Source: Flavobacterium sp. CBA20B-1
Lineage (GTDB): Bacteria; Bacteroidota; Bacteroidia; Flavobacteriales; Flavobacteriaceae
Direction of reading: 5' to 3'
Assembly (NCBI RefSeq): GCF_028473145.1
Contig: NZ_CP092371.1
Coordinates: 1-64,000 of the forward strand
Length of the DNA: 64,000 nt
Numbering within the stretch: the stretch's first letter is position 1; the number at the start of each line of letters is the position of its first letter. Shown in pieces: positions 1 through 64,000 of this stretch. The position numbers and the translations under genes are program-made. The notes beneath the pieces are model-generated. The model was not told the DNA's origin. It was given only the letters and a program-made list of their open reading frames with translations, and searched no databases.

Positions 1-2145
1 ATGAAGAAATATACGTGTCCTATGCACCCACAGGTGCTAAAAGACGAACCGGGGAAATGTCCACTTTGCGGAATGGATTTAGTTCCGATGGGTGAAGCAA
101 AAAAAGAAGTTCACAGTCATCACGAACACCAACATCCCGACCGCAAAGAACATTCGCATCATAGTGAAAACCATAATCATAATTCCGATAGTGGTTACGA
201 CAAACATGAAGGGCATCATACCCACGATTTCCTGAAACGTTTTTGGGTCAGTTTAATCATTACCATTCCCATTTTGCTCTTATCCGAAATGATACAGCAT
301 TGGTTCGGTTTTACTATCGCTTTTCCGGGAGATAAATATGTACTGCTGACATTGGGAACTATTATTTACATCTATGGCGGAATGCCTTTCCTGAAAGGTA
401 TGGTAGGCGAAATCAAAGCCAAAACCATCGGAATGATGACCTTGGTAGCCATCGCTATTACTGTCGCTTATGTTTATTCTGTAGCCGTGGCACTGGGATT
501 GAAAGGTATGGATTTCTTTTGGGAATTGGCAACCCTTATCGTTATTATGCTTTTGGGGCATTGGCTGGAAATGCGTTCTACTATGGCAGCTTCAAAAGCC
601 TTACAGTCTTTAGTCGCTCTGTTACCAAACGATGTTACTGTGGAACGACACGGAGAAGCTTTGAAAATGAAACTCGAAGACCTAAAAAACGGTGAAACCA
701 TTATCATCAAACCCGGTGAAAAAATTCCTGCAGACGGAACAATTGTCGAAGGGGTTTCTTATGTGAACGAAAGTATGCTCACAGGCGAAAGCGTTCCGGT
801 GAAAAAAGAAAAGGAAGGAAAAGTAATTGCAGGTTCCATCAATGGCGAAGGTGCTTTACGGGTTACGGCAACCGGAGTGGGCAAAGACAGTTATCTCAAT
901 AAGGTAATCAATTTAGTTCAGGATGCACAGGCAGCAAAATCCAATACGCAAAACCTTGCCGATAAAGTAGCCAAATGGCTCACTTATATTGCAATTGCGG
1001 TTGGGGTTATCACCTTTATTTATTGGTTTAGTAGTAGCGGAGATATTGCGATTGCTTTGGAACGAATGGTTACGGTAATGGTTACGGCTTGTCCACACGC
1101 TTTGGGTGTAGCTATACCGTTGGTTGTTGCTATTTCTACCACGCTTTCTGCTACTAATGGCTTGCTCATTCGCAACCGTAACGCTTTTGAAACCACACGA
1201 AAACTATCCACGATTATTTTCGACAAGACAGGAACGCTTACCAAAGGTTCTCACGCAGTGGAAAAAGTTATCCCATTAACCGATAAATATGCTGCCGATG
1301 AAATGATACAATATGCAGCAGCCGTTCAGCAATATTCCGAACACCACATTGCAAAAGGTATTTTGAAAACTCTAAAAGAAAAAAACCTTGAACTATGGAA
1401 GTCGGAGAATTTCAGCTATATGGCAGGTATAGGTGTAAAAGCAATAGTAAACGGAAAGGAAATAGTAGCGGCAGGACCTAATTATTTCAAACAAAACAAT
1501 CTTACAGAGCCTGAAACGCCAAAAGAAATCAATCAAAGCATTGAAACAGTCAACTATGTTTTTATTGACGGTGAAGTAATAGGGATTATCACGTTGGCTG
1601 ACAGTATTCGTGAGGGTTCACAAGAAGCCATTGACGAGTTAAGAAAGATGAATATCAAATCCATTCTGCTTACAGGCGACAATGAAAAAATTGCAAAAGC
1701 GGTTTCTGAACAATTAGGAATGGACGGTTATATCGCCAATGTACTGCCTCACGAAAAGCAGGAAAAAGTAAAGGAGTATCAAACCAAAGGTGAAGTGATT
1801 GCGATGACCGGAGATGGCGTGAACGATGCACCTGCACTGGCACAGGCAGATGTAGGTATTGCAGTTGGTTCAGGAACAGATGTTGCAGCCGAAACAGCCG
1901 ATATTATTTTGGTAAACAGCGACCCAAGAGATGTGGTAAAAATGATTAGCTTTGGTAAACGGACATATAAAAAGATGGTTCAAAATCTCCTTTGGGCAGT
2001 TGGCTACAACGTTATTGCCATTCCGCTTGCAGCAGGCGTGCTTTATCCGAATTTCGTTTTAAGTCCTGCAATGGGTGCGGTTTTGATGAGCGTAAGTACA
2101 ATTGTGGTTGCCATAAATGCAAGCCTTTTAAAAATTAATAAATGA
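1..2145 (+). CDS. Copper/silver-translocating P1B-type ATPase (CopB-like, CPH motif)
   Basis: Inner-membrane pump predicted to export copper or silver using ATP. Residues about 5-30 carry an N-terminal heavy-metal binding module (MHPQ...CPLCGMDL), followed by a His-rich stretch at about 35-75 that probably binds metal. Further along come the actuator motif TGES, the transmembrane metal site C364-P365-H366 (CPH, typical of CopB rather than the CPC of CopA), the phosphorylation motif DKTGT with D408, and GDGVNDAP. Length of 714 residues is normal for the family. The window begins exactly at this ATG, so an upstream start cannot be excluded. The multicopper oxidase follows 10 bases later, pointing to a copper-resistance operon. 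Confidence 0.93.
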   Translation: MKKYTCPMHPQVLKDEPGKCPLCGMDLVPMGEAKKEVHSHHEHQHPDRKEHSHHSENHNHNSDSGYDKHEGHHTHDFLKRFWVSLIITIPILLLSEMIQHWFGFTIAFPGDKYVLLTLGTIIYIYGGMPFLKGMVGEIKAKTIGMMTLVAIAITVAYVYSVAVALGLKGMDFFWELATLIVIMLLGHWLEMRSTMAASKALQSLVALLPNDVTVERHGEALKMKLEDLKNGETIIIKPGEKIPADGTIVEGVSYVNESMLTGESVPVKKEKEGKVIAGSINGEGALRVTATGVGKDSYLNKVINLVQDAQAAKSNTQNLADKVAKWLTYIAIAVGVITFIYWFSSSGDIAIALERMVTVMVTACPHALGVAIPLVVAISTTLSATNGLLIRNRNAFETTRKLSTIIFDKTGTLTKGSHAVEKVIPLTDKYAADEMIQYAAAVQQYSEHHIAKGILKTLKEKNLELWKSENFSYMAGIGVKAIVNGKEIVAAGPNYFKQNNLTEPETPKEINQSIETVNYVFIDGEVIGIITLADSIREGSQEAIDELRKMNIKSILLTGDNEKIAKAVSEQLGMDGYIANVLPHEKQEKVKEYQTKGEVIAMTGDGVNDAPALAQADVGIAVGSGTDVAAETADIILVNSDPRDVVKMISFGKRTYKKMVQNLLWAVGYNVIAIPLAAGVLYPNFVLSPAMGAVLMSVSTIVVAINASLLKINK

Positions 2146-2155
2146 AAATTCTGAA

Positions 2156-4429
2156 ATGGATATACAAAATATTTTTCAAAAAAAGCTGTTGCCGATAGCA
2201 CTGATGCTCTTGGCAACAACCTCTCTTTACGCACAAAAAGTAGTGCGATACGATTTATATGTAAAAGACACTTTGGTAAACTATGCCGGAAAAGAAAAAA
2301 GAGCGATTGCGGTGAACGGGCAAATCCCGATGCCTACGCTCACTTTCACCGAGGGTGATACTGCTGAAATTGTGGTACACAATCAGCTAAAAGAAAGTAC
2401 ATCACTACATTGGCACGGAGTATTTTTGCCAAATAAAGAAGATGGAGTGCCCTGGCTTACACAAAAACCTATTGAACCCGGTACAACTTATACCTATCGT
2501 TTTCCAATAATCCAACACGGAACACATTGGTATCATTCCCATTCGGGTTTACAAGAGCAAATTGGTATGTATGGCAATTTTGTGATGCTAAAAAAGCAAA
2601 ACGACCCAACTTTTAGAAAAGGCATCGATGATTTACCAACCGTTCCCCTGATGATAAGTGAATGGACAAATTATAATCCCAATAATATCAACCGAATGTT
2701 GCACAATGCCAACGATTGGGCAGCCATTAAAAAAAATGCAACACAGTCATACGCAGAAGCTATTCGGGAAGGGCATTTTAAAACCAAACTGACTAATGAA
2801 TGGAAGCGAATGTTGGCGATGGACGTAAGTGATGTGTATTATGATAAAATTCTACTCAACGGAAATCACACAACCGATTTAAAAACGGTTGACGGAAAAA
2901 CCTTGAAAGCAGGTGACAAAGTAAGATTAAGAGTTTCCAATGGTGGAGCTTCGTCCTATTTCTGGTTGCGGTATGCAGGCGGTAAAATTACCGTAGTTGC
3001 CAATGATGGCAATGATGTAGAACCTGTGGAAGTCGACAGACTAATTATTGCGGTTTCTGAAACTTATGATATTGTTGTTACCATTCCTGATGACGGTGTT
3101 GCTTACGAATTTTTAGCAACCACCGAAGACAGAACACAATCAGCAAGTTATTTTATTGGCAACGGCATCAAACAACTCATTTCTCCACTTCCGAAATTGA
3201 AATATTTTGAAGGGATGAAAATGATGAATGATATGATGAAGATGAATGGCGACCTTGACGATATGGGTATGAATATGAGCCTGAACCAAATGGATATGAA
3301 TGTAGTGATGTATCCGGAGATTACTGGCGAAGCAGGCAAAAAAGAAGACCACAGTAAGCACGACGGTATGAATATGGATAATGACCCCAACCGTTATAAT
3401 GCAAATGCGTTGGGAGATATTGAGACCTTAAATTATGCCATGCTCCAATCTCCTTACAATACCACACTTCCCAAAGATGCGCCTGTAAAAAATCTAAAAT
3501 TTACGCTTACCGGAAATATGAACCGTTATGTGTGGAGTATGGATAATAGAATACTTTCGGAAGTGGATAAAATACCAGTGAAAAAAGGAGAAATACTGCG
3601 TATTACCATTTATAACAACTCTATGATGCGTCACCCGATGCACTTACACGGTTTTGATTTCAGGGTAATTAACAGCAAGGGGGAATATTCGCCTCTCAAA
3701 AATGTGTTGGATATTATGCCAATGGAAACGGACACTATCGAGTTTTTAGCAAATGAAGAAGGCGATTGGTTTTTTCACTGCCATATCTTATACCATATGA
3801 TGAGCGGAATGAATAGAGTTTTTGCAGTTGATGACTATCTAAATCCACACTTACCCAACAAGAAACAATCCTACAATAAATTGCAAAGAGAAAGTAATAT
3901 GCTGCACTTTATGATTGAAAATGATTTTGCAACCAATGGGAATGATGGTGAAGCAATGGTTCAAAATGCAAGATGGAGTTTGGGTACAGAATGGCGGTTG
4001 GGCTACAATGATATTCACGGCTACGAAGTAGAAACGCATTTGGGAAGATACATCGGCAAAATGCAATGGTTTATGCCGTTTATTGGTTTTGATTACCGAT
4101 ACCGAAAAATGGGAATGGACGAACACGAAACAAACTTATTCGGACAAAAGAATGAAAAAGATACACGCAGAGCTGTTAGTTTAGGTTTTATATACACCCT
4201 GCCAATGCTCGTTAACTTTCAGGCAGAAGTATATCATGATGGAATTGTCCGATTGTCTTTGATGCGTGAAGACATTCCGATTTCAAAAAGAATAAGAGCA
4301 GGTTTTATGGTCAATACCGATTTTGAATATATGGCTGAACTAAAATACATTATCAATAAAAATATGGGAATACGAACACATTATGACAGCGATATGGGCT
4401 TTGGAGTTGGACTATCATTGAATTATTAA
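2156..4429 (+). CDS. Multicopper oxidase with C-terminal PcoB/CopB-like outer-membrane domain
   Basis: Predicted periplasmic oxidase of Cu(I), exported by an N-terminal signal peptide (residues about 1-26, ending in a YAQ-type site). Copper-ligand motifs are visible: LHWHG, HWYHSHSG, HPMHLHG and HCHILYHMMSGM, the four His clusters of type 1/2/3 copper centres. A Met-rich segment (about 355-385, many MxM) resembles copper-binding loops of CopA/PcoA. After the oxidase, residues about 585-757 look like a beta-rich CopB/PcoB outer-membrane domain, ending in an aromatic Tyr as barrels do, so the gene appears to be a PcoA-PcoB fusion. It follows the ATPase gene closely and is probably cotranscribed. 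Confidence 0.9.
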   Translation: MDIQNIFQKKLLPIALMLLATTSLYAQKVVRYDLYVKDTLVNYAGKEKRAIAVNGQIPMPTLTFTEGDTAEIVVHNQLKESTSLHWHGVFLPNKEDGVPWLTQKPIEPGTTYTYRFPIIQHGTHWYHSHSGLQEQIGMYGNFVMLKKQNDPTFRKGIDDLPTVPLMISEWTNYNPNNINRMLHNANDWAAIKKNATQSYAEAIREGHFKTKLTNEWKRMLAMDVSDVYYDKILLNGNHTTDLKTVDGKTLKAGDKVRLRVSNGGASSYFWLRYAGGKITVVANDGNDVEPVEVDRLIIAVSETYDIVVTIPDDGVAYEFLATTEDRTQSASYFIGNGIKQLISPLPKLKYFEGMKMMNDMMKMNGDLDDMGMNMSLNQMDMNVVMYPEITGEAGKKEDHSKHDGMNMDNDPNRYNANALGDIETLNYAMLQSPYNTTLPKDAPVKNLKFTLTGNMNRYVWSMDNRILSEVDKIPVKKGEILRITIYNNSMMRHPMHLHGFDFRVINSKGEYSPLKNVLDIMPMETDTIEFLANEEGDWFFHCHILYHMMSGMNRVFAVDDYLNPHLPNKKQSYNKLQRESNMLHFMIENDFATNGNDGEAMVQNARWSLGTEWRLGYNDIHGYEVETHLGRYIGKMQWFMPFIGFDYRYRKMGMDEHETNLFGQKNEKDTRRAVSLGFIYTLPMLVNFQAEVYHDGIVRLSLMREDIPISKRIRAGFMVNTDFEYMAELKYIINKNMGIRTHYDSDMGFGVGLSLNY

Positions 4430-4441
4430 AGTTCTGCAATT

Positions 4442-4492
4442 GCAAGCATATTGCCAAAGCCACACTAGCCAACGCTTTGGCAAAGAGCTTGC
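4442..4492. repeat. Inverted repeat at the edge of the copper island
   Basis: TTGCCAAAGC (4451-4460) pairs perfectly with GCTTTGGCAA (4474-4483). An outer pair, GCAAGC and GCTTGC, extends the stem with small mismatches. There is no T-run directly after it, so it is a weak terminator candidate; it could equally be a recombination site or element end at the island border. Confidence 0.5.
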
Positions 4493-4869
4493 AAAGCCGA
4501 CTCAAGACAAGATTATTTTAAAAAATTCCCGATCCTTTAAAAAAGTAAAAAACGCAAAATGCAACACACAACCGACCTGACAATGAAACAAAAACTCAAT
4601 ACTGACAATAGTTTGCAAAGACTGGCAAACAGAACACCAGCGGGTAAGCTTTAGCTTCGCTCTATCCCTTTGGTCGAGTCGTCTTGTCTGGAAGACAAGA
4701 AATGAATTGAAAATCACTGATCACCAAAACAAATAATTAAAATGTGAAGTAAACCCCTTTTAACGAAATAATATTCAACGAATACCAAAATAAATTATAC
4801 TAATGAGTTAAACCGTAGGAAGCTAATAAAGTATTATGGAGTTTTCGAAGTGCAGCTTTAAGATATACC

Positions 4870-4899
4870 AGCAGTAATTTTACGATTACTGCTTTTTTT
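4870..4899 (+). terminator. Rho-independent terminator (+ strand)
   Basis: AGCAGTAAT (4870-4878) and ATTACTGCT (4885-4893) form a 9-bp stem with a 6-nt loop, followed by a T-run. The orientation ends rightward transcripts, so it would protect the leftward coupling-protein gene from read-through out of the copper operon. Confidence 0.7.
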
Positions 4900-4908
4900 A
4901 TTTTAATC

Positions 4909-6525
4909 TTAAAACAACGTTCTCACATCATCAAATATCTTTTGAAAATGCAATTCTAAATCTTCCTTAGAAACCGTTCGTACTCGGTTTAATTGAGGTT
5001 TATTAATAGCTGCCTTCTTGAATTGTATCACTTGTGATTTGCCACCACTAATAAAAGCAAATTGCCCTACTTTAAATTGCGTAAATTCATACGCCCGGAC
5101 TTTAGAAACCTCTCGTTGAGATATGGTTCGAGAATTGGTAGAACCAAATAAGTCAGATCCTCCTTTTAAATTTTTAGAAACTTGCTTTTCCTTTACGAGT
5201 TCAAAGTATTGTTCGTTAAATTTCGCTGTATCCGGATCATTTGATTTACCCAAGATCTGAGTTCCTAAATTGGAGGTGATTTCACGAAAATCATCACGAC
5301 CATACTGCACGTAACCTTGTGAAATATCTTGGATAGCATACACGGTACTTACTCCAAAACTTCGCATGGTAGCAGGAATTTTTGCCATGTTTAGTAGTTT
5401 AACTGTAGGTGCTTCATCTAATAAAACAAAACTCTGCTTTCTATTTCTCTGCATCATCTGGGAAGTTGTGGTTTGTAATATAGCCGCCAAAAGTGGCGTT
5501 AAAGAGGTCGCATTTTTAGGTTCATTGATAACCGACAGTACAATATCAATCTCAGGATCGTTGACATTCAAATCAATTTCATTCCCAGATAAAATATAAA
5601 AGGATTCAAGATTGACAATCTTCCGTAATAAAGAAGCTAATGAAGCTAGTACGGCAGCTGTTTGTCGGGTAGATTGTATTCCCATTAAAAAGGCAGATGC
5701 CTGGCTCATAACTCTTGGGTCGGTTTTTAACCAATCTACTAATGGTTTGAAAGGTTGTGGGTTATCTTCATCCTGTGCATTCAATAACTCTTCTAAACTT
5801 AAAAAAAACGCTACTGCATGTGGTAAAGTACACATATCTGGGTGATACGTGCGAAGTTTCAAAATAATGGCCGCAAATAATCCTGCACCAGCCGAATAAA
5901 AGAAATCCTCCTTTTCATCCTTGCCTTTCAGATTCACTAAAATAGATTTTGATATATTTTCAATATCTACTTCGTTTTCGATATACTGTGGAGCAATAGG
6001 ATTGATTCGATAAGAATAATTCACATTATGTAATGCAATTGGTTTTAAACGATCGCCAAAAAGTCCGAAAGCAATTTCAGAAAGTTCTCCATTTTTATAA
6101 TCATAGATTACTCCTGTAAATTGATGTTCAGCGAAATGTTTCATTAAATAATAAATAGGACTTTCTGTTTTTCCAGATCCTGCACCTGCCACGATAAACA
6201 CTCCCGTATTCACATTAGGAATAAAAATATTTTTTCGATTTGAAGGAAAATGAACTTCTCTAAGGTCTGGTTCTTTTGGTTTTGATTTAAAGAATGAAGT
6301 CAATAATCCAATAATAAAAGGCGGTACTAATAATAAACCGATAAACAGATTATTTCCTTTAAAAAAATAAAAGTACAGACTTACAATTCCAATCGTAATC
6401 AAGATTCCAATAATCCGACTTATCATCCCTTTGCGAAAAAGGGAAATAAAACCAAGTAATGAAACTGCGATCATTACTAAAACGATTAATTTGTTTTCGG
6501 TAGTTAATTCACTAAATAAATTCAT
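4909..6525 (-). CDS. VirD4/TraG-type coupling protein for conjugation
   Basis: Predicted inner-membrane ATPase that hands the relaxase-DNA complex to the mating channel. Several hydrophobic helices lie in residues 1-90, then the Walker A motif GAGSGKT at about 115-121 and a Walker B-like segment FVLLDEAPT at about 370. The conserved C-terminal part (QILGKSNDPDTAKF) is typical of the TraG/TraD family. At 538 residues it is somewhat short but within the Bacteroidota range. It lies 12 bases after the relaxase gene and completes a three-gene mobilization operon (accessory protein, relaxase, coupling protein) transcribed leftward away from the putative oriT. Confidence 0.9.
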   Translation of the reverse strand: MNLFSELTTENKLIVLVMIAVSLLGFISLFRKGMISRIIGILITIGIVSLYFYFFKGNNLFIGLLLVPPFIIGLLTSFFKSKPKEPDLREVHFPSNRKNIFIPNVNTGVFIVAGAGSGKTESPIYYLMKHFAEHQFTGVIYDYKNGELSEIAFGLFGDRLKPIALHNVNYSYRINPIAPQYIENEVDIENISKSILVNLKGKDEKEDFFYSAGAGLFAAIILKLRTYHPDMCTLPHAVAFFLSLEELLNAQDEDNPQPFKPLVDWLKTDPRVMSQASAFLMGIQSTRQTAAVLASLASLLRKIVNLESFYILSGNEIDLNVNDPEIDIVLSVINEPKNATSLTPLLAAILQTTTSQMMQRNRKQSFVLLDEAPTVKLLNMAKIPATMRSFGVSTVYAIQDISQGYVQYGRDDFREITSNLGTQILGKSNDPDTAKFNEQYFELVKEKQVSKNLKGGSDLFGSTNSRTISQREVSKVRAYEFTQFKVGQFAFISGGKSQVIQFKKAAINKPQLNRVRTVSKEDLELHFQKIFDDVRTLF

Positions 6526-6537
6526 AACAATAGTAAT

Positions 6538-7683
6538 TTACATTCCGTAACCTTTTTCAATAGTTTTAGCTACTGTTTTGGCAACTTTAAGTGTTAGCTG
6601 TGCTGGGTTAGTTGGTATACTAAGATGCGATGGAATATTCACACCTAAATTTTGTGACAGCTGCATTTTAAATATATGTGATGGATTTGAAATAGGTATT
6701 CCTACATATCTACTTAGTTCTCTTTTTACATTGTTTGCAATACCATTTTTTTTATTTTCTCGGACTCCTTTGGTATTTGCATTTTTTTTCATTGCTTCAT
6801 AAGATTTAGAATAATCTCGATTGTAATTAAATAAATCATCAAAAGTTTTTTCAGCATTTTGAAAAAAAGCATCTCGGTTAAAACCTATTGTTTTATTCTT
6901 TTGATTATTGAGTTGCGAGTTTTGCTCACGATATTTACTCATTGGTGACAAACTTATTTTACTGCGAGGATCATTCGTTCTATCATGTCGAGAAACAACA
7001 ATATGCACATGATAATTTACTCCGCCTTTGGCCACACCTTCTTTGATTACTTCTCCAGAGAAATAATCTTTTTGTAAAGATTCATGCAATTTTTTTAATT
7101 GATTTACATCTTTTGTATTCTCAATTTTTTTTAATATTTTTTTATTCTCTACAACATGTCTGTCTTTAAAATTATAGGTACGTTGCGTTTCAACTCGACC
7201 ATAATACATTAAATTTTCATCAGTAATTTTCTCTCCATTAATTTCACGATCAAAATTTTTAGCATATTCTTTCATAACTTCTCTACTATAATTCATCAGC
7301 ATATCACGCATCATAACATCTCGTACATTTGCTAATTCTTTCTCAGAAATTTTAAAATTTTTCTCTTCTAAAAATTGATCAATTCTTTTTAAAATATGCT
7401 TTTGTTCTAAATAAGAAGGTGAAATATTGATCATGTAAAAGTTTGATTCTTTAATCCCTCTTTTACCTCTATTATTATCAATATTTTCAATTACTGTATC
7501 TTTAGAAATATTGATGTTTTGTTGATCAAAAAAACCAATAGAATCATTATTTTCATCTTTGAAAATTGATTCATCTTGAACAAATCCTTGCTCTTCTTTT
7601 TCTAAATATTCAAATATATTCGCACAAGAAGAAGCGTTTGAATTGTTCACGTTTGCTTTATGTGGAGTAAAATTGATATACAT
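6538..7683 (-). CDS. MobB-type relaxase
   Basis: Predicted relaxase that nicks the origin of transfer and pilots the strand. The Bacteroidota MobB-like family (DUF5712) is recognised from the N-terminal block MYINFTPHKANVNNSN, the ISPSYLEQ segment, and a metal-binding HxH motif in NYHVHIVVSRHDRTNDPRSK at about 225-245, followed by the conserved KISLSPMSKYR segment. The gene is complete at 381 residues. Its ATG overlaps the TAA of the upstream accessory gene (TAATG), implying translational coupling. The sequence is rich in Asn/Lys and AT, like the rest of the backbone. Confidence 0.88.
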   Translation of the reverse strand: MYINFTPHKANVNNSNASSCANIFEYLEKEEQGFVQDESIFKDENNDSIGFFDQQNINISKDTVIENIDNNRGKRGIKESNFYMINISPSYLEQKHILKRIDQFLEEKNFKISEKELANVRDVMMRDMLMNYSREVMKEYAKNFDREINGEKITDENLMYYGRVETQRTYNFKDRHVVENKKILKKIENTKDVNQLKKLHESLQKDYFSGEVIKEGVAKGGVNYHVHIVVSRHDRTNDPRSKISLSPMSKYREQNSQLNNQKNKTIGFNRDAFFQNAEKTFDDLFNYNRDYSKSYEAMKKNANTKGVRENKKNGIANNVKRELSRYVGIPISNPSHIFKMQLSQNLGVNIPSHLSIPTNPAQLTLKVAKTVAKTIEKGYGM

Positions 7684-8246
7684 TATTTATTGATTAATTG
7701 TTTTAATTCATTTAATCTTTCGGGAGAAATAGTTGTTTCAACTTTTGAACCCATTAATCCAGATTTCGTAGAAAGAGAATTTAAAATCTCGTTAACCAAT
7801 GGACGTAAATTATTCAATTCATTGAAATATAAATCACGACTTTTTTTAATCTGTGCTAATTCAATTTTATATTTTTCAATATCAGATTCAGTAGCGCCAT
7901 TTACTTCCAAATCTTTCTTAACTTCATCTATAACATCAGCTTTAAAATGCGCATCGTTATTGTGATACATATCATAAACTTGGTTTCGAATTGGTATAAC
8001 AGATTCCTTCTCGATATTACGAATAATTCGAATTACATCTTCGATTCTTTTCAACGTTTTGTCATTCGATTTTTCAATTACATTGTGCCAGTCTTCAGTA
8101 TAATTTCGATTCAAATCGAAGTTATTATCTATAATAAAAGAAGTCATTTTTTCTACAACTTCCGCAAAAGTTTTGATGCTATAATTTTCTTTTAACTGAT
8201 CAAGCTTTAACTTTGTAGAAACATCAATACGAACAACATTAGACAT
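7683..8246 (-). CDS. BfmA/BtgA-type mobilization accessory protein
   Basis: Small protein of 187 residues that probably binds oriT and recruits the relaxase. The N-terminus (VVRIDVSTKLKLDQLKENY) resembles the ribbon-helix-helix start of BfmA/BtgA proteins, followed by a long charged helical or coiled-coil region. It is the first gene of the leftward mobilization operon, and its start lies about 80 bases from the palindromic putative oriT, where such proteins act. Assignment rests on family resemblance and context, so the exact binding role is inference. Confidence 0.75.
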   Translation of the reverse strand: MSNVVRIDVSTKLKLDQLKENYSIKTFAEVVEKMTSFIIDNNFDLNRNYTEDWHNVIEKSNDKTLKRIEDVIRIIRNIEKESVIPIRNQVYDMYHNNDAHFKADVIDEVKKDLEVNGATESDIEKYKIELAQIKKSRDLYFNELNNLRPLVNEILNSLSTKSGLMGSKVETTISPERLNELKQLINK

Positions 8247-8328
8247 AAGTTACAGATTTTAATACAGTTAAATTATTAATTTTCAACCTAATAAGCAAAT
8301 TTTATTACATATTTGTTTACAAATTAAT

Positions 8329-8418
8329 TTAAAGTGTATGTTATTTTATTGATTTTCAATACATTATTATTTACGGGGCAATTTTGCCCCGTATCCTCTC
8401 GCTAAACATACACTTTAA
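8329..8418. other. Putative origin of transfer (oriT)
   Basis: A 14-bp perfect inverted repeat, TTAAAGTGTATGTT (8329-8342) and AACATACACTTTAA (8405-8418), encloses a 20-bp palindrome with 9-bp arms and a 2-nt loop (ACGGGGCAA/TTGCCCCGT, 8373-8392). The GC-rich core stands out in AT-rich surroundings, and CCTCTCGCT follows it. The site is just upstream of the accessory protein and relaxase genes, the usual place for oriT. The nic position cannot be assigned from sequence alone. Confidence 0.65.
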
Positions 8419-8541
8419 CTTTAATCCCAAATTGAACATATATTACAATACGTTATTTCAATAAGAAAAACAATTGTATCAAACAGTAAAATTTTGTAAT
8501 TTTAGAAATCATTTTAAATAACATTAAATTTTTTTTTAGCT

Positions 8542-8730
8542 ATGGAAGAAAAAAATGTAAAGAAAATTTCATTGAGATTGTACAAAGTTCAAACACAATT
8601 AGAAGCCTTAAATGATGAAAATTTAAAACCGCTTATCAAAGAAATTGAATCCATTGACAAGGATCTTTTGAAAGAAAATAATTTAAAATTTTCAACAAAA
8701 ATGAAGAAGGAAATTCTTGATTTTCTATAA
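8542..8730 (+). CDS. Small helical protein, paralogue 1 of a tandem pair
   Basis: Protein of 62 residues, highly charged (Lys, Glu, Asp), predicted to be almost entirely helical, with no signal peptide or membrane segment. Function is not recognised. The core pattern RLYKxQxxLExxND, IKEIExID and LLKENN is repeated in a second gene at 8866. Upstream, TTG, 20 nt and TAATTTTA nearly match the Bacteroidota promoter. A strong terminator follows the stop directly, so this is a one-gene unit. It lies just beyond oriT, pointing away from the mobilization operon, a position often held by early-expressed establishment genes. Confidence 0.7.
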   Translation: MEEKNVKKISLRLYKVQTQLEALNDENLKPLIKEIESIDKDLLKENNLKFSTKMKKEILDFL

Positions 8731-8732
8731 TA

Positions 8733-8766
8733 AAAATGCTTTCCAGTTTGGAAAGCATTTTTTGTT
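8733..8766 (+). terminator. Terminator after small gene 1
   Basis: AAAATGCTTTCC (8733-8744) pairs with GGAAAGCATTTT (8750-8761) around a 5-nt loop and runs into a T-rich tail. It starts two bases after the stop codon. Confidence 0.85.
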
Positions 8767-8865
8767 TTTTTGGTTGATATAAAGTCCGAAAAGGAATTGA
8801 GATTAAATTGATATATTTAAATGAAGTAATATTTCAATTTAAATTAAAAAACTATATAAGAAAAA

Positions 8866-9042
8866 ATGGTGAAGGAACTCTCTATGAGATTGTACAAAAT
8901 TCAATTGGAATTAGAGAAACAGAATGATGAAAAATTGAGTGCTATCATTAAAGAAATTGAGGCAATAGATAGAAATCTTTTGAAAGAAAATAATGTCAAG
9001 TTTCCTGTAAAAATGAAGAAAGAAATTTTGGAGTTTATGTAA
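8866..9042 (+). CDS. Small helical protein, paralogue 2 of a tandem pair
   Basis: A 58-residue product starting MVKELSMRLYKIQLELEKQ. It is clearly paralogous to the 62-residue gene just upstream: RLYKxQ, LExxNDE, IKEIExID, LLKENN, KMKKEIL and a final aromatic-hydrophobic pair are shared. The start ATG at 8866 gives a protein of matching length with an A-rich leader. It has its own hairpin terminator. Retention of the same fold in two tandem copies argues that both are real genes. Function unknown; DNA- or protein-binding is possible but not shown. Confidence 0.68.
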   Translation: MVKELSMRLYKIQLELEKQNDEKLSAIIKEIEAIDRNLLKENNVKFPVKMKKEILEFM

Positions 9043-9050
9043 ATAAAAAA

Positions 9051-9080
9051 CAGCTTTCCATAATGGAAAGCTGTTCTATT
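9051..9080 (+). terminator. Terminator after small gene 2
   Basis: CAGCTTTCCA (9051-9060) and TGGAAAGCTG (9064-9073) form a perfect 10-bp stem with a 3-nt loop, preceded by an A-run and followed by TTCTATTTT. It could work in both directions and also close the leftward hsdR transcript. Confidence 0.85.
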
Positions 9081-9111
9081 TTAATTAAGATTTTAGTTAT
9101 AATTAATGAAA

Positions 9112-12100
9112 TTATAATCTACCTCCCACTCCCTTAAACTTATCAATAAAGGCACTTATTTTTTGAAAAACAGTTTGCTTTTTCGTAAGATATTGAGGAT
9201 TTAAAGGACTCATTTTTGGTAAAATGGCATTTAATTCTGTACCGTTAGAACTTGCGTATTCTCGTTTTAAAGAAGATTCGATGTAGCGTTTTGTCGCTTC
9301 TTCGTTTAAGTTTTCCTCTACGATTAATTCAGTAGCTTCTTCTTTTTGTTTGACTTGTGCATATTTAAAGAACGAATCAATAACCGTTGCTTTATCAGGA
9401 ATGGTATCTAAATCTGTATCGTTGATGAAATCGACTACTAAAGATTCTTTTCCTCTATTCCCAATACTTGCACGAATTACTCGACTTATTTCTTCAACTA
9501 ATTCGGCTTTGTTTTTTGTTTTTTTGTTATGCTCGAAGATTAATTCTAAGATATAATCCAAATTAATTTCCTGAGATTTTAATAAATCAATTTCAAAAAC
9601 CACATCATCCCAATCGATTCCACCATCTTCTGGTTGTTTACCTTCTTTCTCCTTTCTTAACCAATCACGAATATCATTATACGTCGAACGATAGTCTTGT
9701 TCTACACGTTGTGGTAACAACTGAATCTTTTGCATCACAGCTAAATCATCGTCCGAAACATGGTACATTTCTTTGAATTCTTCTACAGCAGTCGCATCGC
9801 TTTGGTCAATGCTTTGTAAGGCTTTTAGACTTGTGAATTCATCGTAGTTTTGTAAGATATTTTCAACGCGTAAGTATTCTCCGAATAATTTTGTAAACTC
9901 CTTTTTATCCTTCTCCTTTTCAATTGTATCTGGATTTGGGAATTTTGTATTTAATTCGTTAACTACTTCAATAAATCCTCTACGTGTATCACCTGTTAAA
10001 GCGTCGGTAAAACCTTCTAAATATTCTTTGTAGCTTTTCTCTAAAACAACATTTTTCGTGTTTTTATTTCCAAATAATGTGATGGCATCAATCGTTGCTT
10101 GTTCCAAATCGCGGAACGTAACAATATTTCCAAAAGATTTCGTTGCATCTAAGATACGATTGGTACGAGAAAATGCTTGAATTAAACCATGGTAACGTAA
10201 GTTTTTATCAACGAATAACGTATTTAATTTTGGTGCGTCAAATCCAGTTAAAAACATACCGACAACAATTAATAAGTCGATTTCTTTGTTTTTTACTCGT
10301 TCTGATAGATCACGGTAATAATTCTGGAATTCATCGCTATCCACACCATAACTTGTCTTGAACATTTTATTGTAATCGTTGATGGCTTTCGTTAAGAATT
10401 CTTTTGCTGTACTGTTTAATGCAGAAGGCTCGAATGATTCGTCTATGATTTCTCCAATCGCAGATTGTTCTTCGTTTGCTGCAAAAGAAAAGATCGTCGC
10501 AATCTTCAACGGTTTTTCACTGTCTATTTGCTGACGGTTTAATTCTTCGTAATATAATTTAGCCGCTTCTACGCTACTCACAGCAAACATCGCATTGAAA
10601 CCGTTATTTCCACCTTTTGTACGGTGTGTTTTAATGCGGTAATTCTGTAAGATGTATTTTGAAATTTCGCTGATACGCGCAGGATGTAAGAATGCTTTTT
10701 TTGCATCTTCTCCACTTAATTTCTTTTCATCAACTTCCGTTTCAACGCCTTTGAATTGAGGTTTTACATTATGATAATCCACCTTGAATTTTAAAACCTT
10801 TTCATCTCTGATGGCATCTGTAATGACATACGCGTGTAATTCTGAACCAAAAACACTTGCTGTGGTTTCTGCACCTAAGGCATTTTCAGGGAAAATTGGT
10901 GTTCCTGTAAATCCGAATTGGTAATATTTTTTGAATTTCTTTTTTAGGTTTTTTTGCGCTTCACCAAATTGTGAACGGTGAGCTTCATCAAATATGAAAA
11001 CAACTTGTTTATTGTAAATATCCAACTCTTGATCCCCCTTCATTAAGTTGTTTAACTTCTGAATGGTTGTGACAATAATTTTGTTGTCGTCTTTTTCGAT
11101 ATTTCGTTTTAAACCTGCTGTACTGTTTGAACCGTTGACACTATCAGGCGAAAATTTTTGGTATTCCTTCATGGTCTGAAAGTCTAAATCCTTACGGTCT
11201 ACCACGAAAAATACTTTATCGATAAAATCTAATTTAGTCGCTAAACGAGCAGCTTTGAAACTGGTTAAGGTTTTCCCTGAACCGGTAGTATGCCAAATGT
11301 ACCCACCACTTTCTAAAGATGACCATTTTTTGGTTTGATAAGCACTTTTAATTTTCCATAAAATACGTTCGGTTGCTGCTATCTGATAAGGTCGCATCAC
11401 CAATAATGTATCTTTGATGTCTAAAACCGTATACGTTAGTAAGACATTTAATAACGTGTTTTTTTGAAAAAAAGTTGCTGTAAAATCCTTTAAATCTTTG
11501 ATTAAGGTATTATCTGCTTTTGCCCAATTCATCGTGAAATCGTAACTGTTTTTGTTACGCGTAACGGTATTGGCAAAATAACGTGTATCTGTTCCATTCG
11601 AAATTACAAACAACTGCAAGTATTTGAATAGCGAATTATCTGAATTAAAGCTCTCTTTGGAATAACGATAGACTTGATTAAACGCTTCGCGAATGGCTAC
11701 GCCACGTTTCTTCAGCTCTACTTGAATCATCGGTAATCCGTTGACCAAAATCGTTACATCGTAACGATTGGCGTGCGAACCTGTTTGTTCGACCTGTGAG
11801 ATAACCTGTACTTTATTACGCGTAATATTATCTTTATCGACTAAATAGATGTTTTGAATGTGTCCATCATCAAATACAAAATCGTAGATGTGGTTATCGT
11901 GAAGTTTACGCGATTTATCGACTAAACTATCACTTGGTTTATCTAAATATTCTACAAGGAAACGCGCCCATTCGTTATCGGTAAATACCATATTATTCAA
12001 TGCTTGTAATTGTGTACGCACATTGACTAACATAGCTTCCGTTGATTTGAGATGAGTCGGATTCTCGTATCCCAGATTAATTAAATCTTGGATGAATTCT

Positions 12101-12213
12101 TTTTCTAAGGCAGCTTCTGATTGATAAGCCACTGGAGCCTCATTTAATTCGTAGAATTTGGTGTATTTGTCCAATACAATGTAATTGTTGGATTCTGCGA
12201 TAGTCTTGTACAT
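9112..12213 (-). CDS. hsdR: Type I restriction enzyme, R subunit (HsdR)
   Basis: Motor and nuclease subunit of a type I restriction-modification system, which translocates DNA and cuts unmodified foreign DNA. The N-terminal nuclease core shows the PD-(D/E)xK pattern, with the acidic residue in RYDVTIL followed by QVELKKRG. The helicase domain has Walker A (TTGSGKT), a DEAH box (FDEAHRSQ), FTGTPIF, and later motifs including [17 protein letters not shown] and QAFSRTNR (motif VI). The C-terminal region likely docks HsdM/HsdS. At 1033 residues it is full length. It is last in the leftward operon, 37 bases after hsdS. Confidence 0.95.
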
Positions 12214-12250
12214 CTTATGTTATTCTAGTAGCTGTTAATGGATGAATGAT

Positions 12251-13429
12251 TTAGTTTTGAGGAAAGCTTAATAACTTTTCTCGGTAATATTCGTATTGTT
12301 GAGTTCTTAGTTTGATTTCTTTTGAAATCTCTTCTTCAATAGCTGTATGTGTTGCATCGAATTGATCTAAGAGTTTTACAATGCGTTCTTGTTCTTCTAG
12401 TGAGGGAATTGGAAATAAAATTTTCTCAAAACTATCTCTAGATAAACGTGGAACACTAGAACGTCTCACTTTTTTTTGAATTTTATATTTATTATTCAAA
12501 AGAAAATAAAATAGAAATTTATTAATAATGTTTTTCGGTGAGATAAAATAATAAACATCATCTGCTGCCCAAAAATCATTATTACTAAAACCAATTTCAC
12601 CCGCTGAACCTGCGCTAATGATAAATGTTGTATCAGATTTTACATTATATTCATTATAAAATCCTAAAGGTTTCATACTATTTTGAAAAACAGCATATTT
12701 TCCTATATTTAATAATTCACTCTTTATAAGTCTTTTGCCTCTTTTAATGCTAAATATATCTTTAATTTCTTTCCATTCTGCTTCACCCTCCTCAAATCTA
12801 AACAACTGCTCACGAAAGAACTCGAATTGTTTTTTACGGCTTTGGCGTTCGGTTTCTAATTCGGTTGTTAATTGGTTGGTTAAAGAAGTTAAATCATCTA
12901 AAACACGAACAATTTCTTGTTGGATTTCAAGAGATTTTTCTGGATTATCAGGGCAAGGGATTGGGATTTGAAATTTTTTGAAATCCTCTTTTGTAATTGT
13001 CTTTATAATATTACCTCTTGCTCTATCTTTTTCAATATTAAATTTAGCTTCAAGCTGATAAGCAAAATATTTTATATCTATTTCTTTTTTATATTTTTCA
13101 AATATTGCTAACGTTCTGTCTACATACGAATCATATTGTGTTATAGCTACTCGACCTATACTACCTTGTAAAGTAACTATTACTGTATTTTCAGGTACAA
13201 AAATACTTTTTGGTTGAGCTTTTTTAGAAATCCTGTTTTTAGTTTTTTCAACAAGTTTCATATTAAACCCAACATCATTAACCTGAACGAAAGGCATAGA
13301 TTCTTCTCCATCATACCATTCACTATTTCCATATGGTTGAGGAAAAGAGCCTCTTCTAAAGCTAGCAATATCATCCAAAGGCAACCACTCAATATCAACT
13401 CCTTGTAATAACTCGTCTAATTTGCTCAT
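12251..13429 (-). CDS. hsdS: Type I restriction enzyme, specificity subunit (HsdS)
   Basis: DNA-recognition subunit that sets the target sequence. Two target-recognition domains are separated by a helical conserved region at about 165-215 ([16 protein letters not shown]... then [10 protein letters not shown]), which is repeated at the C-terminus ([15 protein letters not shown]... then [11 protein letters not shown]). This duplicated layout is diagnostic. At 392 residues it is near the short end for the family. Its ATG overlaps the end of hsdM by 4 bases, so the two are translationally coupled. The recognition sequence cannot be predicted from here. Confidence 0.93.
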
Positions 13430-14973
13430 CCTTCGATTTCTTTAATTAGGTTATCAATTGCTGTACGTAAGGTTGTAATGTTGTTTACAGTTTCTGTTAG
13501 CTCGGTATTTAAGACTTTTATGTCTATCACTTCGCGTGTATCTACTGCTTCTATATACGAACTTACCGAAAGGTTGTAGTCGTTTTCTGCGATTTTTGCA
13601 TTATCAACCGTTACAGCAACATGTTCTACATTTTCTTTCGAATCAAATAACTGCATGATCTTCTCGATGTGCACATCTTCTAACATGTTGTTATTGGTTA
13701 CTTTCTTGAAGAAATCTTCCCCTGTTGCATCGATAAATTGTGTGGTATTCTCAGATTTGTGCTTTGACAACACTAAGATGTTTACCCCAATCGAAGTCCC
13801 AAAGAATAAATTTGCAGGTATGCTAATCACTGTTTCTACAAAGTTGTTATCTACCAAGTATTTTCTGATTTTTTGTTCTGCTCCACCACGGTAGAAAATA
13901 CCAGGGAAACATACAATAGCTGCACGTCCTTTGCTTGATAAATAATTAAGGGCATGTAAGACAAAGGCAAAATCTGCTTTTGATTTTGGTGCTAATACCC
14001 CAGCAGGTGCAAAACGATCGTCGTTTATTAACGTTGGATCGTCCGAACCAACCCAATTTACCGAATAAGGTGGATTAGATACAATGGCATCGAATGGTTT
14101 ATCGTCAATAAAATGAGGATCGGTTAATGTATCTCCTAATTGGATGTTGAATTTATCGTAATTGACATTGTGCAAAAACATATTCATACGCGCTAAGTTG
14201 TATGTCGTATGATTGATTTCTTGCCCAAAGAATCCATCCTCAATAATATGGTTATCAAAGTGTTTTTTAGCTTGTAATAACAAAGAACCCGAACCAGCGG
14301 CAGGATCGTAGATTTTGTTCACCGTAGTTTGTTTGTGCATCGCTAATTGCGCAATCAATTTCGATACATTTTGAGGTGTAAAGAATTCACCACCCGATTT
14401 CCCTGCATTTGCTGCATAGTTAGAAATTAAAAATTCGTACGCATCCCCAAATAAGTCGATTTGACTATCCTCGAAACTACCAAAGTTTAGTTCAGCAACT
14501 CCTTTTAAGATTGCCGCTAAACGTTTGTTTTTATCTTCTACGGTATTTCCTAAACGTGTACTTGTTGTATCAAAATCTGCGAATAATCCTTTGATATCTT
14601 GTTCAGACTCGTATCCATTCGCTGAGTTTTCAATATCTGTGAATATCGCTTTTAGGTCTGTATTTAAATTTGAATTTTTGTGTGCTTTATCGACTACATT
14701 ACAAAACAATTGACTTGGATAAATGAAATATCCTTTTGTTCTAATAGCATCGTCTTTGATTTCTGGTGTGATGATGTCGTCTGTTAATTTTGCATAGTTT
14801 ACACTTTCGTCACCGCCTTCTATATAATTCGTGAAATTCTCACTTATGAAACGATAGAATAAAGTTCCTAACACAAAGTGTTTGAAATCCCATCCGTCTA
14901 CTGAGCCACGTACTTCGTTGGCGATTTTCCAGATTTTAGCTTGTAATTCTGCTCTTTGGGCTGTATTTGTCAT
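13426..14973 (-). CDS. hsdM: Type I restriction enzyme, methyltransferase subunit (HsdM)
   Basis: N6-adenine methyltransferase subunit that protects host DNA. The protein has an N-terminal helical HsdM domain, the SAM-binding motif [12 protein letters not shown] at about 222-233, and the catalytic motif NPPY at 300-303. Between them is the Bacteroidota-typical stretch [19 protein letters not shown]. At 515 residues it is full length. It is preceded by a 227-residue helical protein gene with only 6 bases between them and followed by hsdS with a 4-base overlap, giving the operon HEPN-like, hsdM, hsdS, hsdR. Confidence 0.95.
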
Positions 14974-14979
14974 GTGTTT

Positions 14980-15663
14980 TTACGTGTTTTTGGTAAGTAT
15001 ATCAATTGTTTTAACATTATGACTATTAAGTAATTCTTTTGTAAAACCAAACATTTGTTTTATAATTTCTAAAAAGTCAATAGTTACATTAAGGACCTCT
15101 TCTGTATCTAATTCTAGAAGCATATCATAAACTTTTATTGTTTCTTTATCATAATGAACGGATAAACATCTATAATTTTTTGATTTTAATTTAATAAAGT
15201 CTTTTTCAGAAAAAGCATTTAACTGTTCTGTTATAAGTGAATACTTTTTTTCATAATCTGGAAAATTGTTTTTTATTAAGCTACCTATATCTTTAATCCA
15301 AAGTGAATTGTTGCGATTAGTAACAACTAGTTCACCTTTTATATTTTGAGTAATAAATCCATATATAAGTTTAAATCCTTCATTAACATTAACAATCATT
15401 TGTCTTGCTAGATATAGTGTTTCATATTTTAAACCTGCCTTTAAATGCATCAAAATTACACTACAAAGATCCGCAGTTAAAATACCAATCAGTAATCGAT
15501 AGCTTGCTAAATCTTTAAGATTCTCATCTATATTATCAATTTTATCTTTTATTTCTATTAACTTTAATATTTCATTCAAATCCTTCATTTCAGTAGTAAC
15601 TTCTGATAATGTTTTTTCAACAATTTCTTTTAATTTTTTTTCAGTTTCTTTTGATATTTCCAT
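14980..15663 (-). CDS. Helical HEPN-like protein at head of the hsd operon
   Basis: Function is not established. The 227-residue protein looks all-helical and has no signal peptide. An N-terminal coiled-coil region (about 1-50) precedes a helical domain, and near residue 165 lies YRCLSVHYDK, which fits the Rx4-6H motif (R, four residues, H, then Y) of HEPN ribonucleases and their inactive relatives. The usual polar residue after Arg is Cys here, so activity is uncertain. It is the first gene of the restriction operon and ends 6 bases before hsdM, suggesting shared regulation. A HEPN RNase backing up restriction is inference. Confidence 0.6.
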   Translation of the reverse strand: MEISKETEKKLKEIVEKTLSEVTTEMKDLNEILKLIEIKDKIDNIDENLKDLASYRLLIGILTADLCSVILMHLKAGLKYETLYLARQMIVNVNEGFKLIYGFITQNIKGELVVTNRNNSLWIKDIGSLIKNNFPDYEKKYSLITEQLNAFSEKDFIKLKSKNYRCLSVHYDKETIKVYDMLLELDTEEVLNVTIDFLEIIKQMFGFTKELLNSHNVKTIDILTKNT

Positions 15664-15904
15664 TTTACCTTATGTTTCTAAATATTATATTGATATTAAA
15701 AATAAAACATTAGAGCGTCATTAATTGTCTTTTAAATTTGAATTTCTATTTTCAACCCTATAAAACGATAATTTTACTTATTCTTGCTTGGAAACAAACG
15801 ATATAAATGCATTGTCGTTTATTATAGTAAAGATGTCTTGAAAATAAAAAAACTTTGCAAGCAACAAATGAGACAGCGTTTTGATTATATATATATACAT
15901 ATAT

Positions 15905-16471
15905 TTATATACCACTCCTCTCCACTCTATAAAAAGTAGTTTTACTTATTCCAGCTTGTTTACAAGCCTTTTCAATACTTAGTTTTTTATTATCGTAAAG
16001 GTGCTTTGCGTACTGGTATTTTTCTAAAGTTTCTTTAGAAATACCTTTAGGTCTACCTAACGTTTCATTCCGCCTTCTTGCTCCTTCTAAACCGTGTTTG
16101 GTTCGTTCGCTGATTAGGTTACGTTCAAACTCTGCTACAGCACTAAATATCTGAAGCAAAAATTTACCATTAGCTGACTGCGTATCAAATTCGGGTTCTG
16201 TTATAGATTTGAAATGAATCTTCTTTTGATTGAAGGTTTCAATCAAATCCACCATATTTTTAAGCGAGCGAAAAATACGATCATTTTTATATACTAAAAT
16301 AGTATCACCAGGTCGAGCAAACTCTAAAAGTTCTAATAACCCTTTACGATCTTCTTTCACTCCACTAGCAACATCTGAGAATATCTTTTCACATTTGTGT
16401 TGGTTGAGTAAATCTATCTGATTTTGTAAATTTTGATCCTTTGTTGATACCCTCGCATATCCAATTGTCAT
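15905..16471 (-). CDS. Serine recombinase (resolvase/invertase family)
   Basis: Site-specific recombinase likely to resolve plasmid multimers or cointegrates. The N-terminal catalytic domain begins GYARVSTKDQNLQNQ, with the nucleophilic Ser at position 9. DRIFRSLKNMVDLI and FSAVAEFERNLISERT are typical arginine-rich resolvase segments. The C-terminal helix-turn-helix (about 145-185, KACKQAGISKTTFYRV) binds the crossover site. The 188-residue length fits the small Tn3-resolvase/Pin class. Three 13-bp direct repeats lie immediately upstream of the start and may be its binding site. No transposase partner is present nearby, so a role in plasmid maintenance is more likely than transposition. Confidence 0.92.
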   Translation of the reverse strand: MTIGYARVSTKDQNLQNQIDLLNQHKCEKIFSDVASGVKEDRKGLLELLEFARPGDTILVYKNDRIFRSLKNMVDLIETFNQKKIHFKSITEPEFDTQSANGKFLLQIFSAVAEFERNLISERTKHGLEGARRRNETLGRPKGISKETLEKYQYAKHLYDNKKLSIEKACKQAGISKTTFYRVERSGI

Positions 16472-16478
16472 AAAATAG

Positions 16479-16518
16479 TACTATAAAACGTTACTATACG
16501 AAACTACTAAAAATAACG
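16479..16518. repeat. Three 13-bp spaced repeats upstream of resolvase
   Basis: TACTATAAAACG (16479), TACTATACGAAAC (16492) and TACTAAAAATAAC (16505) begin exactly 13 bases apart. They lie within 50 bases of the resolvase start and may be a res subsite or an autoregulatory operator. Confidence 0.5.
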
Positions 16519-16539
16519 ATAAATAACACTAATGAAAAT

Positions 16540-16566
16540 AAAAAAAGAACTACTAAAAAGTAGTTC
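16540..16566 (-). terminator. Terminator of the PIN toxin operon
   Basis: GAACTAC (16547-16553) pairs with GTAGTTC (16560-16566). Read leftward, the stem is followed by a run of Ts (the A-run at 16540-16546), so it ends transcription of the PIN gene about 30 bases after its stop. Confidence 0.75.
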
Positions 16567-16596
16567 CATAAAACGGTCGATTTTTGGTATCATTAA

Positions 16597-17160
16597 TTAC
16601 AATAAAGCATGTAAATAATCTGCTGTTTGATTTAATCCATTTTTTCTAAAACTTTCTAATACTTGAAATTCATCCATTGCCGGGTTTTTGCGATTTAATA
16701 CCAAATCTTTAAAAGCTTGAAGGGCTATTTTTGGATTTAAATCAATGATATCCGTAAGAAAATCATCCGCACAAACTGCCTTCAATCCAAAAGAGTCTAA
16801 ATAATCATCTGGAAAATCTTTCAAGTTATTAGTTACAATAATATTGGCATTGACTTTAATAGCAGCTGCTAATACATGTCTATCATCTTTATCAGGTAAA
16901 CTTAAAGTATCAATTAAACCTTCATAATTTAATACTAAAGCATCGGGAAATGCCAAATTTGCTATGTTTATCCGCTTCTCTGCTTGTGAAGATTCTACTC
17001 CCTTTCGAATCATTACAGATTTCCATTCATCAAAAATGATTTTACTCCATTTTGGGGTATATAAATCATAATGAGCAAACCAAAATAATAAATCTCTAAT
17101 CACGATAGGAAATATTACATTGGTATCAAGAACTGCTTTGTATCGAACACTATGAATCAT
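16597..17160 (-). CDS. PIN-domain toxin (VapC-like ribonuclease)
   Basis: Predicted toxin RNase of a type II toxin-antitoxin pair that helps keep the plasmid in the population. The PIN fold is recognised from the N-terminal VLDTNVIFP (first acidic residue), later acidic DEWKS, the DKDDRHVLAAAI block and IVTNNLKDFP. At 187 residues it is longer than classical VapC (about 130) and matches the larger PIN proteins that pair with helix-turn-helix antitoxins. It overlaps the antitoxin gene by 11 bases, so translation is coupled. RNA target unknown. Confidence 0.82.
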   Translation of the reverse strand: MIHSVRYKAVLDTNVIFPIVIRDLLFWFAHYDLYTPKWSKIIFDEWKSVMIRKGVESSQAEKRINIANLAFPDALVLNYEGLIDTLSLPDKDDRHVLAAAIKVNANIIVTNNLKDFPDDYLDSFGLKAVCADDFLTDIIDLNPKIALQAFKDLVLNRKNPAMDEFQVLESFRKNGLNQTADYLHALL

Positions 17161-17605
17161 ATAAACCTATTTCATCATCAAAGTTCATAATATCAATGAT
17201 ATGCTTTTTCTGTTTTTGCTTCATTTCGTTTTTATATTTGATTACATCTTCAAATAAAATACGACGATGTCTTCCAACCATTGTAAAATCAATTTCGCCT
17301 TGTTCTAAAAGTTTAACTAAATGAGGCCTTGAACAACCCAATATTTCAGCTGCTTTTTGAGTAGTGACTTCCGTTGCAATAGGTACAATAGAAATTGGAT
17401 TTCCTTCACTCATTGACTTTAAAATTTCACTTAAAAGTTTTAAAGCTTTAAAAGGTATTTTAATTCTGTCGTTTGTTTCTTCGATTTCTATTTCAGTATC
17501 ATCTTTCTTCAATTGTGATAAAATTGAAGAAAGTGCTGAATAAGATTCAATAGCCACTCGTTGTTCTTTCTTAGTGGGTCTTTTTATATAATCTAATGCT
17601 TCCAT
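17150..17605 (-). CDS. HTH (excisionase-type) antitoxin
   Basis: Predicted DNA-binding antitoxin for the downstream PIN toxin. The C-terminal half contains an excisionase/MerR-like helix-turn-helix, TTQKAAEILGCSRPHLVKLL followed by the wing segment VGRHRRILFEDVI. The N-terminal half is helical, and the acidic C-terminal tail (FDDEIGLYDS) may contact the toxin. The 151-residue product overlaps the toxin by 11 bases. A canonical promoter with short repeats lies directly upstream, which suggests autoregulation. Confidence 0.8.
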   Translation of the reverse strand: MEALDYIKRPTKKEQRVAIESYSALSSILSQLKKDDTEIEIEETNDRIKIPFKALKLLSEILKSMSEGNPISIVPIATEVTTQKAAEILGCSRPHLVKLLEQGEIDFTMVGRHRRILFEDVIKYKNEMKQKQKKHIIDIMNFDDEIGLYDS

Positions 17606-17622
17606 AGTTAAATTGTTTTACA

Positions 17623-17671
17623 CAAAATTAAACGAAATAAACGAAACAAACAAAATAAACGAAATAAATAA
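17623..17671 (-). promoter_or_regulatory. Promoter and repeat operator of the toxin-antitoxin operon
   Basis: Read leftward, TTTTG (plus 17651-17655), 20 nt and TAATTTTG (plus 17623-17630) form a textbook Bacteroidota promoter about 18 bases from the antitoxin start. The same stretch holds repeated AAATAAACG-like units (17626-17671), likely antitoxin binding sites. Confidence 0.7.
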
Positions 17672-17719
17672 TTTTATACTTCGCCTAATAAAATTAAAAA
17701 ACTTGCAGAATTAGCCTTA

Positions 17720-18175
17720 TCAATTAAAATTCCGGGAATAGTCTAATATCAAATTAGTAAGATTTTCTTTTATAAAAAAGTACGAGTCCTCTTCTAAAAA
17801 TCCTAATGGGGCATAATCAATATAACGTTGACGATAATTGTTATACATTTCAAAACTATGTAAAAAGTTTAACTCTGTTTTGCGATCATTTAAATAAGAA
17901 TTTAAATCAAAATAACTGTCCCGAGTTGGGGAATATGAAAAAGCTAATAATTTGCCAATACCTTCAACAAACCAATTTAATAAGTCATTAATTATAAATT
18001 GTTCGGGGATTTCAAAAGTATATCCATCCGTATCATAAAAAAGATAAAAATCTGTTTGAAAACGATTATTAAAATCTTCTAAATTTTTTGCTACAATCTC
18101 AATGTTAGATATATGCTCAGGTTCTAATGAATTTCCTAAATCTAACGATAAACAAACGACGTTTCTTGGCATCAT
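17720..18175 (-). CDS. Hypothetical protein
   Basis: Unrecognised 151-residue soluble protein, acidic and rich in aromatic residues (Phe, Tyr), without signal peptide or membrane helix. It starts MMPRNVVCLSLDLGNSLEPE and contains a FYLFYDTDGYTFEIPE segment. It is divergent from umuC, with 45 bases between the two starts, so the two may share a regulatory region. Nothing in the sequence assigns a function; an immunity-type or regulatory protein is conceivable, but that is only a guess. Confidence 0.6.
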   Translation of the reverse strand: MMPRNVVCLSLDLGNSLEPEHISNIEIVAKNLEDFNNRFQTDFYLFYDTDGYTFEIPEQFIINDLLNWFVEGIGKLLAFSYSPTRDSYFDLNSYLNDRKTELNFLHSFEMYNNYRQRYIDYAPLGFLEEDSYFFIKENLTNLILDYSRNFN

Positions 18176-18186
18176 AATAATTTAAC

Positions 18187-18216
18187 TTTAGCACATTTAC
18201 TAATTTAATAATTTTG
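18187..18216 (+). promoter_or_regulatory. Promoter of umuC-umuD
   Basis: TTTA (18187-18190), 18 nt and TAATTTTG (18209-18216) approximate the Bacteroidota consensus. The -7 element ends only 4 bases before the umuC ATG at 18221, so the transcript may be leaderless. Confidence 0.5.
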
Positions 18217-18220
18217 CAGG

Positions 18221-19474
18221 ATGTATGCTTTAGTAGATTGTAATAATTTTTACGCAAGCTGTGAAAGGGTGTTTAATCCTCAATTACGGCATAAGCCAAT
18301 TGTTGTGTTAAGCAACAATGATGGCTGTGTTGTTGCACGTTCTAATGAAGCCAAAGCATTAGGTATTCCAATGGGAGCACCCGCTTTTGAATACAAAAAG
18401 TTATTTCAAGATAATAATGTAAATGTATTTTCATCAAACTACGCTCTGTATGGCGATATGAGTAACCGTGTAACTCGAATCCTTAGAAAATATACACCTG
18501 ATTTAGAAGTTTATTCGATAGATGAAAGCTTTTTACAATTCAAGGGATTTGAAAATTATGATTTAGTATCGTATGCAAAAGAGATACGGAAAGAAGTGCT
18601 TAAAAACACTTTAATTCCAACGTGTATTGGAATTGCCCCCACAAAAGCATTAACTAAAGTAGCCAATAAAATAGCTAAAAAATATCCGCAATTAGAAGGT
18701 GTTTATGCTATAGATTCCGAAGAAAAACGAATAAAAGCTTTGCGTTGGTTAGCTATTGAAGATGTATGGGGTATTGGTAGACAATTTGCTAAAAAATTAA
18801 AGGCAAAAGGAGTAAATAAAGCATTAGATTTTACAAATCTTCCTGATGAATATGTCCGAAAGGAATTTACTGTAGTTGGTTTACGACTAAAAAAGGAATT
18901 AGAAGGCATATCTGCTATGGAACTTGAAGATGTAAAAACAAAAAAGAATATTGCTACGACAAGATCTTTTGATAAAACCTATGAAGATAAAGCCTATTTA
19001 CAAGAGCGCATTGCTACTTTTGCTGCAACTTGTGCAGAAAAATTACGAAACCAGCACAGCAATTGTCAAATTGTAACTGTTTTTATTTTTACGAATCGAT
19101 TTCAAGAAAATAAGCCACAGTATTATCAATCGATCAATGTAACCATCCCCTTCCCTACTAATTCATCTATTGAGATTATTAAATATGCAAAAATTGGATT
19201 AGATGCTATTTATAAAGAAGGTTATGCTTATAAAAAAGCAGGAGTTATAGTTAGTGGAATAACTCCGGAAAGTGAAAAACAATTCAATTTATTTGAAGAC
19301 GAGCACCCCAAACATCGAAAATTGATGAATGTTATGGATCAAATTAATTTTAAATATGGAGTTAAAAAATTAAAAATTGGTTCTCAAGCATTAGATAAAA
19401 CATGGAAAATGCGTCAAGATTTATTAAGTCCTAACTATACAACGAAGTGGAATGATATACTTACAATACAATGA
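18221..19474 (+). CDS. umuC: Y-family DNA polymerase, UmuC subunit of Pol V
   Basis: Error-prone polymerase for lesion bypass. The start [18 protein letters not shown] carries the first catalytic Asp and the steric-gate region, and [11 protein letters not shown] holds the conserved SIDE catalytic pair. [20 protein letters not shown] and the following helix-hairpin-helix ([17 protein letters not shown]) are typical. The C-terminus has the UmuC-specific tail ([14 protein letters not shown]). Length of 417 residues is normal. It overlaps umuD by 4 bases. Plasmid-borne Pol V genes are common on conjugative elements and could act during establishment as single-stranded DNA. Confidence 0.95.
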
Positions 19475-19938
19475 TTACATTTAAAAAAGCACCCTATTTT
19501 GGAACTGAATTAGAAAATCTAACCATCCATGCAGAAGGAGAAAAAAAATATGTCCAAGTATATGGAGGAGTTCGTGCAGGTTTTCCTTCTCCAGCAGAAG
19601 ATTTTTTAAGTGATCGTATCAGTTTAGACGAACGATATCTGTCTAAAGTAGAAAGTACATTTGTAAATCGTGTGAAAGGATTATCTATGTATCCCGAATA
19701 TTTAGAAAACGATATTATCATCATACGTTCCGACTATTATCCTATAGATGGTGATGATATTGTAGTTTCTATTAATAGCTCCGAATATACATTAAAACGA
19801 TACGATAAACCAAATAATCGCATAGTGGCTTTGAATAGTGATTACGCAAAAAGCGTAAAAATTGATGAAGATGATGAAGTAATAATATTAGGTGTGGTAG
19901 ATGCTTTGATCAGAGATAAAAAGAAAAGAAATATATAA
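19471..19938 (+). CDS. umuD: UmuD-like S24 autoprotease
   Basis: LexA/UmuD-family protein that self-cleaves on RecA filaments to activate the polymerase. The cleavage site is A36-G37 ([12 protein letters not shown]), and the catalytic dyad is S72 (KGLSMYP) and K109 (YTLKRYD). Spacing between Ser and Lys (37) and between cleavage site and Ser matches E. coli UmuD. At 155 residues it has about 12 extra N-terminal residues. It follows umuC with a 4-base overlap, the reverse of the enterobacterial umuD-umuC order. Confidence 0.92.
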
Positions 19939-19988
19939 ATATATTTCTATGTATATATTTATATATATCGTGTTATAATAAAAAAATA

Positions 19989-20014
19989 AAGCCGTATACA
20001 TTGATACACGGCTT
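19989..20014. terminator. Shared terminator between umuD and histone H1-like gene
   Basis: AAGCCGT (19989-19995) and ACGGCTT (20008-20014) form the stem base, with partial pairing inside. Read leftward it is followed by TTTATTTTTTT, read rightward by TTCTCTATT, so it can close both converging genes. Confidence 0.7.
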
Positions 20015-20019
20015 CTCTA

Positions 20020-20196
20020 TTATTTTTTAGATTCTTCTAAAGATAACTTTCTAAATTCTTTTAAAAGTTTCTCTAAAGCTAAAGATGATTTTCTCGCTCT
20101 TGTTCCAGCTGATTTATTTTCTTTTTCAATTTGTAATTGAGCGTCTGAGTTGAATGCTTCAAATTCTGTGTTTAATTGTTCTAAAAGATTTTTCAT
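20020..20196 (-). CDS. Histone H1-like small protein
   Basis: A 58-residue Lys-rich protein beginning MKNLLEQLNTEFEAFNSDAQ. The central KENKSAGTRARKSS followed by LxLEKLLKEFRKLS is the signature of the small histone H1-like proteins found throughout Bacteroidota. They are thought to bind and compact DNA, though their exact role is unclear. The protein is complete and short, convergent with umuD and sharing a terminator. On a plasmid it could act as a nucleoid-associated or stealth protein reducing the burden of incoming DNA, but that is inference. Confidence 0.8.
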   Translation of the reverse strand: MKNLLEQLNTEFEAFNSDAQLQIEKENKSAGTRARKSSLALEKLLKEFRKLSLEESKK

Positions 20197-20431
20197 TATA
20201 ATATTATTTTATACAAATATAGCATTTGAAACAGTAATAGGGAGGAACTTTTCATTAATATTTTAATGCTTAAAATTACCATAATCATATTAAAAAGTAA
20301 AACTAAATTATAAAACAATATTTAAATATAAAGCTATCTTTATATTTAAATATATATATACTTTTATATATTTCTATTTATATATATTACTATACATATA
20401 TGTTTTTAGATATGTGATAACAAGTAAGTTA

Positions 20432-21229
20432 TTATAACACTTTGCATTTAAAGTTTTCATCTAATGAAAGTCTACCCTGAAATTCTTTATCTTTCCATCT
20501 AAAAGATTTAATATCAGTTTGATCTCCTCTAAGTAAGATCTCGATATCATCAAAAGATAAATTATAGCCAAAAATAGAGGGCCAAATTATAAAATCACAT
20601 TTAATATCTGATAAGTAATGAGTACAGCCAAAGAATTTCTCCATTTTCAATACAGTACCGCTGCACTTCGGACAATCTCCTAAAGAGTAATCAAATTGGA
20701 CTTGAAAAGTACTGTCATTTACAAAAAGTTTTGCTTGAAAATGAATGCCTTGTTTTGAAGTAAAATTTAAAAAAGGAGTTGAGTTGCCAGTAACTAATAA
20801 TCGTACATTATCTTCAGTCATTGTAATTCCACTATAAGAACGGTAAATAAACATTCCACATTTTCGGTTAAAATAATTTTCACATCCCCAACCTTGCTTT
20901 GTTCTTAGAATTTCGCCATCACAATTAATACATCTAAGATCATCTACAATTTGATTTCGAAACTTATAATTGATATAACCGTGTACAATTTTTAATGCAG
21001 CTTCAAATTTTTCGCCTTTATCGTCCACAAAATCTGAATAATATTTTGTTTCGTAATTGTGAAGCAAGTCAAATAGCATTTCTGGAGTAATAATTTTTTT
21101 CGAATAAGATTTATAAATAAAAAAATTACACAACTGCTTATTGTTTTCAACAAAATTACATTGAAATTTATCCTCAAACTCTAAAAGCTGCCCTTTGTTG
21201 CAAATGGGACATGTACCAACTCGTTTCAT
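20432..21229 (-). CDS. Triple topoisomerase-C-terminal-repeat zinc-finger protein
   Basis: A 265-residue protein made of three similar units of about 85 residues. Each starts with a CxxC zinc half-site (CPICNKG, CINCDGE, CPKCSGT), then a second Cys pair (C...C), then a FxIY/FxIW segment, then an LL-rich helix and a beta-rich FxAxL/FxGRL end. This is the arrangement of the zinc-finger plus C-terminal repeats of bacterial topoisomerase I/III, yet no topoisomerase catalytic domain is present. It probably binds single-stranded DNA. It lies between the DNA-repair genes and the replication origin, transcribed leftward. Confidence 0.65.
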   Translation of the reverse strand: MKRVGTCPICNKGQLLEFEDKFQCNFVENNKQLCNFFIYKSYSKKIITPEMLFDLLHNYETKYYSDFVDDKGEKFEAALKIVHGYINYKFRNQIVDDLRCINCDGEILRTKQGWGCENYFNRKCGMFIYRSYSGITMTEDNVRLLVTGNSTPFLNFTSKQGIHFQAKLFVNDSTFQVQFDYSLGDCPKCSGTVLKMEKFFGCTHYLSDIKCDFIIWPSIFGYNLSFDDIEILLRGDQTDIKSFRWKDKEFQGRLSLDENFKCKVL

Positions 21230-21370
21230 TCTATAAAATTAGCTGTTTTTTACAAAAATTCGCCGGGCACTGGTGAAATATCGTCTTTCCTTTTCGGACT
21301 TTTTTATCAATAATGGGTAAACTATTAAAAAAATTCCTTTTAAAATGGGAATATAATTTTGAACGTTTCT

Positions 21371-21410
21371 TATTTTAATTTTAATATTAATTTTAATATT
21401 AATTTTAAGT
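21371..21410. repeat. AT-rich tandem repeats, candidate DNA-unwinding element
   Basis: ATTTTAATATTA-like units are repeated in tandem with no G or C in about 35 bases, about 65 bases from the first iteron. Such an AT-only tract beside iterons is the usual site of strand opening in Rep_3-type origins. Confidence 0.5.
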
Positions 21411-21475
21411 AATCGTTTTTTTAAGCTATAAAACATTGTTTATTAATGTTTTACACTCTTTGTTTTAGGCTTTTT

Positions 21476-22211
21476 TGGGTAGTGGAATCTCGAAGATATG
21501 GGTAGTAGAATGTCGATTAAATGGGTAGTGGAATCTCGATTTTTGGGTAGTAGAATGTCGAAATAAAATCACGTGGGTAGTGAAATGTCGATTTTTGGGT
21601 AGTGGAATCTCGATATTTTACCTTAAAAACTGACTCTAAAATCAAAAAAAGTTTGATGGGTAGTAGAATGTCGAATATTAAATGGATAAAATGCATAATT
21701 ATGGGTAGTGGAATGTCGAAATAAAAGAAAATAGTTGTTCTTTATTGAATTTTGGGTAGTGAAATATCGATTTTGAATTAGTAACTCATATAAAGATACG
21801 ATAAATAAATAAGGTATATTAGTATAAACGGTATAAATATATACTCAATTGTATGAATACATATTAATAAAGTAATGATAGCTAACATATTAATACAATA
21901 TGGGTAGTGGAATGTCGAAATATATATTAAGTTATCTTTATATATCAGAGTGCTTATATAGTAATGGGTAGTGGAATGTCGAAATTTAAAAGAGTACTTC
22001 CTTGGTTTAATAATAATCTTTTTTAATGGTGGGTAGTAGAATCTCGATAATATTAATAAAAAATAATTTAGTTGAAACTACGTAAGTACTACAAACTCGA
22101 CTTAAATTCTATAGATTTTTTTTTATTATGGGTAGTGGAATCTCGAAATTTAAAAGAGAAGTTCCCTGATTTATTAGTAGTCTTTTATCCTGGTGGGTAG
22201 TGGAATCTCGA
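21476..22211 (+). repeat. Iteron array of the plasmid replication origin (14 copies)
   Basis: Fourteen direct 18-bp repeats, consensus TGGGTAGTRRAATNTCGA, start at 21476, 21499, 21522, 21544, 21574, 21596, 21657, 21702, 21753, 21901, 21965, 22030, 22129 and 22194. All share one orientation. The first six are mostly 22-23 bp apart (two helical turns) and the later ones are 45-148 bp apart. Variation is confined to positions 9, 10 and 14. The 21966-22065 and 22130-22230 segments are similar over about 100 bp, showing a local duplication. The array lies just downstream of the rep gene and is the expected Rep binding site. Confidence 0.93.
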
Positions 22212-22218
22212 TAATAAT

Positions 22219-22244
22219 AAAAAATGCTCCTACAAAGGAGCATT
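22219..22244 (-). terminator. Terminator overlapping the rep stop codon
   Basis: AATGCTCC (22223-22230) pairs with GGAGCATT (22237-22244). Read leftward the stem is followed by TTTTTATTATTAT. The rep stop codon (22230-22232) lies inside the hairpin. Confidence 0.75.
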
Positions 22245-23384
22245 AAATATTGGGTAACCCTTAGGGGATATTTGAGCATGCTTCGTCGCAGAATAAAGAG
22301 AAATAACTTCTTCTTGAATTTCATCTAACAATGCTGAAAAAGGAATATCAGTAATTAAAGGATTGTTGTTATCTTTTCTTCTTGCTGTATTATATTTTTT
22401 AACCAGATTCTTATATGCACTGCTAAAAAGAAACTTTGCACCAAAATCCATATCAAATATTTTTTCTATATGCTCTAACTCTTTTTTAGTCAGGTTATGT
22501 CTTTTCTTAATATAAGAAAGTTTATATAATTTGAATTGATTGTCCTGACTTGATAAATTTATAGATTCTGCTGCGCCACTACCAATGGATTTAAGTTGAT
22601 ATCTAGTTATACCTATAAAATTTCCACTTACAGAGCTATTAAAAGAAAAAGACGATGATTTATCTAATACTTTCTTAATAGGGTCTAGAAAGCCCTTTTT
22701 TAGCGTTCTTAAATCTTTATAATTAATCCCCCAGGTTCTATTCATATACTCTAAGGTAACCTTGGTTCCGTCTTCTTTAAGAGTATTTAACCAGAGTGCA
22801 AATAAGAATTGTTTATGAGATTTTACAGAATAAACTAAAGAATAGAGAACGTAATTATAATTGGCTAAAGCAACAATCTTTTTAAACCAATAAGGATTAA
22901 TATAGAAAGATACTTGTCCTTTATAAATAGTTGGATCAATAATTAAACCACCATAAAATTGTTTTTTTTCAATGTCACCTTTAGAATTAATATACTTTAC
23001 TGTATGCCATTCTTGCTTATAATTAACTAAAAATTGTAGTCCTTTTTTAGTTAATTCTAAATTACGGGATTTAGATATATCTGAAGTACGCATTACAATT
23101 TTAGCATATGATTCATCATCTTCTAAATAAGTTTTCTTAAATAAATCTAATTGAAAACTATCATCTGAAACACCATATTGAAATTGCCTATTTCTAAGAA
23201 CATTTAGAATATTAATAATTATACGATTTGCCTCAATAGGCATAGATTCTTTAACAATGAAATTGCCTTTAACATCTTGGAAAAATAGATCTCTATAAAA
23301 TTCATTTGAAATTTTAACCTTATCAGCTATCTTATTGCTGCTAAAGGTTTCTTTTACTTTATTGTCTTTTTCTTCCTCATTCAT
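22230..23384 (-). CDS. Replication initiation protein (Rep_3/RepB family)
   Basis: Initiator that should bind the adjacent iterons and open the origin. The 384-residue protein has the two-winged-helix layout of Rep_3 proteins: the SKSRNLELTKKGLQFLVNYKQEW block, FYINPYWFKKIVAL, and the YSLVYSVKSHKQFLFALWL segment followed by the YMNRTWGINYKDLRTLKKGFLDP helix-turn-helix region. The N-terminus is extended and charged. The close link to iterons is the strongest evidence. It is downstream of the partition genes; a 145-base gap upstream carries a possible antisense RNA. Confidence 0.88.
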   Translation of the reverse strand: MNEEEKDNKVKETFSSNKIADKVKISNEFYRDLFFQDVKGNFIVKESMPIEANRIIINILNVLRNRQFQYGVSDDSFQLDLFKKTYLEDDESYAKIVMRTSDISKSRNLELTKKGLQFLVNYKQEWHTVKYINSKGDIEKKQFYGGLIIDPTIYKGQVSFYINPYWFKKIVALANYNYVLYSLVYSVKSHKQFLFALWLNTLKEDGTKVTLEYMNRTWGINYKDLRTLKKGFLDPIKKVLDKSSSFSFNSSVSGNFIGITRYQLKSIGSGAAESINLSSQDNQFKLYKLSYIKKRHNLTKKELEHIEKIFDMDFGAKFLFSSAYKNLVKKYNTARRKDNNNPLITDIPFSALLDEIQEEVISLYSATKHAQISPKGYPIFNAPL

Positions 23385-23457
23385 AACTTGTAACTTTTCT
23401 ACTGGTTAAAGTGCTGTAATTTAATAATTATTTCAGTGAACAAATAAAATTTAATCG

Positions 23458-23531
23458 TATATTTGAAACACGAAAAGGAAAACAAAATTTATTTTGTTTC
23501 CGAAAGAGGGGCTTCGGCTCCTCTTTTTTTT
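23458..23531 (+). ncRNA. Candidate short antisense RNA upstream of rep
   Basis: A + strand -7 element TATATTTG (23458-23465) is followed by two stem-loops: GGAAAACAAAAT/ATTTTGTTTCC (23477-23501, one bulge) and AGAGGGGC-TTCG-GCTCCTCT (23505-23524) ending in eight Ts. The second stem has a G-T pair that forms a wobble only in + strand RNA and would be an A-C mismatch in leftward RNA, so the terminator belongs to the + strand. The transcript would be about 60 nt and antisense to the rep leader. The -33 element is weak. Confidence 0.45.
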
Positions 23532-23754
23532 ATGGTCTGGTAGGATTTTTACCATTTAAATAATTAGCAACTTGTTGTTGGCTTTCTTTCTCATATACAT
23601 TGCAGAATAACCATTTATTTTCTCCTACAAAATGCTCATCAAAATACTTAACCAACCGCTTTACTCCAGCTGATCCTTGTACAGCTCGATACTTAACCCA
23701 GTTACCATTTAAGAGCTTCACATTTACTACATATACTTTATTTGACTTTTCCAT
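23530..23754 (-). CDS. Hypothetical protein of the partition operon
   Basis: Unrecognised 74-residue soluble basic protein (MEKSNKVYVVNVKLLNGNWV). It looks like a small alpha/beta domain with no signal peptide. It overlaps the end of the preceding ribbon-helix-helix-like gene by 17 bases, so it is the third gene of the parA operon and probably a plasmid-maintenance accessory. Its stop codon lies within the T-run of the + strand terminator. Confidence 0.62.
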   Translation of the reverse strand: MEKSNKVYVVNVKLLNGNWVKYRAVQGSAGVKRLVKYFDEHFVGENKWLFCNVYEKESQQQVANYLNGKNPTRP

Positions 23755-24016
23755 GATAACGCTTTAAGAATTCATTATATTCTTCCTCATAAACGTTTAT
23801 TAATGCAGTATTAATCAATTCTTTCACCGTCATTCCTTCAATCAAAGAAGCTTTATTTTTAAGAAATGTGATCATTTCACTCGGAACTTTTACATATAAT
23901 CCTTTTTCAGACGTTGAAGGTTTTTGTACCGGCACCACTTTTTGTACTGGTGTTTCTACTTGCGTTTTTTTTACCTGATTTACTAATGCAGATAAATCTA
24001 CTTTTTTATTAGCCAT
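23738..24016 (-). CDS. ParB-like small partition protein (ribbon-helix-helix type)
   Basis: Probable centromere-binding partner of ParA. The 92-residue protein has a Val/Gln/Pro-rich flexible N-terminus (about 1-38) and a C-terminal domain (about 40-92) that fits a ribbon-helix-helix fold: a strand GLYVKVPSEM, then helices around FLKNKASLIEG and VKELINTALINVYEEEY. Position directly after parA with an 8-base overlap is the classical arrangement. Family assignment is by context and fold pattern. Confidence 0.72.
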   Translation of the reverse strand: MANKKVDLSALVNQVKKTQVETPVQKVVPVQKPSTSEKGLYVKVPSEMITFLKNKASLIEGMTVKELINTALINVYEEEYNEFLKRYHGKVK

Positions 24017-24608
24017 TACTTAAAAGTTTAATCATTAATTCTCTTGTCAAATTCTGAAGTTGATTACTTGCTTTGTGTTTCCCTTCAACTCCTTTGGTTA
24101 CAATGCTATTAGTAATTGCATCATAGTCGTTGATTACTGTGTTAGCAATAGGAACATCCAACTCATTAAAATTCTCAGTTAATCTATCTTTAAGTGATGA
24201 ATTAGCTTTAATTCTATTAAAAACGATTAAAGATCGATCTACAGCATTGTTATCTTTAATAATCTGAACGGTTTTATCAATAGCTAATAGATCATTGATA
24301 CTCGCTTGCGTTGGTATTACAATTAAATCAGCTTGTTGTACTAAAGAGTGAATTTCTTCAAATAGGTAAGGGGGTGTATCAATAATAATGAAATCGAAAT
24401 CTTCATGTGGGATTTTATTAATTTTACGATCTACATCTATATATGTCAGCTGGTCATTTAAGTCTTTTACTTGGAGTAAAGTACCTTGATAATCCCAATC
24501 AATTAAACCAACCTTAGCGTCTTGGTTGAGTAAATTTGCAACATTGTAAGATAATGTGCTTTTCCCAACGCCACCTTTTTGATGAGTAAATAAAATGATC
24601 TTAGCCAT
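24009..24608 (-). CDS. parA: ParA-family partition ATPase
   Basis: Walker-type ATPase that segregates plasmid copies. The deviant Walker A motif HQKGGVGKSTL (residues about 9-19, with K11 and K16) is followed by switch I/II elements, IDWDYQGTL and FIIIDTPPYL, and by LIVIPTQASINDLLAI. At 199 residues it is a small Ib-type ParA without an N-terminal DNA-binding domain, so autoregulation should be done by the small partner protein. A canonical promoter and an 18-bp palindrome lie just upstream. Confidence 0.93.
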   Translation of the reverse strand: MAKIILFTHQKGGVGKSTLSYNVANLLNQDAKVGLIDWDYQGTLLQVKDLNDQLTYIDVDRKINKIPHEDFDFIIIDTPPYLFEEIHSLVQQADLIVIPTQASINDLLAIDKTVQIIKDNNAVDRSLIVFNRIKANSSLKDRLTENFNELDVPIANTVINDYDAITNSIVTKGVEGKHKASNQLQNLTRELMIKLLSNG

Positions 24609-24629
24609 AATTCATCTATTAATTTTTAT

Positions 24630-24671
24630 CAAAAATAAAACAAAATATATTGATATACAAATATTTGTATA
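24630..24671 (-). promoter_or_regulatory. Promoter and palindromic operator of the par operon
   Basis: Read leftward, TTTG (plus 24658-24661), 20 nt and TATTTTTG (plus 24630-24637) match the Bacteroidota consensus exactly. The perfect 18-bp palindrome TATACAAATATTTGTATA (24654-24671) covers the -33 box, as expected for a repressor or centromere site. Confidence 0.7.
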
Positions 24672-25039
24672 GTTAAATATTAATATATTTAGATATAAAT
24701 ATATATTTATATATTATTAAAAATGTATGAAATAATATTTTATAAATACCTTATATCAAAAGGGTTAAGCACACTAATTTCTATCGTATAAAGAACAACT
24801 AAAAACTAATCCGATTAAAAGAGGATTTGTTTTGTGAATGTACCCTTTAATTATTTACAACAAGGAAATATTTTCCGAGTGTAAAGTATTAAAGGAGGTC
24901 GATAGAAATTTAACTTTGAAATAGGGTGGGTGGGTAAGAAAAATATTAAGGTACGAATATAAGGTTTCACTAAATAATTCAATCCGCCCCGAAGGGGCGA
25001 ATTTTTACGCCCTTTATTATTTTAAAAGGCGTAAAAGGG
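24672..25039. other. Intergenic region with solo insertion-sequence end and hairpins
   Basis: No gene is seen. At about 24767-24805 a stretch of some 45 bases (CACACTAATTTCTATCGTA core) resembles the end of the decayed IS1182-like element at 26505, so it is probably a solo element end. At 24985-25007 CGCCCC/GGGGCG plus Ts forms a rightward hairpin, and TTTACGCC/GGCGTAAA (25004-25035) forms a stem just after the leftward antirestriction gene. Confidence 0.5.
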
Positions 25040-26023
25040 TTATAATTTAAGGTAATTTATTGCTTTGTTCGCATAACTAAAAGCCTCTTCTAAAATTTGA
25101 TGTTTTTTCTCTTCGGCTGTATGCTTTAACCAACTTTTTAAATAAATAATTGAGTTAATAAACTGCTCTGAATAATTGAATTCTAACGAAAACAATAACG
25201 AACCCAATTCCGCAACCAATTCTTCAAAAGCATATTTATTTCTACCGTCTTCAAAATCTTGGTCTAAACGGTTTAATCGGTCTTTATGTCCTGTCCAATG
25301 AATAATTTCATGAAAAACAGTTGAATAATATGCACCCTTATTTTTGAAATACTGCGGTTTGGGTAAATGAATTTCATCTTTTCCAGGAGTATAATACGCT
25401 TCGCCTTGTACTAAATGTTGTAATGATAAATTTTTGGTTTCAATTAAACCATTAATAAAATTTTCGGCACAATCATCAAGTTCTATGAGTTCAACATCAG
25501 CAATAATAGGAAACTCACAATCATTTATATTTTCAATGTTATCCGTATGAAATACACGATAATACTTCATAAAGCTTTTTACTCGATATTCTTTTTGTTT
25601 TGTGCTATCTAAAGCCTTAAAATCAGCAAGTTGAATACGTTCTTCCGTTTCTTTATGTCTAATATCATAACTAAAGTATTGTATTGGTAATGACTTTGAA
25701 CCTTTCTTAATTTTGCCTTTTGATTTAGTAATCTGATTAAAAGTCGCATAATAGCAATTTGAACGCTTATTAATCAACATATCAAGTGCCAATATAAATT
25801 GGTTTAATCGTGTGTAAGATTGTAAAGAAAGTCTGTTAGCAGGCATAAAAGATACATTTTCTTTTAAAAAATGTTGCCAATGTTTCTCTTCTACGTTTTC
25901 CAGTTGTTCAATAATTGAACTAAAGAACAAATCGTTATAATTATTCTTTGTAGTTTGAGCTTGGCTCTTTTCTGTTGTTTTAACGGTTCTTTTTGCTTGG
26001 GGAGTTTTTACATTTGTTTCCAT
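25040..26023 (-). CDS. ArdC-type antirestriction protein with zincin metallopeptidase domain
   Basis: Predicted antirestriction protein that protects incoming plasmid DNA. The N-terminal half (about 35-190) matches the ArdC single-stranded-DNA-binding domain (RTKYDFT-like WQHFLKENVSFMPANR and NQFILALDMLI). The C-terminal half is a zinc peptidase-like domain with HEIIHWTGH at about 240 and the downstream FEELVAELGS acidic motif. I chose the ATG at 26023 (METNVKTPQ) over an in-frame ATG at 26065 because the extra 14 residues look unlike the family. It is a standard companion of conjugative backbones and fits the early transfer role. Confidence 0.85.
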   Translation of the reverse strand: METNVKTPQAKRTVKTTEKSQAQTTKNNYNDLFFSSIIEQLENVEEKHWQHFLKENVSFMPANRLSLQSYTRLNQFILALDMLINKRSNCYYATFNQITKSKGKIKKGSKSLPIQYFSYDIRHKETEERIQLADFKALDSTKQKEYRVKSFMKYYRVFHTDNIENINDCEFPIIADVELIELDDCAENFINGLIETKNLSLQHLVQGEAYYTPGKDEIHLPKPQYFKNKGAYYSTVFHEIIHWTGHKDRLNRLDQDFEDGRNKYAFEELVAELGSLLFSLEFNYSEQFINSIIYLKSWLKHTAEEKKHQILEEAFSYANKAINYLKL

Positions 26024-26531
26024 AATAAAATAATATTTAATAGTTCTACAATTTTTATTAATCATTCTTCGTGAGTTGTCGCTTATGGCTTTTCTGTGCG
26101 AAATAGAACTATTGACTACAGAACGATTTATAAAAGGAAAAATCCATTGGCCGCTACAGAAATGAAGCTGACAAATGGATTCGACTGGTAAATATATTTA
26201 GGAGTGTCTGCGAGTTAGAAATACAAGATAGATAAACTGAAAATTGGCGTTATTTTTCCTGAAAATACTGACGATTTTAAGGTGATATCTATTGATGTAG
26301 TTCTTAAGAAGTAGAAACCTCAATAGATTTTTATAAAGCGGAATAGGCAATAATTTTGCAACAAGAAAATCATATACGGCGACACCTCCGAATAGAGTGA
26401 CATAAAAAGGGAAGAAGCTATTTTCAATATTATGATAGAACAAGTAAAAACCAAGCAAAAAGAATTAATTAAAACATTAACAACTTTCCTTTTTAAATAG
26501 GATAAACACACTAATTTCAATCGTAGAATGA
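26024..26531. other. Non-coding or decayed stretch left of the IS remnant
   Basis: Open frames here are hydrophobic, low complexity and mutually overlapping, with no recognisable family, so I do not call a gene. AATCCATT (about 26140) and AATGGATT (about 26175) form an inverted repeat. The right part (26497-26531) holds the CACACTAATTTCAATCGTA sequence that probably marks the end of the IS1182-like remnant. Confidence 0.45.
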
Positions 26532-27258
26532 TTAACTAAAACTGAACCTTTTTACGTTGGGTTGGACAGGTTTTACAAAAACCAAACTATTACCTTGTTT
26601 TAAGGAGAAAACTTGGGCTAAAACATGGAGTATTTTAAATATAAAACGCAAGTGTTTCTTCAAGTTATCCGATAAACTTGACATTACTACATGGTTGTTT
26701 GCCTGAGCCATCCCACGACTATTGATGCGCTTCATATTGAAAAAGTTGATCAACGTACCTAATACTGGCTCCACTGTGCTTGATCGACGTTTAACCAATC
26801 TGCGGTGATACGCTTTGTTTCGGATCAGTTTTTTATGCATTTTGTCGTAAAGAGGTTGTTGCTGTTCATTTAAAAGGCAAATGAGCCTTGTTCCCTCCTT
26901 CCTGAACGCATTCATATCGATTTTCTTCTGTATTAAAAAAAAACTTTTCGGGGGGTACTTTTCAAAATTAGGGATCCAGGCATCCAATTTTTTGTGCTCA
27001 CAATATTGCAAACTCATACCACTACTGTAACCTACATCTGGTAAAACTTCACCAATTTTCATTAACAAAATCTTAAAAAAACCACAGGGTATAGACTTTT
27101 CTGACCTTGGCTACCGTAATATTTTTTTTTGTGGAGTTATACAGAAAGTGTAAATCTAACTCTTGATTTATGCACCTATAAAAGTTATCTGCTGGAACCA
27201 AGCCATCTAGGCTTAATTAATAAAAAAGTTCTAAGGTAAAATCTTTACGTTCTTGCAT
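26532..27258 (-). pseudogene. Decayed IS1182-like transposase
   Basis: The C-terminal part (26532-27068) encodes GYSSGMSLQYCE, then RRSSTVEPVLGTLINFFNMKR, the conserved DDE C-terminal region of IS1182-family transposases. Upstream, in another frame from the ATG at 27258, the family N-terminus is readable: DGLVPADNFYRCINQELDLH, then PVVFFKILL after a frameshift, with an in-frame TAA at codon 14. The middle of the protein is missing: the N-terminal segment ends at FFKILL and continues directly into the late KIGEVLPDVGYSSG segment. The element therefore has a stop, a frameshift and a large internal deletion and cannot be active. Confidence 0.82.
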
Positions 27259-27708
27259 GCAACAAGATGCGATTTTTATTTATATTTGAGTTGTGCAAAA
27301 AGCACATAATATTGCCAAAAGCAAGACTAATCTGCACACTTTTATCCGCTGCGACTGGTTCACTTTATCCACTCTATCTACATATCCAAATTTCATTTAC
27401 AAATGAAGTTTATAAGTGTACAATAATAACAAAAGTTTACAAAAATGCTATTTTCAAATATAGTAAACAAATACTGTAAACGACAAAAATGATAGATATA
27501 AAAGAAAAACCACTATTTTATAATGGTGGTTTTCTGTTTACAAAAATCATCTTTATTATAAACCAGCTTATGTTGGTTATAAATTTATTTTTTAATTAAT
27601 TATAAAATTTATTAAAGTAATATTATCAGAATAGTTTTATAGTAGAAAAATATATATTATATTCCAATTCATTTATTTTTAACAATAAAATCAATTTAAA
27701 GATATCTT
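27259..27708. other. Intergenic region upstream of the TonB-type barrel gene
   Basis: No credible gene; the open frame at 27267-27479 is low complexity with no family features. A hairpin (27506-27540) separates the IS remnant from the barrel gene. The last 150 bases are very AT-rich and probably hold the barrel promoter, but no clear TAnnTTTG box is seen. Confidence 0.45.
27506..27540 (+). terminator. Hairpin terminator
   Basis: AAACCAC (27507-27513) pairs with GTGGTTT (27526-27532), extended inward by A-T pairs and followed by TCTGTTT. A-runs on the left make it plausible in both directions. Confidence 0.55.
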
Positions 27709-30360
27709 ATGCTAAGAAAAATTGTAATTCTATTTATATGTCTATTATCAAATTATTTTTTCGCACAAACTAAATGTGTTGGAAAAATTAAAGATTTCAA
27801 TGAGAATCCCATTTTTAATGCATCAGTAGTATGCAAAAACACTGAGGGGCATATTATTAGTTTTAGCTTTACTGATAATAGTGGGGATTACAGTATAGAT
27901 ATTGAAACAAGTGGATCGTTTATAATAGAAGTAAATAAAGCGGGTTTTTTAAAAGAAAAAAAAGATCTTATTGTTGATAAAAAAAATAAAAAATATCAAC
28001 TAGATTTTGTGTTAAATGAAACTAGTGAATTGCTAGATGATTTAGTCATTGAAATTGAAAATCCGATTAAACAAATGGGGGACACTCTTTCTTATGATGC
28101 AAAAAATTTTAGTACCGGTAGAGAACAAACTGTGGAAGATTTGTTAAAAAACATTCCGGGAATTACAGTTGAAAAAGATGGTAAAATTCAATTTGCAGGT
28201 ATTGAAATTGAAAAAGTAATGGTTGATGGCGATGATTTTTTTAATAAAGGGTATTCTTTACTAACAAAAAATATGCCCAATAAGCCACTTGATAAAGTAC
28301 AGATATTACGAAGATACTCTAATAATAAACTTCTAAAAGGAATAGAGGAATCAAATAAGGTGGCGTTAAACCTTACGATAGACGACAAATATAAAGATAT
28401 TTGGTTTGGAGATATTTCTATGGGTTATGGCTTAGTTTCAGAAAACCGTTACGATGTTAGTGGAAATTTAATGAATTTTAGTAAAAAATATAAAAACTTT
28501 CTTAATTATGGATTAAATAATATTGGTTTAGACAAAGTAGGCTCAATAGAAGATATGATTTTTAATAATAATGACCTAGAATCAATTGGAAGTAAAAATC
28601 TAAATAAAATAATGGGATTGGACGCAAGTCGTGCAGGTCAATTAAAGGATGAGCGAACTAGAATAAATAACGCGGAAAATATATCATTAAGTACAATTAT
28701 TCCCTTAACAGAAGTATTAAAAGTGAAATTTGTCGGTTTTTTGGGATTGGATGAAAACTATGCATTTAATAATAGATTAAATGTAACTTCTGTTGGAAAT
28801 ACTTATTTCGAAAATTCTGAAATGAACAGATTTAAAAGTCACTTAAAAAAAGGATATATAAATTTATTAACTACTTACGATATCTCTAAAAATGATATGC
28901 TACAAGTTAGTTCTGTCTTTAATAAGGGGATAATAAATAATTATAATGATTTAACATTTAATAAAAAAAATACATTAGAACGTTTGGAAACTGAAAATAG
29001 TTTTTTTGATCAAAAGTTAACCTATACTCATAAATGGAAAGATAAAAATGTTGTACTTATAAAAGGAAGGTTTTTTTCAAATAAAATTCCGCAATTTTAT
29101 GCTGTAGATGATTATCTATTGGGAGATTTATTTTCATTTGATGCAGATGCTATGAACAATAATATTGATAATCAAAAGACCTTTTCTGGAATTGAAGCAG
29201 ATTTTAAATTAAAGCAGAAAAATAATGATTTAATTGAATTTCAAGTGGGTTATCAATATAATAAAGATATAATTAATACTAATTTTCAATTATTTAATAA
29301 CTACTCAAGTATTCGTCCAAATGAATTTCAGACTGATAGTTCATTTTCTACAAATGATTTTTATATTAGAAGTCGTTATACTTGGAAATGGACTAATTTT
29401 CAAATTACAGGTCGTGGAGATGCTCATCAACTATTTAATAGATTTGAATCTTTAAAATCAAATAAATCGCAAAACCCATTTTACATAAATCCTTCAATTA
29501 GTTTTCGATGGGATATCACCCCTACACAAGTACTAATTGCGGCTTACATGTTAAACTATTCAAATATTCCAGTAATCAATGTAAATGACACGTACGTACT
29601 TAGTTCATCAAGATCATTTTCTAAAGGATTAGGAAATTTTCAGTTAACAGATTTTCAATCTGCTAATATAAGATACACTTACAATCATTATCTTTCAAGA
29701 TACAATATTACATTTGGTTTAGATTATAGTAAGCAGAATAATACTTTATCAACAAGAAGTATACTAAACCAAAATAATAATCTATCAGAATCTATTTTAA
29801 TGAAAGGGGGTAATACTTATTCATTTTCAATAAAATCGCAATTTTATTTACCATATTTTATGAAAAGCACAATTAGTTTTGGTGGGAACTATAGAATATC
29901 TAAATCTTTTAATGTAATTAACAATTCAGGATTACGAAAAACCATTTATTATTCCCAAAACTATAATTTTCAATGGAGAACAAATTATCGTACTGGTTTT
30001 AACTTTTCTATGAGTTCAGAATTTACTTTTGATAAAGTAGAATCTCCAGATTTTATTAATAATTTTAATAATAATTTTAATGTATTAGAATTATATTATC
30101 TATTGGGAAAATTTAATTTTAAAATATTAGGAGAGCACTATCATTTTGGAAACCTAGAGAATAATAATAAAGACCATCTTTTTATTGATTTTGAAACGTC
30201 ATACAATATAAATGATAAATATACAATTACATTACGGGGTAATAATCTATTGAATAAAAAAAACTTTTCGACCTATCGTATTTCTGACATCGGCTATACA
30301 ACATCTACATACTCCTTAGTCAACCGGTATATTTTACTTTCAATCAAATTTAGATTTTAA
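27709..30360 (+). CDS. TonB-dependent receptor-like outer-membrane barrel with CarboxypepD-like domain
   Basis: Predicted outer-membrane protein of 883 residues. A signal peptide (about 1-19, ending FFAQ) is followed by a carboxypeptidase-regulatory-like beta-sandwich (about 20-105), a plug-type region (about 120-200, EDLLKNIPGITVEKDGKI, KVMVDGDDFF), then a long beta-barrel ending in KFRF with the final Phe expected of barrels. The fold resembles SusC/TonB receptors of the kind often found beside GLPGLI proteins in flavobacteria. It precedes four small exported proteins and two GLPGLI genes on the same strand, the first only 79 bases away, suggesting one functional locus. Substrate unknown. 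Confidence 0.82.
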   Translation: MLRKIVILFICLLSNYFFAQTKCVGKIKDFNENPIFNASVVCKNTEGHIISFSFTDNSGDYSIDIETSGSFIIEVNKAGFLKEKKDLIVDKKNKKYQLDFVLNETSELLDDLVIEIENPIKQMGDTLSYDAKNFSTGREQTVEDLLKNIPGITVEKDGKIQFAGIEIEKVMVDGDDFFNKGYSLLTKNMPNKPLDKVQILRRYSNNKLLKGIEESNKVALNLTIDDKYKDIWFGDISMGYGLVSENRYDVSGNLMNFSKKYKNFLNYGLNNIGLDKVGSIEDMIFNNNDLESIGSKNLNKIMGLDASRAGQLKDERTRINNAENISLSTIIPLTEVLKVKFVGFLGLDENYAFNNRLNVTSVGNTYFENSEMNRFKSHLKKGYINLLTTYDISKNDMLQVSSVFNKGIINNYNDLTFNKKNTLERLETENSFFDQKLTYTHKWKDKNVVLIKGRFFSNKIPQFYAVDDYLLGDLFSFDADAMNNNIDNQKTFSGIEADFKLKQKNNDLIEFQVGYQYNKDIINTNFQLFNNYSSIRPNEFQTDSSFSTNDFYIRSRYTWKWTNFQITGRGDAHQLFNRFESLKSNKSQNPFYINPSISFRWDITPTQVLIAAYMLNYSNIPVINVNDTYVLSSSRSFSKGLGNFQLTDFQSANIRYTYNHYLSRYNITFGLDYSKQNNTLSTRSILNQNNNLSESILMKGGNTYSFSIKSQFYLPYFMKSTISFGGNYRISKSFNVINNSGLRKTIYYSQNYNFQWRTNYRTGFNFSMSSEFTFDKVESPDFINNFNNNFNVLELYYLLGKFNFKILGEHYHFGNLENNNKDHLFIDFETSYNINDKYTITLRGNNLLNKKNFSTYRISDIGYTTSTYSLVNRYILLSIKFRF

Positions 30361-30439
30361 TTTGTATTATTATTTTTTTTTATTATTTTTAGAAAAATAT
30401 TTTACAAATTTTAGTTAACATTAATAAATATATTATAGT

Positions 30440-30793
30440 ATGAAGAAAATTTTATTATCAGTACTTGTTGGTTTAGCAAGTTACACTGGAACTTATGCTT
30501 CTAACGGAGAAATCCAATTAGATTTAAAAAGCAACTTATTTTTTAATGATATTTCTTTTGAGGTATCATCTTTTGAGCATTCTGAAAAAATAATTTTTTT
30601 TGATAATTGCGTTTATTCTGTTTTTTGGACTGATACAAATGGTTTTCAGCATTCCAAAACAATGATGCCTATTGGCACCTATGAGAGTTATTCTGATTGT
30701 GTTAGAGCTATAAATGAAAAATTAGACGACTTAAGATCTTGGGGATATACTATTGATAAATATAGTATTCATTACGGAGAAGATGGTTGGTAG
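30440..30793 (+). CDS. Small exported two-cysteine protein, family member 1
   Basis: A 117-residue protein with an N-terminal signal peptide (MKKILLSVLVGLASYTGTYA, cleavage near residue 20). Mature part: NC near residue 57, 29 residues, then a second Cys, then a WGY motif near the C-terminus. The pattern is shared with three neighbours at 30838, 31389 and 33503, but the rest is strongly diverged. It is the most divergent member, with an aromatic acidic tail (HYGEDGW). The two Cys probably form a disulfide in the periplasm or outside the cell. Function unknown. Confidence 0.72.
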   Translation: MKKILLSVLVGLASYTGTYASNGEIQLDLKSNLFFNDISFEVSSFEHSEKIIFFDNCVYSVFWTDTNGFQHSKTMMPIGTYESYSDCVRAINEKLDDLRSWGYTIDKYSIHYGEDGW

Positions 30794-30837
30794 TAATCAA
30801 CTAAAATTATTATTTTTAATTATAAATATATTACATT

Positions 30838-31185
30838 ATGAAGAAAATTTTATTATCAGCACTTGTTGGTTTAGCAAGTTACACTGGGGCTTATGCTTCA
30901 AATGAGATTGTTTCTAATACTGTTAATACAGTTGAAACATTAAACTTTCCAATTGAAACCTTAAAAATTGAAGCTTTTACTGAAAATTACAACTTAGAAT
31001 TTAGTTATAATTGTCGTACTACCATCAGAGTTAAAGATAAGGAAGGATTGCAAACAGAAGTAAACCTTAATACTAATACATCAAATGCAGATGAGTGTAT
31101 AGAAAGGGGCTTGCAATTTGCTTCGTTATATGAAGCCGCTGGGTTTGAAATTACACATTATAATAATTCTTTTAACATCGAATAG
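30838..31185 (+). CDS. Small exported two-cysteine protein, family member 2
   Basis: A 115-residue paralogue with a nearly identical leader (MKKILLSALVGLASYTGAYA) and pro-region (SNEIVSNTVNTVE). YNC is followed by 27 residues and the second Cys, then AGF and a polar tail. The segment KDKEGLQTE resembles the TDKEGLPSE of member 3. DNA identity in the first 90 bases with members 3 and 4 is very high, while the 3' part has diverged, which indicates recent duplication followed by diversification. It begins 44 bases after member 1 and is probably cotranscribed. Function unknown. Confidence 0.72.
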   Translation: MKKILLSALVGLASYTGAYASNEIVSNTVNTVETLNFPIETLKIEAFTENYNLEFSYNCRTTIRVKDKEGLQTEVNLNTNTSNADECIERGLQFASLYEAAGFEITHYNNSFNIE

Positions 31186-31388
31186 ATTTTAACAAAAATT
31201 GAATCTATTTTAACTAAATAATAACCAAGTTTAATTATCATTAAAATTAATTTTTTCTTTTTAAAAAAATAATTTTAGTACTATTTCAAATACTTATTGA
31301 AATATCTGTTATAATATACTTTATCAAAATGCTATAACATGGGTAATCAATTAAGAATAATTATTTTAATGTAAAAAATTTAAATATT

Positions 31389-31733
31389 ATGAAGAAAATT
31401 TTATTATCAGCACTTGTTGGTTTAGCAAGTTACACTGGGGTCTATGCTTCAAATGAAATTGTTTCTAATACTGTTAATACAGTAGAATATGAATTTAGTA
31501 ATTTAATAACTAATTTAAATTCAACAACCGAATCAGTTAATGATTTTGATCCAAAATATAACTGTTTCACAAGGTTTACTTTTACAGATAAAGAAGGTCT
31601 CCCATCTGAACATTATTCAAAAACAACAACTTCATCTGCGGAAGCTTGTTCACAAAAAGGACAAGAGCAAAAACAACTTTTTGAACTAGCAGGATATGTT
31701 GTAAGTGATTATTCCAACAATTATAGTGGTTAA
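31389..31733 (+). CDS. Small exported two-cysteine protein, family member 3
   Basis: A 114-residue paralogue: leader MKKILLSALVGLASYTGVYA, the same SNEIVSNTVNTVE start of the mature part as member 2, then YNC, 27 residues and Cys, then AGY and an Asn/Ser-rich tail. A 203-base AT-rich gap with no gene separates it from member 2. A very strong terminator follows 15 bases after its stop, so it ends the first transcription unit. Function unknown. Confidence 0.72.
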   Translation: MKKILLSALVGLASYTGVYASNEIVSNTVNTVEYEFSNLITNLNSTTESVNDFDPKYNCFTRFTFTDKEGLPSEHYSKTTTSSAEACSQKGQEQKQLFELAGYVVSDYSNNYSG

Positions 31734-31748
31734 TATATTAAACATCAA

Positions 31749-31790
31749 AGTAATTAGCAACTTAATTATAAGTTGCTAATTACTATTTTT
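31749..31790 (+). terminator. Strong terminator after member 3
   Basis: AGTAATTAGCAACTT (31749-31763) and AAGTTGCTAATTACT (31770-31784) form a perfect 15-bp stem with a 6-nt loop, followed by ATTTTTT. The GLPGLI genes downstream therefore need their own promoter. Confidence 0.88.
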
Positions 31791-31803
31791 TAAATCTCAC
31801 ATT

Positions 31804-32595
31804 ATGAAAATAATATGTTTTATTTTATTTTATTTTAGCCTTTTTGCCGTTACTGCACAAGAACGTATCAAAGTGGATTATTCCGAATATAAACATGTTC
31901 AAATTCCTATTTTGCAAAAGGGACAACTTTATATAGACTTAAAAAACGAAAAAACGGTTTGGGTTGAAAATACAAGTTCTAGAATAGAAAATTATGACAA
32001 AAAAAATATTGAAAAACCTAAAAACGAAGATATAAGACGCCCCGATAATTCTTTTGAAGTTTCGTTAGGAAGAACCATTCCAGATGATTATGTTCTTTAT
32101 GACTACAAAAACAGAAAAATAGAGATTATTGAGGATTTAGGTAAGAAAGTATTTTCTGTTCCCGATACATTTAATGAGTTAAAATGGAATTTACAGAAAG
32201 AAACTAAAACAGTTAACAATATAGAATGCTTTAAAGCAACAACAAATTTCAGAGGAAATGATTGGGATGTTTGGTATGCTCCATCTATTCCTTACCCATA
32301 TGGACCATGGAAATTACATGGCTTACCAGGATTAATTTTAGAAGCAAAAACAAAAGACGGATTTTATACATTAATAGCAGATAAGATAGAATATAATTAT
32401 CCAGAAAATAATCAATTAGTTCCAAGAGATAAAATTCTTAAAGAGTTATCGTTCAAAGAATATTTGGAATATCAAGACGTTCTATTTAATATGTTGTTTT
32501 TAGGAGAAGATATGCCTAAACAGGCAAGAGATATATTTGCACATAAAAAAGAAAGAAAATTTGAAACTAAAGCAAACCTTTCATGGATGAAGTAA
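31804..32595 (+). CDS. GLPGLI family protein 1
   Basis: Exported 263-residue protein (signal peptide about 1-18, ending VTAQ) with the family-defining motif GLPGLI in WKLHGLPGLILEAKTKDG (about residues 169-186), preceded by WDVWYAPSIPYPYGPW. The GLPGLI family is widespread in Bacteroidota and of unknown function, often beside TonB-type receptors. A 298-bp block covering the middle of the gene is nearly identical to the next gene, whereas both ends have diverged. Context suggests it works with the barrel and the small two-cysteine proteins, as inference. Confidence 0.9.
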   Translation: MKIICFILFYFSLFAVTAQERIKVDYSEYKHVQIPILQKGQLYIDLKNEKTVWVENTSSRIENYDKKNIEKPKNEDIRRPDNSFEVSLGRTIPDDYVLYDYKNRKIEIIEDLGKKVFSVPDTFNELKWNLQKETKTVNNIECFKATTNFRGNDWDVWYAPSIPYPYGPWKLHGLPGLILEAKTKDGFYTLIADKIEYNYPENNQLVPRDKILKELSFKEYLEYQDVLFNMLFLGEDMPKQARDIFAHKKERKFETKANLSWMK

Positions 32596-33201
32596 CATGA
32601 TATATTATATTAAAGAATATAAATTTATAACAAACTATTTAATATTTAAAAATGAAAAAGATTTTGTTACTTTTCTTTATAAGTTTCATTAATATAAACG
32701 CACAAAACAGATTAAAAGTAAATTATTCTGAATATATTAATATACAGATTCCCGTTAAGCAACCAAATAAATTGTTTATAGATTTGAAAAATGAAAAAAC
32801 AGTTTGGGTTGAAAATACAAGTGCTCAAATTTGGGACTATGATAAAAAAAAAGAAGAAAAAGAGCAAATAGAAAAAGGATATAATAATGCTTTTTCAGCG
32901 GAATTAGGAAGAACCATTCCAGATGATTATGTTCTTTATGACTACAAAAACAGAAAAATAGAGATTATTGAGGATTTAGGTAAGAAAGTATTTTCTGTTC
33001 CCGATACATTTAATGAGTTAAAATGGAATTTACAGAAAGAAACTAAAACAGTTAACAATATAGAGTGCTTTAAAGCAACAACAAATTTCAGAGGAAATGA
33101 TTGGGATGTTTGGTATGCTCCATCTATTCCTTACCCATATGGACCATGGAAATTACATGGCTTACCAGGATTAATTTTAGAAGCAAAAACAAAAGACGGA
33201 T
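32065..33201 (+). repeat. 298-bp near-identical block shared by the two GLPGLI genes
   Basis: Positions 32065-32362 and 32904-33201 match with a single visible difference (ATAGAATGC versus ATAGAGTGC). Flanking coding sequence of the same genes is clearly diverged, so the block looks recombined rather than freshly duplicated. Confidence 0.88.
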
Positions 33202-33431
33202 ATTTTACCTTCATTGCTGAAAAAATAGATAATAATTATCTAGAAAGTGAATTGTATATACCTAGAGAAAAAATATTAAAAATAATTTCTTTTAAAGAGT
33301 ATTTAGAATATCAAGATTATTTATTTAATTTTTTATTTTTAGGAAAAAGTGCTCCTACACCAAAAGATGTATTTCTTAACACTAAAGAAAAAAAATTTGA
33401 AACTAAAGCTAATTTATCATGGTTAGATTAA
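32652..33431 (+). CDS. GLPGLI family protein 2
   Basis: Paralogue of 259 residues with its own signal peptide (LLFFISFININAQ) and the same GLPGLI motif. Residues 85-183 are identical to copy 1, but the N-terminal (SEYINIQIPVKQPNK) and C-terminal parts differ, including a shortened tail. It starts 56 bases after copy 1 and is likely cotranscribed. The mosaic pattern points to gene conversion. Function is unknown for the family. Confidence 0.9.
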   Translation: MKKILLLFFISFININAQNRLKVNYSEYINIQIPVKQPNKLFIDLKNEKTVWVENTSAQIWDYDKKKEEKEQIEKGYNNAFSAELGRTIPDDYVLYDYKNRKIEIIEDLGKKVFSVPDTFNELKWNLQKETKTVNNIECFKATTNFRGNDWDVWYAPSIPYPYGPWKLHGLPGLILEAKTKDGYFTFIAEKIDNNYLESELYIPREKILKIISFKEYLEYQDYLFNFLFLGKSAPTPKDVFLNTKEKKFETKANLSWLD

Positions 33432-33502
33432 TGATAAATATTCATCTAATAAATTAAATATACTTTATATAAAGAATTTTTAACAAATAAATATATTACA
33501 TT

Positions 33503-33826
33503 ATGAAAAAAATTTTATTATCAGCACTTGTTGGTTTAGCAAGTTACACAGGAGTATACGCTTCAAACGAAATTGTATATGGCATTTCAATATCAAAAGA
33601 AGTAGAATCATGTATTATTGAAACAGCTAATGATCTTTTATATGAAGTAGAATCAGACATTAATTGTTTCAACTTTTTTTTAGTACGAAAAGATGGAGTT
33701 GAAACATTGGTTAAGTTAGAATCGTTCGCACAAAATGATGTAGATTGTTTTTCTCAAGGCAAAGCCCATGCCGAAATTTATCAAAATGTAGGATATGAAG
33801 TTGGGTATATAATTTCATTTTATTAA
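33503..33826 (+). CDS. Small exported two-cysteine protein, family member 4
   Basis: A 107-residue paralogue placed after the GLPGLI pair. The leader is MKKILLSALVGLASYTGVYA and the upstream bases ATATATTACATTATG match those before member 2. The mature part has an additional Cys near residue 37, then INC, 26 residues and Cys, then VGY and a hydrophobic C-terminus (IISFY). It thus has three Cys, unlike the others. A terminator follows. The arrangement of members 1-3, GLPGLI pair and member 4 suggests a cassette-like locus built by duplication. Confidence 0.7.
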   Translation: MKKILLSALVGLASYTGVYASNEIVYGISISKEVESCIIETANDLLYEVESDINCFNFFLVRKDGVETLVKLESFAQNDVDCFSQGKAHAEIYQNVGYEVGYIISFY

Positions 33827-33846
33827 GAAATTCTACAGAATAGAAG

Positions 33847-33880
33847 CCGTCTCAATATTAAATTTGAGACGGTTCTTTAT
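33847..33880 (+). terminator. Terminator closing the GLPGLI locus
   Basis: CCGTCTCAA (33847-33855) pairs with TTGAGACGG (33864-33872) and runs into TTCTTTATTATTTG, 20 bases after the member 4 stop. Confidence 0.82.
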
Positions 33881-34017
33881 TATTTGTTTAAATTTTCAAC
33901 GAATGAATTTCGTTTGAAAAACGCATAGAATTGTCCTTAAGTGGCAATTTTCTTTCTTAGATTGTGTGCTAAAGCCACATCAAACCAAATTCTTACTAAT
34001 AACCTGAGTTCGATTAA

Positions 34018-34480
34018 TCAGAATATTGCTAACTGATTTGTTTTTAATTTATTATATTGTATTGAAGGTTTTTTAGGAAAAAATGAATAAGCAATTAGCC
34101 CCGAAATAAGGTTTGTAAAAAAGTTTCCTATAGATCTGTGTCTTGAATATTCAATTTGGCACATATTTTTCAATTCATCGTTAACTGTTTCAATAACAGA
34201 ACGTTTTCTCAATAGTATCTTATCAGACAAGGTCATTAAACAGTTTTTCATATTGTTTTTAAGCTGTGTGATTAGATGAACACCATCAACAAATAATATG
34301 TCTGCAATTTTCTTAGAGATATACCCCTTATCTGCAAAGAGTTTCCCGAGAATCCCTTTGATAAATCCTTCATTTTTAAGAGGTTAACGGTCATCTAAAT
34401 TGGCTTGTGTAATAGTAAAGCTTAGAATTTCACCCTTTTCATTAATAATTAAGTGAAGCTTGAATCCATATAATATAATA
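34018..34480 (-). pseudogene. IS982-family transposase remnant
   Basis: Leftward reading gives YGFKLHLIINEKGEILSF, ANLDDR, a stop, PLKNEGFIKGILGKLFADKGYI, then LLRKRSVIETVNDELKN and HRSIGNFFTNLISGLIAYSF, the conserved C-terminal half of IS982 transposases. The stop (TAA where Glu is expected) and the missing N-terminus make it inactive. The 5' end is cut at about 34480 by an IS3-family element. The stop codon at 34018 overlaps AACCTGAGTTCGATTAA (34001-34017), the likely terminal repeat of this element. Confidence 0.85.
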
Positions 34481-34542
34481 CCCTTAAAAATTTGGACCAA
34501 AAGTTAAGTTGAAAAATATTAACTTTAAACAAGTCTAAAACA

Positions 34543-34830
34543 ATGAAACAAACAAGAAGAAAATTTTCGTCGGAATTCAAGGCTAAGGTAGCAATAGAAG
34601 CTTTGAAAGAAAGAGAAACGCTCCAAGAATTAGCGTTAAAATTTGAGTTACACCCGAATCAAATATCGCAGTGGAAACAGGAGTTTTTAGAGAAGTCCTC
34701 ACAGGTTTTTGACACAAAAAAGGCGGTCAAAGAATCAGAAGTCGAAATTTCGGAGCTTTATAACAAGATTGGGAAACTAGAAATGGAGAAAGAATTCCTA
34801 AAAAAAAACTTGAAACGCTTCGGTCTGTAA
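34543..34830 (+). CDS. IS3-family transposase OrfA
   Basis: A 95-residue DNA-binding half of the transposase. The N-terminal helix-turn-helix (RRKFSSEFKAKVAIEALKE, then LHPNQISQWKQ) is followed by a leucine-zipper-like coiled coil (EVEISELYNKIGKLEMEKEF). It binds the terminal repeats. A run of nine A residues near 34800 could be the slippery site for the frameshift that makes OrfAB in this family. Its stop overlaps the orfB start (TAATG). Confidence 0.92.
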   Translation: MKQTRRKFSSEFKAKVAIEALKERETLQELALKFELHPNQISQWKQEFLEKSSQVFDTKKAVKESEVEISELYNKIGKLEMEKEFLKKNLKRFGL

Positions 34831-35651
34831 TGGATATGAGATTATTGCTTTTGAAAGAAAAAAAGATGAGCATCCGCAGGCAATGCGAGCTGTTAGGGAT
34901 TAACCGCTCAAGCGTTTATTATACCCAAAAAGGGGAAAACAAAGATAATCTTCGAGCTATGCATTTAATGGATCAACACATTTTGGAAGAACCCACCGCT
35001 GGAGTTTTAACTATGCAAAGTATGTTAGATTAAAATAGCCTTTCAATGAGTTATGAACGCGTGAGAAGACTGATGCGTAAGGCAAATATTGTCCCCATCT
35101 ATCCGCGAAGAAGCCTTACCCAAAGAGGAGATAATAAATACATTTATTCCTACTTGCTAAAAAACTTATCCATCACCGAAGTTAATCAAGTTTGGCAGGT
35201 GGATATTACCTACATTCCTATGAGAAACGGATTTATGTACATGACTGCCATCATCGATGTCCATAGCAGATATATTGTCGGCTGGGGATTGAGCAACAGT
35301 TTGGAAGCTTCAGAAAGTATCCGAGTCGTTGAACAAGCCATAAAAGCACATGGAAAACCTAAAATACTCAATTCTGACCAAGGAACACAGTTCACTTGTT
35401 ATGAATATACAAAGTACTTAAAATCAGAAGGAATCCAGATTTCGATGGATGGCAAAGGAAGAGCTCTGGACAATATCTACATTGAGCGATTTTGGAGAAC
35501 TCTTAAATATCAGTATATTTATCTCAATCCCAAAGAAAATGGATTAGAATTGTATTTAGGAATCAGAGACTGGTTAGAACGATATCATAACAGAAGGCAT
35601 CAAGAAATAGCAATGCAGAAACCAAAAATGAAATATAAAAAAGCAGCCTAA
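34830..35651 (+). pseudogene. IS3-family transposase OrfB, nonsense-broken
   Basis: The catalytic half is readable across one frame but is interrupted by a TAA at 35031-35033 (QSMLD, stop, then NSLSMSYERVRRLM). Both sides are in the same frame, so this is a single point mutation. The downstream part keeps the DDE residues: VDITYIP, NSDQGTQF and YIERFWRTLK, ending in NRRHQEIAMQKP. Without suppression the element cannot transpose on its own. The rest of the protein is well conserved, so inactivation is recent. Confidence 0.88.
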
Positions 35652-35698
35652 ATTCAACTTAACTTCTCATATTTTTGGTCTAAACAAATGAGGGGAAC

Positions 35699-35914
35699 TT
35701 AAGGTATCTTCTCCCAAACCGTATTAAAAACCATGATAAAGCCTAATATTACCAATATTATAAAAAGAAAACAACCAAAATTCATAGACTTTAAAAATAG
35801 TCCTTCTTTTGATTTTACAGCTGGTTTAATTTTACGCAAAGGAAATCCGCAGTTTGGGCAAGCAGTTGCTAAATCAGAAACTTTATGGTTACATTCTTTA
35901 CATGAAATCAGCAT
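35699..35914 (-). CDS. Zinc-ribbon membrane protein
   Basis: A 71-residue protein with an N-terminal zinc ribbon (CKECNHKVSDLATACPNCG, four Cys) and one C-terminal transmembrane helix (CFLFIILVILGFIMVF). Such proteins are common in Bacteroidota and of unknown role. Its stop lies within or at the edge of the IS3-family element, so the original C-terminus may have been altered by the insertion. It is downstream of a second small membrane-protein gene on the same strand. Confidence 0.7.
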   Translation of the reverse strand: MLISCKECNHKVSDLATACPNCGFPLRKIKPAVKSKEGLFLKSMNFGCFLFIILVILGFIMVFNTVWEKIP

Positions 35915-35920
35915 AAATCT

Positions 35921-36151
35921 TTAGTTTTTACTTTTCTTCTTTTTATAAAAATCTAAATTAATATTCCAGTTTTTCTTTTCTTGATCGCTCATTCCCATAA
36001 AATAATTATTGAAAATAAAATAAGCTCCAATTAACCCAAATATAAAATAGATAATGTTTTGGGCAAGGGACGGTATATCCAAAAAGGATAAAGCCAACAA
36101 ACTAATTAATAAAAAAATGGTAATTAAAAATATAAAAGGCTTTCCTTTCAT
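35921..36151 (-). CDS. Small membrane protein, hypothetical
   Basis: A 76-residue protein with two predicted transmembrane helices (about 5-25 and 33-52) and a basic cytoplasmic tail (YKKKKSKN). Function is not recognised. It is the first gene of a two-gene leftward operon with the zinc-ribbon protein (6-base spacing). A canonical Bacteroidota promoter lies 40 bases upstream, supporting expression. Confidence 0.6.
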   Translation of the reverse strand: MKGKPFIFLITIFLLISLLALSFLDIPSLAQNIIYFIFGLIGAYFIFNNYFMGMSDQEKKNWNINLDFYKKKKSKN

Positions 36152-36190
36152 AAGAGAAAAATTGATAAATTATTTAAAATAAATTTTCAG

Positions 36191-36223
36191 CAAATATACA
36201 TCAAAGATTAAAAACAGGCAAAA
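36191..36223 (-). promoter_or_regulatory. Promoter of the zinc-ribbon operon
   Basis: Read leftward, TTTTG (plus 36219-36223), 20 nt and TATATTTG (plus 36191-36198) match the Bacteroidota promoter consensus. The start codon is about 40 bases downstream. Confidence 0.7.
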
Positions 36224-36277
36224 TGGTTGTAAATAAAGGCTTTACAGCCGTTTTATGATTTTTTGGTAATGCGGTAA

Positions 36278-36697
36278 AAAGCAGAAAAAAGCAACGAAAT
36301 AGAATTTAGAAAACAATTGACCGAACACGGTATTAATACCGTTGTTCGCAGAAACGACAACGGACGGATTTACGGTATAACTTTTATCGACCACGAGAGC
36401 CGTAGTGTTTGGAACGGTTCAGCTTTAGACAGAAACCTATCAGCTAATGTATTCAACGATTGGTGGAACAACGGAAACAAACCCGAATTAAAAATACAGA
36501 ACAGCCCTGTTTCCAAAACAAATACATTGGACGATTTGCCAACGAAAGACCTTTTTGAGTTTATTCCACAGGAGCATTCGACTAATTTCGATTTAGGATT
36601 ATTCAGCTTGCTACCCGATGCACAGAGCGTGAATTACGAAGAAGAACAGTTTGCCAACCGGATGAAGAAGAAAAAGAAAAAAGGGAGGAGATTGTAA
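36278..36697 (+). pseudogene. C-terminal tail of an integrative-element relaxase (MobB-type)
   Basis: The frame is open from 36278 (stop immediately before) and reads KSNEIEFRKQLTEHGINTVV, then NDNGRIYGITFIDHESRSVW and LSANVFNDWW, which resembles the last part of CTnDOT-type MobB relaxases, ending in a Lys-rich tail. The catalytic N-terminal domain is absent, and no ATG is present at a sensible place (only TTG at 36317). This is a truncated remnant and marks the left border of the small metal island. It is unrelated to the plasmid relaxase at 6.5 kb. Confidence 0.78.
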
Positions 36698-36739
36698 TAC
36701 AATTATCTTTGTCGGAAGAGGTTTAAAAGATATTTTCAA

Positions 36740-36747
36740 TACATTTG
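36740..36747 (+). promoter_or_regulatory. -7 element just before the Cys-rich gene
   Basis: TACATTTG fits TAnnTTTG and ends 4 bases before the ATG at 36752, so transcription would begin at or near the start codon. A -33 box is not clear. Confidence 0.4.
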
Positions 36748-36751
36748 CAAT

Positions 36752-37063
36752 ATGAAGTATTTATCATACATATTAGCATTATTAGTGTTGGTCTTATCGA
36801 CCGCACCTTGCTTTATGGAAGATAAATGTCTTGAAACCGAACAGCAAACAACAAGTAGCCAAGAGCAAAACGATGATGATTGCGTAATGGCGTGTTGCTC
36901 GCCTTTTTCCAAGTGTAATACCTGTACAGGATTTGTAATAGACTCTTTTTATTTTTCGACAATAAACTCTATACAACTACCTGTAAAGAAAGCAGGTGCA
37001 ATACCTGCACCGTCTGTTTCAGACTTTCCTTATTCTATTTGGCATCCTCCACAATTGGCTTAA
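36752..37063 (+). CDS. Exported Cys-rich protein (DUF6660-like) with IWxPP tail
   Basis: A 103-residue protein with a signal peptide (MKYLSYILALLVLVLSTAPC) and a Cys-rich central part (DCVMACCSPFSKCNTC) that could bind metal or form disulfides. It ends YSIWHPPQLA; the same Ile-Trp-x-Pro-Pro ending occurs in two other Cys-rich proteins in this window (62283 and 62871). It precedes a TonB receptor by under 100 bases, the usual context of DUF6660 genes in metal loci. A role in metal handling is inferred from context. Confidence 0.72.
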   Translation: MKYLSYILALLVLVLSTAPCFMEDKCLETEQQTTSSQEQNDDDCVMACCSPFSKCNTCTGFVIDSFYFSTINSIQLPVKKAGAIPAPSVSDFPYSIWHPPQLA

Positions 37064-37149
37064 TATATGGTGCTTTCCGCCCAAACTGATTTGTTACGGT
37101 GCTTTCCACCGTTATTACTTATTTATTAAATATTAAGCATTATTTTTCA

Positions 37150-39321
37150 ATGAAAAAAATACTCTTTGTGTCATTTTTTATGACACTCAACCTTTGTGTA
37201 TATGCACAAAATACGTTCAAAGCTGTAATTAAAGACAGCGAAAAAAAAGAGCCTTTAATGGGCGTAACCGCACAAGTAACAGGCACTACAATCGCCACAA
37301 TTTCCGATGAAAACGGACAGATTATATTAACAGGTATTGCAAACGGTTTGCAAGAAATTCAATTTAGTTATATCGGTTTTGCCCAACGTACCGACAGCTT
37401 TAATTTTCCGTTAGAAGATACAGCTCCGATTGAAATCCTACTTTATGAACAATCGGAAGATTTGGAAGAAATCGTTATTTCATCAACAAGAAGTACAAGA
37501 ACTATCCAAAATATCCCCACACGTATTGAGTTTATAGGAAGTGAGGAGTTAGACGAAAAAGGCAATATGAAAGCAGGGGATATTCGTATGCTTTTGGCAG
37601 AAAGCACAGGCATCCACGTACAAACCACATCGCCCACAAGTGCCAATGCAAGTATTCGTATTCAGGGGCTTGACGGACGATATACGCAAATTTTAAAAGA
37701 CGGTTTTCCTATTTATTCGGGTGCTTCGAGAGGATTGGGTTTGTTGCAAATTCCACCGCTTGACTTAAAGCAGGTTGAAGTTATTAAAGGTTCAACATCT
37801 ACGCTGTACGGTGGTGGAGCAATAGCAGGTTTGGTAAATCTGATTTCCAAGACACCAACGGAAGAAAGGGATTTGCGTTTTCATTTAAACGGAACATCGG
37901 GCAGGGGTTTAGACATCAATGGTTTTTACGGACAGAAGTTTAAGAAAATCGGAACGACAATATTTGCTTCGCATAATCGCAACGGAGCTTATGACCCTGC
38001 ACAAATCGGGCTTTCTGCCATTCCCCAATTTGAAAGGTATGTACTGAACCCTAAATTATTTGTTTACTTCAATGATAAAACAAAAATGAACTTCGACATT
38101 AACACCACCATTGAAAACCGTTTGGGTGGCGATATGCTTTACATCAAAGGCAAAGGCGATAACACACACCAATATTTTGAAGAAAACAAAACACAACGCT
38201 ATTCTACCCAATTTGTTTTTGACCATACGGTAAACGAAAACCGTTTTGTACAGATAAAGAACAGCGTAAGTTATTTTAACCGCAATACAGCTATTCCCAA
38301 TTACGAGTTTGAGGGAACGCAAACAGCCACTTTTACGGAAGCAAGCTATACCCACAGCAAAGAAAAGTCAGAATGGGTAACAGGCGTTAATATTTGGACG
38401 GACAATTTTAAAGAAAAGCAGATGACCGCATTTCCGTTGAGAGATTACAACCAAACCACATTCGGGGCTTTCTTTCAAAATTCTTTTAAGGCTACGGATT
38501 GGCTTCAATTGGAAACAGGTTTAAGAACGGATTACGTGATAGATTACGGAGCTGTTTTTTTACCGAGAGTATCGGCATTGTTTCAGATTGCAAACGGATT
38601 GACTTCACGTATCGGGGGCGGATTTGGCTACAAAACACCAACCATTTTTACAGAAGAAAGCGAACGCATACAATATCAAAACGTAATGCCTATTGACGAT
38701 AATACCAATAAATTGGAAAAAAGCTACGGAGCAAATGCAGATATAAATTACCGTACTAATATTGGCGATGATTGGACATTCAGCATAAATCATTTATTCT
38801 TTTACACCTATTTGGATAACCCTTTGTTGCTTCAAAATATAGCTACAAATACATATCAGTTCATCAATTCATCGGGCTACATTCATACCAAAGGAACAGA
38901 AACAAATATCAAAATCGGTTATGATGATTTTAAATTGTTTTTGGGCTACACTTTTACCGATACCCGATTGATTGAAAACGGAACAAATACCGAAAATCCA
39001 CTAACACCAAAACACCGCATTAACTCTGTACTTATGTATGAAATAGAGGATAAATGGAAAATCGGTTTGGAAGCCTATTATTTTAGTCCGCAAAAGCTCA
39101 ATGACGGAACAACAGGAAAAGACTATGTTATATGTGGCTTTATGGCTGAAAAAATTTGGGAACGGTTTTCTTTGTACATCAACTTTGAAAATTTCTTTGA
39201 TACAAGACAGACACGTTTCGACAACATTTATACAGGTACAATAACCAACCCTGTTTTTAAAGACATCTATGCACCATTAGACGGATTTGTAATTAACGGA
39301 GGAATAAAATTTAGACTTTAA
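37150..39321 (+). CDS. TonB-dependent receptor, probably for metal uptake
   Basis: Outer-membrane receptor of 723 residues. The start at 37150 gives a proper signal peptide (MKKILFVSFFMTLNLCVYAQ); an upstream in-frame ATG at 37099 would add 17 unlikely residues. A carboxypeptidase-regulatory-like domain (about 22-105) precedes a plug domain with IPTRIEFIGSEEL, IRIQGLDGRYTQILKDG and VEVIKGSTSTLYGGGAIAG, and a 22-strand-type barrel ends in KFRL. The plug is like that of siderophore or copper receptors. It is followed 4 bases later by a cation diffusion facilitator, so the pair likely act on the same metal. Confidence 0.92.
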   Translation: MKKILFVSFFMTLNLCVYAQNTFKAVIKDSEKKEPLMGVTAQVTGTTIATISDENGQIILTGIANGLQEIQFSYIGFAQRTDSFNFPLEDTAPIEILLYEQSEDLEEIVISSTRSTRTIQNIPTRIEFIGSEELDEKGNMKAGDIRMLLAESTGIHVQTTSPTSANASIRIQGLDGRYTQILKDGFPIYSGASRGLGLLQIPPLDLKQVEVIKGSTSTLYGGGAIAGLVNLISKTPTEERDLRFHLNGTSGRGLDINGFYGQKFKKIGTTIFASHNRNGAYDPAQIGLSAIPQFERYVLNPKLFVYFNDKTKMNFDINTTIENRLGGDMLYIKGKGDNTHQYFEENKTQRYSTQFVFDHTVNENRFVQIKNSVSYFNRNTAIPNYEFEGTQTATFTEASYTHSKEKSEWVTGVNIWTDNFKEKQMTAFPLRDYNQTTFGAFFQNSFKATDWLQLETGLRTDYVIDYGAVFLPRVSALFQIANGLTSRIGGGFGYKTPTIFTEESERIQYQNVMPIDDNTNKLEKSYGANADINYRTNIGDDWTFSINHLFFYTYLDNPLLLQNIATNTYQFINSSGYIHTKGTETNIKIGYDDFKLFLGYTFTDTRLIENGTNTENPLTPKHRINSVLMYEIEDKWKIGLEAYYFSPQKLNDGTTGKDYVICGFMAEKIWERFSLYINFENFFDTRQTRFDNIYTGTITNPVFKDIYAPLDGFVINGGIKFRL

Positions 39322-39325
39322 GAAG

Positions 39326-40120
39326 ATGAATAAAACCATATTTAATATAACAAAAATGGATTGCCCAAGTGAGGAGCAATTAATCCGTATGAAACTGCAA
39401 AACTTTGATACGGTAAAGTCATTGGAATTTGATATTCCCAATAGAAAACTAAATGTTTACCATAGTGGAAACCCAGAGCCGATTTTTTCAGCTTTGGAAA
39501 CCTTGAACCTAAATACAACGCTGATTTCAACCGAAGAAACTAACGCAGTTGTTGAAACAGATACAAGCAATAGCCAACGGAAACTACTATGGACGGTATT
39601 GATTATCAATTTCGTTTTCTTTGGATTGGAAATGTTGTTCGGTATTTTTTCCAACTCAATGGGATTAGTAGCGGATAGCTTGGATATGCTTGCCGATAGC
39701 ATCGTTTACGCATTGGCTTTGTTTGCTGTTGGGGGTACGATTGCAAGAAAAAACAATATCGCCAAATTTGCAGGTTACTTTCAAATCCTGTTAGCCGTTA
39801 TCGGTTTTGTTGAAGTTATCAGACGTTTTATCGGAATAGAAGCGATGCCCGATTTCAAAACAATGATTATTGTTTCTGTTTTGGCATTGATAGCAAACGT
39901 ACTTTGTCTTTACCTATTGCAAAAGAACAAGAGTAAAGAAGCCCATATGCAGGCTTCGATGATTTTCACGTCAAACGATGTTATAATCAATTCGGGGGTT
40001 ATCGTTGCAGGAATTTTGGTCAATTGGTTAAACTCGAGCTATCCCGATTTGATTATCGGAGCTATTGTATTTGTAGTAGTGGCAAGAGGGGCATATAGAA
40101 TATTGAAATTGGCAAAGTAG
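39326..40120 (+). CDS. Cation diffusion facilitator with N-terminal HMA-like domain
   Basis: Inner-membrane metal/proton antiporter of 264 residues. The N-terminal about 70 residues resemble a heavy-metal-associated domain (FNITKMDCPSEEQLIRMKL). Five to six transmembrane helices follow, with the metal-site motifs DSLDMLADS in TM2 and SNDVIINSG in TM5 (D-x3-D-like pairs). The usual long cytoplasmic C-terminal domain is missing. It starts 4 bases after the TonB receptor stop. Substrate may be Zn, Co or Cd; it is not determined here. Confidence 0.9.
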   Translation: MNKTIFNITKMDCPSEEQLIRMKLQNFDTVKSLEFDIPNRKLNVYHSGNPEPIFSALETLNLNTTLISTEETNAVVETDTSNSQRKLLWTVLIINFVFFGLEMLFGIFSNSMGLVADSLDMLADSIVYALALFAVGGTIARKNNIAKFAGYFQILLAVIGFVEVIRRFIGIEAMPDFKTMIIVSVLALIANVLCLYLLQKNKSKEAHMQASMIFTSNDVIINSGVIVAGILVNWLNSSYPDLIIGAIVFVVVARGAYRILKLAK

Positions 40121-40553
40121 TCGTTAAGTTCCCTATTTTAACTAATAGAAACAGACAGGATAATGAAAATACAGGTATTAAGCTGTTGTGAACGTATTTG
40201 AATAAAACGGAAGAACAAGGACGAAAGACAGAGTTTATTCTATCATTATTATGTGAAAAGGGCTTTGCAAGCCCTTTTCTCTTGTCCTGTAATCCCGATA
40301 GGGAATAAAATGTTTATTTGTTTTTGAGAAACAAAAAATTCGTATATTTGCTTTGAGCTAACGGAAACACGTTGAAATACAAAGCAATAAGCACCGTTAC
40401 CAAATCGTTACCTGACTTTTTTGATAATCTTTATAAAAGCTTAGTATTCAACCGATACAGCTTTTTCCTGAAAACTTTAAAATATAAATATAACATATTC
40501 CTCAATATAGACTCCTTTTTTTAACACCTCAAAATGAAAATTCTTATATTTGA
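40121..40553. other. Island border with gene debris
   Basis: A short reading frame at 40163 (MKIQVLSCCERI, stop) looks like the first codons of a truncated gene. After the terminator, TATATTTG (40343-40350) is a -7 element, with an imperfectly spaced TTTG upstream. An open frame from TTG at 40372 (KYKAISTVTKSLPDFF) reaches a stop near 40520 but matches no family I know. Composition changes to the AT-rich backbone around 40430-40500, so a recombination junction is probable here. Confidence 0.4.
40256..40279 (+). terminator. Terminator right of the small metal island
   Basis: AAAAGGGCTT (40256-40265) and AAGCCCTTTT (40269-40278) form a perfect 10-bp stem with a 3-nt loop and a T-rich 3' side. 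Confidence 0.8.
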
Positions 40554-40772
40554 TTATTCGGTTTCAGGTGACTTTTCAGTAAGAGTAATTTGATAATCAA
40601 TGAATTCATTTACATCAAAACCGTGTTGTCGAAGTACTTTTAAATATTGAATAAAAAGATGCTCATCCATTCGTTTATCCATATAAGCAATTGTTTTATG
40701 ATGACAGCCGAGAATTTCAGAGATTCTTTTTTGCGTTAATTTATTTTGCTTTCTAAACTTGTTAATTTCCAT
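40554..40772 (-). CDS. Small helix-turn-helix regulator (XRE-like)
   Basis: A 72-residue DNA-binding protein. Residues about 5-35 (FRKQNKLTQKRISEILGCHHKTIAYMDKR) contain a Cro/XRE-like helix-turn-helix. It is divergent from the lytic transglycosylase, and the two start codons abut as CATATG, so each promoter must lie in the other coding region or the transcripts are leaderless. It may control the transfer region; that is inference from position. Confidence 0.7.
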   Translation of the reverse strand: MEINKFRKQNKLTQKRISEILGCHHKTIAYMDKRMDEHLFIQYLKVLRQHGFDVNEFIDYQITLTEKSPETE

Positions 40773-41666
40773 ATGAAAAAGATTATTATAATCATATACG
40801 TTTTAATAATCCTCTCAGAAAAAAGCTATTCGCAATCTCAAGATACCATTTTTTTAAAAAATGATGACAAATTTCTTAATAGTATACAACTAAACGAAAA
40901 TACGAACAATATTTTTAATTTATCACTAAATATTTATAAAGAGAATTTTTATTTTTTAAATAATAAAACATCTCTTGATATAGAATACAATGATGTCACA
41001 TATTATTATGTAAAAAAATACCTGTCTTATAAATGGCTACCTAAAATAATTGGCCTTTCAACCTATTATTTTCCATTATTTGAATCAAAATTAGCGCAAT
41101 ATGGTTTACCCAAAGAATTGAAATATTTAGCCATTGTTGAATCAAACTTAAACCCACGAGCAGTATCATCAGCAGGAGCTAAGGGAATTTGGCAATTTAT
41201 GCCAGAAACAGGTAAACAATACGGATTGTATAATGATAACTATGTTGACTTATTCTATGATCCTGTTGCTTCAACAGATGCGGCAGCACGTTATTTAAAA
41301 GATTTATATAATAAATTTGGAGACTGGAATTTAGCAATCTCGGCTTATAATTGCGGACCTGGAAAAATTGAAGCTTTAATAAAGAGCTATAAAACCAAAA
41401 ACTACTGGAAATTACGCCCTTATATGCCTAAAGAAACCCAAGCGTATGTACCTACGTTTATTGCCATTAACTATATTTTCAATTTCTATAAGGAGCATCA
41501 AATGAAACCATTATATTTTAAATATTCTTTTTTCGATTTTAAGATTATCCGGAATGAAAAAGATCAAACCATAAATAAAGATGAACTATTCAAATTTAGT
41601 AATCCTCATATTCTTAAAAATTATCTGCCAAAAGGGATATATTATTACAAAATAAAAGAGCGATGA
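40773..41666 (+). CDS. Lytic transglycosylase (SLT/MltD-like) of the transfer region
   Basis: Predicted periplasmic peptidoglycan-cleaving enzyme, VirB1-like, that opens the wall for the mating channel. A signal peptide (about 1-22) is followed by an SLT domain: catalytic Glu in YLAIVESNLNP, then SSAGAKGIWQFMPETGKQYG, ISAYNCGPGKIEALI and TQAYVPTFIAINYI. I set the start at 40773 (MKKIIIIIYV), because the longer frame from 40746 overlaps the divergent regulator. The 297-residue protein converges on the tra operon and shares a terminator with it. Confidence 0.9.
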   Translation: MKKIIIIIYVLIILSEKSYSQSQDTIFLKNDDKFLNSIQLNENTNNIFNLSLNIYKENFYFLNNKTSLDIEYNDVTYYYVKKYLSYKWLPKIIGLSTYYFPLFESKLAQYGLPKELKYLAIVESNLNPRAVSSAGAKGIWQFMPETGKQYGLYNDNYVDLFYDPVASTDAAARYLKDLYNKFGDWNLAISAYNCGPGKIEALIKSYKTKNYWKLRPYMPKETQAYVPTFIAINYIFNFYKEHQMKPLYFKYSFFDFKIIRNEKDQTINKDELFKFSNPHILKNYLPKGIYYYKIKER

Positions 41667-41684
41667 AAACGCTCTTTTGTTTTA
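41654..41684. terminator. Bidirectional terminator between transglycosylase and tra operon
   Basis: AAAAGAGCG (41654-41662) and CGCTCTTTT (41670-41678) form a 9-bp stem with T-runs possible on both strands. It includes the transglycosylase stop codon and closes the converging tra operon. Confidence 0.82.
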
Positions 41685-41688
41685 ATAA

Positions 41689-42399
41689 TTATTTTATGTA
41701 AGTTTTCACATAGTTAAAAGGATATTCAACTTCATGTCCGTTTACAAAGTTAAATTTGAAACTATTAGAACCATAGTTTTGGTCTTTTAGTCCTAACTCG
41801 AATGTTGACAATAAATCACTTCCTTGAAAAACACTAGTTGAAGAATTTAAGATGGAATTATTTTCATCAATTGTAAATTCATATGGTTGTGCACTTAATA
41901 CTACTAACTGGACTTTATTTACAGAATATGAATTACCATCGGTTGTTTCATAATAAATTTTACCGTTTGAATGTTCTGGTGCTCGGTTAATTAAATTATT
42001 TACAAATACATACGGCTGACCATTTGATTCAATAGTGTAAAAATCTTTTATTGAAAAGGTACCATGCTCAGGTAAAGAAACAATAGCTTTGGTTCTTCCG
42101 TACTCATTAGGGGTTAATGTCACATCATCATTTATGTGATATTGAAAATTACCGTTTACAATATTTCCATTTAATTTGACTTCTCCGTCAAAATCAATAT
42201 TTATAGTTACAGATTCAACATCTGAGGTCGAATAAAATGTAAAATCAACAGGGATTTCATTTTTATCAATAGAAGCAAATGAACTTTCTATTTTTAAAGC
42301 AGAAATATATTTTTCATTTTTTACTGCATAATCATCATCGCTACAAGAAATAAACATAAATGCAGCAGAAACAAATAAGATTAACTTTTTCATATACAA
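41689..42399 (-). CDS. Lipoprotein at the end of the tra operon
   Basis: A 236-residue predicted lipoprotein: signal peptide with lipobox ending at Cys about 20 (FISCSDDDYA), then beta-rich repeats. Acidic residues after the Cys fit outer-membrane targeting in Bacteroidota. It resembles the neighbouring 398-residue lipoprotein in style and may be related to the TraQ (DUF3872) class of conjugation lipoproteins. It is the last gene of the operon, 5 bases after its neighbour. Exact role unknown. Confidence 0.65.
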   Translation of the reverse strand: MYMKKLILFVSAAFMFISCSDDDYAVKNEKYISALKIESSFASIDKNEIPVDFTFYSTSDVESVTINIDFDGEVKLNGNIVNGNFQYHINDDVTLTPNEYGRTKAIVSLPEHGTFSIKDFYTIESNGQPYVFVNNLINRAPEHSNGKIYYETTDGNSYSVNKVQLVVLSAQPYEFTIDENNSILNSSTSVFQGSDLLSTFELGLKDQNYGSNSFKFNFVNGHEVEYPFNYVKTYIK

Positions 42400-42404
42400 T
42401 TATT

Positions 42405-43601
42405 TTAATTTAAAGATCCGTTTAAATACACGTTTATATTATATGTTTTTGATTTTTCATCACCATTGCTGCTAACAACTTTAAAAGTAGCAGTACCAGC
42501 TCCCCAAATTGTTGTAGCCTGAGCTCCAAAATTGGTATCTATTTTTAAATAGTTTGATCCTTCTTCCAGGATATAATGTCCTTGCCAATTCGTATCTAAA
42601 GGTTCATTTACAATACCATAACTATAAGTTAATAATCCCGTAGGATTTTGCGTAAATTCCACATGGAAAGTCTCTGAAGGGTCATATTTTTGAATATTAA
42701 CTTTAATGTACTTATCTTGTCTTCCACTTGTTCTTGTGAAGTGATAAGGGCTACTGTTCCAATTGCCTGTCACAAAAAACTCAATCAAATTAGTGGTATT
42801 TGTAGTAACAGATTGACTTGTTCCCCATGTAAAATTCACATCAAACACTTTATACTTTAAATCAACAATCAACCCTTTGGTAACCTCATTATTTTGCTGA
42901 TCCATAGCAATAACATTAATAGGTTGTACACCATAACTATCATCTTTATATTTAATTGTAAATACACCTGAACCATATGGAATAACAGTAGAATTTGTAA
43001 TAGGATTTCCATTTACAGATAAAATAGCATTGCTTTGAAATTTTACCCCGATAATTGGATTTGTACTGACTACGTTTTCAACTTTAATCAATGTATTTTC
43101 ACGCTGATCGTAAGGAATCACATTATTAGAAAACGGATTAAGCTGACTATCTACAAGGCTTACTTCAAAATCTAGTTCTTGGTTGGTAATGCCAAAAGAT
43201 TTAGTCTGGGTTGTTTCATATCCTTGGCTATTTATCATAGTAATAGTCAAGGTTTTCGCAGAAGAATTGTTATTAGAATTAAAAATCAACGTTAACTTAC
43301 CATCGGTTAGCTCGTCATAATTTAACCAAGTACCATTTGTAAGTAATGTTTCTCCGTTTTTTACCTGTGCGTCCATAATCGTAAATTTGAATTTGTAATC
43401 TGGATTAGGGTTTTCAATCTCGCCCAATTCTAACGGATGAATAGTAATATCAAAAGGAATATTACTTACCGAATTACTCTCTCCTGTAATAACAATTTCA
43501 AAAGGAAATTTATAATCAGAATTTCCACTAATAAGATTTTCTTCATCTGAGCAACTTATAAGAAGCATGCAGCAAACAAATAATTTTAAAATCTTTCTCA
43601 T
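42405..43601 (-). CDS. Lipoprotein with TraQ-like repeats
   Basis: A 398-residue lipoprotein (lipobox LLISCSDEEN). The mature part appears to hold about three beta-sandwich repeats of 110-120 residues, each starting with a PFEIVIT- or DFEVSLV-like strand and ending with GYETTQTKSFGI- or NNEVTKGLIVDL-like text, similar to DUF3872 of TraQ in CTnDOT-type systems but larger. It may sit on the outer membrane as part of the mating pore or a surface adhesin. Assignment to TraQ is tentative; context within the tra operon is strong. Confidence 0.6.
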   Translation of the reverse strand: MRKILKLFVCCMLLISCSDEENLISGNSDYKFPFEIVITGESNSVSNIPFDITIHPLELGEIENPNPDYKFKFTIMDAQVKNGETLLTNGTWLNYDELTDGKLTLIFNSNNNSSAKTLTITMINSQGYETTQTKSFGITNQELDFEVSLVDSQLNPFSNNVIPYDQRENTLIKVENVVSTNPIIGVKFQSNAILSVNGNPITNSTVIPYGSGVFTIKYKDDSYGVQPINVIAMDQQNNEVTKGLIVDLKYKVFDVNFTWGTSQSVTTNTTNLIEFFVTGNWNSSPYHFTRTSGRQDKYIKVNIQKYDPSETFHVEFTQNPTGLLTYSYGIVNEPLDTNWQGHYILEEGSNYLKIDTNFGAQATTIWGAGTATFKVVSSNGDEKSKTYNINVYLNGSLN

Positions 43602-43627
43602 AGCATAAAAAATTTAAATGTGTTAGA

Positions 43628-44182
43628 CTAAAAGTTTATTTTGAGACCTACTTGCCCAAAAACTATTTCTTTATCAATAGTAGATTTAAAAATGTTGTGA
43701 TACTTAACCCCGCCAGTTAATGAGAGAGCTGGAAAAAGAACAAATTCTAATTCTGTACCCCCATATGCGCCGAAATTATTTCGGTTGTATGAAGGCATGG
43801 CTCCTTCAGGAAGATCAAAATTCTTAAGTTCTTCATTACTATAAATTCCACCAATATATAGCTGTAAATAGAAAGGATGGGGAATTACTTTTTCAAGCGA
43901 ATAAGTACCTGCAATACCCACTCTTTTGCTATTAAAATTTCCTTGATACACGGTTGAACCAAAAAATGCAAGGTTATAATCTTGCTGCAAAAGATCCAAA
44001 TCGGCTCGCATTCCAAAGAATTTATTTCCAATAAGCTTTTGAACGTTTATATTATAGTTTTTTCCATTATTTACAAATCCATAATTAAACCCTAAGCTAT
44101 ATTGCCCTGCGTAATGTGTTTGAGCAAAAGTTGATGCATAGAAAAGTCCGAAAAGGAACAATAATATCTTTCTCATAGTCAT
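43628..44182 (-). CDS. traO: TraO-like outer-membrane conjugation protein
   Basis: A 184-residue exported protein (signal peptide ending YASTFAQ) with a small beta-barrel pattern: alternating polar and hydrophobic strands (YAGQYSLGFNYGFV, FGMRADLDLL, GVKYHNIFKS) and a terminal Phe. It matches the TraO family of Bacteroidota conjugation systems in size, position after traN and barrel style. It probably forms part of the outer-membrane section of the mating channel. An alternative start lies two codons in (MRKILL). Confidence 0.75.
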   Translation of the reverse strand: MTMRKILLFLFGLFYASTFAQTHYAGQYSLGFNYGFVNNGKNYNINVQKLIGNKFFGMRADLDLLQQDYNLAFFGSTVYQGNFNSKRVGIAGTYSLEKVIPHPFYLQLYIGGIYSNEELKNFDLPEGAMPSYNRNNFGAYGGTELEFVLFPALSLTGGVKYHNIFKSTIDKEIVFGQVGLKINF

Positions 44183-44187
44183 ATTTT

Positions 44188-44976
44188 TTAATTGTAATAG
44201 CGTGCGTTATCAATTAATGATGCTAAAATTTTGAAACTTAAATTCCTATCTCCGTTTTTCTCTGTTAATTCAAACAGAAGTTGTTTGTCATCTCCTACAG
44301 AGAATTTATCGAACATAAAAACTATTTTATTTTTACCTTTAGGAAGCGCTTTTAAATCAGGAGTTACTTGGAGAATATTAACATCAACTGTTTGTTCACT
44401 CGTAGCAATACCTTTGGAGTTAGTAATATAAAATTTGAAGGCATTCACATCGTAATTGATATTGCTATTGTTATCAATTCGCATTAAAACATACATCTTA
44501 TCACTATTCACATAAATACCATTTAAAATAACCTTGATATTTTTATAAGATGAGATATTACGGCTTTTTATATATCCAGATTCCTTCAAAAGCTTCTGAC
44601 TTATGTTGGAACTATTAACCGGTAATGATTTAGCGTTTGATTGCGATTCATTCGTTATATTTCCTGCATCAATTCGAACAGTAAGGTCTGTTGGATCTTC
44701 ATCGTATCGTAATAAAAAATTGTATGTTTTATTATCAACTGTTTTTACAAATAAGTTGGTTTCCTGAACGTTTGGTTCAAGAAATTGTATAAACAAAATA
44801 TCATCTACTTGCCGAATTCCGAATTTATCGTGTATAGACACAGAGTTTTGATAAAAATCAACTTTCGCAGGGAATTGTACCGTTATGAATTTATCTTTTG
44901 AGGCTTTTAAAACTTGTATCTGTGCATTTACCTTAAATCCGATTAATAGTAATGCGATTGAAAATAACTTTATCAT
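44188..44976 (-). CDS. traN: TraN (VirB9-like, DUF4138)
   Basis: A 262-residue exported protein. The signal peptide (about 1-18, ending VNAQ) is followed by a beta-rich domain with FITVQFPAKVDFYQ, DDILFIQF and YNFLLRYDEDP, typical of TraN, the VirB9-like periplasmic/outer-membrane component of the channel. Residues about 150-255 are the DUF4138 C-terminal domain (VILNGIYVNSDKMYVLMRID). Its start overlaps the traM stop by 4 bases, showing coupling with its partner. Confidence 0.85.
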   Translation of the reverse strand: MIKLFSIALLLIGFKVNAQIQVLKASKDKFITVQFPAKVDFYQNSVSIHDKFGIRQVDDILFIQFLEPNVQETNLFVKTVDNKTYNFLLRYDEDPTDLTVRIDAGNITNESQSNAKSLPVNSSNISQKLLKESGYIKSRNISSYKNIKVILNGIYVNSDKMYVLMRIDNNSNINYDVNAFKFYITNSKGIATSEQTVDVNILQVTPDLKALPKGKNKIVFMFDKFSVGDDKQLLFELTEKNGDRNLSFKILASLIDNARYYN

Positions 44977-45998
44977 TTTTGAATTAATAAGACTTTTTGA
45001 TTATCAATAAATTTTACAGAAGGTTCTTTAACTTTATTAGATACTACACTGCCCACAACACTTCCCACTTTACCTAAAATACCACCACTTCTAGCCACAT
45101 CATCCACTGCGCTATTTCTTCCTTGTTTTAAACTTTCATCTAAAGAGATGGGAATTCCTTTTAAACCATCATTACTATAAACTACTAGATTAACAGGCAC
45201 GATAGATCCATTAATATTTGTAGTTTCTATGGTAATTTCGGCACGATATTGATTAAAGCGAACAATACCAAATAAGGACGTATTACGTGGAATTTTGACT
45301 CCACCAATAAAACCATCTGCATTGGTTTGAAACCGTAACGTTTGTCCGTTTTTAACTTCTTGTGTACCTCTAACAACTGCCTGAATCGTACCATTTCGTA
45401 CTTGTTTGCCATTTTCGAATATTTCCTTTTTTGATTGTTCTACGGAAACAACATTCTTCACATAAGTTTCGGTAGTTTGAACAGTAGTACGTTGTTCCAT
45501 TTGCTGTACTCTGTTTTCAACGTAATTATTGGCTGATGAATACCCAATGTTACTATTTTGAGGTTCTTCTACTTGCCACATGGATGAATTTCCGTATCGG
45601 TTGTAATTCGATTTTCGGACTGGAGTAGTATTATCTACTTGCTGATGAATCGGTTCATAACTAGTATTAAAATTTGTTTCCGATTTATTCTGATTAAAGT
45701 AATCTATATTACCCTCTATATCATTCTCCTTTTTTCTTGCAAAAAATTGAGTCATTCGTTGATTTGGATCCCCCCTAACGGTATCAAATTTTTTTAAAGC
45801 TTGTAGCCTTGTTTCGTACTGTTCTTTTTTTGAAGATAAAGGAATATCCATAGTACTAACTTCCTTATTTGATGAATCCTCACCACCTGCGAACGAAAAA
45901 CCAATACCAATTACACCTATTGATATAATTCCGAAAATGGTATAAACAATGAATTTACATTTATCTTCTTCACTTAAATTTTTAAAATCCCAATTCAT
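44973..45998 (-). CDS. traM: TraM (VirB10-like)
   Basis: A 341-residue bitopic protein linking inner and outer membranes in the mating channel. One transmembrane helix (about 13-32) is followed by a long hydrophilic Gln/Asn-rich linker (about 35-180) and a C-terminal beta-barrel-like domain with IQAVVRGTQEVKNGQTLRF, IPRNTSLFGIVRF and the VYSNDGLKGIPI motif typical of TraM. It follows traK directly and overlaps traN by 4 bases. Confidence 0.9.
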   Translation of the reverse strand: MNWDFKNLSEEDKCKFIVYTIFGIISIGVIGIGFSFAGGEDSSNKEVSTMDIPLSSKKEQYETRLQALKKFDTVRGDPNQRMTQFFARKKENDIEGNIDYFNQNKSETNFNTSYEPIHQQVDNTTPVRKSNYNRYGNSSMWQVEEPQNSNIGYSSANNYVENRVQQMEQRTTVQTTETYVKNVVSVEQSKKEIFENGKQVRNGTIQAVVRGTQEVKNGQTLRFQTNADGFIGGVKIPRNTSLFGIVRFNQYRAEITIETTNINGSIVPVNLVVYSNDGLKGIPISLDESLKQGRNSAVDDVARSGGILGKVGSVVGSVVSNKVKEPSVKFIDNQKVLLIQK

Positions 45999-46634
45999 CT
46001 ATTCCATTTCTTTTAACTGTTCAACATCTTGAATTAAAACCTTACTTTCTTCTACATAATCAACTATCAAAAGCCCATAAGGATTGTATGGATAATTAAT
46101 GGACACATCAATCATACTCAGCTTAATTTGAATATTATAAACCTGCTTTTGTCCTGTATTAATAATTTGAATTTGAGTTATAAATCGTAGCGTATATTTT
46201 CCATTTTCCTCCGACCACTGCATCGTTTCAGGAAGTACTTTTGCGTGCTGAATAATATTGTATTGCAGCAACTGATTATAATAGCCGGCATTCTCTTTAT
46301 TCTTAAAAATCCTGATTACATTATTATCTAACAACCACGCTAATTTTTCTTTCTTATCTTTATAATTAAAAGCGTCAATATCGTAGGCGTAATTGACAAA
46401 TAAATCGGCATTTGCCATTACTTGCCTAATACGGTCTTTCTTTTCATCAATTAGAGTAAGTGGTAGCATTTGACCTGTACTATCAATAGCATACACATGA
46501 TTGCGACTATGTAGATATGTTTGGTAACTGAAATATACTGCCGACACTACAGAAACCAACGTAATTACAGCCATAACGTATACGGCTACATTGTTTCTTT
46601 TTAGTTTATAAAATATGTTTTCTCCTACTTTCAT
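45999..46634 (-). CDS. traK: TraK (VirB8-like)
   Basis: A 211-residue inner-membrane protein with a short cytoplasmic N-terminus, one transmembrane helix (about 15-35) and a periplasmic domain of VirB8 type (IRQVMANADLFVNYAYDID... QIQIINTGQKQVYNIQIKL). It is a scaffold of the type IV secretion channel. The pattern ANADLFVNY and NPYGLLI is characteristic of the TraK family. It sits one base after traJ and abuts traM. Confidence 0.88.
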   Translation of the reverse strand: MKVGENIFYKLKRNNVAVYVMAVITLVSVVSAVYFSYQTYLHSRNHVYAIDSTGQMLPLTLIDEKKDRIRQVMANADLFVNYAYDIDAFNYKDKKEKLAWLLDNNVIRIFKNKENAGYYNQLLQYNIIQHAKVLPETMQWSEENGKYTLRFITQIQIINTGQKQVYNIQIKLSMIDVSINYPYNPYGLLIVDYVEESKVLIQDVEQLKEME

Positions 46635-46635
46635 A

Positions 46636-47436
46636 CTAATTAAATAAATTATCTACTAATCGTTTTGTGCCACTGAACAATTTAATTTTCAAGAAAAATG
46701 ATATACCCAAACCTGCGATATAGAGTAATAATCTCTTGGTTAAATTAGCAGGATCATCAGGGTTTATACTTTGAATTTGTGAGGTATGTGTCATCACTAA
46801 ATTCGATAAATGAAATATGGCCATATAAGGTATGGGCAATAGTAGAATCCCTACATATTTTTTAATCCAGCGGTAAAAAAAGTCTTTTGTACCATCTAGC
46901 TGAGAAAATACAATTGCTAATGGAAAAATGAACCTCATAATCTGAATTAGAAACACCCGTTCAATCAAATAAAACCCATATACCAAATTATCCAACACCC
47001 ATAACAAACAATAAATCGCATAGAATATGACGATGATACAATTGGCGACAAACGAATCAATAAAGACATTAATACAGTCAAACCCCGAACATCCATCTTG
47101 TAACATTTGTAGTTCAAGCATCGCATTAGTGAATACCTCTGTATTAAAAGGAACGGTTTTGGTGGTTATAGAATCATCGATTTGAGCAAATATATTTTCA
47201 ATCATATCGATAATCCAATCAGCTGAAATAATAATCATACCTGCCCCTAAAACTTCCATAAAGCCACCTAAACGAGGTTCTTCATGATCCATATTTTGAA
47301 AGTACTTTCCTAAATATTTCAAACCCAACAAAGCAATAGCAAATGCCTTAAACCCAGTAATGGTATAGTTTAAAATATTTTCACTTTCAATGGATTGCCG
47401 AAGGCTATTTATAAATGAAAAATCAAACGCCTCCAT
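46636..47436 (-). CDS. traJ: TraJ (VirB6-like polytopic protein)
   Basis: A 266-residue inner-membrane protein with about six transmembrane helices (including KAFAIALLGLKYLG, VFIDSFVANCIIVIFYAIYC, YVGILLLPIPYMAIF). It probably forms part of the inner-membrane DNA gate. The motif DHEEPRLGGFMEVLGAGM and the Cys pair DGCSGFDC in a periplasmic loop are family-like features. It abuts traI on one side and traK on the other without spacing. It is shorter than typical CTnDOT TraJ (about 330). Confidence 0.85.
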   Translation of the reverse strand: MEAFDFSFINSLRQSIESENILNYTITGFKAFAIALLGLKYLGKYFQNMDHEEPRLGGFMEVLGAGMIIISADWIIDMIENIFAQIDDSITTKTVPFNTEVFTNAMLELQMLQDGCSGFDCINVFIDSFVANCIIVIFYAIYCLLWVLDNLVYGFYLIERVFLIQIMRFIFPLAIVFSQLDGTKDFFYRWIKKYVGILLLPIPYMAIFHLSNLVMTHTSQIQSINPDDPANLTKRLLLYIAGLGISFFLKIKLFSGTKRLVDNLFN

Positions 47437-47946
47437 CTACAAATTTTTAAGAATGTACAGCTTACTCTTTATTTTTCTTGCATTAGATGATATTATTTGA
47501 TTCTCTTTCTCCAACATATCAATACGTTCTTTGTCGCTCATATTAAAGAATCCAGATGAAGTAATTTTGTTAATCATCTTTGCCGAATTATTAATTGCAG
47601 TAAGCGAATTAGAAACTGAATTCATTGTAGAATTTGCAGTAGAAACATTTTTAATATTCTTTATCAGTTTTTGAACCTGTTGGGCATTTTTGATGGCTTC
47701 TTGCTGCCGATCAATCATATCGGATATCAACTGCAATTGACCGATATATGAATTCACCTTTTCAACCTTTTCTACATTCGATTTTACCAATTCGTAATTA
47801 TCCATTGACACCTGTAGACTTTTCAAGCCGTCTGCAATTTGCTCACCTAATAAAATATCGGTGGCTGGTGCTTCAGTTATGGTTACCATTTGTGCATTAC
47901 TACTTATACCAACTAATAATGCAACGAGTAAAAAAATTCTTTTCAT
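47437..47946 (-). CDS. traI: TraI-like exported protein (DUF4141, VirB5-like)
   Basis: A 169-residue protein with a clear signal peptide (MKRIFLLVALLVGISSNAQ) and a long helical coiled-coil body (KLIKNIKNVSTANSTMNSVS). Its place between the VirB4 and VirB6 homologues is that of TraI in Bacteroidota systems, a likely minor pilus or channel component. Assignment uses position and helix-rich exported character. Confidence 0.75.
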   Translation of the reverse strand: MKRIFLLVALLVGISSNAQMVTITEAPATDILLGEQIADGLKSLQVSMDNYELVKSNVEKVEKVNSYIGQLQLISDMIDRQQEAIKNAQQVQKLIKNIKNVSTANSTMNSVSNSLTAINNSAKMINKITSSGFFNMSDKERIDMLEKENQIISSNARKIKSKLYILKNL

Positions 47947-47963
47947 AGCCTATTTTTTTTAAA

Positions 47964-50402
47964 TTATTTATTACTTATCATCTTTGTAATTGTTTTTTCC
48001 ATATCACCATACTCTTCGTAATAATTCATCAGTTCTTGATTCTTACTACCTTCCGTTTGATATGCCCAAAACACTTCCTGAGGAGTTTCTAATCGATAAA
48101 CACCGTGAACATTTCCACGCATAATAAAAACTTCCGAGTAGGGACGTTCCGCAGAAAAATTACTTTGTATAGAAACTAATTGATTATACGCGTGCTCCGA
48201 TAAATGAAAACGCTTCTGAATTTCACGGTAATCTTTAGCATTGAGAACATATAACATTTGAGTATTTTCAATAATAGATTGGGCGGTAGTATTTTCTGGT
48301 AATTGGGTAATTGATTGTAGAACAATACCAATTGCCGAGTTTTGTTTACGTACCGCTTGGAAGAAATATTCCACTTTATTTAAAACTCCTTCGAATTTTA
48401 ATTGTTTAGCGAATTCATCAAAAAAGATATATCCTCTTGTGGATTTATCTTTCCAAATAATATCCTCAATAGTAATCCCGATTAACTGCAACATAATAGT
48501 AAGCAAAAGCTCATTATCCTTTATTTCGTCTAACTCAAAAACAATAATTCTTTTATCGGTTAATGATTGAATAATTGTATGTTCATCTTCCCGATAAAGG
48601 AACTCATACAATCCATTTTTTCTAAAATCAGACAACAAAAACAGGAACTCTCTTAAATCAAAATAATCCGAATCAATTTCTAAAGTAGATAAAAGATTAT
48701 CCTTTGAATTTTCTACAAAATCAACAAAGTTTAAAAAGGAAAAACACGAATCATTATTTCTGTTTTTCGTTTGATAATAATATTCTATAATTTTTTTTAG
48801 GGCAGTACTTTCTTTCTGACTTGGAAGCCGATCCCTTCTGTAATGCGTTTGAACAAAGAGCGTTAATTCTTCAATCTTTTTAGAAGATATTTCTCCCTCT
48901 ATAAAAAAAGGATTAATACCTAAGCTTTGTCCTTCTTGATAGGTAATATAAGCTGTATCCGGATAAAGTGCAGATAGCTTTTTATAAGATCCTCCCAAAT
49001 CAATAATAACGGTTTTACTGTTATTTTGTTCATTAAAATTTCTAAAAATATGATTCGCTAAAAACGACTTTCCATAACCTGTAGGAGCAACAATGAAGAA
49101 GTTTCGCGCATTCATATATTTTTTGTTTTCATCCCAAGTATCCACTCGCACAGGAATATTAGAATTAAAGCGAGAATTGAATAAAATCCCTTCTTTATCG
49201 CTCTTATAATTCGTGGTATTATTGAATAACGAAACAGCTAAATCTAAATTTGCACGATAAGTTTGTCGATTAGAAAAATACTGTGCAAACAAAGGGAATG
49301 AGTAATTAAAGGTAGCATTCAAATAATTCGAAATAGGTAAATACGCTTTAATATCTAATTCTCGGCACTTTTGAATAATTTGATTCGTACGTATTTTTAA
49401 ATCTTCAATATTCGATGCCATAGCAATAATGTTATTATGGCCACGAACAATTTGTACATGATCTCGCTCGTTGATTACATCTTCTATTATTAATTTGGTT
49501 TGATCAAACCCAATTTTGTTCTCATTAGAAAATCTTTGGGACTTCTCCAGTTGTTCATTTCTTTTTTCTAAATCACGAGTGTGCTTCTTACTATCATCAA
49601 TAAAAATGATTTGATTATACACGTGATCGAAGTTTAAATCGAACCCAAAAATATCACCATTACTTTGAAAGAATTTATAATTTGCAGTGGAGAAGTCTTT
49701 ATCTAATTTATACGAATTAATAGTTTCAGGCATTTGCTTCTCATCGTTGATACAAACAGCTGCCAAAAATTTATCTCCTATCTGAATATGATCTTTTTCA
49801 AAAATACGATCCGTAATTACATCATGTGTAAAACCATTGAAAAAGAAATCTTCATACGCCATAGTTTCCTCAAAAGTAAAAGGTTGAATACGGAACGCAT
49901 TACCACTGTTAAGTTTTTGATTAATCAAAAAGGAAATGGTATTCTCAACAGCGTCTATAAAACTTCTGATTTTATCGTCATACTGGGTAAATTTCTTTTT
50001 AGTTAGCCGTTTAAAAGGATTTTGAATTTTATCATTGAAAAACGTATCGATACTTGATTGTACAAAGAATAGATTGCAGGAATGTTCTAAATAAGGACGA
50101 TTATTAAAATAACTTTTAGTAGATTTTTGCAAAAAGTTAGTATCAGACCAAGTATGCGTACTGAAATTATTTTGAGCATAAATATCCTGTTTACAAATAA
50201 TCGTATTTGTAGGCAGATATTTAAACGCTTTATGCCAAAAATCATTAATAGCTTCAAGATCATCTTCTCCCAAAGAATATTTTTCAGGCAAATCAACATG
50301 AAATGCCATAGCAAACACTCCATTGGCTGCCCAAATTTTATTTTGATCTATAGCTAATGTAGTATCATTCGTACTTCGATATTTTGTTTGGTAACTTTTC
50401 AT
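47964..50402 (-). CDS. traG: TraG (VirB4-like conjugation ATPase)
   Basis: Main ATPase of the mating channel, about 812 residues. The C-terminal ATPase domain has Walker A (APTGYGKSF), IIDLGGSYKKLSALYPD, and Walker B (GYIFFDEFAKQL), then QSITQLPENTTAQSI. The N-terminal half carries the VirB4-type domain (FAMAFHVDLPEKYSLG). I prefer the start at 50402 (MKSYQTKYRS); a longer frame from 50447 would add a less likely segment. It overlaps the end of traF by 38 bases. Confidence 0.92.
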   Translation of the reverse strand: MKSYQTKYRSTNDTTLAIDQNKIWAANGVFAMAFHVDLPEKYSLGEDDLEAINDFWHKAFKYLPTNTIICKQDIYAQNNFSTHTWSDTNFLQKSTKSYFNNRPYLEHSCNLFFVQSSIDTFFNDKIQNPFKRLTKKKFTQYDDKIRSFIDAVENTISFLINQKLNSGNAFRIQPFTFEETMAYEDFFFNGFTHDVITDRIFEKDHIQIGDKFLAAVCINDEKQMPETINSYKLDKDFSTANYKFFQSNGDIFGFDLNFDHVYNQIIFIDDSKKHTRDLEKRNEQLEKSQRFSNENKIGFDQTKLIIEDVINERDHVQIVRGHNNIIAMASNIEDLKIRTNQIIQKCRELDIKAYLPISNYLNATFNYSFPLFAQYFSNRQTYRANLDLAVSLFNNTTNYKSDKEGILFNSRFNSNIPVRVDTWDENKKYMNARNFFIVAPTGYGKSFLANHIFRNFNEQNNSKTVIIDLGGSYKKLSALYPDTAYITYQEGQSLGINPFFIEGEISSKKIEELTLFVQTHYRRDRLPSQKESTALKKIIEYYYQTKNRNNDSCFSFLNFVDFVENSKDNLLSTLEIDSDYFDLREFLFLLSDFRKNGLYEFLYREDEHTIIQSLTDKRIIVFELDEIKDNELLLTIMLQLIGITIEDIIWKDKSTRGYIFFDEFAKQLKFEGVLNKVEYFFQAVRKQNSAIGIVLQSITQLPENTTAQSIIENTQMLYVLNAKDYREIQKRFHLSEHAYNQLVSIQSNFSAERPYSEVFIMRGNVHGVYRLETPQEVFWAYQTEGSKNQELMNYYEEYGDMEKTITKMISNK

Positions 50403-50628
50403 CTGATACACTTGAAAACAATCCTTTATTAGAAAGAAGGGAAACACAAACCAAATAAGAAACTCCTATTATTAGTAATAAAACTATAAGTTTAGGAATG
50501 AAAACTCCGGTTGTTAATGTCATTAATGAACATATAACAACAATTATAAAAACCATAAAAGCCTTAACATTCATACCCCAAATAGAAGGTTCTTTTCTAA
50601 AGTGTTTATAATTCTTAATCTTTCTCAT
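50365..50628 (-). CDS. traF: TraF (VirB3-like, DUF4133)
   Basis: An 87-residue inner-membrane protein with a basic N-terminus (RKIKNYKHFRKEPSIWGMN) followed by two hydrophobic helices (FMVFIIVVICSLMTL and LIVLLLIIGVSYLVCV), typical of TraF/VirB3. It is located between traE and traG, as in other Bacteroidota systems. It assists channel assembly. Overlaps traG. Confidence 0.85.
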   Translation of the reverse strand: MRKIKNYKHFRKEPSIWGMNVKAFMVFIIVVICSLMTLTTGVFIPKLIVLLLIIGVSYLVCVSLLSNKGLFSSVSDEKLPNKISKYE

Positions 50629-50648
50629 AGCCAGAAAGTATTTTAAAA

Positions 50649-50939
50649 TTATAAACTTGTGGAACCTATATACTGATATAAACTAACAATAACCCCTACG
50701 ATAACGCAGTAAAGAACAATGTTAAAAACACCCTTTTTCCAGTCGCCACCTTCTTTGGTAAAATGACCTAAATTAACTAGGGCAACAACTACAAATAGAA
50801 TACATGCAACAATAGGAAATATTGATGAAATTTGTTGCTTAAGATTATTCGCTGGCGTCTGTAAATCAAGGTTCTGAGCAATAGAACTCTGTGCGATAGC
50901 AAAAGTCACTATCGACATATAAATTAATTTCTTTTTCAT
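50649..50939 (-). CDS. traE: TraE (DUF4134, VirB2-like)
   Basis: A 96-residue exported small protein: signal peptide (about 1-21, ending SIAQ), then two hydrophobic helices (SSIFPIVACILFVVVALVNLG and IVLYCVIVGVIVSLYQ) separated by a polar GGDWKKG turn. This matches the TraE (DUF4134) class, a probable pilin-like subunit. It is the first gene of the leftward operon traE to traO, so the tra promoter should lie in the AT-rich region to its right. Confidence 0.86.
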   Translation of the reverse strand: MKKKLIYMSIVTFAIAQSSIAQNLDLQTPANNLKQQISSIFPIVACILFVVVALVNLGHFTKEGGDWKKGVFNIVLYCVIVGVIVSLYQYIGSTSL

Positions 50940-51251
50940 GGATTTTCTTTTTCAAAACCCAAGTTAAAATTTTTTTTCTAACTATACACTCCTTTTTATG
51001 TTAATTTTAAATTTTAACATTTAATACAATTTAAATATATTTATATATACATATATTTTTATATATTAAAAAGAAACTTTATTGTAATGGAAACCATATA
51101 TCATATAATTTCAGAAAAATTTGAAACATAAATAATTAGTTCTGATATGTTAAAAGAATACTTATATTTGAAATATATAAAGCAAAACAAAGATTAAAAA
51201 CATTCGCATATCTTGCTATAACTGCCCTTAGTGGCAATTTTACCAAACTAA
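50940..51251. other. Upstream region of the tra operon
   Basis: AT-rich, no gene seen. A leftward canonical promoter could not be found with confidence. On the + strand TATATTTG occurs near 51163, pointing to the truncated gene at 51252. CCTTAGTGGCAATTTT at about 51228 resembles CCTTAAGTGGCAATTTT near 33935, a short shared sequence of unknown meaning. Confidence 0.4.
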
Positions 51252-51779
51252 ATCTACATTGAAAAAGGCAATTTCATTCTAATTTCTATTTTTATAATAT
51301 CAATAGTTTCTTTAATTATCTATTGGAATTTTCCATTTGAAATAACCAAAAAATCAGACATAAATTATGGAAACACTTTCATTGAAAATATAAATAAGTA
51401 TAAAACCCAAAATAACAAACTTCCTGAAAATGATGATTGGAAAACTTTAAGAAAAATTGGATTTAAGATTGAAATGCTAGGAACAAATCCTAGTTATGAA
51501 ACTAATGGAAACGACGAATTTGAAATTATTTTTCTCGAAGGATTTGATGGAACATATTTAATGTGGAATTCAAAAGAAAAAAAATGGAAAATTAGTTTTC
51601 CAACAACCTTCGTTAATAGTAATGACAAAGAAGAAAATACTAATCAGACGACTCCTCCCAAAATAAATGGTAGTACAATTTTATTTTTAAGGCCAAATAA
51701 AGGAAACGCCTCGAACCTGTTGTGTCATTTAAAAATTAGGTGGTGTTTACACTGCCTGCAAACGATGCCCTGCGTGTAA
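51252..51779 (+). pseudogene. Truncated membrane-anchored protein of unknown function
   Basis: The frame opens after a stop at 51249 and reads a transmembrane segment (ILISIFIISIVSLIIYW) and then NYGNTFIENINKY, LPENDDWKTLRKIGFKIEM, EIIFLEGFDGTYLMWNSKEKK. The soluble part looks like a genuine small domain seen in flavobacterial hypothetical proteins, but no ATG precedes the membrane segment; the first ATG is 51474, inside the domain. The 3' end runs into sequence next to the virE remnant, so both ends appear cut. It marks a junction between backbone and element debris. Confidence 0.5.
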
Positions 51780-52480
51780 GGGGTTCGTTGTTATGTCCAT
51801 AAGCTTTACGCATACGGATATGCGTTTTTGTTATCAGCTCTTTGAGTGTACCGATTTCGGTAAGGTTTAAGTTTTCGATTTCGTCCAAATTGATTAGCAT
51901 ACATTCTGCCAAGTGTATCAAGGTATCTTTATTATTTGGCTTGATTGTCACCGAAAACATATAATCCTTTAAAGACTTTGATATCAGCTTTTCTATCCAC
52001 GTTGTTTTTCCTACGCTTTGTTTTCCGCTGAATACGATTACGGTTTGGTTGGTTACTTTTTCGTTGATTACGCAGGCTACCATTGCGACAAACCATTTTT
52101 TGAAACATACCTGCCATAAATCCTGATTTGTGCTGATAATGGTGTTGGCAAGCTCTGTGATGTAGTCGGTTTCATCTTCATTGTTTGGCAGGTTATCAAA
52201 ATAATTTTGAATGGGTCGAACTGTTCGCAATAATCGGAACGTAACAAATTACGTAATGTATTGATGTTGCATTTTACTTTTGCTTTGAGTATTTCTCTCA
52301 ATATGGAATTTTCTACAAAATCCGTTACAGATTTCAAAACGTAGCTTTTGTAGCCTTGTATTCCAATTTTCCCGAAACTACGTTATAGCGAAAGTTATAA
52401 CGGTAGTTTAAAAAGGTTTCTAACCTATCTATGAAGCTCGGTTTTTCTTCTTCCTCGTCTGTATCTGTGAATGAATTTAC
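51736..52480 (-). pseudogene. VirE/VapE-like mobile-element protein, frameshifted
   Basis: Three frames together give the P-loop family: FIDRLETFLNYRYNFRYN, then KSVTDFVENSILREILKAK and NTLRNLLRSDYCEQFDPF, then QNYFDNLP, FKKWFVAMVACVINEK, Walker A GKQSVGKTTW, INLDEIENLN, MRKAYGHNNE and RRASFAGSVN. Two frameshifts (near 52330 and 52210) break the gene, and the protein stops right after SVN, where the conserved family continues. It is a fragment of a CTnDOT-like integrative element. Confidence 0.82.
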
Positions 52481-52810
52481 TATGACTGCAACAAAATCAT
52501 TTATATTACCGTCAATAATGGGTTTGCCTTCTGTAAATAATTCCCTGTGGAGTTGGTAAAATATATCTACCAACTGATTGATGTTACAGTTTATTTTCAG
52601 CTTATTGAACGGAATGCCGTTGGTATTCTTTTGCATCTGTTGTTTAGAAAATTTATCGGTTAAACGAAATAAATGCTGTATCTGGTCTATCTCTTTTTGG
52701 CATTGGTCTGAATAATCGGGTAGTTTTGGATTGATGAAATCTAAGCTTGCCTATTTATAATCAAACTTTTCATTGGTCAAAAACATTATCTTATCTGTAT
52801 AATCCCCCAT
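52481..52810 (-). pseudogene. Element regulatory gene remnant (RteC-like)
   Basis: From ATG at 52810 the leftward frame reads GDYTDKIMFLTNEKFDYK, stop, ASLDFINPKLPDY, QKEIDQIQHLFRLTDKF, then KLKINCNINQLVDIFYQLHR and IDGNINDFVAVIVNSF. The latter resembles the C-terminal DNA-binding part of RteC-type proteins of Bacteroidota elements. The internal TAG and a fusion directly into the virE remnant show decay. The similarity is recognised by pattern only. Confidence 0.6.
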
Positions 52811-52872
52811 ACGGTTTACTTTACTTTTTACTTCCCTAAATAAAAAAATCACTCCTCACACTCGGCATTGAT

Positions 52873-53245
52873 CTATTGCATTGGTGGTTTGGTGTTGGTG
52901 TGTCGTTTTCTTAATACTTCTAATTCTTTGCGTTTGCTTTCTATAATAGTATAGCATTTCATGATCCGCCTACGCTTGGTAGTTGTAACAAATGATTCTT
53001 CATTTTCTGAAATCAGTTTTTCAAATTTGTTCAATCATTTTATTGGGTCTTCCACAAAATCGCAATGATGTGAAAAGAAATCAGGGAACTTGGCATCAGG
53101 GAATTTCAATATTTTATTTATCAACTCTTGGCAATAGGTGACATTATCCATTGCTTTTTCTTCCCATATATCAAACAAAACATTTTCGGATTGTTCTTAT
53201 AAAAATGCCGTTTGTTCTGTAAACTGAACTACTTTTTTTTTTTAT
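52873..53245 (-). pseudogene. Decayed element-associated hypothetical gene
   Basis: The leftward frame reads VVQFTEQTAFL, stop, EQSENVLFDIWEEKAMDNVT, KFPDAKFPDFFSHHCDFVED, PIK, stop (TGA where Trp is expected), LNKFEKLISENEESF and KRKELEVLRKRH before its natural stop at 52873. Two nonsense changes in an otherwise continuous helical protein indicate a pseudogene. Function unknown. It belongs with the RteC-like and VirE-like fragments as debris of one integrative element. Confidence 0.6.
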
Positions 53246-53272
53246 TGAAAAATTGTCGCTCGTAGTTTTAGT

Positions 53273-55312
53273 TTAAAATTTCATCCGCTGTATTCGTACC
53301 GCATTAAGGATAGCCAATAATGCTACACCCACATCAGCAAAAACAGCTTCCCACATTGTAGCCAATCCACCTGCACCAAGTACTAATACAATTCCTTTTA
53401 CTACAAATGCCAAAGTAATATTCTGCCAAACGATTTTCTTTGTCTTTTTTCCGATGTTGATTGCCACAGGAATTTTGCTTGGCTTATCGTCCTGTATGAC
53501 CACATCCGCCGTTTCAATGGTGGCATCGCTTCCCAAACCGCCCATTGCGATACCTACGTCGCTCAATGCCACAACGGGAGCATCGTTCACGCCATCGCCA
53601 ACGAAAGCAACACTTTCGCCTTTGGCTTTGATTTCTTTAACCCTGTTTACTTTATCTTCGGGCAATAAATCCCCGAAAGCATTGTCTATCCCTAACTGCT
53701 CTGCTACATACTTTACCACTGTACTTTTATCTCCGCTAAGCATAGTCGCTTTTACATTGAGCTTATGCAATAGATTTATGGTTTCCTGTGCATCTTCTTT
53801 AATGCTGTCGGCAATAGTGATGTAACCAACAAATTTGTTGTCGTAAGCCACGGCAATAGTTGTATAAACAATACTGTTCGGGTCTAAGTCATATTGTATT
53901 CCAAACTTGTTCATCAGTTTGAAATTCCCTACCAACAAATCCTTTCCATTTACGGTTGATTTCAGTCCGTGTCCTGCGATTTCCTCCGTATTTACCAAGC
54001 GGATTGTATTATCCGGTTTGCCGACGTACTCGTGAATAGCTGTCGCTACGGGGTGCGTACTGTGGCTTTCCAAAACATTGACCAATTGCAGAATTTCGTC
54101 TGGATTGAACGCTTTGTCAAATACCACTTCCTGAACCTTAAAAACGCCGGCTGTCATTGTACCCGTTTTATCCATTACCACATTTTGGATATTGGAAAGG
54201 GCATCTAAAAAGCTGCTTCCTTTAAACAGTATTCCGTTTCTGCTCGCTGCTCCAATACCACCGAAATAACCCAATGGAATACTTATAACCAATGCACAAG
54301 GACAAGAAATAACCAGGAATACCAAAGCTCTGTACAACCAATCCTTAAACTGATAATCTGTTATGAAAAAATAAGGCAGCACACAAATAGCAACCGCTAA
54401 CAGTACCACGATAGGGGTATAGATTTTTGCAAACTTGCGGATAAACAATTCAGTCGGTGCTTTCTGTGAAGTGGCATTCTGTACCAATTCCAAAATTTTA
54501 CTCAACTTGCTATCCGTATATGCGGTTGTAACCTTCACTTGTACAACGGTATTAAGGTTTATCATTCCTGCCAAAACCGTATCTCCTTTGGCTTTGGTGT
54601 CGGGTTTGCTTTCGCCTGTGAGTGCTGCGGTGTTGAACGATGCCGTTTCGGACAACAGTTCTCCGTCTAAGCCTAATTTTTCTCCCGGTTTAAGCTGTAT
54701 AATTTCGCCAACGGCAACAGTTTCTGCCTTTACGGTTTGCGGTTCATTGTTTTTTAAAACGGTTACTTCATCGGGTCTTTGGTCAAGCAATGATTTGATG
54801 TTTGCTTTGGCTCTGGAAACCGCCATTGTTTGAAAAACTTCTCCAACGGCATAGAACAACATAACGGCAACGCCCTCGGGATATTCGCCAATGGCAAATG
54901 CCCCGATGGTGGCAATGCCCATTAAAAAGAACTCTGAAAATATTTCTCCCTTTCTGATGCTTTTCACGGCATCTGCCAATACAGGAAACCCGACGGGAGC
55001 ATACGCTACCACATACCAAATAATCCTTACCCAACCTGTAAACCATTGCTGCGGAAGCCAATTATCCATTGTGATACCTGTAAGCAATAGCACAAGGGAA
55101 ATAATGGCAGGAAGAAACATCTTGAAAACACTATCGTTACTGCCCGAATGTGAATGGTCGTGTCCGTCATCATCGCTATGGTCGTGTTGATGCTTTTCTT
55201 TTACCAACTCTTTTGCACCTGCTTGGGTGTAAATTTTTTCTTCCTGTGTGCAACAAGTCATTCTGCCTTGTGCATCATAGGTATGCTTATGATTTTTATC
55301 TGTATTTATCAT
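53273..55312 (-). CDS. Zn/Cd/Pb-type P1B ATPase (ZntA/CadA-like)
   Basis: Inner-membrane efflux pump of 679 residues. A Cys pair near the N-terminus (MTCCTQEE) and a His/Asp-rich stretch (HQHDHSDDDGHDHSHS) likely bind Zn or Cd. Motifs are the actuator TGESKP, the metal-site SCPCALVIS (CPC), the phosphorylation site DKTGTMTAG and GDGVNDAPV. The CPC with the surrounding SIPLGYFGGIG is typical of Zn/Cd pumps. It is last in a leftward metal operon with czcA, czcB, a Fur-family regulator and a transglutaminase. Confidence 0.93.
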   Translation of the reverse strand: MINTDKNHKHTYDAQGRMTCCTQEEKIYTQAGAKELVKEKHQHDHSDDDGHDHSHSGSNDSVFKMFLPAIISLVLLLTGITMDNWLPQQWFTGWVRIIWYVVAYAPVGFPVLADAVKSIRKGEIFSEFFLMGIATIGAFAIGEYPEGVAVMLFYAVGEVFQTMAVSRAKANIKSLLDQRPDEVTVLKNNEPQTVKAETVAVGEIIQLKPGEKLGLDGELLSETASFNTAALTGESKPDTKAKGDTVLAGMINLNTVVQVKVTTAYTDSKLSKILELVQNATSQKAPTELFIRKFAKIYTPIVVLLAVAICVLPYFFITDYQFKDWLYRALVFLVISCPCALVISIPLGYFGGIGAASRNGILFKGSSFLDALSNIQNVVMDKTGTMTAGVFKVQEVVFDKAFNPDEILQLVNVLESHSTHPVATAIHEYVGKPDNTIRLVNTEEIAGHGLKSTVNGKDLLVGNFKLMNKFGIQYDLDPNSIVYTTIAVAYDNKFVGYITIADSIKEDAQETINLLHKLNVKATMLSGDKSTVVKYVAEQLGIDNAFGDLLPEDKVNRVKEIKAKGESVAFVGDGVNDAPVVALSDVGIAMGGLGSDATIETADVVIQDDKPSKIPVAINIGKKTKKIVWQNITLAFVVKGIVLVLGAGGLATMWEAVFADVGVALLAILNAVRIQRMKF

Positions 55313-55334
55313 AGCCTTTAATTTTTTAGATTTA

Positions 55335-56039
55335 TTACACTTTTTTATTTCTTATTCTTTCCACGTTATTATTCATTATATGCCTCACGATGTTGCGAAA
55401 AATAAACCGCTTAAAAGCATTTAGCTTTTGCTGGTGCTTTGAATAAAAATCATCGGGCGTGACAAATACACCAAAATCCTGATTAATACCCTTGTCTTGA
55501 ATAAACGTATTATTGAGGCTCCATTCAATCGGCGGGTTCTCAAAATTATCGGTGTAAACTCCGAAACCGCAGAAAGTGGTTTTGCAATCACTGTTCTGTT
55601 CCTGTAATTTTGTGAGGTACGGTTTATCCAAAATCACGCCCTCCAAAAAATACCATTGCTCGTTTACCCAAACTTCAACCCAGCTATGCAGGATGTTCTT
55701 AGGCGAAAGTTTGTACCAAATACCCGTAATAGCTCCTTTTTGCAAGGCTTTGTCAATTGTAAAACCGTGAATACGGTTCGGTATTCCCGTTGCTCTTAAC
55801 AAAGCCATTAGCAAAGTTGCTTTTGTATTGCATTGTCCATAGCCGTCCTGCAATATTTTTGATGCCGGAATATCGTCCGAAACATTGTAGCCAAACTTTA
55901 TTTCGTCCCGTACAAAATTGTATATTGCCTTTACTTTGGAAATAGTGTCCAAATTTCCCCAGCCCCTTTGCTCCAAAAGGCTTTGTATAGAAACGTTTGA
56001 GTAATCAAGAATTTTTGTTTCTTTAAGATAGGTGTCCAT
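55335..56039 (-). CDS. Transglutaminase-like domain protein
   Basis: A 234-residue protein of the transglutaminase-like fold. The catalytic Cys is in GYGQCNTKATLLMALLRATG, and the His is in LHSWVEVWVNEQWYF, followed by an acidic position in LEGVILDK. No signal peptide is seen, so it may be cytoplasmic. Family members act as proteases or amidases. It sits between the Fur-family regulator and the zinc ATPase in the metal operon, a recurrent arrangement, but its biochemical role there is unknown. Confidence 0.82.
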   Translation of the reverse strand: MDTYLKETKILDYSNVSIQSLLEQRGWGNLDTISKVKAIYNFVRDEIKFGYNVSDDIPASKILQDGYGQCNTKATLLMALLRATGIPNRIHGFTIDKALQKGAITGIWYKLSPKNILHSWVEVWVNEQWYFLEGVILDKPYLTKLQEQNSDCKTTFCGFGVYTDNFENPPIEWSLNNTFIQDKGINQDFGVFVTPDDFYSKHQQKLNAFKRFIFRNIVRHIMNNNVERIRNKKV

Positions 56040-56079
56040 AATACATTTAAATTTATAGTAAAGTTACACAGGGAGAGCC

Positions 56080-56094
56080 TGCAATGCTATTGCA
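56080..56094. promoter_or_regulatory. Candidate Fur-family box inside the operon
   Basis: TGCAATGCTATTGCA fits TGCAATnnnATTGCA. It overlaps the stop codon of the Fur-family gene and lies 41 bases before the transglutaminase start. The same motif, in perfect form, occurs at 62646. Confidence 0.5.
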
Positions 56095-56509
56095 AACTCT
56101 CCTTTAAACAGTTCTCACAAACACCTTTACCAAATAATTTTATTTCGTCGATACGGTAATTCTGACTTCCATTCTGCGGTATTATGAAATCCTCCTTACA
56201 GGTCGTCTGTTTACAAATCTTACAATAGAAATGTAAGTGCCAATCCTTGTGTGTTTCTTCATCACACCCATCGTGGCACAAAATATACTTAACCGTAGTG
56301 TTCTCCTGAATGCTGTGTACAATGCCCTTTTCCTCAAAAGTTTTCAAAGTCCTATAAATCGTAACTCTGTCTGCTTTATAAAAATGGCTTTCGATTTCAG
56401 ATAAGGACATCGCTGTTTGCTGTTTCTCCAAGAAATCGTACACCAATATCCGCATACTGGTCGGATTAGTATTCTTTGACAACAGCTTTTGTTCAATGCT
56501 TTTTTTCAT
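56087..56509 (-). CDS. Fur-family metalloregulator (Fur/Zur-like)
   Basis: A 140-residue repressor. The N-terminal winged helix (about 15-75, with SEIESHFYKADRVTIYRTLKTFEEKG) binds DNA. The C-terminal dimerisation domain contains metal ligands in HKDWHLHFYCKICKQTTC and a second pair CENC near the end, giving the structural zinc site of two CxxC. It is the third gene of the czcA operon. A palindrome fitting a Fur-family operator lies upstream of the first gene, suggesting autoregulation in response to zinc or another metal. Confidence 0.9.
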   Translation of the reverse strand: MKKSIEQKLLSKNTNPTSMRILVYDFLEKQQTAMSLSEIESHFYKADRVTIYRTLKTFEEKGIVHSIQENTTVKYILCHDGCDEETHKDWHLHFYCKICKQTTCKEDFIIPQNGSQNYRIDEIKLFGKGVCENCLKESLQ

Positions 56510-56520
56510 TATATACTATT

Positions 56521-57786
56521 TTAATGACCGTGAGCGTGTTCTGCCGTATCATCCATTTTTGCATTCACAAAAAACGCACCTTTTACCACGATATGCGTAC
56601 CTTGTGGAATTTCACTTACAGGCGTTATCGCCGTGTAACCCAATTGAGAAGCTCCTTTAACGACTTCTACTCTTACAAATTGAGTTCCTTTTTCCGAACC
56701 GTGGTCGTGAGCCTCGTCCTCTTTGTGGTCGTGTGGTTCTTCTTCCTGCTCCTTGACCAAAAAGATGTAATATTTCCCGTCAGCATTGACAATCGCATCG
56801 TTTGGCACAGCCGTACTTAGCACATCATCTGAACTTACCGTTCCGGTTATACTCATTCCGTCAATCAATCCTGTTTTATCTCCGGTAATTTTACTGTGAA
56901 CCGCAATGGTCTTACTCTCTCCGCTAAAAGACGAACCAATACTATAAACTTCGGCAGAATAGGTCTTATTGGGGTTGTTGGTTACGACAAAATCTATTTT
57001 CTGACCTATTTTGATTAGGGGAATATCCTTTTCATATACCTGTAAATCCAAGTGCAATGCTGTGTTCTCTATTATTTCGGCAATAGGCGAAGACACATCT
57101 ACATAGCTTCCGATTTTGGCAAAAACGTTACTTATCGTACCGCTTATCGGGCTTGTAACAACCAACGAGGATTTAAGGCTGGAATTTGACAAGGAAGCCG
57201 GATTAATGCCCATCATTTGGATTTGCTGGTTCAACGAGGATTTACGTGTTCTTAACGTATTCAATTCAGAAGTGGCACTTTGCAGGTTTTTCTTTGCACC
57301 TGCATTTCCCTCGTTCAGCTCTCTTTGTCTTACCACTTCCTGCTCTGCAAATTCTATCCTGCTATTGATGCTTAGGTATTCTTCCTGCAACTGTATGAAT
57401 TGCGGATTGGAAATAGTGGCGATGACCTGACCTTTCCTTACGAAATCGCCTATCTCCACATTGAGGGATTTGATAACGCCACCAAACATTGAAGTTGCAT
57501 TTGCCTTGTTGCTGTTGGGTACTCTCAATCCACCGTTGGCTTTCAATGTTGCGGATAATTGTTTTTGCTCAATAGAGCCGATTTCGACACCTACGGCTTT
57601 CATCTGTTCATCGGTCAGTACGGCAACGTTTTCTTCTTCTTCTTCGTGTTCGTCCGTTGTTGTTGCTGCTTCGCTGCCGTGATTATGTCCGTCGTCCTCC
57701 GAATGTTTATTTGTACAAGCATTCAAAGCAAAGATGGCTACGAGGACAAAAACGCTAAAAACTATATTATTTGTGATACGTTTCAT
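56521..57786 (-). CDS. czcB: CzcB-type RND efflux adaptor
   Basis: Periplasmic adaptor of 421 residues joining the inner-membrane pump to the outer-membrane channel. A lipoprotein signal (ALNACTNK) is followed by a His/acid-rich stretch (HSEDDGHNHGSEAATTTDEH), a barrel-sandwich hybrid with MFGGVIKSLNVEIGDFVRKG, a long helical hairpin (about 130-200) and beta-barrel domains. A second His-rich segment (EEPHDHKEDEAHDHG) lies near residue 355. It follows czcA by 8 bases. Confidence 0.92.
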   Translation of the reverse strand: MKRITNNIVFSVFVLVAIFALNACTNKHSEDDGHNHGSEAATTTDEHEEEEENVAVLTDEQMKAVGVEIGSIEQKQLSATLKANGGLRVPNSNKANATSMFGGVIKSLNVEIGDFVRKGQVIATISNPQFIQLQEEYLSINSRIEFAEQEVVRQRELNEGNAGAKKNLQSATSELNTLRTRKSSLNQQIQMMGINPASLSNSSLKSSLVVTSPISGTISNVFAKIGSYVDVSSPIAEIIENTALHLDLQVYEKDIPLIKIGQKIDFVVTNNPNKTYSAEVYSIGSSFSGESKTIAVHSKITGDKTGLIDGMSITGTVSSDDVLSTAVPNDAIVNADGKYYIFLVKEQEEEPHDHKEDEAHDHGSEKGTQFVRVEVVKGASQLGYTAITPVSEIPQGTHIVVKGAFFVNAKMDDTAEHAHGH

Positions 57787-57794
57787 ATTTTGTA

Positions 57795-60700
57795 TTATTT
57801 ACTGATTAATGAATGGATAAGCGTTACAGCCTCGTTGATTTGCTGTATGCTCTTTAAATAATTAAGCTGAATGTCGGTTGTTGTCTGCAAGGCAAAGAGG
57901 TATTCCACATAAGAAATATCTCCGGTACTGTACCCTAACTTTGCCGCATTGATGATTTCATCAGCATTGGGAAGTGCCTGCTCCTTGAAATAGGTAAACT
58001 GTGCAACATTCTGTTCGTATTGTTTCAGGGCATTTGCCAATTCCGTTTTTAGCTGCTCCTGCTGCCATTGGGCATTCAGTTCCAATGATTGTTTCTGATA
58101 GTCAAGGGAACGGATTTTTGCTTTGGTGGTTGTAAAAATGGGGATTGTAATACCTACATCAACAAAACTAAACCGCTGTCCTCTGCCATAAAATTGCTCT
58201 ACACCATTTTTACTGTGCATTCCTATCAGCGATATGTTATTATAGCCGAACGTAAAATCAGGCAGGCTGTTTGCCCGTTCCAATTTCTTGTTCTGTTCAG
58301 CGATTTTAGCCTCCTGATACAATAACTGAATGCTTGGATGGTTTTCAATAGCTGAACTGTCTATGAAAGAAGTTAACAGTAATGGTACATAGTCGGATTT
58401 GGGTTCAATGGCAAAATCTTCCTGTGTCTGCATCAGGTTTTTAAGGCTCTGATAGGCATTCTGCCTGAAAACCTCGTTTTGCTGGAGCAATATATTTATT
58501 TCCCCCTGTTTGGTAACAGCCGTACTGACTTCAATCCGTCCTATATCTCCCGTTTTATACCGGAGTTCCGCAACACGGATAAAGTCGGCATAAATACTAT
58601 CCAAATGCTTCAAAACCGAAGCATTATGCTCCAAATACTCTAACTGATAATAATAGGTTCTTACCTGCTTTTTCAGTTCATTTTCTGTCAAAGCCTTTGA
58701 CCATTCCTGCCCTTTGACCTGCTCTTTGACAAGGCTTTTCTTTACCCCAAAAAGTGTCGGAAAGGGAATGGTCTGTGAAATTTGGAAACCGTCATTATAT
58801 TCAAATCCCTCATTATTCCCGTATTGGAAGTTTACATCGGTCTTCGGTAGTTCATACGCCGTCTTGCTAAGGCTTTGGGCAGATTGAATATCCATATTTT
58901 TGGAACGTAGCTGAGGGTTGGTCTCCACAGCTACTTCAATAGCTCTATCTACACTCATCGGAGTTTGTGCCTTACCGTTTTGAGAAAAACCCAAGAACAC
59001 AAACAGCAACAGCACGGGTGCTATGGCTTTCGTTTTACTATTTTTCGGAGGTTTTTGGTTTCTCATAAATACGAGGTACAGCAATGGCAGGACGAACAAT
59101 GTCAGGGCAGTTGCCGAAATCAGTCCACCGATAACCACGGTTGCCAACGGTTTTTGTACTTCTGCACCTGCACTTGTACTCAACGCCATTGGTAAAAAAC
59201 CTAAACTTGCCACAGATGCCGTCATCAATACAGGTCTAAGCCTTGTTTTAGCTCCCTCGATAATTCTCGGAATAATCTCGTTCCAACCCTCTTTTTCCAG
59301 TCTATTGAACGTGGCAATCAGTACAATCCCATTCAGAACAGCAACACCAAACAGGGCGATAAATCCGACACCTGCTGATATGCTGAATGGCATATCCCGC
59401 AATAACAGGGCAAATACGCCTCCAATGGCACTCATCGGGATAGCTGTATATACCAAAACGGCTTCCTTAAACGAATGGAATGTGAAATACAACAGGATAA
59501 AAATCAAAAGCAATGCGATAGGTACAGCAATCAGCAATCTGTCGGTAGCTTTTTGGAGGTTCTCAAACTGACCACCATAAGTAAAATAATAACCTGTCGG
59601 TAGCTTAATCTGTTCAGCCAATTTATCCTGAATTTCATTGACAACGCTGGCTACATCCCGCCCCTGTACGTTGAAGCCGACATATATCCTGCGTTTACCG
59701 CCTTCACGGCTGATTTGTGCGGGCCCTAATTTGTAATCAATGTTTGCAACCTGTGAAAGCGGTATTTGGTCGCCGTTTGGTAGTGGGATAAACAGATTGC
59801 TCACATCCTCAATGGAACTGCGGTGGGCTTCATCAAGCCGTACCACCAAATCAAATCTTCGTTCGTTTTCATAAATCACACCTGCTGATTTACCTGCGAA
59901 CGCAGTGCTGACAATATCGTTTATTTCCTGTACATTCAAGCCGTAATTGGCTATTCGGGTACGGTCATATTCGATATTGATTTGGGGAAGACCTGCTACC
60001 CGTTCTACCTGCGGAGCAGTCGCACCTTCTACTGTTTGAATAATAGCATTCGCTTTATTGGCATAAACCAACAAACTGTCGAGGTCTTCTCCGAATATCT
60101 TAACGGCTACATCCTGCCTGATACCTGTCATCAGTTCATTAAACCGCATCTGTATCGGCTGATTGGCTTCAAAGAATACACCGGGAATAACTTCAAGTTT
60201 CTCCATCATTTCATTGGAAAGCTCGTCATAGGATTTTTTTGTTTTCCATTCGTCCTGCGGTTTTAGGATAATCATCAGGTCGGTCGCTTCGGGAGGCATC
60301 GGGTCGGTCGGTACTTCGGCAGCACCTGTCTTGCCTACGACCATTTTTACTTCGTCAAATTCCTTGATTATTTTAGATGCCTGCATAGAGGTTTCCACGC
60401 TTTGGCTTAACGATGTTCCCTGTGGGAGGATACAGTGGAAAGCAAAATCGCCCTCGCCCAATTTTGGCAGGAACTCTCCGCCCATCCGTGAAAAAAGGAA
60501 TAGGCTGATTGTAAAAAGTCCAACGGCAATCGCAATAACCACATATTTTATCCGAATGGCTTTTTCTAACAAAGGCTTATAAACACCTTGCAGATAGTCC
60601 ATCATTTTGTCTGAAAAATTCCTTTTGGTAATCGGTTTCTTAGACAGACACAAGGCACTCATCATCGGGATATAGGTAAAGGACAAAATCAGTGCTCCCA

Positions 60701-62153
60701 ATATGGCAAAACTTACGGTCTGTGCCATTGGCGTAAACATTTTCCCCTCTATACCGACCAAAGTAAGGATAGGGATATACACGATAAGGATAATAATTTC
60801 TCCAAACGCCGCACTTGTACGGATTTTTCTTGCAGATTCATACACCTCCTCGTCCATTTCTGTCTGCGTAAGTTTCTGTGTGGATTTCCGTAAGCCCAAA
60901 TGGTGCATTGTCGCCTCAACGACTATCAGGGAACCGTCCACTATCAATCCGAAATCAATAGCCCCCATACTCATCAAATTGGCACTCACACCAAATAGCC
61001 GCATCATTCCCAATGCAAAAAGCATTGATAACGGTATGGCGGACGCTACGATTAAACCAGCCCTGAAATTCCCTAAGAAAATAATTAATACAAATATTAC
61101 GATTAAAGCTCCTTCAATAAGGTTTTTTTCGACAGTACTTATGGCTCTATCTACCAAATTCATTCTATCCAAATAGGGTTCTATGACCACATCTTCGGGC
61201 AGGGATTGTTGGATAACCGGTATTTTTTCTTTGATGTTTTTTACGACAGTGGCAGTGTTTTCTCCCTTGAGCATCATCACAATACCTCCCACAGCATCTA
61301 CCTCGCCGTTATAGGTCATTGCACCGTATCGGGTAGCGTTCCCGAATTTCACTTCAGCTACATCTTTGATGAATACAGGAACAGTCCCTGTATTTTTAAC
61401 GACGATATTTCCTACATCTTCCAATGAAGTAACCAGACCAATCCCGCGAATAAAGTAAGCATTGGGCTTCTTATCGATATATGCACCTCCGGTATTTTGG
61501 TTGTTGTTTTCGAGGGCGGTAAAAATATCGGAAATACTAACGTCCATTGCCTTGATGCGGTTTGGGTCGATAGAAACTTCGTACTGTTTAAGCAAACCAC
61601 CGAAACTATTGACTTCTGCAATTCCCGGAGTACCGTAAAGTTGTCTGGCAACAATCCAGTCCTGCATTGTCCGCAAATCCATTGCGGAATATTTGTCTTC
61701 ACTGCCTTCTTTGGGATGAAGAATATATTGGTACACTTCGCCAAGACCTGTACTGACAGGAGCAAGTTCAGGTGTTCCAATCCCGTCAGGTATCTGGTCT
61801 TGTGCTTCTTTCAGCTGTTGGCTTACTAACTGTCGTGCAAAATAAATATCGACATTATCTTGAAAGACAACGGTTACAACAGATAATCCAAATCTTGAAA
61901 CACTTCTTATCTCTTCTACTTTTGGAAGATTAACGATACTTTGCTCTACGGGAAATGTTACTAATTGTTCTACTTCTTGTCCTGCCAATGTAGGCGACAG
62001 GGTAATAATCTGAACCTGATTGTTTGTAATGTCAGGTTGGGCATCAATGGGGATTTGCTTGGCACTCCATACCCCCCAAATGATGAGAAACAAGGTCATC
62101 AATCCTATAATGAACTTATTCTTTATAGAGAATTTTATAATATTATCTAACAC
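57795..62153 (-). CDS. czcA: CzcA heavy-metal RND pump fused to CzcC-type outer-membrane channel
   Basis: A 1452-residue fusion. Residues about 1-1040 are an HME-type RND proton antiporter with twelve transmembrane helices and the signature DFGLIVDGSLIVVEA, including the two key acidic residues. After a hydrophobic segment (PVLLLFVFLGF, ending KAQ, about 1047-1062) residues about 1065-1452 form a TolC/CzcC-like outer-membrane factor with long helical hairpins (SVDRAIEVAVETNPQLRSKN). Such fusions occur in Bacteroidota. Together with czcB it would make a complete tripartite efflux pump, probably for Co, Zn and Cd. Confidence 0.93.
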   Translation of the reverse strand: MLDNIIKFSIKNKFIIGLMTLFLIIWGVWSAKQIPIDAQPDITNNQVQIITLSPTLAGQEVEQLVTFPVEQSIVNLPKVEEIRSVSRFGLSVVTVVFQDNVDIYFARQLVSQQLKEAQDQIPDGIGTPELAPVSTGLGEVYQYILHPKEGSEDKYSAMDLRTMQDWIVARQLYGTPGIAEVNSFGGLLKQYEVSIDPNRIKAMDVSISDIFTALENNNQNTGGAYIDKKPNAYFIRGIGLVTSLEDVGNIVVKNTGTVPVFIKDVAEVKFGNATRYGAMTYNGEVDAVGGIVMMLKGENTATVVKNIKEKIPVIQQSLPEDVVIEPYLDRMNLVDRAISTVEKNLIEGALIVIFVLIIFLGNFRAGLIVASAIPLSMLFALGMMRLFGVSANLMSMGAIDFGLIVDGSLIVVEATMHHLGLRKSTQKLTQTEMDEEVYESARKIRTSAAFGEIIILIVYIPILTLVGIEGKMFTPMAQTVSFAILGALILSFTYIPMMSALCLSKKPITKRNFSDKMMDYLQGVYKPLLEKAIRIKYVVIAIAVGLFTISLFLFSRMGGEFLPKLGEGDFAFHCILPQGTSLSQSVETSMQASKIIKEFDEVKMVVGKTGAAEVPTDPMPPEATDLMIILKPQDEWKTKKSYDELSNEMMEKLEVIPGVFFEANQPIQMRFNELMTGIRQDVAVKIFGEDLDSLLVYANKANAIIQTVEGATAPQVERVAGLPQINIEYDRTRIANYGLNVQEINDIVSTAFAGKSAGVIYENERRFDLVVRLDEAHRSSIEDVSNLFIPLPNGDQIPLSQVANIDYKLGPAQISREGGKRRIYVGFNVQGRDVASVVNEIQDKLAEQIKLPTGYYFTYGGQFENLQKATDRLLIAVPIALLLIFILLYFTFHSFKEAVLVYTAIPMSAIGGVFALLLRDMPFSISAGVGFIALFGVAVLNGIVLIATFNRLEKEGWNEIIPRIIEGAKTRLRPVLMTASVASLGFLPMALSTSAGAEVQKPLATVVIGGLISATALTLFVLPLLYLVFMRNQKPPKNSKTKAIAPVLLLFVFLGFSQNGKAQTPMSVDRAIEVAVETNPQLRSKNMDIQSAQSLSKTAYELPKTDVNFQYGNNEGFEYNDGFQISQTIPFPTLFGVKKSLVKEQVKGQEWSKALTENELKKQVRTYYYQLEYLEHNASVLKHLDSIYADFIRVAELRYKTGDIGRIEVSTAVTKQGEINILLQQNEVFRQNAYQSLKNLMQTQEDFAIEPKSDYVPLLLTSFIDSSAIENHPSIQLLYQEAKIAEQNKKLERANSLPDFTFGYNNISLIGMHSKNGVEQFYGRGQRFSFVDVGITIPIFTTTKAKIRSLDYQKQSLELNAQWQQEQLKTELANALKQYEQNVAQFTYFKEQALPNADEIINAAKLGYSTGDISYVEYLFALQTTTDIQLNYLKSIQQINEAVTLIHSLISK

Positions 62154-62282
62154 TTTTTGTTACGATTAATGATGAATTAATAATGATAAAATCATAGTGA
62201 TTATGTTTTTTGGCAATATAAATAGCCCAAAAGCCGAGCTAACGCTGTTTGCGTCAAGCTGTAATCACTAAAACATTAAAAA

Positions 62283-62618
62283 TTAAGCATTAACCTTTGG
62301 CGGTTGCCAAATTTCCCCCAGATAGCGGGATATAAAGGTAGATTTATAATAAACTTTTGGCTTAGATAAATTAAAGGTCTTTATCTTACCTATATTAAAA
62401 ACGTTCCATTGAAGAACTACTCCGGAAACTACTCCACAACAACCGCATAAACAAAAAGGTGTACATAAGTCGCTCTCTGTATGGTCGTGAGTATCCTGAT
62501 GTGTTATTTCAGTAGAATATTCCTGGTTATTAAATACCTCTTTTTCATACATATCGGCACACGGCATTAGAAATAACGCCATCATAAAAAGTGCCAGTAT
62601 GGAAGAAAAGACTTTCAT
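62283..62618 (-). CDS. Exported Cys-rich protein (DUF6660-like) with IWxPP tail
   Basis: A 111-residue protein starting at 62618 (MKVFSSILALFMMALFLMPC), with a signal peptide; an upstream in-frame ATG at 62705 would add 29 unlikely residues across the operator. Central CTPFCLCGCCG could bind metal. It ends LGEIWQPPKVNA, the Ile-Trp-x-Pro-Pro ending shared with 36752 and 62871. It is 129 bases upstream of czcA on the same strand and probably heads the operon. Role in metal handling is inferred. Confidence 0.72.
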   Translation of the reverse strand: MKVFSSILALFMMALFLMPCADMYEKEVFNNQEYSTEITHQDTHDHTESDLCTPFCLCGCCGVVSGVVLQWNVFNIGKIKTFNLSKPKVYYKSTFISRYLGEIWQPPKVNA

Positions 62619-62645
62619 ATTATTTTGCAAAGTTAGTAAAAAAGT

Positions 62646-62664
62646 AATGCAATGGCATTGCATT
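62646..62664. promoter_or_regulatory. Candidate Fur-family operator (perfect 19-bp palindrome)
   Basis: AATGCAATGGCATTGCATT is a perfect 9-1-9 palindrome, the geometry of Fur/Zur/PerR boxes. It lies 28 bases upstream of the 62618 start, at the head of the operon that encodes the Fur-family regulator. It could also affect the divergent Cys-rich gene at 62871. Confidence 0.65.
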
Positions 62665-62848
62665 GTTACAGATAACAGTGCTAAAATTAAACGGACAATT
62701 AGCACCCCGACACGCTGACCTACCTATGTTTTTTATTTTTTTTTGCGATCCGCATAATTAATAGAAGCGAATCAAGGACACAAAAATCAACAAAAAATCC
62801 GCCGTAAATGGGACATTTTTTGCCAACGCCACCGAACGAAAAAATTTA

Positions 62849-62856
62849 TATCTTTG
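62849..62856 (+). promoter_or_regulatory. -7 promoter element
   Basis: TATCTTTG fits TAnnTTTG and lies 14 bases before the ATG at 62871. A TTTTTTG upstream is too far away (26 nt) to be a typical -33 box. Confidence 0.4.
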
Positions 62857-62870
62857 CAATAAGATAATAA

Positions 62871-63242
62871 ATGACAAAACAGATTTACATATTACTCATA
62901 GCATTGCTTGGTTTCTTTTTGACACCAACACTGACTTATGCTTGTAGTAAATCTCACACACAAACTGAAAAATCTTGTTGCGACAAAAAAACTTCACAGA
63001 CAGACAAAAATGACTGTTGCAAAAATAAAAGTTCGCATAACCAAAAAGACAATGACGATTGTGGGGGCAAATGCGGACATTCATCTTGCCATTGCCCTAC
63101 AGTTAGTTTTAGTTTTATTCCTTTTACACCTGAACTCAAATACAACTTATTAGTTGTTGTTCAAAAACAATTCTTTCTTTATTCAGACACATACATTTCT
63201 TCGGGATTTTTCTCCATTTGGCTACCGCCTAAAATAAGCTAA
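62871..63242 (+). CDS. Exported Cys/His-rich protein with IWxPP tail
   Basis: A 123-residue protein with a signal peptide (about 1-24) and a mature part full of Cys and His (KSCCDKK, NDCCKNK, DDCGGKCGHSSCHCP), a likely periplasmic metal-binding protein. It ends FFSIWLPPKIS, again Ile-Trp-x-Pro-Pro. It is divergent from the czc operon and upstream of the HMA-domain gene, so it could be coregulated by metal. Confidence 0.7.
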   Translation: MTKQIYILLIALLGFFLTPTLTYACSKSHTQTEKSCCDKKTSQTDKNDCCKNKSSHNQKDNDDCGGKCGHSSCHCPTVSFSFIPFTPELKYNLLVVVQKQFFLYSDTYISSGFFSIWLPPKIS

Positions 63243-63379
63243 AACCATGGCTTAACAGCCATAGGTGTGTCTTGTCAAAAGCTGTTGCGGCTTTTGTAAA
63301 CCCCCTATTTATAGCAATTATTTAGAATTTCAAACAGAAATGGGTTTGCTAATGCCCCATTTGCTAAAATGTAATTATT

Positions 63380-64000
63380 ATGAAATCATTATCAAAAATA
63401 GTGATGGTAATCGCTGTATTACTATCATCAATAAACAGCTTCGCACAGATAAAAAATGCGAAAACAGAAACCGTAAAAATTTATGGTAATTGTGGTATAT
63501 GCAAAACCACTATCGAAAAAGCAGGTAACGTAAAAAAGGTAGCCAGTGTGGATTGGAACAAAGATACCAAGATGGCTACGCTCACTTATGACGGCAACAA
63601 AACAAATCAGGACGAAATCCTAAAACGTATCGCTTTGGCTGGTTATGACAGTGAGAAGTTCCGTGCGCCGGATGATGTATATGCGAAACTGGCTGGCTGC
63701 TGCCAGTATGATAGACCTTTAAAGACTGTTGCCAAAAACAAAGAAACAGGAATGGATATGAACTCCGGACATAGCAATCACAACCATAGTGAAATGACAG
63801 CACAAGGTAACAAGGATGCAACTCAAAATCAATCACAGTTAAAACCTGTATTTGACAGCTACTTTTCGGTTAAAGATGCTTTGATAAAAACAGATGCGGC
63901 AACCGCATCCGCTAAAGCTGCTGAATTGTCTGCATCTATTAAAGCAGTTGATATGAGTAAGCTATCGGCAGAAGAGCATACTGTTTGGATGAAAGTAATG
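63380..64000 (+). CDS. HMA-domain protein with DUF3347-like C-terminus (partial, runs off the window)
   Basis: The frame is open from ATG 63380 to the window end. Signal peptide MKSLSKIVMVIAVLLSSINSFAQ is followed by a heavy-metal-associated domain with the ligand motif GNCGICKTTIEKAG and CCQY near its end, then a His/Met-rich linker (MDMNSGHSNHNHSEMT) and the start of a DUF3347-like domain (LKPVFDSYFSVKDALIKTDA). The C-terminus is cut off. It probably shuttles copper in the periplasm. It may belong with the copper genes that begin the window if the molecule is circular. Confidence 0.85.
   Translation, partial: MKSLSKIVMVIAVLLSSINSFAQIKNAKTETVKIYGNCGICKTTIEKAGNVKKVASVDWNKDTKMATLTYDGNKTNQDEILKRIALAGYDSEKFRAPDDVYAKLAGCCQYDRPLKTVAKNKETGMDMNSGHSNHNHSEMTAQGNKDATQNQSQLKPVFDSYFSVKDALIKTDAATASAKAAELSASIKAVDMSKLSAEEHTVWMKVM

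Follow-up and report, generated by a model that had tools for sequence, protein, structure and literature searches.

TonB-type outer-membrane barrels usually import, and in SusCD-type loci such a barrel is accompanied by a dedicated partner gene. The precursor operons of bacteriocins and RiPPs begin with a small leader-bearing gene, followed by a hairpin and then by the machinery, and their cargo is diversified. TonB-dependent secretion has been described for the Oar-PopC system of Myxococcus xanthus (PMC6434023), and specific pairing between LolA and LolB carriers has been reported for P. gingivalis (PMC11885536, PMC13103446; excerpted text). The family entry of the GLPGLI proteins (TIGR01200, PF09697) reads ‘protein of unknown function’. 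A literature search found no function for GLPGLI or for an operon of small, GLPGLI and barrel genes, and no paper containing either accession.

The locus compared with these systems belongs to a marine Flavobacterium (sp. CBA20B-1) and sits on a plasmid of 64.7 kb (contig NZ_CP092371.1), of which positions 1 to 64,000 were analyzed (the window). The plasmid also carries metal genes. The features of the cassette are as follows:

27709..30360, + strand: outer-membrane barrel with plug-like region (883 aa)
30440..30793, + strand: small exported protein 1, NC-x29-C (117 aa)
30838..31185, + strand: small exported protein 2, NC-x27-C (115 aa)
31389..31733, + strand: small exported protein 3, NC-x27-C (114 aa)
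31749..31784, + strand: terminator- or attenuator-like hairpin, 16-bp perfect stem and then a T-rich run
31804..32595, + strand: GLPGLI protein 1 (263 aa)
32652..33431, + strand: GLPGLI protein 2 (259 aa)
33503..33826, + strand: small exported protein 4, NC-x26-C (107 aa)
33845..33874, + strand: terminator-like hairpin 3' of the last gene, the probable cassette end
30805..30936, + strand: repeated 5' block, reference copy (33 nt upstream, leader, mature start); the other copies start at 30407, 31356 and 33470

The initial annotation had named four small genes, a barrel and two GLPGLI genes, and open reading frames for all of them lie where it had placed them. Its description of the small genes as bracketed by the others was only roughly right: the actual order is barrel, three small genes, two GLPGLI genes and a small gene. 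This differs from the usual order at other loci (small, GLPGLI, barrel), and four small genes to two GLPGLI genes is not a ratio of one carrier per cargo.

As in SusCD-type loci, the cassette barrel has a dedicated partner gene, but in a profile search none of the seven cassette proteins matched a SusD family. The cassette type also shares with bacteriocin/RiPP operons the leading small gene with its leader, the hairpin, the machinery behind it and the diversified cargo; its leader, however, is Sec-type, and neither a modification enzyme nor a peptidase-ABC exporter, the marks of RiPP and double-glycine bacteriocin systems, occurs among the seven proteins. The likeness to Oar-PopC would lie in a barrel with a CarboxypepD-like N-terminal extension, a plug-like region and a TonB-box-like stretch, and in a protein cargo presumed to wait in the periplasm. 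The cargo of Oar, however, is one protease, and the excerpted text of PMC6434023 describes neither a partner of the GLPGLI or LolA-fold kind nor a cassette of variable small genes. The LolA/LolB carriers of Bacteroidota have the half-barrel (bowl) fold that is also found in the predicted GLPGLI structure (PMC11885536, PMC13103446; excerpted text). In contrast to these carriers, the window GLPGLI proteins matched no LolA/LolB family at E<=1 in a profile search, and none of the four small proteins has a lipobox cysteine after the leader.

The common leader proposed for the small proteins, MKKILLSALVGLASYTG, is identical in three of the four, and the fourth differs by A8V only. At the DNA level, a 132-nt block recurs, from 33 nt before the start codon to 99 nt after it; identity to the reference copy is 70, 89 and 74% for the other three. 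All four proteins follow the expected plan of NC, then 29, 27, 27 and 26 residues, respectively, Cys, 14 residues and G[YF]. Their mature parts are as diverged as had been said (19-39% identity within the window, against a shuffled baseline of 18.8%, sd 4.0), whereas the first 24 residues are 83-100% identical, and diversification by duplication is borne out for the gene set. In a 60-member alignment, besides the two cysteines, only M1, A20 and G70 are conserved in at least 90% of the members. The alignment leaves out proteins judged fragmentary, redundant or outside the two-cysteine plan (P0012, P0021, P0026, P0028, L027:2943, L049, L051, L042, L043 and others), and the invariance of the two cysteines is partly due to this choice of rows. 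Whether the four share a fold, a second ground named beforehand for rejection, was examined on one of them, protein 3, whose model has a low-confidence N-terminal half and then a confident beta-beta-alpha-beta domain (residues 57-113). No T9SS C-terminal domain family was found in the four small proteins by profile search.

The barrel protein consists, in order, of a signal peptide, a CarboxypepD-like domain, a TonB-box-like stretch (LDDLVIEI, residues 109-116), a plug-like region (residues about 121-240) and the barrel, and is 62% identical to the chromosomal barrel of the same genome. Its CarboxypepD_reg scores fall just below both cut-offs (30.9 vs 32.3 bits and 27.8 vs 32.2), and each of the five relatives scanned is above the cut-off of one or both models. 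The plug (PF07715) and barrel models did not match the window barrel; the cut-off of the barrel model PF14905 is exceeded in two of the five relatives, one of which also matches PF07715 below the cut-off. Among 85 aligned barrels, the plug-like region is the best-conserved part besides the last three residues. The TonB-box-like pattern is present in 79 of them, the pattern being loose and counted with no control run.

Both window GLPGLI proteins are members of the GLPGLI family, passing TIGR01200 with 139.8 and 140.8 bits (cut-off 50). The second is identical to the first across residues 101-180 of copy 1, within 300 nt at 97% identity, and both ends have diverged. GLPGLI protein 1 is predicted to form a LolA/RseB-like bowl with a low-confidence C-terminal tail ending in KANLSWMK, and the nearest solved structures are PNGF-II (4r4x, 4r4z), with its N-terminal bowl domain, and 7zgn. 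Beyond the family entry, the C-terminal tail here varies with the adjoining small protein.

Related bacteria carry this three-part set as well. It may represent an undescribed system for making, carrying and perhaps exporting mini-proteins that change fast. A search of 299 Flavobacteriaceae genomes with a profile made from this genome's two barrels gave 28 other places (two of them, L017 and L086, on its own chromosome), with GLPGLI upstream of the barrel in 28/28 and a signal-peptide small gene with at least two mature cysteines at 23 by rule, or 22 after discounting one. A small signal-peptide ORF with two cysteines 22-36 positions apart precedes 46/92 GLPGLI genes, a count slightly inflated by repeated contigs (L043/L095, L056/L091), vs 0/361 control genes; the link claimed between the small proteins and GLPGLI with barrel is thus far above controls. 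Scattered homologues lacking that link, named beforehand as grounds for rejecting it, were sought by a reverse search with the small-protein profile and were not seen. Five matches at E<1e-4 lay away from the barrels already found, four of them small-GLPGLI-barrel loci with more divergent barrels. The fifth (G683) was rejected as spurious, the profile having aligned with the signal peptide of a protein of 267 aa. Across the class, a barrel stands beside GLPGLI in 17/33 loci and a small two-Cys gene before GLPGLI in only 2/33. As GLPGLI-barrel pairs can thus do without a small two-Cys gene, the module seems to be the wider unit and the small proteins its variable clients. These pairs, together with a run of four GLPGLI genes at L024 that has no small gene by the rule used, imply a further client or role for GLPGLI.

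These distributions bear on a toxin-immunity reading, in which the small protein would be a bacteriocin acting in the periplasm or at the surface, GLPGLI its cognate immunity protein and the barrel an exit or entry gate. The small gene often lies immediately 5' of a GLPGLI gene, with which it co-varies, the cassette is on a plasmid, and GLPGLI genes persist as spares where small genes are broken or missing. For example, on the chromosome two of the three small copies are broken, yet six GLPGLI genes and the barrel have remained open; orphan immunity genes likewise persist after toxin loss. However, the pairs without small genes speak against it, the presence of GLPGLI in 238/299 Flavobacteriaceae genomes fits a housekeeping part better, and the cassette proteins match no toxin family in Pfam, NCBIfam or PADLOC (0/7 match a PADLOC anti-phage profile at E<=0.01). 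This reading is considered improbable.

The hairpin between small protein 3 and GLPGLI 1 has a folding energy of -20 kcal/mol (z -7.7). Terminator-like hairpins occur in 34/59 small-to-GLPGLI gaps, those of 20-140 nt among 83 pairs (91 before identical GLPGLI ends were removed) and not all independent (near-identical hairpins in L063/L083 and L036/L037/L052), vs 20/151 control gaps, real gaps added because the shuffle control preserves single-base composition alone (expected 0.2). As hairpins are commoner in these gaps than in controls, the cell probably makes the small protein in excess. Spurious ORFs near common GLPGLI genes might be suspected, as the DNA is AT-rich and the mature sequences are barely alignable, but the shared leader, cysteines and hairpin position, the confident domain model and the absence of such ORFs upstream of control genes largely contradict an artefact, which appears very improbable. 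The probable excess also suits a hemophore-like scavenger, secreted otherwise, that binds a ligand and is re-imported by the barrel with GLPGLI as periplasmic acceptor, as do the plug-like and TonB-box-like parts of the TonB-type barrel and the metal genes of the plasmid. Yet paralogues beside one barrel are near the shuffled identity baseline, which is odd for a shared ligand, and few residues beyond the two cysteines are conserved; such a role is rather unlikely.

The common GLPGLI-barrel locus of Flavobacteriaceae is arranged divergently to a histidine kinase and a response regulator in all five loci read (neighbors checked by Pfam in two, by eye in three), and in 3/5 a small exported gene stands before the first GLPGLI. 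Five GLPGLI genes are listed as direct PhoP targets in Riemerella in the part of PMC9603813 consulted. These points agree with envelope sensing or repair, in which the small protein and the RseB-like-fold GLPGLI would regulate or service the barrel in the periplasm and nothing would be exported. By itself, this unlikely but somewhat better-placed account leaves the hypervariable, duplicated cargo and the hairpin after the small gene unexplained.

The best model, held tentatively at somewhat below an even chance, is a Sec-exported mini-protein with a LolA-fold carrier and a TonB-type barrel as exit; the usual import direction of such barrels counts against it, as do the ratio of two GLPGLI genes to four small genes, the broken small copies on the chromosome and the GLPGLI genes that stand without a small two-Cys gene. 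Secretion and toxin, effector or pheromone activity, as suggested in the initial annotation, are hypothetical. The window would carry one copy of a three-part envelope operon, rearranged and placed on a plasmid. The small protein would leave through Sec, with its signal peptide cut before SNE, and fold as a predicted beta-beta-alpha-beta domain, with one presumed disulphide, behind a flexible N-terminus; its excess would arise where the hairpin halts or cuts back transcription ahead of GLPGLI and the barrel. GLPGLI, as a soluble periplasmic bowl, would recognize its own small protein, probably via the variable C-terminal tail, and deliver it to the plugged barrel, which would release it from the cell. 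One barrel may serve several such pairs, whose number grows through duplication and leader exchange. The cargo would most likely be used in competition with related bacteria, with presumed toxicity, or in another fast-changing surface role. A bolder and more doubtful proposal is a new kind of Bacteroidota exporter, in which LolA-fold GLPGLI chaperones, each reading its cognate hypervariable one-disulphide mini-protein with the C-terminal tail, pass them all to one TonB-powered plugged barrel, the mini-proteins being weapons or recognition tags exchanged among strains and plasmids. If true, it would give a function to GLPGLI, which is found in most sampled Flavobacteriaceae. The locus offers a handle on this family in a defined client (the small protein), a defined partner (the barrel) and a predicted carrier fold. 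It could also show if TonB-type barrels act as protein exporters in Bacteroidota; Oar-PopC belongs to another phylum.

The pairing step of the export model touches on the GLPGLI tail, which co-varies with small-protein type weakly but beyond permutation (Mantel permutations control shared ancestry in part only). Against the model, barrel and tail follow the small protein about equally well (r 0.25 and 0.23, respectively, n 67), and among the 50 pairs with 2-3 cysteines the tail gives a weak signal (r 0.105, p 0.01). The four-Cys rule was derived from the same data on which it was counted, except for L069. The tail-cargo rule is testable by swapping. Further points against it come from single loci. 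The window tails, SWMK and SWLD, are without the YEWE motif usual beside C-x26-30-C small proteins. At L210 a CxxC-tailed GLPGLI has no small gene directly upstream, and at L097 a CxxC tail is paired with a 2-Cys protein.

The small genes, the GLPGLI genes and the barrel gene claimed by the initial annotation are present in the window where it had placed them. Its claim of a near-identical leader also stands, as the leader is the same in three of the small proteins and differs by one residue in the fourth. The small genes share a DNA block running from 33 nt upstream of the start codon to 99 nt downstream. Synonymous differences between 30838 and 31389 are few in the leader (about 2 of 17 sites) and many in the cargo, the mature part behind it (about 43 of 55; Fisher p 1.3e-6, rounded counts); other window pairs show the same trend more weakly, with the lowest contrast between 31389 and 33503 (0.36 against 0.46). 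This unequal divergence indicates that the leaders of at least one window pair have a recent common history not shared by the cargos, which implies leader exchange or gene conversion in that pair. The window GLPGLI genes are mosaic as well, with residues 101-180 identical and the ends unlike.

A first profile, built from seven small proteins, matched 30 proteins at E<=0.1, of which this genome contributes five. Many of the 30 carry a leader near M[KR]KMFLSALACVAFAGSSFASNEVV, followed by unlike cargos that typically hold two Cys. A broader profile matched 69 proteins at E<=0.001, and no listed Pfam domain was found among the 30 or the 69. Scans of 60 aligned members gave weak matches alone, namely DUF6520 in four and two single ones from Pfam, and five single ones from NCBIfam. 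The components of the locus belong to known families, except for the small proteins, for which no curated family scored over its cut-off in the scans made.

A scan of public genomes with the two barrels of this genome found 34 loci, mainly in Flavobacteriaceae, with some records labelled Pedobacter or Chitinophaga. In a sample of 299 Flavobacteriaceae genomes, a barrel profile (E<=1e-120) matched 29 places in 25 genomes. Outside the window, GLPGLI lies upstream of the barrel in 28/28 places and directly adjacent in 27. A small ORF with a signal peptide and at least two mature Cys precedes GLPGLI in 23 of the 28 by rule, or 22 if a doubtful 54-aa ORF is set aside at L095, the place with a shortened barrel ORF. 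Across 61 loci, a small ORF that encodes a signal peptide and two Cys spaced by 22-36 positions, and that ends at most 150 nt upstream, was found ahead of 46/92 GLPGLI genes vs 0/361 other long ORFs; any signal-peptide small ORF precedes six of those 361. The initial annotation had suggested searching with a small-protein profile for a link to GLPGLI or barrel genes, and the link was borne out. In this reverse search of the 299 genomes, matches at E<1e-4 fell at known barrel loci (several being circular, as profile members), within this genome, or at one of five additional places. Of these, L136-L139 are small-GLPGLI-barrel loci whose barrels are more divergent than those found before, and the fifth (G683) was rejected as a small-protein locus, its match being to the signal peptide of an otherwise unrelated protein of 267 aa. 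Matches above E 1e-4 were for the most part to the signal peptide only.

The last ~30 residues of GLPGLI, its tail, fall into several types. The motif [YFI][EQD]W, in most cases YEWE, occurs in 62 of 92 tails, commonly adjoining small proteins whose two Cys lie 26-30 residues from each other; both window tails are without YEWE. An NCxDC-like tail adjoins the C..R.C...C.EW...C type of small protein, and further tails pair with further types. Over 83 pairs, small-protein similarity correlates equally with similarity of the tail and of the GLPGLI body (r 0.25 each), and with the tail given the body at r 0.18. For the 67 barrel-linked pairs the values are 0.23 for the tail and 0.25 for the barrel; given body and barrel, the tail retains r 0.14 (p 0.0005, the lowest value that 2000 permutations allow), falling to 0.105 (p 0.01) in the subset of 50 pairs having 2-3 Cys. 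CxxC tails occur in 4/7 pairs of the script's four-Cys pattern class vs 1/76 others (Fisher p 9e-5), all four being of the C..R.C...C.EW...C type. A fifth such locus, L069, absent from the pair set, has a CDDC tail, as expected. Several observations count against the rule. A search for additional loci of this type found none further, a GLPGLI of L097 (at 6931) has CFKCE, a CxxC, at the usual YEWE position beside a two-Cys small protein, a CxxC-tailed GLPGLI in L210 has no small gene directly ahead, and other four-Cys small proteins are not accompanied by CxxC tails. Similar Cys-rich or C-T-V-Y segments in the small proteins of L219, L221 and L224, together with a similar tail, make these a candidate for another matched class.

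The gap between the third small gene and the first GLPGLI gene holds a perfect hairpin of 16 bp, followed by a T-rich stretch. Terminator-like hairpins, mostly unlike in sequence, were found in 34/59 small-to-GLPGLI gaps (20-140 nt) and in 20/151 control gaps between other co-directional genes of the same loci; GLPGLI-to-GLPGLI (0/22) and GLPGLI-to-barrel (0/12) gaps had none. Read most simply, this means that the small protein would be produced in larger amounts than GLPGLI and the barrel, as bacteriocin precursors and pilins are over their own machinery.

Unit duplication is recorded in L105, a locus of genome G407 (443-10354), where five consecutive small-GLPGLI units are followed by one full barrel, and a short barrel-start piece follows four of the five. 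The copied unit in this array is the small gene plus GLPGLI, with a single barrel serving all. One barrel for several cargos also occurs in the window (four small genes) and in L030 (three pairs), both fitting this pattern. In L024 of Flavobacterium sp. xlx-214 (6787-12667), four successive GLPGLI genes precede the barrel; no small gene was found there by the ORF rule. The chromosome of the present strain carries a sister cassette (~445.9-454.9 kb) with six GLPGLI genes, three small-gene copies and one barrel, 62% identical to that of the plasmid. Its GLPGLI and barrel genes are still open and two small copies are broken (positions within chromosome 440000-456000; one copy is open at 105 aa, one lacks the start region, and one has an early stop and then continues in another frame):

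near 6740, small-gene copy
near 8898, small-gene copy
near 11131, small-gene copy

A third barrel, at chromosomal position 2529547, is preceded by a GLPGLI gene and accompanied by the broken remains of a small gene.

Taken together, the hairpin, tail co-variation, array and link evidence favours an export model, of which we infer transport direction, pairing and purpose alike. The small protein would leave by Sec and then fold with a disulphide, GLPGLI would act as its tail-coded carrier, and the plugged barrel would be its exit, the cargo being in excess and diversifying. PopC secretion in Myxococcus requires a barrel of the architecture proposed here, with a CarboxypepD-like extension, plug and TonB box, and this architecture is predominant among Bacteroidetes TonB-dependent transporters (PMC6434023). 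TonB-box-like residues occur in 79/85 aligned barrels. Counted against the model are the false match in G683, a barrel correlation as high as that of the tail, and the lack of YEWE in the window's tails. Toxin-immunity and scavenger uptake are main rivals to export. The locus is rated as one in which a TonB-type barrel has dedicated partners, and the chance of its being an export system of a new kind is put below even. Among the open-licence papers searched, no description of the operon and no GLPGLI function was found.

GLPGLI is present in 29/60 genomes sampled across the class. Among 33 loci around the better-scoring matches of that sample (L140-L172), a barrel lies near GLPGLI in 17 (script labels) and a small two-Cys gene ahead of it in two (L152, L168). 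A common Flavobacteriaceae GLPGLI pair has tails ending near IRIGG and RGRGGRR, and at some of its loci a different small exported protein, with 0-2 Cys, lies upstream. Five such loci with more context (L249-L253) each combine a pair of GLPGLI genes with at least one barrel and, in divergent orientation, a histidine kinase and response regulator (confirmed with Pfam for L249 and L250, others by eye); a different small exported gene comes first in L249, L250 and L253. From this gene content, GLPGLI plus barrel looks like the wider core with small exported proteins as clients of several kinds, and L249-L253 may show the system in its core form. The two-component genes beside GLPGLI-barrel loci also keep alive envelope regulation, the other main rival to export, as do GLPGLI genes reported among the PhoP targets of Riemerella (PMC9603813).

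The window comprises bases 1-64000 of its contig, in a genome of three contigs (3.04 Mb), and the cassette is 100% identical to that of the 64,660-bp plasmid NZ_CP110003.1 (Flavobacterium sp. N2155, abalone gut). In public annotation the barrel is a TonB-dependent receptor, both GLPGLI proteins are named as such, and each of the four small proteins is listed as hypothetical. The cassette is flanked by pieces of transposases from different families and by an IS3-type element:

26532-27068, transposase piece
34018-34251, transposase piece
34543-35651, IS3-type element beside the cassette

The plasmid also bears metal genes, a type I restriction enzyme subunit and tra-type genes. Coupling-protein and Tra-type genes lie at window 4909-6525 and 41689-50447, and PLSDB types the plasmid as non-mobilizable. 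An ArdC-type anti-restriction protein (ArdcN plus zincin-like metallopeptidase; 25040-26065, minus strand) shares the plasmid with the restriction subunit (9112-12213). A single 1452-aa ORF (57795-62153, minus strand) joins an RND efflux domain (5-1029) to an outer-membrane efflux domain (1267-1449), placing pump and outer-membrane channel in a single reading frame.
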